This document shows positions 1-54,167 of a stretch of DNA of 54,167 nucleotides, piece by piece (the first letter of the stretch is position 1; each line of letters begins with the position of its first letter). The DNA lies in assembly GCA_947041225.1 (NCBI GenBank), contig CAMRDM010000002.1:1-54167 (forward strand), read 5' to 3'. A program made the position numbers and the translations under genes. The notes below the pieces were generated by a model, which made no database searches, was not told where the DNA came from, and saw only the letters and a program-made list of their open reading frames with translations. This DNA comes from an uncultured Deferribacteraceae bacterium. Its GTDB lineage: Bacteria > Chrysiogenota > Deferribacteres > Deferribacterales > Mucispirillaceae.

Positions 1-541
1 ATCCACCATCACAAGATTTAGTATAGAACTCACTAGCTTTTTTATAATCGACTGGAACACCTTCGCCGTTATAATACATTAATCCAAAATTAAAACATCC
101 CTGTGCATATCCACCATCACAAGATTTAGTATAGAACTCACTAGCTTTTTTATAATCGACTGGTACGCCCTTGCCGTCATAATACACATATCCAAGACCA
201 TAACAACCTTCAGCAACTCCACCATCACACGCTTTTTTATATAGCCAGCTAGCTTTTTTATAATCGACTGGTACTCCTTCGCCGTTAGCATACATAACTC
301 CAAGATTATAACAACCTTTACTATTTCCACCATCACAAGATTTAGTATATAACTCACTAGCTTTTTTATAATCGACTGGTACTCCTTCACCGTTATAATA
401 CATTAATCCAAGATTAAAACATCCCTGTGCATATCCATCATCACATGCTTTATGAAGGTAACTTGATTTATTCGCACATGAAATTATAAACATAGATAAA
501 ATTGTGATGATAAATAAATTAATATTAAAAAATCTCATCAT
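1..541 (-). CDS. Sel1-repeat lipoprotein, C-terminus beyond left window edge (partial)
   Basis: Read from the reverse complement: MMRFFNINLFIITILSMFIISCANKSSYLHKACDDGYAQGCFNLGLMYYNGEGVPVDYKKASELYTKSCDGG..., open to position 1. Lipobox IISC; 36-aa Sel1 repeats. The listed 79..390 ORF is the wrong frame. Confidence 0.85.
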   Translation of the reverse strand, partial: MMRFFNINLFIITILSMFIISCANKSSYLHKACDDGYAQGCFNLGLMYYNGEGVPVDYKKASELYTKSCDGGNSKGCYNLGVMYANGEGVPVDYKKASWLYKKACDGGVAEGCYGLGYVYYDGKGVPVDYKKASEFYTKSCDGGYAQGCFNFGLMYYNGEGVPVDYKKASEFYTKSCDGG

Positions 542-624
542 TAAAATTCTCCTAAAAAATATTATGAAAAGTACGTTAATATAATGTAGCATAATTTAAT
601 AGCTAAGTTGATATATGTTGAAAA

Positions 625-1476
625 TTATTTTTTCATAGCCTTGTATATTATATTATATAATTTACAACCAGATACGCTTCCAAGATCACAACTTTTACTA
701 AACAGTATTAATGCTTCATAGCGATCCTCTGAAACATAATTTCCTTTAAAATACATATTCCCAAGAAGACTGCAACCTTGAGCATTATTACCATCACAAG
801 ATTTTTTATATAACTCACTAGCCTTTTTATAATCAATAGGTACACCGTCGCCACCATCATACATAATGCCAAGAGTAACACAGCTAAGTGCAAATCCATC
901 ATCACAAGATTTAACATATAGTTCGCTAGCTTTTTTATAATCTACTGGTACGCCTAAACCTTTATCGTGTATTAATCCAAGATGAAAACATCCCTGTGCA
1001 TATCCACCATCACAAGATTTAGTATATAGCTCACAAGCTTTTTTATAATCAACAGATATACCTACGCCTTGCTCATATATTACTCCAAGATTAGTACAAC
1101 TTTCAAGAATTCCACCGTCACAAGCTTTACCATATATCCGACTAGCTTTTTCCTTATCTACTGGTATGCTTATGCCTTTAGAATACATATATCCAAGATT
1201 GTAACAGCCTTCTGCATGTCCACCATCACAAGCCTTAGTAAGCAAATTGAATGCTTCACGATCATGATCATTTTCTTCTTCTACATCTACGATCTTATCT
1301 GCAAGATATAGTGCTGCTAAATCATAACACCCAGTAGGCTCTCCACCTGCACATAATTTACGTGCAATATTTGCCTCCTTTTCATACTGACTTAGAGGAG
1401 TTTTACCAGCACATGAAATTATAAACATAGATAAAATTGTGATGATAAATAAATTGATATTAAAAAATCTCATCAT
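625..1476 (-). CDS. Sel1-repeat lipoprotein
   Basis: ORF 625..1527; likely start at MMRFF (1476), with AGGAGAAT SD just upstream. Lipobox FIISCAG; repeated GCYNLGxMYxxGxGVxxDYKKAxELYxKxCDGG. Confidence 0.9.
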   Translation of the reverse strand: MMRFFNINLFIITILSMFIISCAGKTPLSQYEKEANIARKLCAGGEPTGCYDLAALYLADKIVDVEEENDHDREAFNLLTKACDGGHAEGCYNLGYMYSKGISIPVDKEKASRIYGKACDGGILESCTNLGVIYEQGVGISVDYKKACELYTKSCDGGYAQGCFHLGLIHDKGLGVPVDYKKASELYVKSCDDGFALSCVTLGIMYDGGDGVPIDYKKASELYKKSCDGNNAQGCSLLGNMYFKGNYVSEDRYEALILFSKSCDLGSVSGCKLYNIIYKAMKK

Positions 1477-1573
1477 TAAAATTCTCCTAAAAAATATTAT
1501 GAAAAGTACGTTAATATAATGTAGCATAATTTAATAGCTAAGTTGATATTAAAATTTTTGAACAAAAAAAATA

Positions 1574-1602
1574 GAGGGGTTTTAGAAATTAAAAACACCC
1601 TC
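1574..1602 (-). terminator. Probable intrinsic terminator after the 1667..2314 gene
   Basis: GAGGGTGTTTTTAATTTCTAAAACCCCTC hairpin on the minus strand followed by a T-rich tract. Confidence 0.5.
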
Positions 1603-1666
1603 TGATTATATTTATAAATAATTGATTTATGTTGAGAATTTGAACTTATGAGTTGCGATTATTTTC

Positions 1667-2314
1667 TCATTTCGTCGTATAATATTTTGTATGTATCACA
1701 ACCCATTTGTAGATAATTTTATAATTATCACAACCCATTTGATTACCAAGATCACAAGCTTTTTTTAATAGACTTAATGCTTTATCATATAATTCACTAG
1801 CTTTTTTATAATCGACTGGTACGCCTTCGCCATCCATATACATAACTCCAAGATTATAACAACCACTATAATTTCCACCATCACAAGCTTTACCATATAA
1901 TTCACTTGATTTTCTCTTATCTACTCGCACGCCTTCGCCGTTAGCATACATAACTCCAAGATTAAAACATCCCTGTGCATATCCACCATCACAAGATTTA
2001 GTATATAGCTCACAAGCTTTTTTATAATCTACAGGCACCCCTCTGCCAGTATCATACATAACTCCAAGATTATAACAACCTTTAGTATTTCCACCATCAC
2101 ACGCTTTGTTAAATAACTTAACTGCCTTTTTATAATCTTCTGGTACAACTTTGCCGTAATAATACATAAGTCCAAGTTCAAAACAACTCTCAGTATTGCC
2201 TTTCTCACACTCTTTACTATATTTATCAATTAACGCTTTATCATCTGCATAAGATATAGGTACACTCACTATACCTAAAAACATAAACATAATTGCAACT
2301 GTAAAAAATTTCAT
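1667..2314 (-). CDS. Sel1-repeat exported protein with altered C-terminus
   Basis: Signal peptide MKFFTVAIMFMFLGIVSVPISYADD and Sel1 repeats. C-terminal frameshift from a 32-bp tandem duplication (see findings). Confidence 0.85.
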   Translation of the reverse strand: MKFFTVAIMFMFLGIVSVPISYADDKALIDKYSKECEKGNTESCFELGLMYYYGKVVPEDYKKAVKLFNKACDGGNTKGCYNLGVMYDTGRGVPVDYKKACELYTKSCDGGYAQGCFNLGVMYANGEGVRVDKRKSSELYGKACDGGNYSGCYNLGVMYMDGEGVPVDYKKASELYDKALSLLKKACDLGNQMGCDNYKIIYKWVVIHTKYYTTK

Positions 2315-2364
2315 AGCCCTAAATTCCCCTCTAGTAAAGCTTTGCTAAAATAAAATAGTTAAAA

Positions 2365-3516
2365 TTATTTCTTCATTTCGTCTTTTATCATTTTATATAA
2401 ATCGCAACCTTTTACGTTACCAAGTTCACACCCTTTTTTAGCTAAACTTAATGCTTTATCGTAATCAACTGGGATATGTTCTTCACCAAGATAATACATA
2501 GCTCCAAGCATGCCACAACCAATAGCATTAGAACCATCACAAGCTTTACCATATAATTCACTAGCTTTTCTCTTATCTACTCGCACGCCTTCGCCGTTAT
2601 AATACATATATCCAAGCACGGTACAGCTATCAGTATTGCCACCATCACAAGCTTGGTTAAATAATACACTAGCTTTTTTATAGTCTACTGGTACGCCTTC
2701 GCCGTTATAATACATATATCCAAGACTATAACAACCATCTGCATCAGAACCATCACAAACTTTATCAAATAGCTCCATAGCTTTTTTATAATCTACTGGT
2801 ACACCATCGCTATTATAATACATTAATCCAAGATTGTAACAGCCAGCAACATGTCCACCAGCACACGCCTTGTTAAATAATTCACTAGCTTTCTTATAAT
2901 TTACTGGTACACCATCGCTATTATAATACATTAATCCAAGATTATGACAGCCCTCTGCATGTCCACCATCACACGCCTTGTTATAAAATTTACTAGCTTT
3001 TTTATAGTCTACTGGTACACCATCGCTATTATAATACATTAATCCAAGATTGTAACAGCCATCAGCCGAGCCACCTGTACAAGCTTTATCAAATAGCTCC
3101 ATAGCTTTTTTATAATCTACTGCCACGCCTCTGCCGTTAGCATATATAACACCAAGAGTAGAACAACCCTCAGCCACTCCACCATCACAAACTTTATCAA
3201 ATAGTTCCATAGCTTTTTTATAATCTACTGGTACACCTTCGCTGTTAGCATACATATATCCAAGATTATAACAACCACTATAATTTCCACCATCACAAGC
3301 TTTACCATATAATTCACTAGCTTTTTTATAATCTACTGGCACACCATCGCCCATATCATATATAACTCCAAGTTCAAAACAACTATCAGCATTTCCTTTC
3401 TCACACTCTTTACTATATCTCTCTACTAACGCTTTATAATCTGCATAAGATATAGGTACACTCACTATACCTAAAAACATAAATATCGACATAGCCATAA
3501 CTGTAAAAAATTTCAT
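2365..3516 (-). CDS. Sel1-repeat exported protein (about 9 repeats)
   Basis: Signal peptide, then regular 36-aa repeats (CDGGxxxGCYNLGLMYYNSDGVPVDYKKA). Confidence 0.9.
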   Translation of the reverse strand: MKFFTVMAMSIFMFLGIVSVPISYADYKALVERYSKECEKGNADSCFELGVIYDMGDGVPVDYKKASELYGKACDGGNYSGCYNLGYMYANSEGVPVDYKKAMELFDKVCDGGVAEGCSTLGVIYANGRGVAVDYKKAMELFDKACTGGSADGCYNLGLMYYNSDGVPVDYKKASKFYNKACDGGHAEGCHNLGLMYYNSDGVPVNYKKASELFNKACAGGHVAGCYNLGLMYYNSDGVPVDYKKAMELFDKVCDGSDADGCYSLGYMYYNGEGVPVDYKKASVLFNQACDGGNTDSCTVLGYMYYNGEGVRVDKRKASELYGKACDGSNAIGCGMLGAMYYLGEEHIPVDYDKALSLAKKGCELGNVKGCDLYKMIKDEMKK

Positions 3517-3562
3517 AACCTTAAATTCTCCTATAGTAAAATTTCAAACTGAATATTCAAAA

Positions 3563-4402
3563 CTATTTTCTTTTATTTCTATTTATTTTTTTATAGAGTC
3601 TACAACCATCTCTATCCCCTAGATCACAGCTTTTGTCGATGAGATTTAATGCCTTATCATAATCTAAAGGCAGGTGCTTGCCTTTGTAATATAGGTATCC
3701 AAGACTATAGCAACCTTTAGCGTCTGAATCATCACAAGCGTTCTTAAGTAACTCAACTGCTTTTTTTAAATCTACTGGTACACCTTTGCCATCAAGATAC
3801 ATAATTCCAAGATTATGACAGCTCGTAATAACTCCATCATTACAAGCTTTTTTAAATAGTTCAAAAGCTTTTTTATAATCTATAGACGAACCTCTGCCGA
3901 AATAATAGCTATTGCCAAGATTATAACACCCACCCGCATAATCTCCAGTACATGCTATCGTATATAGTTCAAAAGCTTTTTTGTAACTAGCCTCTGCTAC
4001 ATCGCCATTATCATATATAACTCCAAGAGAAGTACAACTTTCAAAATCTCCACCATCACAAGCTTTCTCATATTTAGCGACTATTTTGTTTGATATACTT
4101 AATATTTTATCATAACTTGTTGTTCTGTCTTTGCCTTCCATATACATAGTTACAAAATTTATACAGCCATTTGTATCCCCATCATTACAAGCTTTATCAT
4201 AAAATTCGCTAGCTTTATTATAATCAACTGGTACACCGTTTCCGTTATAATAAATATCACCAAGATTAGTACAACGTTCAGCATTTCCTTTCTCACACTC
4301 TTTACTATATCTCTCTACTAACGCTTTATCATCTGCATAAGATATAGATACACTCACTATACCTAAAAACATAAATATCGACATAATTGTAAAAAAATTC
4401 AT
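3563..4402 (-). CDS. Sel1-repeat exported protein, divergent repeats
   Basis: Signal peptide MNFFTIMSIFMFLGIVSVSISYADD and Sel1 repeats. Confidence 0.9.
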   Translation of the reverse strand: MNFFTIMSIFMFLGIVSVSISYADDKALVERYSKECEKGNAERCTNLGDIYYNGNGVPVDYNKASEFYDKACNDGDTNGCINFVTMYMEGKDRTTSYDKILSISNKIVAKYEKACDGGDFESCTSLGVIYDNGDVAEASYKKAFELYTIACTGDYAGGCYNLGNSYYFGRGSSIDYKKAFELFKKACNDGVITSCHNLGIMYLDGKGVPVDLKKAVELLKNACDDSDAKGCYSLGYLYYKGKHLPLDYDKALNLIDKSCDLGDRDGCRLYKKINRNKRK

Positions 4403-4424
4403 AGTCCTAATTCTCCATTTTTTA

Positions 4425-5051
4425 TTAAAACTTTACACCAACTTCTGTTACAACCATAAAAGTATTTGTTTGTCCATAAAGATTTTGCTCATACGATAAA
4501 CCGAACATAAACTTTTTATAATTTGCTCTTAAACCAATTACACCATAAACATCAAAACCTACAGGTTGAGTTGAGTACTCTTGCTCAACAACCTGAGAAA
4601 GAACGCCTAATATCAAAAAGCCTACACCTATTTTTGGCATAATGCTCCATGATTTATTTATCTCTATATACGGTTGAGCTAAAACAGTGTATTTAAAATT
4701 CAAACTTCTATACTCTGCCTGTATATAATCTATCCCTGCCTCCATAGCAAAATACTTGTTTACCTGCCAACCACCAAGTAGATTAATTGCAAAACCATTA
4801 ACGTAATCTCTATTTTTCATATTAAGACAATTATAATCAAGAATAGAGTTATAACAAGTATATCCTCCTCCACCCATCAGATAAAAAAAACTTACTTTCT
4901 GTTTTTCAGTTTCTAACGCTCTCAGTTTCTTTATCTGTATAACCTCTTCTTGACTAGGTTCTTTTTCACTTATACTCTCATCTGCTAATACAACTGTACT
5001 TGTTAGAAAAGAAAAAAATAAAACAAGTAAGCATAATCTGTAAAACATCAT
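4425..5051 (-). CDS. Outer-membrane beta-barrel-like protein
   Basis: Signal peptide; alternating strands (FFYLMGGGGYTCYN..., GWQVNKYFAMEAGIDYIQAEYR..., GLRANYKKFMFGLSYEQNLYGQTNTFMVVTEVGVKF); terminal aromatic F. Confidence 0.6.
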   Translation of the reverse strand: MMFYRLCLLVLFFSFLTSTVVLADESISEKEPSQEEVIQIKKLRALETEKQKVSFFYLMGGGGYTCYNSILDYNCLNMKNRDYVNGFAINLLGGWQVNKYFAMEAGIDYIQAEYRSLNFKYTVLAQPYIEINKSWSIMPKIGVGFLILGVLSQVVEQEYSTQPVGFDVYGVIGLRANYKKFMFGLSYEQNLYGQTNTFMVVTEVGVKF

Positions 5052-5134
5052 CTTATCTCTCCTTTTTCTAAAAACCCTATTATATTTTATTAATCAAAAC
5101 TATCTTCTCACTACTCTTTCCTACTAAAATATAT

Positions 5135-6214
5135 CTAATTCATATCCGTAATTTTCTCATATTTTGAACAGTATGTTTTAGAATTATTTGAACATAATTT
5201 ATTGTAAACTGAATTGAAGTTGTGGCAAGCAGAGTCGTTATTTCCTGCACATGCTTGTCTGTATAAGAACAACGCTTTATCGTAATCCTTAACTACACCC
5301 TCTCCTTGCAAATACATATTGCCTAAATTATAACAACCATCTATATGTCCACCTGAACAAACTTTTTCATATATTTTACTCGCTTCAACTTTATCTTTTT
5401 TAACTCCGAAACCTTCATCATACATAACTCCAAGATTGAAGCAACTACCTATTCCACCTCTTTCACAAGCATCTCTATATATACTAACAGCCTCTTTAAG
5501 GTCTTGAGTAACTCCTAAACCGTACTGATACATATATCCTAGATTTGAGCATCCTTTTATTGATCCGTTTTCACAAGCCTCTCTAAACAGTGATAACGCT
5601 TTAACATTATTTTGCTCCACCCCTTGTCCTCCGTGCAAAACTCGTCCTAGATTGCTACACGCATCTACATCTCCATCGTAGCATTTATCCAAAAATGTTA
5701 CAGCTATCTTATCGTATTTTCCAGCATATCTAGAACTTGCTGCAAATAAATCTTTAAGCCTTGTACAAGCATCATCAACACCTTCGTCACAAGCGATATC
5801 ATACATGTAGCCTGCTTCTATATAATCTACAGGTACGCCTTCGCCAGTTGCATACATATCTCCAAGCTCGTTACATGCTTCTATATCGCCATCATCACAT
5901 GCTTTGCCATATAGCTGATTAGCTTTTTTGTAATCTACTGACACGCCTCTGCCGTAATAATATATAACACCAAGATTATAACAGCCTCTAGCATTTCCTT
6001 CATCACAAGCTTTGCTATATAGTTCACTAGCTTTTTTGTAATCTATTGATACTCCCTTGCCCGTTGCATACATATCTCCAAGCTCGTTACATGCTTCAAT
6101 ATTGCCATCATCACATGCTACTGCATACCTTTCTGCTATCTTTGTAGCATCTGTAAAATTTAAATAAATCAGTACTGCGCCTAATAAACAAAAAATAGCA
6201 ATAAGAACCTTCAT
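5135..6214 (-). CDS. Sel1-repeat exported/membrane-anchored protein
   Basis: N-terminal hydrophobic segment MKVLIAIFCLLGAVLIYLNF, then about 8 Sel1 repeats. Confidence 0.9.
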   Translation of the reverse strand: MKVLIAIFCLLGAVLIYLNFTDATKIAERYAVACDDGNIEACNELGDMYATGKGVSIDYKKASELYSKACDEGNARGCYNLGVIYYYGRGVSVDYKKANQLYGKACDDGDIEACNELGDMYATGEGVPVDYIEAGYMYDIACDEGVDDACTRLKDLFAASSRYAGKYDKIAVTFLDKCYDGDVDACSNLGRVLHGGQGVEQNNVKALSLFREACENGSIKGCSNLGYMYQYGLGVTQDLKEAVSIYRDACERGGIGSCFNLGVMYDEGFGVKKDKVEASKIYEKVCSGGHIDGCYNLGNMYLQGEGVVKDYDKALFLYRQACAGNNDSACHNFNSVYNKLCSNNSKTYCSKYEKITDMN

Positions 6215-6236
6215 TAAACACCCCTTAGTAAAACAA

Positions 6237-6857
6237 TCATATATTCTCTATTAACTTACTTGATGTGATCTTAGTTATATGAACATCACTGTTATGAACG
6301 CTCTTACTACTAGTAGTAGTTTGATTTCTATATCTAATGTACTCAAAACTATTATACTTACTATTTATCTTAGATATCCAAGCGATTTCATTATCTAAAT
6401 TACTGTGATCTGAAAGGCTGAAACATAGTATCAAATTTTCGCACCTATCATTAAATAATTTCTCGTCTTTCAACTCCACAAGAGTATCAAGCATTGCTTC
6501 AATTAATAACTGTTTAACCTTTGCAAACTTATCGCTATCTACCAATAACATATTCTCAAACAGCATTATATTCATAGTTTGTAAATTAGTCGTATCAAAT
6601 GATCCATCCCAATCACTCGTATTCCACTTACAATGTAATGACTTTATCTCATCTTGATTGTCGCCAATGAATTCTTCTAAATTAGATGACGTATTATACA
6701 CAATAGATATACTACCTATCCCCTCATCTGATAAGATCCCATATCCACTCAATTTTTCCCCGCTAAGTGATAAATATGTTGCTGTGATTTCACTTTTTAA
6801 TAACATCTTGAACTCTAAAATTTTTTCATTTTTCATAGCTATTTCTACCTTGAACAA
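6237..6857 (-). CDS. Cytoplasmic protein, possibly DUF4303/immunity-like
   Basis: 206-aa intact ORF with no signal peptide; LILCFSLSDHSNLDNEIAWISKIN segment resembles DUF4303-type proteins by eye only. Confidence 0.35.
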   Translation of the reverse strand: MFKVEIAMKNEKILEFKMLLKSEITATYLSLSGEKLSGYGILSDEGIGSISIVYNTSSNLEEFIGDNQDEIKSLHCKWNTSDWDGSFDTTNLQTMNIMLFENMLLVDSDKFAKVKQLLIEAMLDTLVELKDEKLFNDRCENLILCFSLSDHSNLDNEIAWISKINSKYNSFEYIRYRNQTTTSSKSVHNSDVHITKITSSKLIENI

Positions 6858-6987
6858 GATTTCTCAGAAATAGTAAAATGTATCTTGTTATAATTTTTAT
6901 TAAAACCAATATAACCTTATAGCTTAGGGCTAGTATAACTTATTTAGTAAATTATATTCTCAAACCTCTCAATGATCTCAAAGAACG

Positions 6988-7290
6988 TTATATGCCTAGT
7001 AAATTGAATACCTTATTCGCACTGTTCAACATCTCTAAAGATACACAACCTTCAGAGCTACCTCCATCACAAGCCTTTTTATAAAACTCTTTAGCTTTAC
7101 TTTCATCTTGCTTAACACCATCTCCACTTGCATACATTAAACCAAGCTTATAACAGCTTTTTGCGTTTTTATCCTTACACTCTTCACTATACTTAATAGC
7201 CTCTTTTTTATCTTCTGCGTACGATACAGAAACAGTAACCAACTCCATAAACATAAACATAAATACAAACAAAATCGTTAAAAATTTCAT
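6988..7290 (-). CDS. Short Sel1-repeat exported protein
   Basis: Signal peptide and about 2 Sel1 repeats (SCYKLGLMYASGDGVKQDESKAKEFYKKACDGGSSEGC). Confidence 0.8.
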   Translation of the reverse strand: MKFLTILFVFMFMFMELVTVSVSYAEDKKEAIKYSEECKDKNAKSCYKLGLMYASGDGVKQDESKAKEFYKKACDGGSSEGCVSLEMLNSANKVFNLLGI

Positions 7291-7478
7291 CGCTAAATCC
7301 TCCTCTATAAATTTATAATAAATTATTATATACGAGATGACATAAATTAAAAAGCTAAAAATTGTATTTTAGATAATTAGAAAATAGAGAAACAGATCCT
7401 TTCTACATAGAAAATAAGTACCCAATTATATATTATAAAAATCGAAAAAGTAGTTAAAAAAATATTGTATAAATAAAA

Positions 7479-7510
7479 AACCCTTTACATTAACTTTAAT
7501 ATAAAGGGTT
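7479..7510 (-). terminator. Intrinsic terminator of the sulfatase gene
   Basis: AACCCTTTA...TAAAGGGTT inverted repeat followed on the minus strand by TTTTTTATTTAT. Confidence 0.65.
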
Positions 7511-7555
7511 CATTAATTAATCGATTTGACAAAATATTATAATCTTTCCATACGA

Positions 7556-9409
7556 CTACTTATTAAACTTAGATACAATAAATTGATAGTAAGCTTTAAG
7601 GTAGTTCTGTAATCCATCAAGTCTAGCAGTAGAACTATCTTTTAAATCAGTATTAATTATCTTATCAAAACTCATAGATGTATTTCCATCACCTGTAATC
7701 ATCGTAACGTAATCACCGTTAAAAATCATTGCTAACGAACTCTCATCTTTACAAAATAACGATCCTTTTTTTGACACATTATCAAACTTTGCAATATCAT
7801 ATAATGTTTGAGACATATCTAAATGACTTGTAACATGATCTATATCAATGGTTTTCTCAATTTTTGGAGAGTATATCATTAACGGTATCAAGTAGTCGTA
7901 CGGATACGCAGCTGTAGTGCCAAGAGCCACACTATGATCGGATGCAATAATGAAAACTGTATTATCAAAATATGGCTTATCTTTGATTGAATTCATAAAC
8001 TCACCTATCGCCCAATCTGTATATATAACCGAATTCTTAAATTGTGCCTCTGCACTAGATTTTGGATCAAATCTATTGAACTCTGACGGTAACTGCTGAA
8101 ATGGTGGATGTGTTGTAGCTAAAAAAGTAAACGCTAAAAATGGATCACTATTTTTACTGCTAAGCTCATCTAGTTTCCCCGATAAAAACATTAATGTTTC
8201 ATAATCCCAACCAAAATATGCTCCATCTTCATCTTCATAATCTAACAGCATAGGCATATCCTCTTGTCCATAATACTCTTGAAAACCTAAACTTTTTGAT
8301 ATAGAGTCTATATAATATGATCTTCTTTTAGCACTCTGGACAAGTAGAGTATTATAACCGTTCTCTACAAAAACTTGTCCGATATTTCCAGTAATATAAG
8401 ACTCCAATCCAAACCCTATCGCTGGAAGAGAATTTATCGGAGGGATACCTGTCATTACCGCCTGTAAAGATTCAATAGATCTTCTGTTAGGTGAGTAATG
8501 ATTATTAAACTTAATACTCTTTAATGATAAATTATCAATGTTTTTTGTTATACCTAAATTATTGTTACTAAAAGAATCTATTAAGGGTGATGGTATCCCC
8601 TCAAGCATAATAAAAATAATATTTGTACCTTTCTTAGATACCTTCTCCATAATATTACTATTACATTGATCTCTACCTAGAGTAAAATTATCTATTATCT
8701 CTTCTGCTGTTGCATTATCAAAAAAATTAAACTTTGATAGATCTATAAGTCCATCATCGCTATACTTAACCATCGAGAATACACCATTAAGTTTCAGATT
8801 GCCTAACGTTGTATCTTTGTCAAACGCATCAATAATATTAATCGGTTTGAAATCTAGGTTACCTCTAATAGGTATATATAATAAAGGTATAATAGTAATA
8901 AATATTAGAATATTAAATGGCATAAATTTTAAATCTGGTTTTAATTTTATATTTACAAATTTATTAAAGAAATAACCTAACACAATACACGCTATAGTTA
9001 ATATAATAATTGGAAAAATATACGATGGCATAATATCAAGAATATAACCTAAATCATTGGAAAGCAGAAAGAAATCATTTGTGATATGTCTACCTCTTTC
9101 TATATAAAAACTCACATCTGATCCTGTTGCAATTACTATCAAAACATATTCTATAAATACGCACCATAACAGTATCTTATGGAAAATCATATTTTTAATC
9201 GGTAGAAGCAAGAGAACAATCCATGGAGAGAATAACGTTAGAAAAATAGATAAATCAAAACGTAATCCACCTATAAACGTTGATACTATATCCCCTGTAG
9301 AATATTTTGAAAACGTATCAAAATTAATAATATATAACGTCGCTCTTGCAACTGTAAATATGAGCAACCCTATAAGAATAACAATTAAAACTTTTAAGTA
9401 TCTATTCAC
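7556..9409 (-). CDS. LTA synthase-type membrane sulfatase / phosphoglycerol or phosphoethanolamine transferase
   Basis: Five N-terminal TM segments, then alkaline-phosphatase-fold motifs: NIIFIMLEGIPSP, NHYSPNRRSIESLQAVMTG, FLATTHPPF, FIIASDHS. Confidence 0.85.
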   Translation of the reverse strand: MNRYLKVLIVILIGLLIFTVARATLYIINFDTFSKYSTGDIVSTFIGGLRFDLSIFLTLFSPWIVLLLLPIKNMIFHKILLWCVFIEYVLIVIATGSDVSFYIERGRHITNDFFLLSNDLGYILDIMPSYIFPIIILTIACIVLGYFFNKFVNIKLKPDLKFMPFNILIFITIIPLLYIPIRGNLDFKPINIIDAFDKDTTLGNLKLNGVFSMVKYSDDGLIDLSKFNFFDNATAEEIIDNFTLGRDQCNSNIMEKVSKKGTNIIFIMLEGIPSPLIDSFSNNNLGITKNIDNLSLKSIKFNNHYSPNRRSIESLQAVMTGIPPINSLPAIGFGLESYITGNIGQVFVENGYNTLLVQSAKRRSYYIDSISKSLGFQEYYGQEDMPMLLDYEDEDGAYFGWDYETLMFLSGKLDELSSKNSDPFLAFTFLATTHPPFQQLPSEFNRFDPKSSAEAQFKNSVIYTDWAIGEFMNSIKDKPYFDNTVFIIASDHSVALGTTAAYPYDYLIPLMIYSPKIEKTIDIDHVTSHLDMSQTLYDIAKFDNVSKKGSLFCKDESSLAMIFNGDYVTMITGDGNTSMSFDKIINTDLKDSSTARLDGLQNYLKAYYQFIVSKFNK

Positions 9410-9605
9410 CTATTCTCTCCTAATAAATTAATTGCTTTATCTAACTACTAAACTTTTGTAAGTAGTATACATACATTTATATAATATTATAACAGCTTAC
9501 AGCATTGAACTATCGCAAGTTTTACTAGATTTGTAAAGAGATTTTTAGCAAAGATTATTTATTTATCTTGCAGTATGATACGTTATAGAGATCTCAACCG
9601 TTATT

Positions 9606-9940
9606 ATGTTGGTACTCATACCTGCCTTAACTGATTGCACAACATTCTCTATTGATGCTAAATATTACCTCGATATCTCGGTTAAATCTGTTGATGATAT
9701 CAAGGTGTCGTTTGATAAGGTAAAATCAAGAATAGGTAATTCTGGATATGTTAAGACTACAAATGAATGTAAGTTTTATCTGGATGAAGATATACTTGCT
9801 AAAGAAAAGGCACAACGATCTAGTTTCCTGTTAATGAGAAGGATTATGCAAATATCCTAAATGATCTAACTGGACGGTTATATATAATCACAGAACCAAA
9901 TAAATATCTCAAAGTTATACGGTACTGTTCTGATCCTTAG
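9606..9940 (+). pseudogene. Probable frameshifted small lipoprotein gene remnant
   Basis: MLVLIPALTDCTTFSID... stops at 9860; a second frame continues ...EKDYANILNDLTGRLYIITEPNKYLKVIRYCSDP* to 9940. Confidence 0.45.
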
Positions 9941-10058
9941 TAATTTTTACTAGCACTAATATCATGGTGGGGTAGATTAATCTCTATCCAACCTTCTGAA
10001 ACTTCTAACTATATTTATAAAAACAGTACACCTTCAAAATCTCAACTACTACTACCTA

Positions 10059-10694
10059 CTACTTACTATTTTTGTGATCTAACAGAACTTCATAAAGATC
10101 ACAACCAGTATTACTTCCCATCTCACAACCATCTTTTGAGAAAATTAATCCTTTCTCTATATCCATCGGAACGCCTTTATTATTACTATAAATTAATGCA
10201 ATAGCTGTGCAACCCTGAGCTTCGCCACCGTTACAAGCTTTCTCATAAAACTCTAGAGCCTTTATATAATCTATAGGAAAATGATCGCCTCGCTTATAGA
10301 GATCACCTAGATATGCACAACCTAAAGCGTATCCACTATCACAAGCTTTACTATATGCTAGCATACCCTTTTTATAATCGGCTTCTACATATTCAGCACG
10401 ATCATACATATGACCAGCACCGATACACGCATCAATAACTCCACCTTCACACGCTTTGTTGTAAAGTTCAGCTCCTTTTTCATAATCCTGATTTACGCCT
10501 TGACCATTATTATACATACCACCAAGACTGTAACAACTCTCAAAATTGTCTGCCTTGCACTCTTTATTATATTTCCTAAACAACTCTTTATGCTGTTTTT
10601 TAATCAACTTCTCATCATCTGCATGCAATACAGAAACATTAACTAATCCAAAAAACATAAACGTAATCATAAAAACAACTGTAAAAAAATTCAT
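10059..10694 (-). CDS. Sel1-repeat exported protein
   Basis: Signal peptide and Sel1 repeats. Confidence 0.9.
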   Translation of the reverse strand: MNFFTVVFMITFMFFGLVNVSVLHADDEKLIKKQHKELFRKYNKECKADNFESCYSLGGMYNNGQGVNQDYEKGAELYNKACEGGVIDACIGAGHMYDRAEYVEADYKKGMLAYSKACDSGYALGCAYLGDLYKRGDHFPIDYIKALEFYEKACNGGEAQGCTAIALIYSNNKGVPMDIEKGLIFSKDGCEMGSNTGCDLYEVLLDHKNSK

Positions 10695-10788
10695 CTATAA
10701 AAGCCTCACTATTAAAAAAATATTATATATAAATATATCTTATAATATAATTCAGAAAGTTGAAACCAATATTTTAAATGTAAAAAAA

Positions 10789-10812
10789 AGAGGATGTCGT
10801 TCAACACCCTCT
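10789..10812 (-). terminator. Intrinsic terminator for the 10872..11255 gene
   Basis: AGAGGATGTCGTTCAACACCCTCT hairpin followed on the minus strand by TTTTTTTTA. Confidence 0.5.
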
Positions 10813-10871
10813 AACTTATATTTATAATAAATTTTTCTGCTTTTAAAATTTTAACGCAAATAACCTAAATA

Positions 10872-11255
10872 TTATTTCATCATTTTGTCAGATAATATCT
10901 TTTTAAATTTGCAAGCATTCTCATTACCTAAATCACAACCTTTCTCTGATATATGTAATGCGTTATCGTAATCAACTGCTACACCCTCGCCTATCGCATA
11001 CATCATCGCAAGATTGCCACAACCATCAGGATTATTACCATCACAAGCTTTTGTATAAAACTCAACAGCTCGCTTTGAATTCTTCTCTACACCCTCACCG
11101 TTCGCATATATTAATCCAAGTTCAAAACAACTATTAGTATCACCACTCGTACACTCTTTATCATATTTAGCAACAACCTTGCTATCTGCATACGACACAG
11201 AAACATTAACTAATGCCAGAAACATAAACATAAAAACAACTGTAAAAATTCTCAT
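10872..11255 (-). CDS. Short Sel1-repeat exported protein
   Basis: Signal peptide and 2-3 Sel1 repeats. Confidence 0.85.
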   Translation of the reverse strand: MRIFTVVFMFMFLALVNVSVSYADSKVVAKYDKECTSGDTNSCFELGLIYANGEGVEKNSKRAVEFYTKACDGNNPDGCGNLAMMYAIGEGVAVDYDNALHISEKGCDLGNENACKFKKILSDKMMK

Positions 11256-11425
11256 CTAAAAACTCCCTTTACTAAAAATCATGATCTAAGTGTATACGAA
11301 ATAACATAAATTGAAAAGTGATTAATCATATAGTAAATATCAAAAAAGGATTACAAAAATCTTCTTACTTTATATTTGTAAAAAAATTGCTACTCTCAAT
11401 ACCTTAATATCTAAAAAAACTAAAA

Positions 11426-12139
11426 TTATTTACTCTCCATCTCTTCTTCTATCAATCTATAAATCTCACACCCTTCTTCATCTCTAAGATCGCAACTCTT
11501 TTTTGATAATCTTAACGCTTTATTATAATCAACTGATATATGCTCCCCTATCGCATACATCATCGCAAGATTATTGCAACTTGCAGTAAAGCCAGCATTA
11601 CATGATTTACTATAAAGCTTGCTAGCCTTTTTATAATCAGCAACTACACCTTTATTGCTCTCATATATAACTCCAAGATTGAAACAAGCTCCTGCATATC
11701 CACCATCACAAGCCTTCTCATAAAACTCTACTGCCTTCTTATAGTCGATCGGTACATCTGTACCCATCGCATACATAACACCGATCTCAAAACAGCTCTC
11801 TGGACTTCCAGCAATACACGCTTTATTAAATAACTCGACAGCTTTTTTACGGTCAACTGCTACCCCATCACCATTATAGTAACAACCACCAAGATTGTAA
11901 CAACCATCTACAACTCCACCGATACAAGCTTGTTTATATAAGTCACTCGCTTTTTTACGATCAATAGGAGCTCCATCTCCTTCAAAATACATTACTCCAA
12001 GATTAAAGCAACCTATCAAATCCCCTCCATCACAAGCCTCTGTAAATTTATCAAATAACTCTTTGTCATCTGCATGCAATACCGAAATATTAATTACAGC
12101 AAACGATAGAAACATAAAAACAATTACAAAAAATCTCAT
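11426..12139 (-). CDS. Sel1-repeat exported protein
   Basis: Signal peptide and Sel1 repeats. Confidence 0.9.
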   Translation of the reverse strand: MRFFVIVFMFLSFAVINISVLHADDKELFDKFTEACDGGDLIGCFNLGVMYFEGDGAPIDRKKASDLYKQACIGGVVDGCYNLGGCYYNGDGVAVDRKKAVELFNKACIAGSPESCFEIGVMYAMGTDVPIDYKKAVEFYEKACDGGYAGACFNLGVIYESNKGVVADYKKASKLYSKSCNAGFTASCNNLAMMYAIGEHISVDYNKALRLSKKSCDLRDEEGCEIYRLIEEEMESK

Positions 12140-12696
12140 ACTAAATCCTCTCCATAAAATACTGTGATAGCTTTATAGATAATATATCATAACTTTAAAA
12201 AGTTAATAGCTATATTTTAAACCATAAAAACTTACATCTATTTATATACGCTATATTACTCGTACCATTAAACTATTATCATATTAAAACATCAACATAA
12301 TTGACTTTTTAATCTATCTATGAAAGAATAGACTAAATTATACGATATTAGTGTTAATATTATATAATAACAATACAGGCGCGACGCAATTTTAAAGTAC
12401 GCATGATATTCCTATATTTATCTTATGCAGCACACTAGACTAAGCTTTGAGGCGCAAGATGAAAATGTTTAAAACCCGTTTCTTTTTAAAATTGTTCTAC
12501 TCTATCGTAATTATATTTCTGTTTACTGCTTTTACATTTTTAAACTCATAAATGATATAGATAAAACGTAACATAATAATATATAATTTGATATACAAAA
12601 ATATTGTCTAAAACAAATAATACAACTATACTTAAACTCAAGTTAGATAGGTTAGTTGATAATCTATATTGGCTCGAAATAAATGATGTGATAAAT

Positions 12697-13209
12697 ATGG
12701 AAATAGAAATTGAATTTAAAAATATTTTAGATATTGATAGAGACACTCAACTTAAAATTCGTAACTGGCGTAATCATGACGATGTACGCAAATATCTGTT
12801 TAATAGCAATCTTATAACTGAAGAGGAACACTTTAACTGGCTTACATCGTTAAAAAATAACGATAAAAACCTATACTTTATTGCATATAAAAAGAATACT
12901 TCTATTGGAGTTGTTAATGCTACAAAAATTGATAACATAAATAAAAGTTGTGATGTAGGTATATATTTGAATCCAGATTATTTTTTTAAAGGTTTAGGTT
13001 CGTATATATATCGCTTATTTATTGAATATATTTTTAACAACTTAAATGTAGAAAACATAAAATGCGAAGTGTTAGGGGAAAACATTGCATCTTTAAAACT
13101 GCATAGAAAAGTAGGCTTTGTAGAGGATATAAAAAGAAAAGAGATTATCCATGATAATAAAACAACTAATGTACATCTATTTGAAATATCTAAAGCTATA
13201 ACTTCTTAA
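12697..13209 (+). CDS. GNAT N-acetyltransferase (PseH/RimJ-RimL-like)
   Basis: RNWRNHDDVRKYLFNSNLITEEEHFNWL, VGIYLNPDYFFKGLGSYIYRLFIEYIF, NIASLKLHRKVGFVED. The listed ORF starts at 12604 from a TTG; the ATG at 12697 is more likely. Confidence 0.75.
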   Translation: MEIEIEFKNILDIDRDTQLKIRNWRNHDDVRKYLFNSNLITEEEHFNWLTSLKNNDKNLYFIAYKKNTSIGVVNATKIDNINKSCDVGIYLNPDYFFKGLGSYIYRLFIEYIFNNLNVENIKCEVLGENIASLKLHRKVGFVEDIKRKEIIHDNKTTNVHLFEISKAITS

Positions 13210-13285
13210 TTAAAAATTAGAGATAAAGTAAATAACTTTCTATATAACACAAATTCATTCATCTATTGATTAGAAAAGTTATATT

Positions 13286-14509
13286 CTAATCTATAATAAA
13301 ATGTTTTAATTTATTAAAAACTTTTCTTTCTGTTAACTCTTCATTGTATTTAAAATAAACTACACAGATATTATTTTCAGAACATAATTGTTTCTTTAGT
13401 ATATCTCTTTTTTTATTTTTTTCAAACCCCTCTTCTCCACCAAAAATAGATATCGGTTTATAATGTTGTTCACCCTGATATTCAATCGCTAATTTTAATT
13501 CAGGAATAAAAATATCTAACCTCTGCCTTCCTAGCCAATCTGGGCTAGCCTCTCTAATAACTTCATATTTATCGAATAACATTTTTACTGTATTAAATAA
13601 AAATGTTTCATTTACCCATCTTTCGCCAATTTTAGGATAATTTAATATCTCTCTAATCTCATTTTCAGCTTCTCTATCAATTCTTTTATTCTCTTCAATA
13701 TATTCTTCATTAAAACTATCTATCTTGCCTTTTTCTATTGCAAGTTTTTCAATATAAGCTCCATAAACAACTTTTATTTTACTACCATACATACTGCTAC
13801 AGTATGTGAATGATGGTATTTTATTAGTGCAAAAATGACAAATACCCTTTTTATAGTTTGCAGTAGAGAAAGAGTCTAGAAATTCTTTCTTATGAGTACC
13901 GATATTTATCTCCTCTTTAATTTGACTCATATAGATATAAAAACTATCTTTAAAACATTCACAAAAAAATAGATCTCTACAAACTTTGCATTCAAATTTT
14001 AACCACCAATCATATCCACCATGCATAAAATCTTGAAGTAACTCGCCATCACATAAATGATCTTTGTGAGTTGAATAAATCTCATTAAATATTTCTTTAG
14101 GAATGAAAAAAGAATTGATTCTTACTTTAAATTTATTTTTTGTCTTTAACTCTATTTTTTTTATGCGTACAGCAATAAAAACATTATTTGCATATTCAAT
14201 TTCTAAGTATTTAGTTATTGTTGGTTCATTAAGACATAATTCATCTACTTGTTTAGTTGTATTAATTGTTACCTCAACATAATGAGTTAGAAATCCTTTT
14301 TTTGATAATTCTTTTAAATTCGATGTTTTCTTTGTCTCAAAGCTTCCTAACTCTATCTTCCACTCAATTATATTATCATCTATAAGATAACTACAAAAAG
14401 ACTGTTCTATAGATGCGAGTATTATATCATTTAAGCTTTTAGATGAATTCATTTCATTATTAATATTTAATGCAAGTATCTTCTTACCAATATCTAGAGT
14501 AACATTCAT
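13286..14509 (-). CDS. Putative zinc-finger protein with C-terminal Vsr/DUF559-like PD-(D/E)XK nuclease domain
   Basis: C-terminus RQRLDIFIPELKLAIEYQGEQHYKP...KRDILKKQLCSENNICVVYFKYNE; Cys pairs CKVC...CECF and CHFC. Confidence 0.55.
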   Translation of the reverse strand: MNVTLDIGKKILALNINNEMNSSKSLNDIILASIEQSFCSYLIDDNIIEWKIELGSFETKKTSNLKELSKKGFLTHYVEVTINTTKQVDELCLNEPTITKYLEIEYANNVFIAVRIKKIELKTKNKFKVRINSFFIPKEIFNEIYSTHKDHLCDGELLQDFMHGGYDWWLKFECKVCRDLFFCECFKDSFYIYMSQIKEEINIGTHKKEFLDSFSTANYKKGICHFCTNKIPSFTYCSSMYGSKIKVVYGAYIEKLAIEKGKIDSFNEEYIEENKRIDREAENEIREILNYPKIGERWVNETFLFNTVKMLFDKYEVIREASPDWLGRQRLDIFIPELKLAIEYQGEQHYKPISIFGGEEGFEKNKKRDILKKQLCSENNICVVYFKYNEELTERKVFNKLKHFIID

Positions 14510-14685
14510 TACATGCTCCTATTTATAAGTCACAATGCTTTAGAAAACTTGGTGTATTACTTCTAAAATCACTAATCATATCTTGTATATTATAATTAAA
14601 GATTATTTAAGTTATTATAGATTGATTTCTTTTTGGAATTTCTATAACTGAATGTTACAGAAATAAACCGTATAGAGTATAAAAT

Positions 14686-14768
14686 GCCCAAGGCCGGACT
14701 TGAACCGGCACAGCCTTGCGACCGAGGGATTTTAAATCCCTTGCGTCTACCTATTCCGCCACTCGGGC
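14686..14768 (-). tRNA. tRNA-Leu(UAA)
   Basis: Reverse complement GCCCGAGTGGCGGAATAGGTAGACGCAAGGGATTTAAAATCCCTCGGTCGCAAGGCTGTGCCGGTTCAAGTCCGGCCTTGGGC: complete cloverleaf, anticodon loop TTTAAAA, long variable arm, no encoded CCA. Confidence 0.95.
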
Positions 14769-14852
14769 TGATTTTATATTCCTTACGGAAAAGTATAATT
14801 ACATAATCTTACGTTTTTGTCAATACTCTAAAAAATCTTTAGTGTATAAGCC

Positions 14853-16355
14853 ATGAAGACGTCTATTAAAAGTTGCAAAACGTCTTCAATACAAATACCT
14901 ATATATGTTGAATTACTAGATCAATATAGCACCTATGAAGATACTGCACTCATCAATCAGATGTTATATATGGATCGCCCGTTATCGATATGGGATATAA
15001 AAAATCTAACGCTTTACGATAAATCGATAAGAACATTAAGAAAGCGTTTGAACTCGCTTGTATGTAGAGGGATTTTAACAAGAACAGCACACCCTACTCT
15101 ATACAATAAATCTTATTATACGGCTAACAAAAATATCCTTATACCTACAAGCAATAAACTTGTAACCTTGATCGAATCTAAAGATATGGTACACGGCGAT
15201 TATCACTCTGCAGCTGTTATCAATCATTTCAGAGGTTTAGTATCTGCTGAGAAAGATAAGGAAACTATATCGGTAGCAGAGATATCATCTAAACTACAAA
15301 TGGATATATCTACAACATCGATCAGACGACGTATCGAGGTTTTAGAAAGATCAGGTATTTTTAAACGTAAACTTATTGGACGTGTATATGAGTATGAATT
15401 AAATAGCGATCTACTACTACAGAATTATACTCCAGAGTTGATCGCTTACGCTTCAGATAAGTTGGCAGATATTTTCACTATATACTTAGAGAATAAAAAT
15501 AAATATATCCCTAAAGGTTTAAAAGAATCATTCACACGTTTATTAGAAAACGGATACGATTTTGTATCGATAAAACATATCATCGCATATCTTGGGCTTG
15601 GTAAAAGCGATTACACAAAAAGTATCTTCACAGTAAAAAATATAAAAACGCATTATGAAGACCTTGCATATAAATCATCTAAAGAGTTATCGAAAAGAAA
15701 AGCTAACAGGTACATCTATAAACTGTTAAACGGTTTAATAAATTTCACTAATACCGTTGCTGTTGCAATAGCTCCAGTAGTTACAGCTAACGCCTCATTA
15801 GAGCATCTATTATGGTTTGAGGTAGATAAACTTGTTAATAGTCGTATCGCTCCTCTAAAGGCGTTATACAACAAGTATAGTTATAATACTGGACTTGATT
15901 ATGAAGATTTAATAAATGAATGTAAACTGTTTCTATTTAAGAAATCTAAAAATAATAATATATCTCCTGATCAAATAAAAAGTACAACTATACATGGATA
16001 TATCCGTCAATACTGTAATAGTCTGCGATCTAACTCTAGCAATGTAGAGATTGATAATATCGATCATCTACCTGCCTTAGAGTTTCAAAACGATCTACAC
16101 AGCGATATAGATAATTACGATTACGATAATGTTATGGATAAAGTATCAGACAAGTTCAAAGATATCCCTGAGAAAGCTATGGCGATTATATTAGATATGC
16201 TTGGAGCTGACGGTATCAAACTAACTCAACGTGAGGCTTCAAAGAAGTATAGCATACCGTTAAGCTCATTTAACAACTATATTAAACCGTACTTCGATGC
16301 TGTTAAGCGTATCGCAGGGATCGATATAGAAATAGAGGAACACTCCTCCTCTTAA
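14853..16355 (+). CDS. DNA-binding protein: two winged-helix-like segments followed by a sigma-factor-like C-terminal half
   Basis: wHTH-like RTLRKRLNSLVCRGILTR and STTSIRRRIEVLERSGIFKRK; sigma region 2-like NSRIAPLKALYNKYSYNTGLDYEDLINECKLFLFKKSKN; sigma region 4-like KLTQREASKKYSIPLSSFNNYIKPYFDAVKRIAG. Confidence 0.5.
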   Translation: MKTSIKSCKTSSIQIPIYVELLDQYSTYEDTALINQMLYMDRPLSIWDIKNLTLYDKSIRTLRKRLNSLVCRGILTRTAHPTLYNKSYYTANKNILIPTSNKLVTLIESKDMVHGDYHSAAVINHFRGLVSAEKDKETISVAEISSKLQMDISTTSIRRRIEVLERSGIFKRKLIGRVYEYELNSDLLLQNYTPELIAYASDKLADIFTIYLENKNKYIPKGLKESFTRLLENGYDFVSIKHIIAYLGLGKSDYTKSIFTVKNIKTHYEDLAYKSSKELSKRKANRYIYKLLNGLINFTNTVAVAIAPVVTANASLEHLLWFEVDKLVNSRIAPLKALYNKYSYNTGLDYEDLINECKLFLFKKSKNNNISPDQIKSTTIHGYIRQYCNSLRSNSSNVEIDNIDHLPALEFQNDLHSDIDNYDYDNVMDKVSDKFKDIPEKAMAIILDMLGADGIKLTQREASKKYSIPLSSFNNYIKPYFDAVKRIAGIDIEIEEHSSS

Positions 16356-16728
16356 CCGATATAGAGTAATCACCGTACCTAAAACCTATCAAACACCATT
16401 TAATTCGATAAAAATACACTCTAACAGTACCACTATATCTAAAATTAAGTATTTATCGTAAAAATCAATCTAAAAAAATAGTAAAACCACCTAAAAACAG
16501 AAAAAACAACGATTTTTATAGTATTTATTACTCTATGCACCACTTTTGACCAACTATCAACTAAAAAGCACCAACTATCCCCCATTTTTAACAGGTATAG
16601 AGAAGATTTAAGATAAAGGTATTCTTATCTTTACTAATTAAGAATGTTTAATCCATAAAAAAATATGTTGTTAATTTATACAATTCTCGAACAAGCCTCT
16701 GATATATAAGGGTGAGAGGAATTTATTT

Positions 16729-17529
16729 ATGATAGATAATAAACTAATTGATTTTACAAGTTGCGATATAGAAGAGATTAATTCTTACGTTGAATCTATA
16801 TCGAATAAATATAACCTTTCAACTGATAGCATATTAGATACTTTACAGATCATATTAAGTGAAGTTCTCACAGAAGAGTTAGGTTACAAAGTTATTGCTA
16901 AGATGAGTAGCACAACCCTTTCTATTTTTGGATCTATAAATCAACACGGTATAGAGAATGAATTTCAATTATCGTTAAATAATATTAAAAAACATCATAT
17001 CAAAAAAATCTTTCAACTGTTTCTTCAAAAATTATCAGCACAAGAAGAAGAGAAAATTTTAGAAAAATATAAGTATCTAAAAAGATCTATCGTTCAAGGC
17101 AAGATAGTGAAAAAGCATAATAATGAATACCTTGTAAGCATTATCACAAATATAACTGAAGATGAAGAAGTAGAAGTTATAGCTCATTGTAACAAAAACT
17201 CATTTTTTAAAAGTGAAACAGAAGCACTACAACCTAGTGAATTATGGTTTCAAGTAAACAATGTGAAAGTTGAAGAGTATGAAGGCGTATATAGACTAGT
17301 AATAAGTTTAACAAGAAAGAGTATGGAACTTCCTTTACAGTTCATCAAACAAACTGTCAATGATAGCACCTTAAAATTAAAAGCAATGTATCGTGCAAAC
17401 GGTATTTATAAAATAAGAACATCAAGGAAAATTCCTAAATCAACATTAGAGATACTGTACAAAGAATTTAAAGATGAGAAATTTATTTTTAAGTTAGATC
17501 AAAAAACGGTTGGTATTAATAATGGATAA
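16729..17529 (+). CDS. NusA-like protein (N-terminal domain, S1 and KH1-like region)
   Basis: By-eye alignment to NusA: N-terminal SNKYNLSTDSILDTLQIILSEVLTEELGYKV; S1-like QGKIVKKHNNEYLVSI...WFQVNNVKVEEYEGVYRLVISLTRKSMELPLQFIKQ matching NusA ITGVVKKV...[38 protein letters not shown]; then LKLKAMYRANGIYKIRTS. Confidence 0.6.
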   Translation: MIDNKLIDFTSCDIEEINSYVESISNKYNLSTDSILDTLQIILSEVLTEELGYKVIAKMSSTTLSIFGSINQHGIENEFQLSLNNIKKHHIKKIFQLFLQKLSAQEEEKILEKYKYLKRSIVQGKIVKKHNNEYLVSIITNITEDEEVEVIAHCNKNSFFKSETEALQPSELWFQVNNVKVEEYEGVYRLVISLTRKSMELPLQFIKQTVNDSTLKLKAMYRANGIYKIRTSRKIPKSTLEILYKEFKDEKFIFKLDQKTVGINNG

Positions 17530-18877
17530 AGAAAGAAACCTACAACTTGGTATGGGATATCATCTAAAACGTATAGCTGATCGTAAGGTAGTTAAAATAT
17601 CAATACCTGCAACGCACAGAACAAGTCATATGTGGGTATTTGGTACAACTCGTGTCGGTAAGACTAAATTGCTTGAGAGTATTATTGAACAAGATATACC
17701 AGCTGGTTTAAGCGTTGTTATTATCGATCCTAAAGGCGATGACGGTTTATTTTCTAAAGTTGTGCAAGTTGCTAAAAAGTGTGGCCGTCTATCTGACTTG
17801 ATGTTATTCACTCCGATCTTTCCAGAGTGTAGCGTACATTTTAATCCTCTAAAACATTTCTATATGATAGAGGAACAAGTGGCTCATATTATCTCAGGAA
17901 TTGCAGCAGGTAAAGAACCGTTTTTTAAGAATGTTGCTTATGAAGTTACTTTAGCACTTGTGATGACTGATAATTTAATTCGTGGATATGCAACTAACAA
18001 CTCTAAAACTTTAACACCGTTCTCACTCATAAATGTTCTAAATGAAATGAGCCATGAAAAGATAGGAAAACTGATCGGTAAAGTATCATCATATAACACA
18101 CCAGAGGCAACACAGCTATCAGCTAATTTAGAAAAAATCTATCAATCAGGACAAGATTATTACAATAAAGTGTCAAGCAGTTTACGTGTTGCATTAATGG
18201 AGTTATGTAACGGTAATATCGGTGAAGTTATCGGTAAAACATCTACAAATAAATTTATAGATCGTATCGAAGAAGGCAAGCCTACAATATTTGTCGTGCA
18301 GTTAGGATCAATGCTTACACGTCAAGCAGCACAGACAGCTGGCAAAGTTATTCTATCATCAATTCAAGCGTTAGTCGGAAGAAAACAAGCATCAGGTAAA
18401 AAATTATACCCACCACTTACAGTACATATAGATGAAGCACAATCTGTTTTATATCAAGGTATTGATGAGCTATTTGCAAAAGGTGGTTCAGCTGATTTGT
18501 TGTTACACGGATATTGCCAATCAGTATCACAGATGTATAAGGAGGTAAATAAAGATTACGCTCACTCTATTTTAGATAACTGTAACACTAAGATTTTCTT
18601 GAGAGTATCGGACGCTATAACATCTAAATTTGTATCAGATCACTTCGGAATGAAGGGAGGCTTTTCTCCTATGCTGAACGGTTCAGGATCGATGGGTTTT
18701 AGACAAGCAGAAGTTGAGTCAGTTAGAGCTAAAGAAGTTATGGATTTAGATCCTAGAAGATTTTATATGCTTGGATATAACGGAAATTATTACGGCATGA
18801 CTAACACCGTTTCAAAGCAAACATTAAAGATAAAATTTCCTGAAAGCAAGTTAGAAAATAATAGCAACACAGCATGA
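17510..18877 (+). CDS. traD: TraD/VirD4-type conjugative coupling ATPase
   Basis: Walker A FGTTRVGKTKLLES, Walker B VVIIDPKGDDG, LTVHIDEAQSV; TraD/TraG C-terminal layout. Confidence 0.85.
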   Translation: MVLIMDKERNLQLGMGYHLKRIADRKVVKISIPATHRTSHMWVFGTTRVGKTKLLESIIEQDIPAGLSVVIIDPKGDDGLFSKVVQVAKKCGRLSDLMLFTPIFPECSVHFNPLKHFYMIEEQVAHIISGIAAGKEPFFKNVAYEVTLALVMTDNLIRGYATNNSKTLTPFSLINVLNEMSHEKIGKLIGKVSSYNTPEATQLSANLEKIYQSGQDYYNKVSSSLRVALMELCNGNIGEVIGKTSTNKFIDRIEEGKPTIFVVQLGSMLTRQAAQTAGKVILSSIQALVGRKQASGKKLYPPLTVHIDEAQSVLYQGIDELFAKGGSADLLLHGYCQSVSQMYKEVNKDYAHSILDNCNTKIFLRVSDAITSKFVSDHFGMKGGFSPMLNGSGSMGFRQAEVESVRAKEVMDLDPRRFYMLGYNGNYYGMTNTVSKQTLKIKFPESKLENNSNTA

Positions 18878-19485
18878 TTACAGTAAGAGCAATTGTACCT
18901 CTAATTTTTCTATTGATGGCAATACTCTTACTAATAAAAACATTTGTAAGAAGTAGATCAGATGATATCGAAGTTATTGATCTAACTGATCTATGCAAAA
19001 TATGGATAGATGATCAAAGCATTGATGAAGTTCTAGCACCTATTAAAATTGAAGATAAAAGTGAAAAAGAAGAGATCGTATCAGAGGATATAATCAACAT
19101 GAGTGATTTGACAATAGAAGAGGATACAACCGTAAGCATAACAGAAAATTTTCTAAGTTTGATTAGAGAGAAAATAAATATCGTAAATAGTAGTAACGAA
19201 TTAGACGTTATTACGTTTAATGAGAGTGTTTATATTTTACGAGGCACAGTTTTAAAAATTGTAGATGAACTACATATCGATGAAGAGGTTTTAATAGCTG
19301 AATTAATAAAATGTGAGATCGCTAGATCATCATACAAGCTATATAAATATTTCTATGATGACAGTTTAAAACCTGATGTAAAAAAGACATTGGTTATTAA
19401 AATTGATGAGTGGATGGAGCAGTACGAAAGCAGAAAAGGAAACGATTTTAAAATAAAAAATATTGAAGAGGTCATCAAAAAGTAA
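18874..19485 (+). CDS. Hypothetical membrane protein of the conjugation operon
   Basis: Overlaps the end of traD; single N-terminal TM segment. Confidence 0.7.
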   Translation: MITVRAIVPLIFLLMAILLLIKTFVRSRSDDIEVIDLTDLCKIWIDDQSIDEVLAPIKIEDKSEKEEIVSEDIINMSDLTIEEDTTVSITENFLSLIREKINIVNSSNELDVITFNESVYILRGTVLKIVDELHIDEEVLIAELIKCEIARSSYKLYKYFYDDSLKPDVKKTLVIKIDEWMEQYESRKGNDFKIKNIEEVIKK

Positions 19486-20271
19486 ATGAAAAAAAATAAC
19501 AGAACTAATAACCGTAGCAGTCAGAAAATATTAATTCTACTTCCGATACTTGTAGTAGTGGTTGTTACATTAAAGCTAGTTATCGGTGGCAACAGTTCAA
19601 TCAGTATAGATAAAACTATAGAACTATTATCTAACCGTTTTGATATCGATGCAGGCTCACTATCTATATCAACTATCAAAGGTGTAGATGGTTTCTATGA
19701 AGTTGTTCTAAACACTAGCCATGAAGTTTTCTATTCAGATAAGAACGCTGAGTATATTTTTCTAGGTAGATTAATTGATAAAGACGGAAACGATGTAACA
19801 CTTATTAAAGAGCAAGAGTTAGAGAAAGGAAACGTCAAACAACTACTATCAGATATCGATTACAGTAAGGCAGTTGTGATAGGAACTGGCGATGTTAAAG
19901 TTATCGAGTTTACAGATGTTGAATGTTCTTACTGTTTAAAAGCTGAAGGTTTTTTTGATGATAGTATCGTAACAAGATATATATTCTTTTCACCTCTTAA
20001 TCCAAATAATATTACTTCAAGAGAGAAGTCGGTTCATATCTTATGTTCAGATAACCCTACTACTGCATACAAAGATATTATAAGTGGGACAGTTACAAAA
20101 CTTAATAGTTGTGAGAAAGGTAAACTACTGCTTGATGATCATCTACAATACTCAAAATCTGCATCAGTTAGAGGAACTCCACATTTTATCTTTCCTCAAG
20201 ATCACTCAATTATCATCGGTGCTGATCCTAAGATATTAGATAAGATTAAATCACTTGGTGGTAAGTCGTAA
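19486..20271 (+). CDS. Membrane-anchored DsbC/TrbB-like thioredoxin-fold protein
   Basis: KVIEFTDVECSYCLKAEGFF (CxxC), VRGTPHFIFPQDHSIIIGADP. Confidence 0.8.
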   Translation: MKKNNRTNNRSSQKILILLPILVVVVVTLKLVIGGNSSISIDKTIELLSNRFDIDAGSLSISTIKGVDGFYEVVLNTSHEVFYSDKNAEYIFLGRLIDKDGNDVTLIKEQELEKGNVKQLLSDIDYSKAVVIGTGDVKVIEFTDVECSYCLKAEGFFDDSIVTRYIFFSPLNPNNITSREKSVHILCSDNPTTAYKDIISGTVTKLNSCEKGKLLLDDHLQYSKSASVRGTPHFIFPQDHSIIIGADPKILDKIKSLGGKS

Positions 20272-20984
20272 TGTTTAGCTTATTTTCAACTCTACTGCTT
20301 GCAACATCTCTATCATCGCCGTTCGGTTTTAGTGATGAGATGGTAGTAAATGAGATCGCATATCGAAGATTAAAAGAGGCTGAACATAATGTTGTATGGG
20401 CGAACAATCTTATTAAATTAGATAAATTAAATTTAGTAAGAATTATAGATATTTCGGAAAATCAAAGTTGGATTGTTGATACTCTAAACGGACGGATTAT
20501 CAAAGAAGAGCTGTATCTCAAAGAAGTTAGGTTGAAAGAGATAGAGGCTAAAAAAATAGATGATATTGCAAACGCTACTAGATTAGAAAGGTTAAGAAAT
20601 ATCGGTTCATCTGATCTTGTAATCACGATTGATGATGATGGAAATATCGTTCAGTTAAAAAATTCTAAAAGTGAAGAGATAGCGATAGGTAATGAGAAAT
20701 TTATTATCAATTTTGAAGTAGGCAAACATACTCCAATTGATAATTTTGATTTCATAGATCAATTGGATTTTTCAGTAACAGATAAGTTATCAGTTACAGG
20801 TTTTGCATCTCCTGATGGTTTAAATCCTAAGATGCAAGTTGATTTAGCATATAGAAGAATGCAGGTAGTAAAGGACGCGTTAATTAATCGTGGCTACACG
20901 GTTGTTGATGAGTTAGGTATCGTTTGCCCTAAAAATATTGAGCGTTCAAAATGTTGGAAAACAGAGATAGAGATAGATAAATAA
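20271..20984 (+). CDS. OmpA-family C-terminal domain protein in the tra operon
   Basis: FIINFEVGKHTPIDNFDFIDQLDFSVTDKLSVTGFASPDGLNPKMQVDLAYRRMQVVKDALINRGY resembles the OmpA-like peptidoglycan-binding domain. Confidence 0.6.
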   Translation: MFSLFSTLLLATSLSSPFGFSDEMVVNEIAYRRLKEAEHNVVWANNLIKLDKLNLVRIIDISENQSWIVDTLNGRIIKEELYLKEVRLKEIEAKKIDDIANATRLERLRNIGSSDLVITIDDDGNIVQLKNSKSEEIAIGNEKFIINFEVGKHTPIDNFDFIDQLDFSVTDKLSVTGFASPDGLNPKMQVDLAYRRMQVVKDALINRGYTVVDELGIVCPKNIERSKCWKTEIEIDK

Positions 20985-21007
20985 ATATGGTTGTACTGAG
21001 GAAGTAG

Positions 21008-22186
21008 ATGAAGAGTTTATCAGCTGAAGAGAAGAAGAAAAGAAATTTAATTGTCGCAGGTATTTTAGTTGTTGTATCAATTCTATTTTGGGTTGTGCTT
21101 GATACGTCGCCTGATGTGAAAAAAGATACTGATGCACCTGATATAAAAATTATTGATGATGAAGCTACGCTTGAGGATTCATTTCGTCAACGTTATGGAA
21201 CAGAGCTTGAACAGATCAAAAAAGATCTTGATGATATCGATAATCAATCTAAAGCTTTTATAGAAGAAAATAGATTGTTACAAGAACAGAATTTAGCGTT
21301 ACAAACTGCAAAATTATTAGAAGAAGATAATAGTACTGATGATCTTAGCGATGATGAAAGTTACACCTTTCCACCAGCTACTGATTACGATGAGAACACG
21401 GAGTTCAACTCTAATAATATTAATCAAGGTATACCTCCTGTTGTAACGGTTATGACTGGATTGATTAGTGTCGGATCGCCTATATCATCAACATCATCAA
21501 CTGATGAGATCAGTAACGCAAGTAACGGTAATAGAGCGAGTAAGAACGATCTTATAATCCCTACAGCATCATTTATGCGAGGCGAATTATTATCAGGAGT
21601 AACTGCTCCAACTATGGGTAAAGGAACATCTGATCCTGTGCCTGCAATAATTAGAGTAACCGATTTAGCACGTCTACCTAATTTTTATAGAGCTGATATA
21701 ACCGAGTGTTTTATCTTAGTTGAAAGTAAAGGAAGTCTAGCAACAGAGATGGTATCTATGCGACTTAAAACTTTATCGTGCAAAGATGTGAACGGCAAAA
21801 CTATTGAGCGAAATATAGATGGCTATGTTACTGGCGAGAACGGTATGGAGGGTTTACGAGGGCGTGTTGTATCGAAACAAGCGACGATTTTAGGGCGTAC
21901 ATTTATCGCATCATTTATGTCAGGATTAGCTGAAGCGTTTGGAGAGAGTACTCAATCAATTATCACATCTCCGTCAGGTACATTGACAACTGTTAATCCA
22001 GGAGACGCATTAGAAAGTGGATTATGGTCAGGTGCAGCAGGTGCTACAAATAGGCTTGCAGAGTTCTATATGGATTTAGCAAATGAGATGGTTCCAGTGA
22101 TAGAGATTAATGCAGGCCGTAAAGTTGATATCATCTTTTTGAAATCTGTAAATCTATCTTCATCTACATCTAAGGAGATCAATTAA
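21008..22186 (+). CDS. traB: TraB/VirB10-like T4SS protein (F-type)
   Basis: N-terminal TM, coiled coil, then FMRGELLSGVTAPT...PAIIRVTDLARLPNFYRADITECFILVESKGSLATEMVSMRLKTLSC. Confidence 0.9.
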   Translation: MKSLSAEEKKKRNLIVAGILVVVSILFWVVLDTSPDVKKDTDAPDIKIIDDEATLEDSFRQRYGTELEQIKKDLDDIDNQSKAFIEENRLLQEQNLALQTAKLLEEDNSTDDLSDDESYTFPPATDYDENTEFNSNNINQGIPPVVTVMTGLISVGSPISSTSSTDEISNASNGNRASKNDLIIPTASFMRGELLSGVTAPTMGKGTSDPVPAIIRVTDLARLPNFYRADITECFILVESKGSLATEMVSMRLKTLSCKDVNGKTIERNIDGYVTGENGMEGLRGRVVSKQATILGRTFIASFMSGLAEAFGESTQSIITSPSGTLTTVNPGDALESGLWSGAAGATNRLAEFYMDLANEMVPVIEINAGRKVDIIFLKSVNLSSSTSKEIN

Positions 22187-22351
22187 ATGAGATTAATTTT
22201 AATAATTATAGCAACTGTAACACTTCAAGGTTGTGCAATATTTATGCCTTACTCAGAGAATTTTTCATGTGAGCGTGGGATCGGTGAAGGCTACTGTGGT
22301 TCTGTATCTGACAACTACGAATATTCAACTAAACTAAATAGTAGCAAATAG
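22187..22351 (+). CDS. TraV N-terminal-like small lipoprotein (54 aa)
   Basis: MRLILIIIATVTLQGCAIFMPYSENFSCERGIGEGYCGSVSDNYEYSTKLNSSK: lipobox LQGC plus TraV-like FSC...CGSVSDxY motif. Below the ORF-track length cutoff. Confidence 0.65.
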   Translation: MRLILIIIATVTLQGCAIFMPYSENFSCERGIGEGYCGSVSDNYEYSTKLNSSK

Positions 22352-22365
22352 TAAAGAGGTCATAA

Positions 22366-22842
22366 ATGAACAAGAATTTTAAATATACAATAATCACTAT
22401 ATTACTAATATCGACAATCGGTTGTTCTAAGAGCAAGTTAATTAATGTCTACTCTGAAGATCAGATCGCATCTATGAAGATAGAAGAGATTATCGATAAT
22501 GATGATTTAACAAGTAAAGAGAAAGCAGATCTTCTACAGATAAAAATAGCAGAAGATATGGCAACTAAAAAGAAGTCTGTAGATATAGAGAAAGACACGA
22601 AACTTGCATCGATAATTAGTAAGCCAGTTGCACCGATGCGTACCTCTCCAACTATATTAAGAATACTTTTACTACCTTATGAGAATTCTGAAGGAGTGCT
22701 TAATTCATGGAGATACTCATTTTTAAAAGTTGATGATGGCGACTGGATATTATCAGATCATCTTAACGCAAAAACAATCGGTGGCAATAAAATATTAACT
22801 CCATTAGATATAAATAAATCTGAGGTTATCAATCGTGACTAA
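22366..22842 (+). CDS. Lipoprotein with TraV C-terminal-like segment
   Basis: Lipobox LISTIGCSKS; PVAPMRTSPTILRILLLPYENSEGVLNSWRYSFLKVDDGDWIL resembles the TraV C-terminal region. Confidence 0.6.
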   Translation: MNKNFKYTIITILLISTIGCSKSKLINVYSEDQIASMKIEEIIDNDDLTSKEKADLLQIKIAEDMATKKKSVDIEKDTKLASIISKPVAPMRTSPTILRILLLPYENSEGVLNSWRYSFLKVDDGDWILSDHLNAKTIGGNKILTPLDINKSEVINRD

Positions 22843-25348
22843 CTCTGATCCGAACATATATTCTACATTAATTGATAGAGATAGTCTGCCTCTACCGTAC
22901 TATAAATATAATGAAGATGATTATATTTTTCATAACGCTGATGGTGGCTTATCTATTGTCTTTCTATGCAAACCGTACGGTGGTGCAGGTGTTGAGTCTG
23001 GACTTATATCACTTATGAGTTCTATTCCTGAAGGAGCTGCAATACAGTTACTTCTATACTCATCTCCTGATATAACAGATTTAATCGATAGATGGAAAAC
23101 GATCAAGACAGTTGATGGAGATTTATATAGATCAACAAGAGATAGTTACGCTGATTTTATAGAGAGTAAAGCGAAAGAGATCATGTCTCCTAATATGCGT
23201 GTTCGTATATCTGATTATAAACTTGTGATAACGATAAGTTTAGGTGGTAAATCTGATATCTTCTCATTAGGCGATAGAGTAAAAAACTTATTTGGTGGCA
23301 AAAAAAATAAAGATTACAAAAATGAATATATGGAAAGATATGAGAAAATGAAGGAGTTACACGGCAGGTTATCGGCAGCATTAAAGGCTGCAAATCTGTT
23401 TCCTGAGAATGTTGATCCTGATAAATTAATTCGTATAGTTTATCCTCTATTAAATCCTAATCATGATTTTAGAAATATTCCAAGATGGAAAGGATCAGAA
23501 GATATATCTGATAACTGCGTTGCAAATGATACCGTCTTTGAAGTTGCTCACGATCATATCCGTTTTGATAATAGATACTCAAGAAGTATGTCTGTTAAGA
23601 ATTATAGCTACGATTGGTACTGTGGTATGAGTGAACATTTAATCGGTAATCCGTTCGGTAATCAAACAATTGAGAGCAACGTTCTTTACTGTTTAAATGT
23701 AATCAACATCGGTAAAAGTGGTATCAATAAAGTTAAAAGAAAATCACAGATAATTTTATCACAAAATCTTCCTGATCATCTATTCCCTCTTTTAGGTATG
23801 AAGAAGAGAGATCTTGCAATGGCTAATAAAGAACTTGAACGTGGTAAAACATTATTCCATATAAACTACTGCATAATCCCTATCGCTAATAGTTACGATG
23901 AACTCAACAACGCATCAGGACAACTGCAAGCATACTATCAACGTTTAGGATTTACGATTGAAGAGGATCGATATATTAATCTTCCAGTACTCCTATCAAC
24001 ACTTCCTGGTAACTACGATGAAAGATTTAAAGATGATCTTAAAAGAGGCATTATTGTATTCTTAGAAAACGCAGTTGATCTAGCCCCTGTTGCTGCTGAT
24101 TGGGGAGGCAATACTGCGACTCCTGAAGTGTTTTTCTTTACCCCTCGTGGACAGTTATTCTCATTCGATTTCTTCGCCTCAAACACAAACTATAATAGTT
24201 TTGTAATAGGCACATCAGGAGCAGGAAAATCAGTAGCGTTACAATCGATAGCTATGAACTATTTGATGAGTAATGATCTAGTTAGGATTATTGATATCGG
24301 TGGATCGTATGAAAATTTCTGTAATATTTTAGATGGACAGTATATAGATATCAAACCTGAAACACCTATCTGTTTAAATCCATGGACAGATATATCTGAT
24401 GAAAAAACATTCAATGAGTTTAGTGAGTTTCTAGCTGATTGGTATTGGATGATGGGATCACCAGCTGATTATAAATTATCACAAGAACATGAGAAATATA
24501 TTAAAAGTTGGCTTGCAATCGCACTTAAAAAATCTTTTGATAAACACGGCATAGATAGTAATGTTGATACCGTTGTTGAGTGCTTACGACATGAAGTTGT
24601 AAGGGATAGTAAGATAGGTATTTTAGATGCTCGTATGTCAGATTTCATACAGATATTATCAAGTTATATGAGTACTGGAATTTACGGTGCATTCTTTAAC
24701 GGTAAAGCTGAGATCACTTTCAGTTCTAACATCGTTGTGCTTGAAACTGGATCGATGGAGAATATCCCTGCACTGCGTGATCCGATAATTATGATCTTAA
24801 CTTATCATATCTCTAAATCGATCTATCTAGGTCATAACACCGAAAATAAAAAACATCTAGTTATTATAGATGAAGCACATAAATTTCTAGGCAATCATAA
24901 AATCGATGGGTTTGTGGAACAAGCGTATCGTAGATTTAGAAAACATAAAGCATCGATGATAATCGGTACACAAGGTTATGAAGATTTATCAGGAGACGCT
25001 GGCAATAGTAGTCGTGCAGGTAGAGTTATAATCGATAACTCTGCATTTCAAATATTTATGAAACAATCGCCATCATCTGCTGAGAAACTTAAAAACTCTG
25101 AAAGTCATAATTTTGATGAGTATGAAAAAAGTATGATCGACTCAATCAAATCAGTTAAAGGAGAGTACTCTGAAGCTATCTTAATCCATGAAAATTTAAA
25201 AGTTAAATTGAGAATAGTTTTAGATCCGTTTCAGAAGAAAATGTTCTTCACCACTCCTGATATGCGTAACTATATTCGTCAGAAAGTGCGTGAAGGAATG
25301 TCGTTTATCGACGCATTAAACAGTATGCCTGATGAGTTGATAATATAA
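22835..25348 (+). CDS. traC: TraC/VirB4-like T4SS ATPase
   Basis: Walker A VIGTSGAGKSVALQS; Walker B HLVIIDEAHKFLG; 837 aa. Confidence 0.9.
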   Translation: MTNSDPNIYSTLIDRDSLPLPYYKYNEDDYIFHNADGGLSIVFLCKPYGGAGVESGLISLMSSIPEGAAIQLLLYSSPDITDLIDRWKTIKTVDGDLYRSTRDSYADFIESKAKEIMSPNMRVRISDYKLVITISLGGKSDIFSLGDRVKNLFGGKKNKDYKNEYMERYEKMKELHGRLSAALKAANLFPENVDPDKLIRIVYPLLNPNHDFRNIPRWKGSEDISDNCVANDTVFEVAHDHIRFDNRYSRSMSVKNYSYDWYCGMSEHLIGNPFGNQTIESNVLYCLNVINIGKSGINKVKRKSQIILSQNLPDHLFPLLGMKKRDLAMANKELERGKTLFHINYCIIPIANSYDELNNASGQLQAYYQRLGFTIEEDRYINLPVLLSTLPGNYDERFKDDLKRGIIVFLENAVDLAPVAADWGGNTATPEVFFFTPRGQLFSFDFFASNTNYNSFVIGTSGAGKSVALQSIAMNYLMSNDLVRIIDIGGSYENFCNILDGQYIDIKPETPICLNPWTDISDEKTFNEFSEFLADWYWMMGSPADYKLSQEHEKYIKSWLAIALKKSFDKHGIDSNVDTVVECLRHEVVRDSKIGILDARMSDFIQILSSYMSTGIYGAFFNGKAEITFSSNIVVLETGSMENIPALRDPIIMILTYHISKSIYLGHNTENKKHLVIIDEAHKFLGNHKIDGFVEQAYRRFRKHKASMIIGTQGYEDLSGDAGNSSRAGRVIIDNSAFQIFMKQSPSSAEKLKNSESHNFDEYEKSMIDSIKSVKGEYSEAILIHENLKVKLRIVLDPFQKKMFFTTPDMRNYIRQKVREGMSFIDALNSMPDELII

Positions 25349-25842
25349 TGAGAAATAAAAAGATAAATAAGATAGGGATACTACTGGTTTGCATAGCTAC
25401 CCTCTTGATATTAACGGCAATTACCTTAAAATGTTTTATAGCGATTAGTGGCGATATATCACTTCCCTACTCTATTTGGTTGAAAGGTGATAAGAGTGAT
25501 CAGTATATAAAAGGTAGTTACGTTATGAGCTATCCTATAGGCACAAGAGCTATCAAATATGATTACATCATTAAACAGATCAGTTGTGTTGCAGGCGATA
25601 GATTGACTGTCAAAAAAGATAGTAACATTAAAAATATGTTTTGTAATGATGAGTTAATCGGCGAGGTATTAAGCGAAGATAGAGACGGTAAAAAGATTGA
25701 AAGTTTTACGATAAGTGATGAGCTTATAATACCTAACGGATATTATTTTTTATCAGGAACACATAAACGAAGTTACGATAGTCGCTACTTTGGAGTAGTA
25801 AATATTGAAAAGATTGTGATAGAAGTTTACCCACTTCTATAA
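25348..25842 (+). CDS. TraF-type S26 signal peptidase
   Basis: SLPYSIWLK...IKQISCVAGDRLTV...NGYYFLSGTHKRSYDSRYFG: Ser and Lys catalytic context of S26/TraF. Confidence 0.85.
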   Translation: MRNKKINKIGILLVCIATLLILTAITLKCFIAISGDISLPYSIWLKGDKSDQYIKGSYVMSYPIGTRAIKYDYIIKQISCVAGDRLTVKKDSNIKNMFCNDELIGEVLSEDRDGKKIESFTISDELIIPNGYYFLSGTHKRSYDSRYFGVVNIEKIVIEVYPLL

Positions 25843-25851
25843 GGGGAATAG

Positions 25852-26448
25852 ATGAGATTAACATATATATTACTGATACTTTTTATACCTACATATCTAC
25901 TTGCAAAAAGCTATCCGATTTTTGAAGAGGATCTGTTTGAGGCTATTAGTCGCTACAGCGAAACTAAAGAGTTTGAAGAGAAAGTTTTAAAAGATAGAGA
26001 TGAAAAGGTAAAAACTATTGTAGAGATGTCAGGGATAAAACTGCCAACTGCAACAGATAACTACACTTATAAAATAGTTGATAGTTACACTCTAACGCAA
26101 GATATACCGAGGGTTGATAGAGAGGGAAATATTATCGGTGTTCTATATAAAAAAGGATTTAAGTTTAACCCACTTAAATTTATAAAAATAGCTCCACCAT
26201 CATTAATTATTTTTGATGCTTGCAATATGAAAGAGAAAAAGTATGTACAAAACTTAATTAAAACAAGAAAGAATTTTATGCTTGTATCAGGTGGTTGCGA
26301 GCTACAAAATATCGAAGGATTTAGAGAGATGGTTTATTTAACTAATCAAGAGATGATAGATAAATTTAAGTTGAAAACCACTATATCAATAGTTGATGTA
26401 AACATAAAGGAGGCAGTTTATGAGATTAAAGTTATCGCTACTAATTAA
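25852..26448 (+). CDS. traW: TraW-like pilus assembly protein
   Basis: Signal peptide; FNPLKFIKIAPPSLIIFDACNMKEKKYVQNLI; position before traU. Confidence 0.8.
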   Translation: MRLTYILLILFIPTYLLAKSYPIFEEDLFEAISRYSETKEFEEKVLKDRDEKVKTIVEMSGIKLPTATDNYTYKIVDSYTLTQDIPRVDREGNIIGVLYKKGFKFNPLKFIKIAPPSLIIFDACNMKEKKYVQNLIKTRKNFMLVSGGCELQNIEGFREMVYLTNQEMIDKFKLKTTISIVDVNIKEAVYEIKVIATN

Positions 26449-27454
26449 TATTATTTTTCTAACTATCATAACGCCGTCAGTATATGCCGATCCTGCATGT
26501 AATGCTGCAATGGGTAGTGGTGCAATTCTTGAAGTGAATAAAAACTTGTTAAAAACAATGAACAATATGGCTCCGCTCAGAATGGGTTCAGTTGAACTTA
26601 TCTCAGGAGATGATTTGCCGTCAGTTGATAATGTTGATTCTAAGTTCATCTGTTGGTGTAAACGAGGCCCTATTGTTCTTCCTGGCATCGCTATAAGTTT
26701 TTGGAACAATGTAGGCATTGTTGAAACAAGTACAATACCGTACTGTTTTCCATCTTTATCACTAAAGATACCTCTAAAGTTCGGAGCAGATATGAGTTAC
26801 GGACAGCGTAATACTGGTAGATTAGGTGAGAATAAAATCTCTGCACAAACACATTATCTAACATTAAATTTATTAGGTTTGATTAATGAGGCGTTATCAA
26901 TTTTATGTCTACATTTTGTAGAAGCTCCAACGACTGGTATAGATCATATGAGCGAAGTGTATCCTTGGTGGCAGAACGATACATGGGCTGTAATATTTGC
27001 ACCTGATAGTTTACTTGTTGCAAACCCTGTTGCACAAGCTGCCTGTTTTGCCGACTCTGCTGCATCAGTATTAAATAAGCCGTTAGATTATCTTTACTGG
27101 TGTTACGGCACATGGGGATCAAGATATCCTAATACTGTAACTGTTGGATCAGGTGATGCGATTTCATCATACGCACTATTAGTTGCAAGAACAGTATCAT
27201 CACAATTCAAATCGTTAAAGATAACTTTAACAAGTGGCAAGCATATGTTTAAAGATTACTGTCAACCAGTACCGTCCTTACTTATGAAAAAATCAGTTGT
27301 AAATGTTTTTCCGATCCACCCTATTTTATACGATAAACGGTTATCGATCGGAGCATCATCATTTGTATGGGGAGTGGGACAAGATATGCCAATAAAAAAT
27401 AAAGGTGTGATGACTTGGGCTGTATATCAGAAACGAGATTGTTGTGCATTATAA
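26420..27454 (+). CDS. traU: TraU-like pilus assembly protein
   Basis: DPACNAAMGSGAILEVNKNLLKTMNNMAPLRMGSVELISGDD...FICWCKRGPIVLPGIAISFW; F-type order. Confidence 0.85.
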   Translation: MRLKLSLLINIIFLTIITPSVYADPACNAAMGSGAILEVNKNLLKTMNNMAPLRMGSVELISGDDLPSVDNVDSKFICWCKRGPIVLPGIAISFWNNVGIVETSTIPYCFPSLSLKIPLKFGADMSYGQRNTGRLGENKISAQTHYLTLNLLGLINEALSILCLHFVEAPTTGIDHMSEVYPWWQNDTWAVIFAPDSLLVANPVAQAACFADSAASVLNKPLDYLYWCYGTWGSRYPNTVTVGSGDAISSYALLVARTVSSQFKSLKITLTSGKHMFKDYCQPVPSLLMKKSVVNVFPIHPILYDKRLSIGASSFVWGVGQDMPIKNKGVMTWAVYQKRDCCAL

Positions 27455-27472
27455 TTATAAAAGGAGCTACTC

Positions 27473-29512
27473 ATGTTTATAAAGTTTTTACGTTTTTCAA
27501 CACCATTACTGGTGCTAATATTAATCGTCCCTATCTTCGCAGGTGCAAGCGATATGAGAACTATATCAAACGATGCTGTAGATACGATCGATCTAGGGCA
27601 ACAAAATAATCTAAAATCTAATAAAGATATGATTGACACATATCAACAGATAGATAACTTTTCAGGTGGCCGTGATAAGAACGCTATATCTTCTAAGCTA
27701 TCAGGATTGATCGGTGAAACAGAGTCTCACTCATTAGACGGTTCTACATCATTTGATGGACAAATAATATGTGAAGGCAAAACTGCACTTGGCACTATCA
27801 CATACACTAAAAATAGCAGTAATAAGCGTTTAACAATAAAATTAGATTTAGAAGAGTACGGAAGTAAATCGATATCTAATATCTCATCAATCTGTTCAGA
27901 TGGCGTTCTATCAAAATCAGGTAGTAACGCTTATGGGTACTCATTTATATTTAATACAACTGGCAAGCTTGATGTTACGTCGCGTTCAAATCTATCTAAC
28001 TGTGAAGGGATAGATATATATAGTAACTACTCTGCAACAGAAGATGATTACGATATGTTGACTGGTCAAGTTATTAAATTTTTATCAAGCAACACAAGTA
28101 TCGGAGCTATCGTATCAGAGAAAGAAACGATGAGTGAAAATATCGCAGTTGTTAAATTGATGTCACAGAACTCAACTCTTTGTGGAACAGATACAGTTAT
28201 TGGTGGAACTGGTTCAGATCTATACTCGTACACCCCACTTGATAAATTATATCAAACAAATATAGATGGATCACTCGCTATCCCTGATGGCTCATCTGCT
28301 ATTAGCGACTCATTAAGTAATGAAGGCAGTATCTATTATATGATGAATAAATCGCTTGATACAGAGTATGAAGATAATGTATCGATCGGTTCAGCAGATA
28401 ATAATATATGTGCGATTGAAAATAAAATACTAAGTTCAACAGGTGGATTTATAACCGATGGTGGATGTTCTTTTAATAAAAATATCTGTACACAAATTAT
28501 CGAAGATAAAGACGGATATAGTCTCTGTATAAGAGAGGCTATTATTACAGATACGACAGCTGGAGGCGATCTATTTAACGGTATCTGTGGTGAGTATAAT
28601 TTAGAGGTAACTAAACGAAAAGACTCTCCTAATTTTAAGTTTACTATAAATGGTAATGGAGGTATGGACTGTAGTTTCTCAAGTGGTTCAAAAGGTACTA
28701 TAGATAATATTAGTGAAAACTTAAACTACTATGCAACAAGTTGTACTGATGAAAAATTAGCACTAAACATTAAGCTAACTACAAAATTTAAAGCTAATAA
28801 CGAGTTATCATTAAATAGTAGAAACGATTGTGTAAGCAACGATAAAACGTGTCAGATGATATCTGAGAAAGTATGTAAATCAGATAAAAAAGATTGTATC
28901 CAAACAGTTGAAAATATGAAGAGAGTAAGAACTGCAATTATTGAAAATGATGTAATAGAGATTAACGGTAAAAAATACACTCTAAGTGCTAACGGTTCTA
29001 AGATATCAGTTGTTGATGAGTTGAGTGAGGTAAAAGAATTCAATATCGATAACGGTCTTGGTTATGCGTATATAGAAAGAGTTTACGCCTGCCCTAGTAA
29101 TGATAACGACGGCTTAAAAGATGAGAAAGATATTTTAGGAAATATATTAGGTAACTATGATGAATCGTATATTAACGGCAAATTAGTGCCTAAAGGTTGC
29201 ACTATACCTATCTGTCTTGTAAGCATGCAGACAGATGATAGAACAGTTGTTAATAATGAAACTGGAGAAACACGTATCGATGTAGGTAACTCAAGTTCAA
29301 TTATAAAGGAGGTTAGATCGTGCCAACCTATTCTTGATAGCGATAAGTTTGCGTGTCCGTATGATCCAGTTAAAAAGGAAAGTATTCTAGAACAATGTTC
29401 ATGCGATACAGAAATGCTTATGGATACAATCGGAGGCACTCTATCAGGTTTAGAAGTTATGAGACAGATTGCAGAAGGCAACCAAACCCAGTGCAATCAA
29501 ACAAAAGAATAA
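27473..29512 (+). CDS. traN: TraN-like mating-pair stabilisation protein
   Basis: Cys-rich 679-aa exported protein directly after traU. Confidence 0.7.
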   Translation: MFIKFLRFSTPLLVLILIVPIFAGASDMRTISNDAVDTIDLGQQNNLKSNKDMIDTYQQIDNFSGGRDKNAISSKLSGLIGETESHSLDGSTSFDGQIICEGKTALGTITYTKNSSNKRLTIKLDLEEYGSKSISNISSICSDGVLSKSGSNAYGYSFIFNTTGKLDVTSRSNLSNCEGIDIYSNYSATEDDYDMLTGQVIKFLSSNTSIGAIVSEKETMSENIAVVKLMSQNSTLCGTDTVIGGTGSDLYSYTPLDKLYQTNIDGSLAIPDGSSAISDSLSNEGSIYYMMNKSLDTEYEDNVSIGSADNNICAIENKILSSTGGFITDGGCSFNKNICTQIIEDKDGYSLCIREAIITDTTAGGDLFNGICGEYNLEVTKRKDSPNFKFTINGNGGMDCSFSSGSKGTIDNISENLNYYATSCTDEKLALNIKLTTKFKANNELSLNSRNDCVSNDKTCQMISEKVCKSDKKDCIQTVENMKRVRTAIIENDVIEINGKKYTLSANGSKISVVDELSEVKEFNIDNGLGYAYIERVYACPSNDNDGLKDEKDILGNILGNYDESYINGKLVPKGCTIPICLVSMQTDDRTVVNNETGETRIDVGNSSSIIKEVRSCQPILDSDKFACPYDPVKKESILEQCSCDTEMLMDTIGGTLSGLEVMRQIAEGNQTQCNQTKE

Positions 29513-29555
29513 CAGAAGTTTTATCCAATAAAAAATAGTATTAAGGAGAAAAGAA

Positions 29556-29840
29556 ATGATAAGAATTATTTTATGTTTAGTAACAGTAGCAGTAGTAATA
29601 ATGCCAGAGTTAGGTTATTCAGCATCAGCAGATGCAGCCGAGTTAGATGATGTATGGAATAAACTTAAAGTTGGAATAGCAGGTACATACGGTAAAATTG
29701 CATCGTTAGGGATAGTAATAGCATCAATATGGAATAGAGAGCGTATCGGAATGATGGGTATGGGTGGTGGCATTATTATCGGCGTTATGATCCCTACCGT
29801 ACCTGCAATTATCGACAAGCTCGGCACAGTAACATTTTAA
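29556..29840 (+). CDS. TraA/VirB2-like pilin candidate
   Basis: 94 aa, signal peptide, two hydrophobic segments, directly upstream of TraL-TraE. Confidence 0.6.
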   Translation: MIRIILCLVTVAVVIMPELGYSASADAAELDDVWNKLKVGIAGTYGKIASLGIVIASIWNRERIGMMGMGGGIIIGVMIPTVPAIIDKLGTVTF

Positions 29841-29841
29841 T

Positions 29842-30141
29842 ATGAGTAACGCTAGATATATCCCTAAATATTTAGATGCACAACCTCAGTTCTTATGGTT
29901 TGAATTAGATGAAGCAATGATCTTGCTTATGGGACTTGTTACAGGAAGAATGTTAGATCAGATGATTGTATTTGTAGTTATATCATTTGCAGTTCAGAAA
30001 GTATACTCACGTCTAAAGAATGCAAAACAGACAGGGTTTGTGCAACACACATTATACGCACTAGGGCTTGTCAAATTTAAAAGTAATCTAGGGAAATTTA
30101 AAAAGATCCCTGATTACTATATAAAATTTTACGTTAAATAA
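29842..30141 (+). CDS. traL: TraL-like T4SS protein
   Basis: RYIPKYLDAQPQFLWFELDEAMILLMGLVTG; 99 aa. Confidence 0.8.
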   Translation: MSNARYIPKYLDAQPQFLWFELDEAMILLMGLVTGRMLDQMIVFVVISFAVQKVYSRLKNAKQTGFVQHTLYALGLVKFKSNLGKFKKIPDYYIKFYVK

Positions 30142-30152
30142 TAGGATAAAAA

Positions 30153-30707
30153 ATGAAGACTAAATTTTTCAATGAATGGGATAAACTTAAAATGAGAGAC
30201 AATATCAACTTTTATATAATTGTGATATTAGCAGTTATACTTGTTGTTCAAACGATTGCTATAATTAATATCGTGCAGAATAGAACTGTTGTAATACTAC
30301 CTCCTCAAGTAGATCAAGAGTTTCAAATTGTAGGCAATACGTTATCTAAATCGTATCTTGAACAGGTATCGTTTTATATATCAGATCGGATAATGTCTCT
30401 CTCTCCTAGCAATGCAAAAGTGAGTTTAGAGAGTATCGCTCCGTTCTTATCAACAGATGTTGAACATTTAAAAGTTATTAAAAAAACGTTAGAGAAAGAA
30501 GCCGAACTAATCATATCTGAGAACTTGTTTCAATCGTTCTACCCTAACAAATTTCAGATAAATGAGAAAGATAAAATCATGACTGTTACAGGCGTACTTA
30601 GAAAATATATCGGAGATATGTTCGTGCAGTCTAAAGATCAAAAGATCGATTATCCGTATGAGATCAAATCAGGCAGATTAATTATTAAAGGAGTTAATAT
30701 AAGATGA
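30153..30707 (+). CDS. traE: TraE-like T4SS protein
   Basis: N-terminal TM; TVVILPPQVDQEFQIVGNTLSKSYLEQVSFYISDRIMSLSPSNA. Confidence 0.85.
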   Translation: MKTKFFNEWDKLKMRDNINFYIIVILAVILVVQTIAIINIVQNRTVVILPPQVDQEFQIVGNTLSKSYLEQVSFYISDRIMSLSPSNAKVSLESIAPFLSTDVEHLKVIKKTLEKEAELIISENLFQSFYPNKFQINEKDKIMTVTGVLRKYIGDMFVQSKDQKIDYPYEIKSGRLIIKGVNIR

Positions 30708-31693
30708 AATTATTAACCGTATTCATATTACTAACTATCTCAACAACTGTTTATGCAGATTTTGTTCCACGCTTTGCAACAGCTAATATAAGAGAAGAGG
30801 CAAGTATAAATTCAACTATTATAGAAACAGTTCAAAGAGGAGCTGTACTTAAAGATTTAAAAAATGTACGTCAAGGATTGAACAGTAGATTTTGGCATTA
30901 TATTGAAACTCCTACTGGTTTAAAAGGTTACGTTGCATCAGATATTATAAATGATTTTGAGTTAAGAGATGTAGCGTTACCTATAAAAAAATCTATAACC
31001 AATATTGTGAAAAACAGTAATACAACTGTTGTTTCTGATAACACACTGCATAGAGTAAATATATCGTTGAAAAATCTTAATAGATTAAGTTGTGGATCAA
31101 AAATATCTGATCCTATTTACAGTAAAGATAAAGAGTTTGAAGTTGTGCGTGGAGGCGATAAAGATCTATTCTTAAAAATCTCTCCTATCAAAACAACTAC
31201 GGCAGATGGAGTAACTGAGATCAAATTTAATACATTTGAAAGAGAGTTGTTTGTTGAGTGTTTAGGTAAGATTTATAACTTCACTTTTATACCAGTTGAT
31301 AACCTACCAACTCAAACAATTATTATCGAATCAACTTTTCAAGAGATCGAAAAAGCACGCAACACTGAGCGTATATCTGATTATGAAGAGTTAATTTATA
31401 GTTTAGTAAAACACGCATATCTTGAACAAATACCTGTAGGTTATAAAATGAGTAAAGGTAATTTAGCTTATCAGTTTAAAGAGTTAGAAATTAAGTTGCG
31501 TTACGTCTATAAAGGGTACGATTATGTTGTTGAAGATTGGGAGATAAAATCTGTATCCCCTCAAGTTATAGATTTAGATGAGAGCAGTTTTATACCTTAT
31601 ATTAAATCAGCAAGAGCTGTAACATTTGTTGCACCACGATTATCTAAAAACGAGAAGACGAGAATGTTAGTTGTACGTCTCAACAGTAATTAA
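30704..31693 (+). CDS. TraK-like secretin-family protein with N-terminal bacterial SH3 domain
   Basis: SH3b: ATANIREEASINSTIIETVQRGAVLKDLKN...FWHYIETPTGLKGYVASDII; then TraK-like SLKNLNRLSCGSKISDPIYSKDKEFEVVRGGDKDLFLKI...ELFVECLGKIYNFTFIP. Confidence 0.7.
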   Translation: MKLLTVFILLTISTTVYADFVPRFATANIREEASINSTIIETVQRGAVLKDLKNVRQGLNSRFWHYIETPTGLKGYVASDIINDFELRDVALPIKKSITNIVKNSNTTVVSDNTLHRVNISLKNLNRLSCGSKISDPIYSKDKEFEVVRGGDKDLFLKISPIKTTTADGVTEIKFNTFERELFVECLGKIYNFTFIPVDNLPTQTIIIESTFQEIEKARNTERISDYEELIYSLVKHAYLEQIPVGYKMSKGNLAYQFKELEIKLRYVYKGYDYVVEDWEIKSVSPQVIDLDESSFIPYIKSARAVTFVAPRLSKNEKTRMLVVRLNSN

Positions 31694-31695
31694 TT

Positions 31696-32493
31696 ATGAA
31701 GATATTACTATATTTTTTACTACTAACATTACTATTAACTGGAGTTATAAATGCTGAAATTTTTAATAGAGATGAAACCATGAAGAAAGGTATTGAGCTA
31801 GGTGCAAACGATATAAATCTTTTAGGTAACGATAAGTTTAAGAAAGAGGCAAACGAACTATACGATATTATAACTAATACCGTTAAGCCTAGAGCTAACG
31901 AGATTTCAGAGACTATAAGCTTTGATAATTCAACTGGTGTTATTCATTTCAATCGTACCATACCTAAAAATGATAGTAAAAAATTAGCAAAAAATATGGG
32001 TAATATTTTAAGAGATGATGAGAGAATTTATATATTTATTTCATCATCAATACCAATTGAAGTTTTAAAAAGATACGCTACAGATATAGATCTATTAGGG
32101 ATAGGCAGAAACACAGTTTTCATATTAAGAGGTTGTATCGATACAGGTAAAGGCGTTGGTGGTTGTGGAGATTTTAAAGCTACAGTAAACTTTTTTAAAT
32201 CATTTGCAGAAGATAAAAAGGATAGTATCTATAATGTTCAAATTTGGATAGACCCTACACTATTTAAAAAATACAGTATCACATCAGCACCTACATTTGT
32301 TTATGCAGAGGGTATAACTTTATCAGGCGATATAGGATCAGAGGGATCAGATCAGCGATTAATCTCAACACCTAAATATAGTAAAAGTTTAGGCGATTGG
32401 AGTTTTGATTATCATCTAAGAGAGCTACAACGCAGTTCAAACTCTAATACACTTAAAAATATTTTAGAGGGTTATATTGATGATAAAAATTAA
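31696..32493 (+). CDS. trbC: F-type TrbC-like periplasmic pilus assembly protein
   Basis: IYIFISSSIPIEVLKRYATDI...VFILRGCIDTG...DPTLFKKYSITSAPTFVYAE. Confidence 0.8.
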   Translation: MKILLYFLLLTLLLTGVINAEIFNRDETMKKGIELGANDINLLGNDKFKKEANELYDIITNTVKPRANEISETISFDNSTGVIHFNRTIPKNDSKKLAKNMGNILRDDERIYIFISSSIPIEVLKRYATDIDLLGIGRNTVFILRGCIDTGKGVGGCGDFKATVNFFKSFAEDKKDSIYNVQIWIDPTLFKKYSITSAPTFVYAEGITLSGDIGSEGSDQRLISTPKYSKSLGDWSFDYHLRELQRSSNSNTLKNILEGYIDDKN

Positions 32494-32770
32494 ACACATA
32501 TTAAATAATATTAGTAAGAGAATAACTTTTCATAAACCTAAAATTATATCTATGAATAGATTTTATTTATCACTTTTTATATTCACTATAATTTTGTTTA
32601 TAATTCAAATAACCTTTTTCCCAAGCAGTAATATTGTTATGTTTTCAAAACTGTACGGATTTATATTTTTCATAATTCCTATGATTATGTTTATATATTA
32701 TTTTATTAGATTTATTCAGAATTTTAAATCACGAAAAAAACAGAGTAATGGAAATAATTATGACAAATAA
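32477..32770 (+). CDS. Small two-TM membrane protein
   Basis: 97-aa ORF overlapping both neighbours; two hydrophobic segments. Confidence 0.6.
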   Translation: MMIKIKHILNNISKRITFHKPKIISMNRFYLSLFIFTIILFIIQITFFPSSNIVMFSKLYGFIFFIIPMIMFIYYFIRFIQNFKSRKKQSNGNNYDK

Positions 32771-35171
32771 ATTTCTATCAAAAAGTATATTAGCAGCAGC
32801 GATGATTTTACTTCCAACGATCGTATCGGCTGCACCTGCTTATGAAGTTCATGCGTGGGGTTACGGCGATCTACTGTACAACGTCCTTCAAGCAACTAAA
32901 GTTCTTATAGGCTCAGGCAACTATCTAAAGATGGTTCAAATCGCATTAACGATCGGTATAATGATAACTGTATTGTCGTTAATGAATGCGAAAGATTTCT
33001 CAATTTTTATGGTTGGACAGAAAGTTGTTGTCGGCGTTTTACTATATACTTTTATCGTTGGTAGCAGTACTGATGTTGTTATAACCGATCATACAACTGG
33101 TAAAACTCGTGATATCAGAAGCGTACCATCAGTAATCGGATTTCCTCTATACCTCTTTTCAAATTTAGAAAGAGGAGCTAGCGAACTTTTTAGAACATCA
33201 CTCGCAATGACAGAGGGTTCACTCACAGCACTCGGATCAGTACCAGTAACTACAGGGTATGATTTATTATACACAGCAAGTAACTATCGTATTCAAGATC
33301 CGAAACTTAATCAAACTATAAATCAGTTTATACAGAACTGTGTTTACCCTGATGTTTTATCAGGATTTTTAGATCTATCAACATTAGGATCAGCAAATTT
33401 TTGGCAATCACTTTCAGGCAACACCCACCCTGCAAGAATATCAGGTATATACGATAGCACTTCTGATATAATAGATGGAAAACTTAATCCATGCCCAGCA
33501 GTGTATACATATATAGATAACACCTTAGCTACATATACTAATAAAGGTGGAACAGGATTTAAACGACTAGCAGCATCAATGGGATTTTTAACTGCTGATA
33601 CGGTATCAAGTACGTTAGGCACAATATCGAAACAATCATTCGGTTACGGTCAGAACGGTTCTATGTTTTTAAAGAATGCGATAGCTATGAATTCATTTAA
33701 TGATGCGTATGTGCAGACTGCATCACAGGTAGGTATAGATTCATCAGCGTTAGCGTACGGTATGGCAAAGGGTAGCGAAACGACTGCAACACAGATGACG
33801 TTATCAGGGATAATGGCAAAGAAATATATGCCTTTCACAAAAGGTTTTATGACGGTTATATTGATTGCACTTATACCGTTAATTTTACTGATCGCACTAG
33901 CTACAAATTCACTTCGTAAACCTGCAGGAATGATTATAGGTATTCTAACTGCGTTGTCGTTATGGTCGATAGGAGCTCAATTGTTAGACTTCTTTATTTT
34001 GATAAGAACTCGTGAGATGTTAGAGACTGTTGCAACATCTGGTGGAGAGTATTCACTAACAACAAAACCGATAATTGATTCATCAATACTTGATTCAATA
34101 AATATGGCTATGAGTATGTATTGGATGATCCCTACCCTATCATTTGCAGTAGCCTCAATGAACGGTTATGCAGCGTCACAAATGATGAGTGGAGCAGGAG
34201 CAGCAGCGAACAGTGCAGTAGGTGGAGCAGCTGGCGAAATCGCCTCAGGATCAAGATCCATGGGTGTTGTTCGTGAAAATATGATGAGTGCTAATAAGTA
34301 TGATGGAGCATCAAGCTTTAACTCAGGACAAAGCAGTCAAATGACTAACTCCAATATGATTAATGCTAAAAATGATAAAAACCTTAGTGCAAACTCAAGT
34401 AGCAGTCAAGTAGATAGTTATATGAACAGGAGTATATCTAATACTAAAGATGAAGATCATTCAGGTAGCACAACTACAAGAGGAGATAATGCTGTTCACG
34501 ATAATAGCACTGTACATAAATCAGGCGAAAGTACATCAATAAATAATAGCTTTAAAGATGATAGCAGTCATGTTGTTGATAAAGATAATATCTATACTGC
34601 TCGTACAGTAAATAATACGAGCAAAACAAAAGATAGCTCAACAAATATTAATGACGAAACAAATATCAAAGAAGGGTTAAATCTGTCAGGATCAGTTCAA
34701 ACAGGTAGCACAGGAGACTCTATAGCACTTAAAGAATTAGCAAGTACAATGAACAATGAGGAAGCTAAAAACTTTCCAGCATCATTAAGAGGTAGTACAT
34801 CATATTCTCCTCAAACAGTAGCCATGCAAGAACAAACAGCAGCGAGTTTAGCTAGTCAAATGGCTCAATATTCAACACAAACTGAAGCTCAAAACTGGGG
34901 AACAACTGGTGGTGTGAATACAGGACCAATACCTTTCTTAAATGCTGGTATAAGTAAATCTGATCAAACCATTGAAACACAAAATCTTTATCAACAAGAG
35001 CTTGCAGATATTATGAAGGAATCCAACTCTACAAACATAGAGCAAAATGTACAGAACTACCTAAATGAAAAGTTAGGTGATGATAACAATTTAAAAGTTC
35101 TTGATCTTAAAACAGAAAAGGTTGAAATAGATCCTACTAAAGAGGACAAAGTGACAAGAACTGATTTTTAG
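32760..35171 (+). CDS. traG: TraG-like mating-pair stabilisation protein
   Basis: TraG N-terminal-like: YEVHAWGYGDLLYNVLQATKVLIGSGNYLKMVQIALTIGIMITVLSLMN; long polar C-terminal tail. Confidence 0.85.
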   Translation: MTNKFLSKSILAAAMILLPTIVSAAPAYEVHAWGYGDLLYNVLQATKVLIGSGNYLKMVQIALTIGIMITVLSLMNAKDFSIFMVGQKVVVGVLLYTFIVGSSTDVVITDHTTGKTRDIRSVPSVIGFPLYLFSNLERGASELFRTSLAMTEGSLTALGSVPVTTGYDLLYTASNYRIQDPKLNQTINQFIQNCVYPDVLSGFLDLSTLGSANFWQSLSGNTHPARISGIYDSTSDIIDGKLNPCPAVYTYIDNTLATYTNKGGTGFKRLAASMGFLTADTVSSTLGTISKQSFGYGQNGSMFLKNAIAMNSFNDAYVQTASQVGIDSSALAYGMAKGSETTATQMTLSGIMAKKYMPFTKGFMTVILIALIPLILLIALATNSLRKPAGMIIGILTALSLWSIGAQLLDFFILIRTREMLETVATSGGEYSLTTKPIIDSSILDSINMAMSMYWMIPTLSFAVASMNGYAASQMMSGAGAAANSAVGGAAGEIASGSRSMGVVRENMMSANKYDGASSFNSGQSSQMTNSNMINAKNDKNLSANSSSSQVDSYMNRSISNTKDEDHSGSTTTRGDNAVHDNSTVHKSGESTSINNSFKDDSSHVVDKDNIYTARTVNNTSKTKDSSTNINDETNIKEGLNLSGSVQTGSTGDSIALKELASTMNNEEAKNFPASLRGSTSYSPQTVAMQEQTAASLASQMAQYSTQTEAQNWGTTGGVNTGPIPFLNAGISKSDQTIETQNLYQQELADIMKESNSTNIEQNVQNYLNEKLGDDNNLKVLDLKTEKVEIDPTKEDKVTRTDF

Positions 35172-35315
35172 CACCTAAAACAGTTTTAAATATATTTTTA
35201 GAATCTATGACAATAAATAAATGTATCAACACATTAATTTACTGAATTATTATATTCTAGACTTAATAATTATATTTAGTATAATAAATGCTAATACATA
35301 AAGGGGATATCTACT

Positions 35316-35966
35316 ATGAAAAAAATGTTTATAATATTCACATTGCTCACTACTTTAGTGATAAGTGCAAATACTCAAGTTCAAGCTAAAACTTCAAAAG
35401 AGCTAGATGATAAAATAAATACACTAACTAAATCTTGCAATGGTGGAGATATGGCGAACTGTTTAAATCTTGCAGTAATTTATGCTAGTGGTGAAGGTGT
35501 TAAGCAAGACTACAATAAAGTAGCTGAGCTGTTGACAAAAGCATGTGACGGAAAAAATATCGATGCTTGTTTAAGTCTTGGTTATATGTATATGGAAGGA
35601 ATTGGAATTAAGTTAAATGACAAAAAAGCTGTAGAGCTTTTTACAAGAACTTGTGATAATGAAAATTTAGGTGGTTGTACTAATCTTGGAATTATGTACG
35701 AGAAGGGAAAAGGAGTTGAACAAGATTATAAAAAGGCTATAGAGCTATACAGTAATGCTTGTGAGGGTGGAGATTTAATGGGTTGTAATAATCTTGGTAA
35801 TAGTTATTATAATGGACTAGGAGTCTTGCTAAATTATGACAATGCACTAAGCTTATTTAAAAAAGCTTGTGAGGGTGGAAGTAATCTTGGATGTAGTAAC
35901 TTTAAAAAAACATATAAAGAAGTCTGTTTAAATAATCCAAAAAAATACTGTTCTAAATACCAATAA
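35316..35966 (+). CDS. Sel1-repeat exported protein within the mobile element
   Basis: Signal peptide and 5 Sel1 repeats; opposite strand to the 1-12 kb array. Confidence 0.9.
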   Translation: MKKMFIIFTLLTTLVISANTQVQAKTSKELDDKINTLTKSCNGGDMANCLNLAVIYASGEGVKQDYNKVAELLTKACDGKNIDACLSLGYMYMEGIGIKLNDKKAVELFTRTCDNENLGGCTNLGIMYEKGKGVEQDYKKAIELYSNACEGGDLMGCNNLGNSYYNGLGVLLNYDNALSLFKKACEGGSNLGCSNFKKTYKEVCLNNPKKYCSKYQ

Positions 35967-35968
35967 AT

Positions 35969-36691
35969 ATGTTTACTAGACTGCAATTAATTTCAACTAT
36001 TCTCTTAACTTTTACGAACGTTTCATTTGCAGACGTTCCTAAAAGTTTTTATGAAAGCAAAAAGTTAATGCAGTCTGTTTATTTCGATAATCAAAAATCT
36101 TTCTACTGTGAATGTGATTATAACTATACCTTTATCAAAGACAAGAAAAAAACTGTCGTAAACCCATCTACATGTGGTTACACTCCACGCAAAAATATTA
36201 ATAGAGGTAAATATATAGAATGGGAGCATGTCGTCCCTGCATCTATCATCGGCAGAAATCTATCTTGTTGGAAAGATAATATCTGTATCAACTCTAAAGG
36301 TAAAAAATATAAAGGTAGAAAATGTTGTCAGAAAATTGATAACTATTTTAAAATAGCTGAAGCTGATATGCACAACTTAGTCCCTGCTGTTGGCGAACTA
36401 AACGGCGATAGAAGTAACTACTCATTCGGTATCGTCAAAAATAAAATCAAGCGATACGGTTCATGTGAGTTCTATATCGAAAACAAAATCGTTGAACCAA
36501 GAGATGAAATAAAAGGCGATATCGCTCGTATATATTTCTATATGATAGATCGATACAAAATACAAATACCAACTAATGAAATAAACGTTTTACAATACTG
36601 GAACAAACTCGATCAAGTATCTATGTTCGAAAGAGTTCGCAATCAGAGAATTAGAAATATTCAAGGCAATAGCAACCGATTTATAAAATAA
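35969..36691 (+). CDS. EndA/endonuclease I-family exported nuclease
   Basis: IEWEHVVPASIIGRNLSCWK...EADMHNLVPAVGELNGDRSNYSFG; signal peptide. Confidence 0.9.
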   Translation: MFTRLQLISTILLTFTNVSFADVPKSFYESKKLMQSVYFDNQKSFYCECDYNYTFIKDKKKTVVNPSTCGYTPRKNINRGKYIEWEHVVPASIIGRNLSCWKDNICINSKGKKYKGRKCCQKIDNYFKIAEADMHNLVPAVGELNGDRSNYSFGIVKNKIKRYGSCEFYIENKIVEPRDEIKGDIARIYFYMIDRYKIQIPTNEINVLQYWNKLDQVSMFERVRNQRIRNIQGNSNRFIK

Positions 36692-36804
36692 AATATTCAA
36701 TCACAATCTCCCCCTCTTCTCTTCTCTTCTCTCAACCACACAACACACAACCCAACTACATAATCTACAATCTCAAAGAAGTCTTAACACAGCACAAGCT
36801 TTCA

Positions 36805-36853
36805 CTTATTATTTATGAAGGGTTCTACCAAAAAACCCGTAATGAATAATAAG
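36805..36853. repeat. Long imperfect inverted repeat
   Basis: CTTATTATTTATGAAGGGT...ACCCGTAATGAATAATAAG (19-bp arms with a few mismatches). Confidence 0.75.
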
Positions 36854-37186
36854 TAAGATTGAAAGCGATATAGTAACACATAAATGCTTATTACTTGCAT
36901 CGACAACGGTTTAGGTTTTTTACGATCAAAACGTAGTGTAACAAAGTTTTGAGGAAGTGAAAAATCGTTCTTACCTAAAATAAACACTTGCAATATTAAA
37001 ATAACTAGTGTATTTTATAAATATACAATCGCATTTAATTATGTCATCTTCTGCATAGTGCAGAGACAGATCAATTATTATGCTATATTATTATGTTTAG
37101 GACATGATTTTTATAGAGGATGTAATAATTGGTGGCTAAATAGTAGCAATATAAATAGTTTATATTGATTTCCCTACTAATATTAA

Positions 37187-37290
37187 AAATACTTTTCATA
37201 AGTATTTAATCAAAACAGATACATTATGTATCTTAATCCAAATAAAATATTATAAATTTAAAACGATATATTTATCAGTTTAGGACTGAC
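37187..37290. repeat. Cluster of short inverted repeats in noncoding DNA
   Basis: AAATACTT-ttcat-AAGTATTT (37187-37207), AGATACA-tta-TGTATCT (37217-37233), TCAGT-ttagg-ACTGA (37275-37289). Confidence 0.75.
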
Positions 37291-37356
37291 AAATTTATTG
37301 TAATTTAAACTCTTATTTAGTAGCGTTAGACGTTATTAATTTAGATAAATATTAAA

Positions 37357-37465
37357 ACCCATAGGGTATAATTTTACCCTTATGGGTATTTTTATATCCT
37401 TTTTTAGGTTTTATATAAATAAAAAATAAAATTATGTGAAAAATCACAAAAAAAGGAGATCAATC
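37357..37465 (+). promoter_or_regulatory. Leader element copy 1 (divergent, longest)
   Basis: ACCCATAGGGTATAATTTTACCCTTATGGGT (37357-37387), then TCCTTTTTT...AAAAAAAGGA pairing across the SD. Confidence 0.7.
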
Positions 37466-37963
37466 ATGGCAATGTACACAACAGTAAAAGGTTATATTAA
37501 CAAGGTAGAAGTAAAAAGTTATGTTAGTGGAGTAGAAGCAGATAGCTCAACTAATAAAGCAAGTGGAAAAATGGCAGTAGTAAGTATAGCAATGGCATCT
37601 AAAAGAAAAGATGAGAAAGGAGCATACACTATTAAAGAAAATACTTTCTTTATACGTGCAGTTACCTTTTCTAAAAGTTTAATTGAAAAATTAGATGGAC
37701 AAGAAAAGTTATTTTGCGAGTTATCACTTAAAGCTGAATCAGTTAAAAAAGATGAGAATTACTTTGAAAACTGGTACCTATTAGGATTTACTGATTTAAC
37801 TTTATTAAAAGCACCAGAAGAAGCTACTTCTACAGATACTACAGATATTACTTCAACTGAAATTACTTCTACAGATACTTTTGAAATTACTTCTAGAGAT
37901 ACTTTGTCTGAGGAAGAAAAAGAAAAAATATTATCTGAGTATTTAGCAGGTAATAAGAAATAA
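37466..37963 (+). CDS. SSB-like/OB-fold candidate, paralogue of 39997..40383
   Basis: MAMYTTVKGYINKVEVK...FFIRAVTFSKSLIEKLDGQEKLFCELSLKAESVKKDENYFENWYLLGFTDLTLL; start at MAMYTT after AAAAGGAG. OB-fold assignment by eye. Confidence 0.5.
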   Translation: MAMYTTVKGYINKVEVKSYVSGVEADSSTNKASGKMAVVSIAMASKRKDEKGAYTIKENTFFIRAVTFSKSLIEKLDGQEKLFCELSLKAESVKKDENYFENWYLLGFTDLTLLKAPEEATSTDTTDITSTEITSTDTFEITSRDTLSEEEKEKILSEYLAGNKK

Positions 37964-37969
37964 AAATTT

Positions 37970-37992
37970 AGTGGCTTAGGCCACTTTTTTTT
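37970..37992 (+). terminator. Intrinsic terminator, GTGGC family copy 1
   Basis: AGTGGCTTAGGCCACTTTTTTTT. Confidence 0.85.
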
Positions 37993-38019
37993 AAGTATTT
38001 TAAAATTAAATAAAAACAA

Positions 38020-38094
38020 ACCCTAGAGGGATTATAATTATCCCTTTGGGGTATTTATATATTCTCTTTTAGAGGTAAAAAAGGAGGAATTATT
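38020..38094 (+). promoter_or_regulatory. Leader element copy 2
   Basis: ACCCTAGAGGGATTATAATTATCCCTTTGGGGT (38020-38052); anti-SD hairpin CTCTTTT/AAAAGGAG (38064-38086). Confidence 0.8.
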
Positions 38095-38424
38095 ATGGCA
38101 GTACTTTTTATTAGTAAAACAGAACTTACGGAATGGAATGAAGAAGTAACTTTTTTTAAAGGAATGGTATCTATTAAATGGTATGAGTTACTTTCAGATG
38201 CACTTATATCAATAACGCTACTGTTATCTGTAATAGGAACGATATTTATATTTGGTGAGTTCACTTATATGAGTATTGCTTTTGTAATAACTTGTTGTTT
38301 TTCGTGCGTGTTATTGTTTTGTAGAAAATTACAAAAAAATATACATGAAATTCGTGAATATCGAAAAGATGAAGAACAACTAAAAAATCTCATTAAAGAA
38401 GCAAATATTATGTTGAATAAATAA
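38095..38424 (+). CDS. Small two-TM membrane protein
   Basis: 109 aa; hydrophobic segments ALISITLLLSVIGTIFIFG and MSIAFVITCCFSCVLLFC; strong SD. Confidence 0.75.
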   Translation: MAVLFISKTELTEWNEEVTFFKGMVSIKWYELLSDALISITLLLSVIGTIFIFGEFTYMSIAFVITCCFSCVLLFCRKLQKNIHEIREYRKDEEQLKNLIKEANIMLNK

Positions 38425-38436
38425 AAAACAAACAAA

Positions 38437-38507
38437 CCCTAGAGGGAGTATTTAACTTCCCTTTAGGGCAGTTTTATACTCTCTTTTAGAGGTAGAAAGG
38501 AGACAAT
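38437..38507 (+). promoter_or_regulatory. Leader element copy 3
   Basis: CCCTAGAGGGAGTATTTAACTTCCCTTTAGGG (38437-38468); anti-SD TCTCTTTT/GAAAGGAGA (38480-38503). Confidence 0.8.
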
Positions 38508-38726
38508 ATGAAAAGAGTATTGCAAAAGTTTGACAAAAGCAATATGATAGGACTATTGAGAACTACGAGAGAAATAGCACTTTATGTATTTGTACTTGGT
38601 ATTTTTTTATCAAAAGAAGATATACCTAGTTCTCTAGCATCAATAACGAGTTGTTTAATCATTATTGGTATCTATCTTATAGATCAAGTAGTGATAAATA
38701 TGACTAAGGAGGATGAAAATGGGTAG
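38508..38726 (+). CDS. Small membrane protein A of two-gene mini-operon, copy 1
   Basis: 72 aa; LLRTTREIALYVFVLGIFL shared with 40666..40896. Confidence 0.75.
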   Translation: MKRVLQKFDKSNMIGLLRTTREIALYVFVLGIFLSKEDIPSSLASITSCLIIIGIYLIDQVVINMTKEDENG

Positions 38727-38829
38727 TATGTTTTTAATACTCTCCCTTGTACTTTCTACAATGGGAGCAATCTTAGGATTATATTCATTAAATTACTATG
38801 CTAAAAAAGAGAAGAAAAACAAAGAATAA
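38719..38829 (+). CDS. Micro-membrane protein B of mini-operon, copy 1 (36 aa)
   Basis: MGSMFLILSLVLSTMGAILGLYSLNYYAKKEKKNKE; overlaps the end of gene A; SD AAGGAGGA. Confidence 0.65.
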   Translation: MGSMFLILSLVLSTMGAILGLYSLNYYAKKEKKNKE

Positions 38830-38834
38830 AATTT

Positions 38835-38859
38835 AAGTGGCTTATGCCACTTTTTTTTT
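38835..38859 (+). terminator. Intrinsic terminator, GTGGC family copy 2
   Basis: AAGTGGCTTATGCCACTTTTTTTTT. Confidence 0.85.
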
Positions 38860-38894
38860 AAGTAGTTTTAGAAATTAAATAAAAATAAAAACAA

Positions 38895-38971
38895 ACCCTA
38901 GAGGGATTATAATTATCCTTTTAGGGTATTTTTATATTCTCTTTTAGAGGTAAAAAAACGGAGAGTATATT
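38895..38971 (+). promoter_or_regulatory. Leader element copy 4
   Basis: ACCCTAGAGGGATTATAATTATCCTTTTAGGGT (38895-38927); anti-SD TCTC...GAGA (38938-38964). Confidence 0.8.
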
Positions 38972-39448
38972 ATGTTGAAAAAAATTATTAGAAAAATTAG
39001 AATTAAAAGAGAAGTTAATCAGAATTGGCAAGTTAGATTATTGATAGAATTACTTAAACCTACAGATGTTAATATCAAGCATTACAAAAATCGTTTATCA
39101 CTATTTTTAGTGAAAAATGATTTAAAGATGACTGATTTAAGATTATTGTTTAGTTCATATATCGGCAAGCTTGCATGGTTTGACTTTGATAACACAAATA
39201 ACACAGTAGTAGTAAATATTACGACTAGAGATAGTAATGGTTACAATACTATTACATCAAAAACAGTCGACAGATTATCTATGACTTACTATGTTAAAAA
39301 AGACGAACTAGCGTTAGCAGACGAAACACAAGTTATGTTAGTGGTAGCACAAACAAGACAAATTATTCATGCAGATACTCCTTTTGATGGCAAACTTCTT
39401 AACATTGATGACTATATGTTGCCTACAGGCAAATATTTTAATCGTTAG
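38972..39448 (+). CDS. Hypothetical protein of the cassette region
   Basis: 158-aa ORF with SD and leader. Confidence 0.7.
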   Translation: MLKKIIRKIRIKREVNQNWQVRLLIELLKPTDVNIKHYKNRLSLFLVKNDLKMTDLRLLFSSYIGKLAWFDFDNTNNTVVVNITTRDSNGYNTITSKTVDRLSMTYYVKKDELALADETQVMLVVAQTRQIIHADTPFDGKLLNIDDYMLPTGKYFNR

Positions 39449-39479
39449 AAAACATCAATAAGTATTAACAAATAAAATT

Positions 39480-39505
39480 AAGTGGATTTATCCACTTTTT
39501 TTTTA
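39480..39505 (+). terminator. Intrinsic terminator, variant copy
   Basis: AAGTGGATTTATCCACTTTTTTTTT. Confidence 0.8.
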
Positions 39506-39528
39506 ATTATAACCAAGGAGTTGACATT

Positions 39529-39744
39529 GTGAAAAACATATTTACTAATAAACTAAAAGGAATTATAATAGTTGTATTAGAAAGAATTAGAGATTTTATT
39601 TTTTATGGTCTGTTGTTAGGATTTACAGTAATATTAATTGAGAGTGGAAATTTTACCTTTATAGATATTCTAAAAATGTTTATACTTTTTATATGTACAC
39701 TAATAATAGATATCATAGTAAAATTATACAAGAAGGAGGTTTAG
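39529..39744 (+). CDS. Small membrane protein A, copy 2 (divergent)
   Basis: 71 aa; VLERIRDFIFYGLLLGF aligns with LRTTREIALYVFVLGIF. Confidence 0.65.
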   Translation: MKNIFTNKLKGIIIVVLERIRDFIFYGLLLGFTVILIESGNFTFIDILKMFILFICTLIIDIIVKLYKKEV

Positions 39745-39746
39745 TT

Positions 39747-39857
39747 ATGGATACTTTTTTAAACGTTTTACTAGTTATAGGAGCGATAGGTGTTTTTATA
39801 GCTTTGTTTATCGTTCCTAGACTTCCAGATAATAAAGAGAAACAAGATATTAAATAA
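39747..39857 (+). CDS. Micro-membrane protein B, copy 2 (36 aa)
   Basis: MDTFLNVLLVIGAIGVFIALFIVPRLPDNKEKQDIK; SD AAGGAGG. Confidence 0.65.
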   Translation: MDTFLNVLLVIGAIGVFIALFIVPRLPDNKEKQDIK

Positions 39858-39863
39858 AATTTT

Positions 39864-39888
39864 GAGTGGCTTATGCCACTCTTTTTTT
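39864..39888 (+). terminator. Intrinsic terminator, GTGGC family copy 3
   Basis: GAGTGGCTTATGCCACTCTTTTTTT. Confidence 0.85.
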
Positions 39889-39921
39889 AAGTATTTTTAA
39901 AAATTAAATAAAAACAAACAA

Positions 39922-39996
39922 ACCCTAGAGGGATATTATAAATCCTTTTAGGGTTTTTATATATCCTTTTATGGAAATTAAAAGGAGAAGAAAGAT
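39922..39996 (+). promoter_or_regulatory. Leader element copy 5
   Basis: ACCCTAGAGGGATATTATAAATCCTTTTAGGGT (39922-39954); anti-SD CCTTTT/AAAAGG (39965-39985). Confidence 0.8.
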
Positions 39997-40383
39997 ATGG
40001 CAATGTATACGAAAACACACGGTAGTATTTATAAAGTTGAGTTTAAAATTTCTAGAAATGGTTTGAAGTATGCTGATGTATGTATAAATATCGGAGTATT
40101 TAATAATCCTTTTTTTATCAATGCAAAAGTATATTCTAGGAAAGTTTCTACTCAATTAAAAAACTTTGATTCTAATGCACGTCTTTATTGTAAATTAATT
40201 TTACAATCAGAAGGAGTTGTAAAAGATGATAACTACTATCAGAATTGGACAGTTCTATCACTTGAAAAGATCGATGAGAACACATCATTTAACTCGTATA
40301 TGGAGAATGAAGAATTAATTAACGAAACAAACAATATCCCTACTCTACAATTTGAAAGTAAGGATATGGTCTATTTCTGTTGA
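39997..40383 (+). CDS. SSB-like/OB-fold candidate, paralogue of 37466..37963
   Basis: MAMYTKTHGSIYKVEFK...LYCKLILQSEGVVKDDNYYQNWTVLSLEKI parallels MAMYTTVKGYINKVEVK...LFCELSLKAESVKKDENYFENWYLLGFTDL. Confidence 0.55.
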   Translation: MAMYTKTHGSIYKVEFKISRNGLKYADVCINIGVFNNPFFINAKVYSRKVSTQLKNFDSNARLYCKLILQSEGVVKDDNYYQNWTVLSLEKIDENTSFNSYMENEELINETNNIPTLQFESKDMVYFC

Positions 40384-40417
40384 TTATTAGTATTAAAATT
40401 TAAATAAATAAACATAA

Positions 40418-40489
40418 ACCCTAGAGGGAGTATTTAACTTCCCCTAGGGTAGTTTTATATCTCCTCCTAGCAGTTTAAAGGAGACGTTT
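40418..40489 (+). promoter_or_regulatory. Leader element copy 6
   Basis: ACCCTAGAGGGAGTATTTAACTTCCCCTAGGGT (40418-40450); anti-SD TCTCCT/AGGAGA (40460-40484). Confidence 0.8.
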
Positions 40490-40669
40490 ATGAACACAAA
40501 AAAACTCAATGCTTTACTAAGTAGGTATCAACTTACTTGTTGCGAAGTAGAAACTCTTATTGAAAAAAGAATTCTATCAGTACAAGGCAAGTTGTTATCG
40601 ACTGAAACAGTCATGCTCACAACTCTTAGATATCTAAGAAATGAAATAGCCGTAAAGGAGGCAGTATGA
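40490..40669 (+). CDS. 59-aa small protein
   Basis: MNTKKLNALLSRYQLTCCEVETLIEKRILSVQGKLLSTETVMLTTLRYLRNEIAVKEAV; ATGA overlap with the next gene. Confidence 0.65.
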   Translation: MNTKKLNALLSRYQLTCCEVETLIEKRILSVQGKLLSTETVMLTTLRYLRNEIAVKEAV

Positions 40670-40896
40670 AAACTATTAAGCAGTTCTTTACAAGTATAAA
40701 TAAAAAATATACAATGGCTGTGTTAAAGACGACAAGAGAGATGGTCTTATATGTAGTAGTATTAGGTATATTCTTAACAGGTGGTAGACAAAGTTTGTTA
40801 TCTGTTATTGCGATAATACTCGGCGTAACATTTGTCTATCTGATTGATATAGGCATTATAAAGAACCAATTAAAAAATGAGAAGGAGGATAGTTAA
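40666..40896 (+). CDS. Small membrane protein A, copy 3
   Basis: VLKTTREMVLYVVVLGIFL near-identical to the copy 1 motif. Confidence 0.75.
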   Translation: MKTIKQFFTSINKKYTMAVLKTTREMVLYVVVLGIFLTGGRQSLLSVIAIILGVTFVYLIDIGIIKNQLKNEKEDS

Positions 40897-41012
40897 TGAA
40901 TAGTGTATTAACTTTTGCAGTGATTTTTGGTTTTATAGGAGCTTCATTTGCTATCTATACTGGATTTTTCTGCACCGACGAAGATAAGAAGAAGAAAGAT
41001 AACAAGAAATAA
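40896..41012 (+). CDS. Micro-membrane protein B, copy 3 (38 aa)
   Basis: MNSVLTFAVIFGFIGASFAIYTGFFCTDEDKKKKDNKK; SD AAGGAGG. Confidence 0.65.
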   Translation: MNSVLTFAVIFGFIGASFAIYTGFFCTDEDKKKKDNKK

Positions 41013-41017
41013 ATTTT

Positions 41018-41043
41018 GAGTGGCTCATGCCACTCTTTTTTTT
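41018..41043 (+). terminator. Intrinsic terminator, GTGGC family copy 4
   Basis: GAGTGGCTCATGCCACTCTTTTTTTT. Confidence 0.85.
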
Positions 41044-41085
41044 AACCAGTTTCTATATTCAAACATATAGATATGCATTAAATCA

Positions 41086-41157
41086 GCCCTGTGGGATACA
41101 AACCCATATGGGCTTTTTTGTATCCTCGTACGGCAACAAAATTAAGAGGATAATAAT
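41086..41157 (+). promoter_or_regulatory. Leader element copy 7
   Basis: GCCCTGTGGGATACAAACCCATATGGGC + TTTTTT (41086-41119); anti-SD TATCCTC/GAGGATA (41121-41152). Confidence 0.75.
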
Positions 41158-41622
41158 ATGAAAAAGAAAAAAGTTACAGAATGGTGTTCGCATTGTGATA
41201 GAGAGGTAAAGATACACGGAGATAGAATTTCTAAATGTCCTTACTGCAAAACCAGTATACGCCCTTGTATGCTATGCGATATGGATATTGTAGATTGTAA
41301 TGATTGCAAATTCGATAAAGCAATAGAAGTACTAAAAAAAGAATTGTTCATTGCTGTAGAGAGAAACCTAATCGAACTGATAAAAGCAACACATTACAGT
41401 GGTTTTGATTTAAACATCAATAATCAATATAACGAAAGTTTATTATGTGTAGCAATCCAAAAAGGAAATGTTGAGATAGTCGATTTCTTAATTAGCAGTG
41501 GAGCAGTAGTTAATACTACAAATAGAAATAATAAAAGCCTATTAGAAATAGCATCATTCATGTGTACGTTAGGTAAAGAACAGATATTAATTCACGATGC
41601 TTTAATTAGAGCTGGTGCATAA
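41158..41622 (+). CDS. Zinc-ribbon plus ankyrin-repeat protein
   Basis: CSHCDREV...CPYCKTSIRPCMLCDMDIVDCNDC, then ankyrin-like NESLLCVAIQKGNVEIVDFLISSGAVVNTTNRNNKSLLEIA. Confidence 0.7.
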   Translation: MKKKKVTEWCSHCDREVKIHGDRISKCPYCKTSIRPCMLCDMDIVDCNDCKFDKAIEVLKKELFIAVERNLIELIKATHYSGFDLNINNQYNESLLCVAIQKGNVEIVDFLISSGAVVNTTNRNNKSLLEIASFMCTLGKEQILIHDALIRAGA

Positions 41623-41681
41623 AAAATAGTATATGAAAAAGTAGTAAGTTAATGAGCAGTAAATAAAAATTAAAATAAAAA

Positions 41682-41747
41682 CCCTATGGGATATAAAACT
41701 CCCTATAGGGATAATTTTATACTCTCTTAGAGGTTCTAGGAGATTCT
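41682..41747 (+). promoter_or_regulatory. Leader element copy 8
   Basis: CCCTATGGGATATAAAACTCCCTATAGGG (41682-41710); anti-SD TCTCTTAG/CTAGGAGA (41723-41743). Confidence 0.8.
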
Positions 41748-42809
41748 ATGTCAAGATTAGCAAGTCAAACAAAAATGGGTTTCTACCCTACCCCACCAAC
41801 CGTAGTTAATGATATCACATCTATCATCGCTTTAAATAGTGGAGCAAGAATTCTTGATCCATGTTGTGGTAAAGGCGATGCTTTAGCGTATATCAAAACT
41901 ATGTATCCAGCAATAACTACATATGGAGTAGAGTTAGATGCTAACAGATATCAATTAGCAAAAGAAAAATTAGATCATGTTTTAAACTGTGATTCAATAG
42001 GAGAACTTAGAGCGACAAATGATGCATTTGATGTCCTCTTTGAGAACCCTCCGTACGATACAGATATGAAAGATATTGATGGTACAACTATAAGATTAGA
42101 GAAAAAATTTCTAACAAATCATCTAAGATATCTTAAAAGTGAAGGAGGATTATTGATCCTTATTATCCCTATAACAAGTGTAGAGATAGTAAAAGGTTTT
42201 CTCACTAAACTTAAAGACCTTAGAATATTTGCATTTCCTGAAGAAGAGTATTTATACTTTAAGCAGGTTGTGATTACAGGAGTTACTACAAGATTTTCTG
42301 GTAAACAAAATTACGATAAAAACTCTCTACTGATAGATAAAGTTATTTACAATACAGATCATAAACACGCATACAGAGATTTAGAAACAACCTCGAATGC
42401 CGTACTAAATGGAGTGCTTTATAATATAACTGATGATAAAAGAGAAGAGTTAAAAACATTTCATACAAGTAGAATTAATCCAGACGATGCAATTATGGAT
42501 TTAACGAAACTATCAGGACTATATGAACAATTAAATGGTAATCTTTCACTTGCAAACAGATCGAAAGTAATCACTCCTCTAACCGAATTAACTGAAGGAC
42601 ATTTAGCAATGCTAATAGCCTCAGGTATGGTGAATGGATTGATTGAAACTCATGACGGTGAGCAGTTAGTTTTAAAAGGTTATGTAAAAGAAGGTATGTA
42701 TGTAGATATCGAAGCTAGTGATGACACTAAAGAGGTATTTAGGAAAACTTATCAAATTAATATCAATGCGTTAGACTTAAATACTGGCTCATTATGGAGG
42801 ATACAGTAA
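41748..42809 (+). CDS. DNA N6-adenine methyltransferase-like protein (DUF6094-like)
   Basis: GFYPTPPTVV, RILDPCCGKGDALAYI (SAM motif I), VLFENPPYD (motif IV). Confidence 0.75.
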   Translation: MSRLASQTKMGFYPTPPTVVNDITSIIALNSGARILDPCCGKGDALAYIKTMYPAITTYGVELDANRYQLAKEKLDHVLNCDSIGELRATNDAFDVLFENPPYDTDMKDIDGTTIRLEKKFLTNHLRYLKSEGGLLILIIPITSVEIVKGFLTKLKDLRIFAFPEEEYLYFKQVVITGVTTRFSGKQNYDKNSLLIDKVIYNTDHKHAYRDLETTSNAVLNGVLYNITDDKREELKTFHTSRINPDDAIMDLTKLSGLYEQLNGNLSLANRSKVITPLTELTEGHLAMLIASGMVNGLIETHDGEQLVLKGYVKEGMYVDIEASDDTKEVFRKTYQININALDLNTGSLWRIQ

Positions 42810-43357
42810 TGGATTTAAAATATATCGAAGCTAGTTATCAAGGGATAAACGTATATGTAAACAAGTTAATATGTTCTGAAAAGAAAACACCTATGATGTT
42901 ATCAGTATTTGGTAATCTCGATCTTGTGAAAGCATTTTCAGCAGCATTTATTAGCGATAACAAAGTATATATCAATGGTAATAGTGCCTACAGAGGAAAA
43001 AGTACTTATCGTTTTTTACAGCAGAAAGTCAAAAACTCTTTAGGCCATGCGATTATTTATGCTGAAGAGTATTTCTCGCCCTATCACCTAAAAACACAAT
43101 TTATTGCATACGGAAATACAGAGGAAGAAATGAAACAACGTATATGGGAAATTCTCAGTTTAAAGTGTAATATCCCTATGCTTGAAAGTTGGATCAATTA
43201 CCTACTCCCTTATATCGATCAAGTTAATCTTGTATCTAGTGGGTTCGGTTTTAATCATGTTTCAATGATCACTCTTCCAAATGATGATGAACTGTATGCA
43301 GTAATAAAAAACAATCTTAACGAATTAAAAAGAATAGAGGATAAACAAAAATTATGA
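42794..43357 (+). CDS. Hypothetical protein between methyltransferase and helicase
   Basis: 187-aa ORF overlapping both neighbours. Confidence 0.7.
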   Translation: MEDTVMDLKYIEASYQGINVYVNKLICSEKKTPMMLSVFGNLDLVKAFSAAFISDNKVYINGNSAYRGKSTYRFLQQKVKNSLGHAIIYAEEYFSPYHLKTQFIAYGNTEEEMKQRIWEILSLKCNIPMLESWINYLLPYIDQVNLVSSGFGFNHVSMITLPNDDELYAVIKNNLNELKRIEDKQKL

Positions 43358-45636
43358 ATATAGAAAAAGTAAATAATAGTAATGATAGTGAAAACATTAT
43401 CTCACTCACAGATTTTTTAGTGAGGTATGGAGAGACAATTAAGTCTAAAGTATTAGATCAACTTGATCCTGTTTTTCAACAAAACAATCTTGATGATTTT
43501 GATCATAATGCTATGAATAAATTAGGTAGAGTATCAACTCGTAAACCTTTTCAAGCTCAAGCAAAAACTGTATTAGCCTTAAATAAAGGTTTCTATAAGA
43601 AAGATAAAAAGAGTTTGATATTGGTTGGAGAGATGGGAAGTGGTAAAACTTTAATGGCTATAAACGTAGCCTCATTGATACCTAAAAAGAATTGTAGGGT
43701 ATTAATTATCTGTCCAGGGCATTTAGTTAAAAAATGGAAAAGAGAGATTATATCTACAGATAAAAATCATGGAGAGATTCGTATCCTTTATAAAATATCG
43801 GATATCAATCTTGAAGCTCCGATCGGCAGAGAGTATTGGATCCTCGGTAAAGAGAAAGCTAAACTGCATTACAGTACTAAAAAAGTTTATCATTACAGTC
43901 GACGAAAAGGTATCTGTTGTCCATCATGCTATAAACCACTTGATGAAGAAGAGAAAGAAGCAAATAAATGTAGTAAAAAAAAATGTGGATCAAAATTCAC
44001 AACTGCTGATAATACTAAGTTTAGAAGATTTGCTTTAGCAGATTATATTAGACGCAAAAAGAATTTATGTAGAATTGAAATGTTGATAGCTGATGAAGTT
44101 CATGAACTTAAAGGTGGCGATACGGCACAAGGCCAGGCCTTTCATGCACTTTGTGTAGCTAGCAATAAAACCTTAGCATTAACTGGTACGCTTATGGGTG
44201 GTTATGCTAGTAATTTATATTACTTATTATTTAGAATGTTTAGTAAAAAATTTATTGAGAGAGGATATAAACATAACTCTTCAAGTAAGTTCTCTACAGA
44301 CTTTGGTGTGATCGAAGAAGTTGTCGAACAGAAAGTTCTAAACGATAGAATTGCATCACTTGCAAAAGTTAAACAGACTAGAAAGATAAAAGAGAAGCCT
44401 GGAATATCTCCCCTACTCTTGCCAGAGTTTTTATTAGAGAACACTGTGTATGTGTGGGTATCAGATATATCTGACGCGTTGCCAAGCTATGAAGAATCTG
44501 TAGAGATCGTTCCGATGACTGATGAACAATCACATGTGTATAAGTTATTTGAGAGAGATCTACAACGTGTCGTATATGAGGCGTTAGCGAAAAGAGATAA
44601 CAGATTATTAGGAGCGTTAGTCAATTCATTATTCGCATTACCTGATGGAGCAAGACGTGGAGAGATGGTGTTTGATCCTGATGCAAAAGCATTTGGCGTG
44701 GAACAAGTGTTGTGTTCAGCCGAACCTTTGTATCTCGACATATTGCCTAAGGAAGAAAAATTAATTGAACTTGTCTTAGAGGAGAAATCTAAAGGACGTA
44801 AAGTTGCTATCTTTTTAGAGCATACTGGAACTAGGGATTTAATCCCTGATTTAGAGGAACGCTTATCAAGAAATGGCATTACTGCTTTAGTTTTACGATC
44901 AACTACTGTACCCACTGATAAACGTGAGGAGTGGTTGACGAAGAATATCGAAAGTGAAAATCCTGATGTTTTAATCTGTAATCCAAGCTTAGTAAAAACT
45001 GGTTTAGACCTGCTTAGTTTTCCAACTATAATCTATTTTCAAGTTGGCTTTAATGTGTATACGTTGAGACAATCATCAAGACGAAGTTGGAGAATTGGAC
45101 AGACTCAAGATGTTAAGGTTATATACCTTGCATACTCGAACACAGCACAGAGCAGAGCTTTGAACCTGATAGCTAACAAGCTAGAAACATCGAACGCAGT
45201 TGAGGGTAAATTCTCAGCTGATGGATTAACAAAAATGAGTTCATCATCAGACTCTTCATTATTGTTTGCACTAGCTAAAGAGCTTGTCGGCAATAAGAGT
45301 GTCAATGATAATGAGATCAAGAGAAATTTTGCAAAGTATCGAAGTAGTGAAAGTGTACAAGACAGAAGTCTGGCCACTTCTGATACTTATGTAGAGGATC
45401 AATTCAAAGAGTTGTACAATAAGGTTTTCACGATCATATCGCCTTATCGTGCAGAAGAAGACAACGCTGTTATTTGTGAAAGTGATAGTGTAAGTAGTGT
45501 TGAGATTAGTGATCTACAGAGTGATACAGTTTCTATATGTAAGGAGAAGAAGTCCACGAATTTTCTAGCAAAAGCGAGTATGTTATTTGACAACAATCGC
45601 CAGCTTACAGTAGAGGATTTCTTGTCGTTGTGTTAG
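43354..45636 (+). CDS. SNF2-like SF2 helicase with inserted zinc-binding segment
   Basis: Walker A LVGEMGSGKTLMAIN, DEVH box IADEVHELKGG, LALTGTLMGG, QSSRRSWRIGQTQDVKVIYL; CCPSC...CSKKKC insertion. Confidence 0.85.
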   Translation: MNIEKVNNSNDSENIISLTDFLVRYGETIKSKVLDQLDPVFQQNNLDDFDHNAMNKLGRVSTRKPFQAQAKTVLALNKGFYKKDKKSLILVGEMGSGKTLMAINVASLIPKKNCRVLIICPGHLVKKWKREIISTDKNHGEIRILYKISDINLEAPIGREYWILGKEKAKLHYSTKKVYHYSRRKGICCPSCYKPLDEEEKEANKCSKKKCGSKFTTADNTKFRRFALADYIRRKKNLCRIEMLIADEVHELKGGDTAQGQAFHALCVASNKTLALTGTLMGGYASNLYYLLFRMFSKKFIERGYKHNSSSKFSTDFGVIEEVVEQKVLNDRIASLAKVKQTRKIKEKPGISPLLLPEFLLENTVYVWVSDISDALPSYEESVEIVPMTDEQSHVYKLFERDLQRVVYEALAKRDNRLLGALVNSLFALPDGARRGEMVFDPDAKAFGVEQVLCSAEPLYLDILPKEEKLIELVLEEKSKGRKVAIFLEHTGTRDLIPDLEERLSRNGITALVLRSTTVPTDKREEWLTKNIESENPDVLICNPSLVKTGLDLLSFPTIIYFQVGFNVYTLRQSSRRSWRIGQTQDVKVIYLAYSNTAQSRALNLIANKLETSNAVEGKFSADGLTKMSSSSDSSLLFALAKELVGNKSVNDNEIKRNFAKYRSSESVQDRSLATSDTYVEDQFKELYNKVFTIISPYRAEEDNAVICESDSVSSVEISDLQSDTVSICKEKKSTNFLAKASMLFDNNRQLTVEDFLSLC

Positions 45637-45690
45637 AGCTGCATGATGTAGGATTGTATCGTATCAAATGAAATCATATTAAATAAAATT

Positions 45691-45716
45691 AGCCTAGATT
45701 ATTCTAGGCTTTTTTT
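45691..45716 (+). terminator. Intrinsic terminator after the helicase gene
   Basis: AGCCTAGATTATTCTAGGCTTTTTTT. Confidence 0.8.
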
Positions 45717-45822
45717 GTGAGGAGTATTTTAGTTTAAAGTTATATATACTAAAAACGTAGGATATTTATCTCATATCTGTATTATAAAGTAGTATTGTTG
45801 CATAGATTTATTGTCATATTAC

Positions 45823-46428
45823 TTATTCGCATTTCTCAAAGAATATTTTTTGCAGTTTGCAAATGTCCTCATCTAATTCTATATAATGTATTAGTTCATC
45901 TCGTGTAAGGAGGTATCTCATCTGTGCCAACCTTTTTTTATTATTAATCAACTCCATTATTTTCCAAATTTCTAGTATAGGTCTCATGTCAAATTTAAAT
46001 GCTATTTCACACATATATTTCCCTACATTTGTATGATGTTTAATATTTCCATCCTTATCTCTGCTTAAATGATTATCATATTCATTTGAGGCTGGATCAA
46101 CAAATCCTTCATTACTGTTATTATGGAGATTACTATCATTCGTAGGCCACTTACTGCTTTTCTTTCTGTTACATGTAAAACAAGAATATACTAAATTTGA
46201 ATAACTATTTTTCATCCCTATATTTACTTTTTGAGGAACAAAGTGATCTATTTCAAACCCTTTTGTTGTTACCATTTCTGATTTACCACAATAACCACAT
46301 ATATAATGAAAGTCATTTCTTAGCTCATTAAGATAATCTTTATAATTAGGTTTCAAAGGTACGTCAAGACTTCTGTTAATTATATATTCACCATGTATTC
46401 TCATAATATTATTTTCTCTTTTCAGCAT
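45823..46428 (-). CDS. HNH endonuclease
   Basis: ICGYCGKSEMVTTKGFEIDHFVPQKV...NLVYSCFTCNRKKSSKWP. Confidence 0.85.
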   Translation of the reverse strand: MLKRENNIMRIHGEYIINRSLDVPLKPNYKDYLNELRNDFHYICGYCGKSEMVTTKGFEIDHFVPQKVNIGMKNSYSNLVYSCFTCNRKKSSKWPTNDSNLHNNSNEGFVDPASNEYDNHLSRDKDGNIKHHTNVGKYMCEIAFKFDMRPILEIWKIMELINNKKRLAQMRYLLTRDELIHYIELDEDICKLQKIFFEKCE

Positions 46429-47041
46429 TTTTAATTATATTATTTGTCTTTTCTATCAACTCATCTAGAGTTTTTTGAACTTCACTTTTTAGAAGTTCAA
46501 CTGGAATATCATCTACTTCTCTATATGCTCGTAGTAGTTTAAACAAATCAATAAGTCGTTCCTCTTCTATTGCTGAAATTTTGAGTTGTCTTTTTTTACC
46601 AAGTAATTCTCTATATTCGTCAGTATGTTTTTTCAACCTCTTATCAAAAACATTAACAGCTTGTTTAATTTTTTTTACAAAATTTTCGTACATATCATTT
46701 GTAAAAACATCTCTATCAATAATTAAATTTGTAATTACAACATTTTCATATATTGAGTCTTCAGTGAAGCTAGTTATTATAAAACATGGCAAATCAGGTA
46801 TTTTCATATTAATAGAGTATACTAATTCTGTTCCTAAAAAATCAAACTTGTTCTTTAGTTTATAATCTACCATCATACATTTTATATTACTGGACAAAAT
46901 CCAATCTACTACTTCATCCATTGAAAAGCAACCACTTGGATATAATAACTCCATGCCCTCTTTTTTAAAGAGTTTTTTGTAACTTTCAAAGGTTGTTTTA
47001 TCATCGTCAATATATCCAATAGTATACATTATGTTCTCCAT
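46409..47041 (-). CDS. Response-regulator receiver-like protein
   Basis: IGYIDDDKTTFESYKKLF, CMMVDYKL (phosphoacceptor position), CFIITSF; the usual conserved Lys is not evident (LIIDRDVF). Confidence 0.6.
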   Translation of the reverse strand: MENIMYTIGYIDDDKTTFESYKKLFKKEGMELLYPSGCFSMDEVVDWILSSNIKCMMVDYKLKNKFDFLGTELVYSINMKIPDLPCFIITSFTEDSIYENVVITNLIIDRDVFTNDMYENFVKKIKQAVNVFDKRLKKHTDEYRELLGKKRQLKISAIEEERLIDLFKLLRAYREVDDIPVELLKSEVQKTLDELIEKTNNIIKNAEKRK

Positions 47042-47044
47042 ATT

Positions 47045-49318
47045 TTATTTTTTTGTTAATTTTATAGTAATATAGAAACCAAAAGCATGTTTCATATTTT
47101 CAGATAGATCAATACTTCCATCATACTCAGACACAGTTTTATCTATAATCCACATTCCCATGCCTGTACCAATTGTTTCACCACTATCATTTTTTTTATC
47201 ACTTTCCATTGGTTCTAATATCTTCCTTGGAGTTTCTCTGTAGGCAGGAGGTAATCCTTTGCCAGAATCACAATAAATAATAGTAATATCATTTTTAGAA
47301 TCTAAAATTTTAATATTGATTTTTTTTTCTTTTATATAATTAAATTGAAACATATTAACACTATTTGCAATCAAATTAGTTAAAATACTCTCTATATCAT
47401 AAGGAAAACATTTTAATTCAATTTCATTATTACTAAAACATAAATCAATATCAATATCTGGAAGTACCGCTTTCCATGAACTTACAATTTTTGATATGAG
47501 GTGGTTTAAATTTGTTTTATTTTGAGTTCTTTTATCACGTGATATAGAACCTAGTGTTACTTTAAACCATGAACTTAATGATTCACGTTTTTTATTTGCT
47601 TCTTCTATATATTCTAATCCAGCATTTAAGTCTTGATCAGCATCAAGAGCATTCTTTGCCATAATAATATTTAGACTTAACTTATGTGTAATGTCTTTTA
47701 TCTCATGGATGTAAGTATTGGTAACAATACCTGTTGTTGCTAAGGTTCTCAATAGTCTGTTTTCATCTTCTAAATCTTTAATTTGAGAGTCTTTATTATC
47801 TAATGCAATTTTAGCTCTTTCAGGATCTATAAAGTTCTCAGTAGATTGACTAGTATCTAGGTTCGAATTTTTGTTACGCTCTTTATCCATCCTAGACTCT
47901 TCAGCTTTCTCATTGATTTCTATTTGTATTTTTTCATGTTCATGTGTGTCATCGTATAGCTTTCTTAACTTACGAAAAACATATTGTCTATCTCTTTCCA
48001 ATTCTCCTATTATTTTAAGAAGAAATTCTTTCAGTAAGACAAATTCTCTATTTTCAATAATACCTTCTCTATTAGACTGATCCTCCAGATTCCTATTGAG
48101 TCGTGATATTAAAACGGATCCGATAACTTGATTAGCATTAACACGCCATTTTCCTGTTGGATGAGAAGGTGCTGCTGGAGATTCATTACGCCTATTAGAA
48201 AGTAATAACCAATCATAATTAGGAGTATTTAAATCTCCATAAGGTCTAACTCTAAAGCTATCTCTATAAATTTTTATACCATTAAAAATATTATTTTTAT
48301 TGTTTGTTATTAAAGGTTTATAGAAGTATTTTTCTAGATCTTGTTTATTTCTACCACCTTTTTCAAAATAGAAAGCTCCATTGAAATTTCCTATTGTATT
48401 TTCGATTTCTAACTCGCGATTAGGTAGTACTTTGTCAAATGAGGTATCAATGATTATTACCTCACCATTGAAATACTGCTCATCTTGTTTTGTAAATCCA
48501 CCACCTTTCATGATTTCTTTAAATTTATCGCCAAAGTCAAATTCATTTCTATGTAATTCAATATGAGTTTTGCCATCTTCTTTCACATCAAATTCTATCT
48601 TATAGTCGTACGGAAAATCATCTGTAGCACTTAATACCTCGGCATCATTTAGAGCCGTTTCTTCATCAAAAAAATATACTTGAAATACGTTTTTCATTTC
48701 ATAAGGAATTAAGGTAGTTAGATCTTCTTTAATTTTACCTATAGTGCTCTTATCCCAAACATCTCTTAAGTTCGTTAACTTGAAGATAGTACCTGTTCCT
48801 GATTTTTTAATCTTCTTTAATAAGAACTTTTTAACTTCATCATTATTAACTTCTTCAAGAAAATCATCTATTGATATTGGCGGTACATACAACTCTGCTG
48901 TTACATCTGTAATGTTTTTACTTTTTGAAAAATCTTCCCATTCTACTTCCCAAATTAATTTCCCTGCTTCTGATAACGTATACATCGCACATGTATCAGA
49001 TATCCTATCTAAAGCAAATCTACCAATACCCTTTGCCCCTGTTTGCACTCTACCACTATTACTTTTGAAATTTGTGGTTTTTGTTGAACGTCCTATCGTC
49101 ATCCAGTTGTCTGTTATAACATCTTCTGACATACCTGAACCATTATCTGCTATATAAAGAGAATTAGTAGCTGCTTCATAATATAGAATACAAACCTTAG
49201 CATCTGCATCATAAGTATTTTTAACTAACTCAATAATTGCACCATTTAGTTTTGCAACATTTTCTCTTCCAATTAATCGAGCAGTAGAAGCATCAACATT
49301 GAATGGAATTTTTGACAT
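47045..49318 (-). CDS. Dual-GHKL ATPase: N-terminal Hsp90/MORC-like ATPase plus C-terminal histidine-kinase-like module
   Basis: First GHKL: ELVKNTYDADAK / DNGSGMSEDVI / GAKGIGRFALDRIS. Second: H-box-like YIHEIKDITHKLSLNI, N-box NLIANSVNMF, DSGKGLPP, GTGMGMWIID. Confidence 0.8.
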   Translation of the reverse strand: MSKIPFNVDASTARLIGRENVAKLNGAIIELVKNTYDADAKVCILYYEAATNSLYIADNGSGMSEDVITDNWMTIGRSTKTTNFKSNSGRVQTGAKGIGRFALDRISDTCAMYTLSEAGKLIWEVEWEDFSKSKNITDVTAELYVPPISIDDFLEEVNNDEVKKFLLKKIKKSGTGTIFKLTNLRDVWDKSTIGKIKEDLTTLIPYEMKNVFQVYFFDEETALNDAEVLSATDDFPYDYKIEFDVKEDGKTHIELHRNEFDFGDKFKEIMKGGGFTKQDEQYFNGEVIIIDTSFDKVLPNRELEIENTIGNFNGAFYFEKGGRNKQDLEKYFYKPLITNNKNNIFNGIKIYRDSFRVRPYGDLNTPNYDWLLLSNRRNESPAAPSHPTGKWRVNANQVIGSVLISRLNRNLEDQSNREGIIENREFVLLKEFLLKIIGELERDRQYVFRKLRKLYDDTHEHEKIQIEINEKAEESRMDKERNKNSNLDTSQSTENFIDPERAKIALDNKDSQIKDLEDENRLLRTLATTGIVTNTYIHEIKDITHKLSLNIIMAKNALDADQDLNAGLEYIEEANKKRESLSSWFKVTLGSISRDKRTQNKTNLNHLISKIVSSWKAVLPDIDIDLCFSNNEIELKCFPYDIESILTNLIANSVNMFQFNYIKEKKINIKILDSKNDITIIYCDSGKGLPPAYRETPRKILEPMESDKKNDSGETIGTGMGMWIIDKTVSEYDGSIDLSENMKHAFGFYITIKLTKK

Positions 49319-49335
49319 AGTATCGCTCCGTTTTG

Positions 49336-50763
49336 TTATTTAGTGTATGTGAAATTATTTATATCGCTTGTGGTAATTCGCATTGTACTGCCACTGCCGT
49401 TGATACCTATAGCATATACATATTCTAAAAACTCATTACTCTTTAAAATTTCCTCTGCATAACCAATTGACAAACCACTTTTAGGGTATATACATATTCC
49501 AGCATAAGGAATCTGATTTTTTAAAAGATGACATGTTTTAACTTTATCTGTTATTAAAGTAGATATCAATAACTTTTCTTGATTTAGATGTAGTAACGCC
49601 TGAGACCTTCCATATTCAAACCATTTTGTACTGGCATCATTATCACGTTTATTTAGCTCTGTAATAAATGAACGCAAATATTTGGTTGCTTCAGGAAATT
49701 GCTCTATAAACTCTTTTTCACCATAACGTAGTAGTTGATTTTGTTTATTATACGAATATGGAAAAATCAGTAATTCTTTTCTTTTATATGTCAAAGAACG
49801 AGGACTAATAGCTTCTCTTAATAACTTATTTTCAATTTTATATCCATCCAATACAACATATTTACCTTGTTGAGAATATTCATTAAATATAAAGACTCTA
49901 TTCAACAATGTTGCAATTGGATACCGTGCATGAAAATCATCTCCAAACCTTCTTTTAATAACTGTAATATTTTTGCTTTTTTCCCTAAAAACCCATTTAT
50001 TAGTCAAATCATTTTTTGACAACTGTATTTTGCGATTATTTACTACTTCTTTATAGTATATCTTTTTATTATGCCGTAAACCTTCACAAATAATAATTGC
50101 AGAAGATGTTAGTTTATTTTTAAAGAGTTTTTCTGTTGTATAGTCGATGATTTTGCTTAGATAGGGTAATATAAATATTCGTAATTTATCAGCAAATCTA
50201 TTTTTAAATATATTATTTGGAATCAGATAAGCTAGCCTGCCATCTTCGGATAACATTTTTATTGATAATTCAATAAAAGCATAGTAGTAATCAGGCGTTC
50301 CTTTTGAACACACTTTGAAATTTTCTTTAAGAAATTTTCTTGTTGCTATGTCTAGATTTCTATATGTTATGTAAGGTGGATTACCAATAATAAACTGGAA
50401 CTTCTCTGGAATAGGATTATGTAAAATATCAGTTTGTAGAATATTCCATTTCACGCCATATATATTATACTTACCAGTAACTTCATTCAGATTATCTATA
50501 CATGTTTTTTTATGTTTCTCATCTATCTCTGCACCATAGATATCTTGTTCAAGCCCATATATAATTTTATCATTAGTAAATTTTCTATTTAAACAATCTT
50601 TTATGTATCGATTTACTATCTCGACAAGGAAAGAGCCATCACCACATGAGTTTTCTAAAACTTTTTTACCATATAAATCGTCTTTATAGTTTACTTGATT
50701 CAACACTTCAATTACAATTTTAGGAGGAGTAAAAACTTGGCAATTTCCATTAATAAAACTCAT
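49336..50763 (-). CDS. N6-adenine DNA methyltransferase (Eco57I/TaqI-like)
   Basis: VFTPPKIVIEVL, VLENSCGDGSFLVEIV (motif I), FIIGNPPYITYR (motif IV), C-terminal specificity-like region. Confidence 0.85.
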   Translation of the reverse strand: MSFINGNCQVFTPPKIVIEVLNQVNYKDDLYGKKVLENSCGDGSFLVEIVNRYIKDCLNRKFTNDKIIYGLEQDIYGAEIDEKHKKTCIDNLNEVTGKYNIYGVKWNILQTDILHNPIPEKFQFIIGNPPYITYRNLDIATRKFLKENFKVCSKGTPDYYYAFIELSIKMLSEDGRLAYLIPNNIFKNRFADKLRIFILPYLSKIIDYTTEKLFKNKLTSSAIIICEGLRHNKKIYYKEVVNNRKIQLSKNDLTNKWVFREKSKNITVIKRRFGDDFHARYPIATLLNRVFIFNEYSQQGKYVVLDGYKIENKLLREAISPRSLTYKRKELLIFPYSYNKQNQLLRYGEKEFIEQFPEATKYLRSFITELNKRDNDASTKWFEYGRSQALLHLNQEKLLISTLITDKVKTCHLLKNQIPYAGICIYPKSGLSIGYAEEILKSNEFLEYVYAIGINGSGSTMRITTSDINNFTYTK

Positions 50764-51059
50764 ACTTTACTGCCTCTTAATTATTAGCATATCGCTTGAA
50801 ATATTATATATTATATTCATTTAATATTCAATTTTTAATTTCAGAATGAATTTACATTCATTAATCCATTAATTATTATTATTTTAATGGTTTTTGAAGA
50901 AATATATTACTTATTTGATTCAATAATTATAAGGCAGTTTCACTACAAACTTATTGGTTAGTTTTACAAATTCATCATATATGCTTTTCAATTAGGCTTT
51001 TTTTATGGATTAAAAAAGTATATAGTATAAATAACTATAAATACCAATAGGAGAAATAT

Positions 51060-52718
51060 ATGGACAATAACGAGCTAACACTTATTAAAAAGTATAACCA
51101 AATAGAAAGCATAGAGTATATAAAAAATAAATATGGAACTGATCTTTGGATACAAGTTGCAGGTAAGTCGACCTTACCTAATGGTAGCGATGCTACATTT
51201 TGGGTTGCAATGTTGGGTAAAGAAAAAATTGGTGACGCACTAAAATGTGCAGGCTGGGAACTGCGTATAGGCGATGGTAAACCAGGTTTCATATCTTATC
51301 ATACAAAAAAGCAACACAACGTGGAATATGAGAGGTTATGCGATTTATACGATGTTGAGCCATTAGTATATGCAAGAAACTTTAATGGTATAAAAGATGA
51401 TTATTACGAAGTAGTAGAAGAGTTCCGTTTACTTAATAATTTATATCACGATACACAAACTAATACTTTTTTAGCAATTAAAGATACTGGCGATACAGAA
51501 GAAGTTATTCGTATTAAAGATGACTCAGTATTTATTAATAGACGATATTTGCTTAGGTACGCTTCAGCTAAACAGATGGCGATTGCTTTATATTTTTCAG
51601 TTGATGTTTGTTTCAAGCATACTGACGAAAATGAGCTAGGAATAATAAATCTCAATTTAAATATTTCTGATGATATAGTTGCTGACATTTGGGGTGGTAG
51701 CGGTGGTCTTTATGGTAATGGAGAATATTCTAGTCGTCTAGAGGGCAAAAAAATATTAATGCCCTTATTAGTTGAAAAATGTGGGTATTCTCCTTATGAT
51801 AAAAAAGATGAAACAAAGTATGAAGATTTTATTATAGGCGTAGACAAAAATGGTGAAGAAATCAAGAACACTTGCAACCCTGATAAATTAGCTAATTATT
51901 TCGGTAAAAACCCTGATGCTCCACACTATTTAACGCCTGTGTTCTTTAAGCGTAGTGTTCTTAATAAGTATGTAGAAGATCATGGAAAATTCTTAGTTTC
52001 TGATGGTGGTATTTCATGTGGTTCACTATGGAGGCTAAGAATAGATAACCATAGTACCGATTATGTATCTGTTTATTTAGGTGATTTAGGTAATGATATT
52101 CTTTTTGAAGAACAAAATTATTGGAAATCGTTTAATATCCTTATTGATGGAAAAATTAGTGATGTAAAAATTAAAAGGGATTTTATGGCACAGGCTACAG
52201 ACCCAGAAATATCTGATTTAAAATTTAAACTCACTTTTGCCGATACTATTAAAAAATGGAGAACTGAACTAGGATGGGATTTGTTTATCCCTTTAAATAA
52301 AAATGATCAACATAATTTTAATAAAATATTTTTACCAATAAATAATACGCAGGCAGAATTTGATAATTTAATACTTTCGTTAACCAAAGTTATAATTGAT
52401 TCGCTAAATGAAAAAGAAATTGATAAACTTATTAATAGAGATGAAGAATTAAAGGGAGGTATAAGTAAATTGGAACGTTTGTGTACTAAAATGAATGTAA
52501 CTAATTATAAAGTCCACATAGATTTTCTGAGAATATTACAACAGCTTAGATCATCTAGCACAGCCCATAGGAAAGGTAGCAAGTATGAATCAATAGCTAA
52601 AAAGTTTTGTATTGGTGAGAAAAGTTTTACATGTATATTTGATGACATTTTAAAACAAAGTATCAACTTTCTCAGCTTCATATCCTTACTAGCAACGTTG
52701 ATAAAAAATAAACAGTAA
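51060..52718 (+). CDS. Hypothetical protein, possible C-terminal HEPN-like motif
   Basis: 552-aa intact ORF; C-terminal helical region with LQQLRSSSTAHRKGSKYESI (R-x5-H), HEPN-like by eye. Confidence 0.4.
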   Translation: MDNNELTLIKKYNQIESIEYIKNKYGTDLWIQVAGKSTLPNGSDATFWVAMLGKEKIGDALKCAGWELRIGDGKPGFISYHTKKQHNVEYERLCDLYDVEPLVYARNFNGIKDDYYEVVEEFRLLNNLYHDTQTNTFLAIKDTGDTEEVIRIKDDSVFINRRYLLRYASAKQMAIALYFSVDVCFKHTDENELGIINLNLNISDDIVADIWGGSGGLYGNGEYSSRLEGKKILMPLLVEKCGYSPYDKKDETKYEDFIIGVDKNGEEIKNTCNPDKLANYFGKNPDAPHYLTPVFFKRSVLNKYVEDHGKFLVSDGGISCGSLWRLRIDNHSTDYVSVYLGDLGNDILFEEQNYWKSFNILIDGKISDVKIKRDFMAQATDPEISDLKFKLTFADTIKKWRTELGWDLFIPLNKNDQHNFNKIFLPINNTQAEFDNLILSLTKVIIDSLNEKEIDKLINRDEELKGGISKLERLCTKMNVTNYKVHIDFLRILQQLRSSSTAHRKGSKYESIAKKFCIGEKSFTCIFDDILKQSINFLSFISLLATLIKNKQ

Positions 52719-52772
52719 TAATTGTAATTTAATATAAGAAATTTTAAATAATAACTGTTCTTGAGTATAAAG

Positions 52773-52979
52773 AAATCTTGCCAAATAATATAACTATGCT
52801 ATTATTCATTGTTATTTAACAAAGTCAAAAAGTATCAAATCGTATCAAATAAAGCACAAAGCACCAAAAGTAATTATCACGAATAGAAACAAAATAATAA
52901 GTTGTAAAATTAACATACATGGGGAATTATGAAAAAATGGGCAATCTTAACAGTTTTAATGGTTCTATTTTAGTATTAG
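52773..52979. repeat. Direct repeat copy 1 (about 200 bp, imperfect)
   Basis: AATAATATAACTATGCTATTATTCATT...CAAATCGTATCAAA...ATAGAAACAAAATAATAAGTT...TGGGGAA..TTATGAAAAAA recurs at 53806-54018. Confidence 0.85.
52929..52973 (+). pseudogene. Truncated lipoprotein gene start (15 codons)
   Basis: MKKWAILTVLMVLF* versus MKKRSILTVLMALFLVLLISCADSN in the second copy. Confidence 0.7.
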
Positions 52980-52994
52980 TGAAATCTACATAAC

Positions 52995-53798
52995 ATGGCG
53001 ATACTACACGACACTAGAAGTGATCTAAAAATCAACTGTGCTGCTTACAAACAATCTATTGATAAAAACAAACATATCATGGATCGATTAGGATGTGGAA
53101 TATTCTTAGCTGCGATCATAATAATATTATCAATTATTATGTTTAGTGGATATTCTCTAATATCATCACTTATAATCTTTGGAATGAGTTTTATAATATT
53201 TTGTAAAAAACATTCTTCCAGTTGTGAAAAAAACAAAATAGATGAACCAATATATGCAAAGCTAGAACATGGAATAATAGGCGAAGAATATATTGCTAAT
53301 ATGCTTGAGAAAAAACTTCCAGATACATATCATATATTAAGAAATATAATTGTAGTTTCTAATAACTCTAAAGCAGAGATAGATATTATTGTTGTAGGAG
53401 AAACAGGGGTTTTTATTATTGAAATCAAGCACTGGTTAGGAGAAATAACAGGACGTATCTATGACGAGAAGTGGTATCAAGAAAAAACAAGTAAACGTAA
53501 TCAAATATATACTGAAAAATACAGTAACCCATTAAAACAGATAGGTCGGCAATGGGATTGTTTAGAAAATTCATTTAAAAATAATGGTATACAAGGTACA
53601 ATACTGTCATTACTTTTTTTCTCTAACCCTGAAACATCACTTAATATAACAGGTAAAAACCATATCCCTATTTTTACAATGAAAGAGAATGGTATAGATG
53701 ATCTAATAGATTTTATTATAAATAGCAATAAGATAAAACTATATGGTAAACGTATAGATGATATTATCAACATACTAAATACTGATCATTATAAATAG
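52995..53798 (+). CDS. NERD (nuclease-related domain) membrane protein
   Basis: Two TM segments, then GIIGEEYIANMLEKKLPDTYHILRNIIV...KAEIDIIVVGETGVFIIEIKHWLGEITG...NPLKQIGRQWDCL. Confidence 0.8.
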   Translation: MAILHDTRSDLKINCAAYKQSIDKNKHIMDRLGCGIFLAAIIIILSIIMFSGYSLISSLIIFGMSFIIFCKKHSSSCEKNKIDEPIYAKLEHGIIGEEYIANMLEKKLPDTYHILRNIIVVSNNSKAEIDIIVVGETGVFIIEIKHWLGEITGRIYDEKWYQEKTSKRNQIYTEKYSNPLKQIGRQWDCLENSFKNNGIQGTILSLLFFSNPETSLNITGKNHIPIFTMKENGIDDLIDFIINSNKIKLYGKRIDDIINILNTDHYK

Positions 53799-53805
53799 TT
53801 TTATA

Positions 53806-54018
53806 TAAGAAATCATTGTCAAATAATATAACTATGCTATTATTCATTATTATTTAACAGAATCAGAAAAGCATCAAATCGTATCAAAAAGCACCAAGCA
53901 CCAAACGTAATATCAAGAATAGAAACAAAATAATAAGTTATAAAATAAACATGATGGGGAAAATTATGAAAAAACGGTCGATCTTAACAGTTCTAATGGC
54001 TCTCTTTTTAGTCTTACT
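53806..54018. repeat. Direct repeat copy 2
   Basis: See copy 1 at 52773-52979. Confidence 0.85.
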
Positions 54019-54167
54019 GATTTCTTGTGCTGATAGCAATACTGGTGGTGGTAGTGATAACGATGACACTGGTGACAATGGTGGTGGTGGTTCTGGAACT
54101 GGAGGATTAAATTATACTCCTGAGTTAGAAGAGGATAATGAATCAACATTCAATCTTGGTTACTATA
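53966..54167 (+). CDS. Lipoprotein, partial at right window edge
   Basis: MKKRSILTVLMALFLVLLISCADSNTGGGSDNDDTGDNGGGGSGTGGLNYTPELEEDNESTFNLGYY...; lipobox LISC and Gly/Asp-rich linker. Open to window end. Confidence 0.75.
   Translation, partial: MKKRSILTVLMALFLVLLISCADSNTGGGSDNDDTGDNGGGGSGTGGLNYTPELEEDNESTFNLGYY

Follow-up and report, generated by a model that had tools for sequence, protein, structure and literature searches.

A repeated two-hairpin mRNA leader with a candidate translational switch at eight gene groups of a mobile DNA element

Conjugative elements are thought to be governed mainly by transcription factors. In the 54,167-nt window analyzed here, from an uncultured Deferribacteraceae bacterium, one type of leader heads eight gene groups on a mobile DNA element, which raises the question of what this leader does and at which level of expression it acts. 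Eight two-hairpin leaders lie at positions 37357-41747, each directly 5' of a start codon, and none occurs elsewhere in the genome; a covariance model built from the copies and run on the whole genome matched exactly these eight, the remaining signals being weak or on the mirror strand. The same eight were recovered in a second genome of the genus (G003). Each copy is likely an mRNA 5' leader that acts in cis to switch translation by adopting either of two folds that exclude each other; that this happens in cells, in which direction and upon what trigger, is what we infer from the anatomy described below.

From 5' to 3', the leader consists of the modules A (CCC..GGG), B (loop), C (CCC..GGG), D (anti-SD) and E (the region of the Shine-Dalgarno sequence, SD). 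Hairpin 1 is A:C, with 10-14 pairs and -14 to -21 kcal/mol in the eight copies, and hairpin 2 pairs the CU-rich segment D with the SD in E in all eight. The original prediction, made from the letters of this stretch, had described eight copies of a common two-part architecture, variants in which pairing is kept and an anti-SD stem ending at the start codon, all of which proved correct. A plus loop B is also complementary to D, as an alternative to A:C plus D:E. This third pairing did not figure in the prediction.

All leaders and the genes behind them are on the forward strand. Copy 1 (37357-37465; A 37357-37368, C 37375-37387, D from 37397, E/SD to 37457; start codon 37466), whose hairpin 2 (37397-37457) is branched and longer than in the other copies, precedes a gene for a 165-aa protein with no family match (37466-37963). 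Copy 2 (38020-38094; A 38020-38032, C 38040-38052, D 38062-38070, E/SD 38080-38088; start codon 38095) precedes a 109-aa gene without a family match above the cut-off (38095-38424), and copy 3 (38436-38507; A 38437-38448, C 38457-38468, D 38480-38487, E/SD 38496-38503; start codon 38508), in which the energies of the two folds are at most 2 kcal/mol apart, precedes small genes of 72 and 38 aa (38508-38829). Behind copy 4 (38895-38971; A 38895-38907, C 38915-38927, D 38933-38946, E/SD 38951-38969; start codon 38972) is a 158-aa gene without a family match (38972-39448), and behind copy 5 (39922-39996; A 39921-39934, C 39942-39955, D 39964-39971, E/SD 39979-39986; start codon 39997) a 128-aa paralogue of the copy 1 gene (39997-40383; 33% identity over 109 aa, E 2e-15). 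Copy 6 (40418-40489; A 40418-40431, C 40437-40450, D 40460-40465, E/SD 40479-40484; start codon 40490) is followed by genes of 59, 76 and 38 aa (40490-41012). Copy 7 (41086-41157; A 41085-41095, C 41103-41114, D 41121-41127, E/SD 41146-41152; start codon 41158), with a perfect 9-nt A-B:D complement GGATACAAA/TTTGTATCC, is followed by a 154-aa ankyrin-repeat gene (41158-41622), and copy 8 (41681-41747; A 41682-41691, C 41700-41710, D 41723-41731, E/SD 41735-41743; start codon 41748) by genes for a DUF6094 methyltransferase, a 187-aa protein and an SNF2-type helicase (41748-45636).

Intrinsic terminators lie 5' of copies 2 (37970-37985), 4 (38835-38852), 5 (39864-39881) and 7 (41018-41035), also on the forward strand, and these copies begin 35-51 nt past the terminator stem. 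The prediction that the leaders open eight transcription units thus probably applies to these four; copy 3, however, begins only about 12 nt past a stop codon.

The same architecture recurs in different sequence elsewhere. As only two loci came from a contig scan based on the DUF6094 methyltransferase, relatives were sought by whole-genome and plasmid searches, and the covariance model found arrays at the start codons of the Deferribacterota elements G013 (about 14 copies), G018 (11 copies), G026 and G042, on the Malaciobacter plasmid pAMYT (up to 20 copies) and on conjugative elements of Pseudomonas, Vibrio and Shewanella. Repeated copies of the design, in unrelated sequence, are therefore carried by mobile elements in two or more further bacterial phyla; weak matches in Manganitrophus, Alicyclobacillus, Thermus and Thermoanaerobacterium plasmids, some of which look different, were left out of the counts. 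Of 11 sense-strand matches in pAMYT, ten run exactly to an annotated start codon, as do all four in the P. aeruginosa element. Many copies are intercistronic; in most G013 and G018 copies A lies 5-24 nt past a stop codon, and many pAMYT copies are 100-700 nt from one. In Rfam 15, no family reached its gathering score for the window region, L053, L055, L113 or L090, which confirms the prediction that this is not a known riboswitch, and searches of the literature yielded no account of the leader.

The prediction had left open whether the repeats are RNA hairpins or two DNA operators flanking a -10 box. Compared with dinucleotide-shuffled sequence the leaders fold more stably, with a mean z of -4.05; for none of the eight copies did more than 2 of 200 shuffles reach as low an energy. 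Among 25 leaders of three elements, in an alignment made to fit the proposed structure with loops padded or trimmed, 83.6% of cells were paired, against 51-60% when slid, and the covariation score was 0.402, whereas slid alignments scored 0.14-0.17 and shuffled ones 0.19, and none of 500 shuffles reached the observed value. In the D:E helix, 80% of cells were paired, with two-sided changes at 8 of 11 pairs. When partners were permuted between copies, own partners were favored for A:C (p = 3e-4 in the window, 0 of 20000 in G013, 5e-5 in G018) and for D:E (p = 0.054, 5e-5 and 0.0024, respectively). Covariation in both helices, conservation of the architecture on other elements of unrelated sequence and a constant placement on the sense strand, running up to the start codon with D:E paired over the SD, argue for the RNA hairpin. 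Regulator-bound operators are highly improbable: each arm is near-palindromic by itself and several window copies have TATAAT-like loops, but no -10 box is present in the loops of copy 7 and the relatives (e.g., GCAGTTG), where a promoter in the loop fails as well. Furthermore, arm spacing varies from 12 to 29, the arm centers pair and covary with each other besides being self-symmetric, leaders occur on the sense strand only, many relatives 5-24 nt past a stop codon have no room for a promoter, and sigma-70-like sites are not commoner than in shuffles.

Two further readings take the hairpins as RNA with other tasks. Hairpin 1 might be a conditionally read-through transcription terminator, as a T-rich stretch follows it in four to five window copies and gives a terminator-like score. 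At 31% G+C, however, such tails come cheaply in the window; at this place G013, G018, pVS127 and the Pseudomonas elements have no T run but GGGGATAACTG-like or different sequence, and pairing of D:E with the SD would be purposeless, so that the leader does not belong with intrinsic-terminator attenuators and this reading is improbable. An mRNA can be stabilized by a 5' hairpin, and the intercistronic position of many copies would suit an RNase site, a 5' stabilizer or insulation between cistrons, but this leaves unexplained both the D:E pairing with the SD and the copy of the SD region in A-B, and we regard it as very improbable.

The copy in A-B is central to the reading as a switch. Since A-B is able to capture D and thereby free the SD, it may be seen as a decoy of the SD region, which would yield a bistable translational switch. 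Own-partner permutation of A-B:D gave p = 0.0019 in the window and 0 of 20000 in both G013 and G018. Across eight arrays, in the choice of which A-B:D pairing had no part, p was 0.0095 (window), 0 of 20000 (G013), 0 of 20000 (G018), 0.042 (G026), 0.29 (G042), 0.0008 (pAMYT), 0.0013 (P. aeruginosa) and 0.016 (pVS127). Own partners thus had the advantage over exchanged partners in seven of the eight, partner specificity not being seen in G042 (n = 4). The leader therefore combines an SD-sequestering helix (D:E, all eight copies) with, in silico, a mutually exclusive SD-releasing one, as expected of a cis-acting translational RNA switch.

The alternative that the hairpins statically lower translation, or need some other opening step, with the likeness of A-B to the SD region having another cause such as origin of C and D by duplication, is unlikely but deserves more weight than the readings above. 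Fold 1 (A:C plus D:E) is the more stable one for 27 of 29 leaders. The mean energy difference between the folds is 6.8 kcal/mol in its favor (range -19.4 to +1.7), and copies in which it leads by far (up to 19 kcal/mol) would either require considerable help to switch or stay in fold 1. Most A-B:D pairs fall on D bases that also pair with E. Pairs outside the D:E segment stand significantly above the swapped-partner level in G013 and G026 alone, so part of the A-B:D signal shows no more than a likeness of A-B to E. Static repression would not, however, call for the preference of A-B for its own D over exchanged partners that seven arrays of unrelated sequence show, nor for the long A-B:D helices reaching past E in some leaders, such as ATCGGGGGCAGGC/GCCTGCCTCCGAT in G018. 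With the first 10 nt masked, the mean difference between folds falls to -1.7 kcal/mol and the SD is clearly opened in about half of the 29 leaders.

In the switch that we favor, fold 1 would hide the SD and keep translation off. It is expected to form first during transcription and is more stable in most copies, which suggests that off is the default. When all genes were evaluated in the same 125-nt frame, the SD was less accessible in the eight leader genes (mean 0.23) than in 36 other genes (0.46), but the ranges overlap. In fold 2, D would be captured by A-B and C closed on itself, leaving the SD free and translation on; whatever keeps the 5' half of A from C would favor this fold. An exclusive A-B:D helix is preferred over an H-type pseudoknot, in which B pairs with D while A:C stays closed, because complementarity of the loop alone is weak and the 2-9 nt linker seems too short for a 12-13 bp stem.

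The ermC and cat translational attenuators likewise have exclusive pairings (1:2 and 3:4 versus an alternative), the SD as last segment and opening by occupation of the first. In the leader, however, the third segment is captured by segment 1 plus the loop rather than by segment 2, no conserved leader peptide was found (none was seen for window copies 2, 4, 5 and 7), and there are 8-20 copies per element. Candidate openers are a trans-acting factor or, at copies with a nearby stop codon, a ribosome terminating immediately 5' of the leader. Ribosome coupling is not a general or sole trigger, since copies 2, 4, 5 and 7 follow terminators and many pAMYT copies are far from a stop codon. A conserved aptamer-like core was not seen in the leader, and almost no sequence lies 5' of A in the window and G018.

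The most likely function is default-off translational control of establishment and maintenance genes, opened by occupancy of the 5' arm of A, and the eight leaders would place eight gene groups under common post-transcriptional control. Their placement fits the predicted regulon of the mobile element, but a shared trans-acting regulator protein was not found across leader-bearing elements; a NusA-like protein (16729-17529) was rejected as common regulator, as it was not detected in the other elements. If the switch is real, a repeated RNA device at early and maintenance genes adds a layer of control unseen by annotation pipelines and Rfam, its architecture kept across phyla while the sequence changes completely. 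It looks like a widespread, uncatalogued means for mobile elements to time translation of many genes.

Structured elements of other kinds are known from mobile DNA. Frpo is DNA acting in transcription, a long imperfect hairpin that holds the -35 and -10. Judged by this generally known geometry, the leader is not an Frpo-type promoter, as its stem of 10-14 pairs is too short for both boxes and its 3' half pairs with the SD. The two are alike in being repeated hairpins on conjugative DNA, possibly for early genes (single-stranded promoters of plasmid leading regions; PMC11541004, PMC9849209). The STAXI motif, near ssDNA-binding, antirestriction and integrase genes, is described as tandem pseudoknots (PMC2864571); the leader matches no Rfam family.

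A closer connection exists with the radC RNA (RF01754), reported as a cis-regulatory RNA 5' of mobile-element genes in Proteobacteria (Weinberg et al. 2010, PMC2864571). With the Rfam covariance model at a cut-off of at least 40 bits, no match was obtained in the window genome, G003, G013, G018, G026, G042, pAMYT or pVS127, and only Pseudomonas elements carried one. The leader is not itself a radC RNA, which is a different structure of 149 positions; both are found on mobile elements, and in Pseudomonas they adjoin. All eight radC RNAs found in three Pseudomonas elements lie on the 5' side of a leader, within about 30 nt (six leaders recognized by model match, two by inspection). The leader may therefore be the expression platform of radC RNA, missed by the radC model, and in Pseudomonas the radC domain directly upstream is a further candidate opener. 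It is possible, though we hold it only tentatively, that A-B-C-D-E is a general platform of a mobile-element post-transcriptional regulon in at least three phyla, on which interchangeable upstream sensors (a terminating ribosome, the radC RNA domain or an element-encoded factor) would let one signal, such as entry into a new cell, open 8-20 gene groups. The repeated switch, if real, would also give the orphan radC RNA a likely output and a direct functional test. Among the hosts of leader-bearing elements are well-studied bacteria, for instance Pseudomonas and Vibrio.

Eight leaders, each immediately 5' of a start codon, lie on the + strand at 37357-41747, on the distal side of an F-type conjugation gene cluster (coupling protein, TraC, TrbI/TraB, TraV, DsbC-like, TraG). 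The original prediction of an eight-copy two-part leader here was borne out, as all eight copies were located, each with two hairpins. An endonuclease I gene immediately precedes the block and is separated from copy 1 by an inverted repeat at 36804-36854, whose 21-nt arms are 86% complementary. This repeat is a possible oriT candidate; if it is oriT, the leader block would be the leading region. The genes behind copy 1 (37466-37963) and copy 5 (39997-40383) are paralogues with 33% identity and belong to no known family.

The leader consists of modules A (CCC..GGG), B (loop), C (CCC..GGG), D (CU-rich), and E (Shine-Dalgarno [SD] region). Hairpins A:C and D:E, the latter hiding the SD, were predicted by folding in all eight window leaders, which were more stable than dinucleotide shuffles (mean z -4.05). 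A-B is also complementary to D, as with GGATACAAA/TTTGTATCC in copy 7 and CCCTAGAGGGAGTATTTAAC/GTTTTATACTCTCTTTTAGAGG in copy 3; in the latter, this third pairing is already preferred when the RNA is folded up to the start codon. Since A-B:D is incompatible with full A:C and D:E pairing, the leader has an SD-hidden fold (fold 1) and an SD-free fold (fold 2).

The only strong matches of a first-hairpin model across the entire window genome were the eight leaders. The same eight were matched in G003, a nearly identical relative of the same genus whose methyltransferase is 99% identical to that of the window. Relatives of the DUF6094 methyltransferase encoded behind copy 8, at 44-45% identity, occur in G013 and G018, genomes from two further families within the order; upstream of these methyltransferase genes lie leader arrays of unrelated sequence and the same plan. 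In one G013 leader, ACCCCTAACGGGGGCAGTTGTCCCCGTTAGGGGGATAACTGTCTCC...GAAGGAGGCAGTTATG, D (AACTGTCTCC) is complementary to both E (GGAGGCAGTT) and A-B (GGGGGCAGTT). Other genomes and plasmids were searched with model R2, built from 25 leaders, which found more arrays in G026 and the complete chromosome of G042. Further arrays occur in the Malaciobacter mytili plasmid pAMYT (Campylobacterota) and in Pseudomonas aeruginosa and Vibrio scophthalmi elements; a Shewanella plasmid has two leaders, and P. veronii and Stutzerimonas elements have several. Several other plasmids, serving as negative control, gave no match. Ten of 11 sense-strand matches in pAMYT and 4/4 in the P. aeruginosa element end exactly at an annotated start codon.

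The 170-kb pAMYT (NZ_CP031220.1, L113) carries up to 20 leaders, identical at loci 15351, 22250, and 35947, and encodes RecT, an exonuclease, DnaN, and several cytosine methyltransferases; it may be a phage-plasmid.

The proposed covariation check gave a score of 0.402 in the 25-leader alignment (≤0.17 when slid; 0/500 shuffles as high), with both helices 83.6% paired versus 51-60% when slid, figures biased upward because the alignment was fitted to the structure with some loops padded or trimmed, a bias that the slid and shuffled controls lessen without removing. Independently of the alignment, pairing energies of own and swapped partners were compared within each array. Specificity for the own partner held for A:C, D:E, and A-B:D alike in G013 and G018, and for A:C and A-B:D in the window, where D:E was borderline (p 0.054). 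When eight arrays were parsed again with no role for A-B:D in selection, seven showed specific A-B:D pairing (p 0/20000 to 0.042), the exception being G042 (four leaders, p 0.29). Pairs on D bases unused by E were specific only in G013 and G026, and thus A-B in most arrays is best put as a matched copy of E.

The leader falls under no Rfam family, in line with the original remark that it was not recognized as a known riboswitch, and a literature search found no description of it. Its mechanism places it among translational attenuators, and three features set it apart as a new variety: how many copies an element carries, the decoy of the SD region inside hairpin A:C, and occurrence across phyla.

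Three radC RNAs (RF01754; 77-97 bits) occur in the P. aeruginosa element, and five others in those of P. veronii and Stutzerimonas. They lie at 7273-7410, 9786-9935, and 10866-11013 (-) in Pseudomonas element L130, at 5360-5505 and 5983-6130 in L152, and at 4625-4768, 5985-6130, and 9797-9935 in L153. All eight have a leader within about 30 nt downstream, six by R2 match and two (L130 7273, L152 5983) by inspection. Weinberg et al. (PMC2864571) place radC RNA in Proteobacteria and consider it probably cis-regulatory, leaving undecided whether it is a riboswitch. The leader may be its expression platform. radC RNA was found neither in the window nor in the non-Pseudomonas elements tested. On the simplest reading, the leader is a platform in its own right that gained a radC domain in Pseudomonas.

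On average, fold 1 is 6.8 kcal/mol more stable than fold 2. Masking the first 10 nt lowers this mean difference to 1.7 and clearly opens the SD in about half of the leaders, which suggests that the leader would be off by default and released by occupation of the 5' half of A. Most G013 and G018 leaders begin 5-24 nt past the previous stop codon, within reach of a terminating ribosome. Terminators precede window copies 2, 4, 5, and 7, and many pAMYT copies are far from any stop codon; the terminating ribosome can thus trigger some copies but not all of them. The same repeated terminator type occurs a fifth time at 39480-39497, ahead of genes 39529-39857, which lack such a leader. An early conjugation-block gene (16729-17529) encodes a 266-aa protein resembling the RNA-binding part of NusA (weak but significant, E 4.4e-7, far below cut-off), with a 77% identical homologue in G003 only.

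Across elements, the genes behind leaders include those for DUF6094 methyltransferases, an SSB and a RadC-like protein in G018 (read by eye), RecT and DnaN in pAMYT, and STY4534-type replication proteins in Pseudomonas. These fit a role in establishing and maintaining a mobile element, and the leader is most likely a common translational gate on such genes, a mechanism whose host range, switching direction, and trigger we infer.

Elsewhere in the window, adjoining genes on the - strand (45823-50763) encode an HNH nuclease with PtuB-like matches, a receiver-like protein, a GHKL-type ATPase, and a type II methyltransferase, possibly a defense or restriction module. Five closely spaced genes with Sel1 repeats lie at 625-6214 (-).
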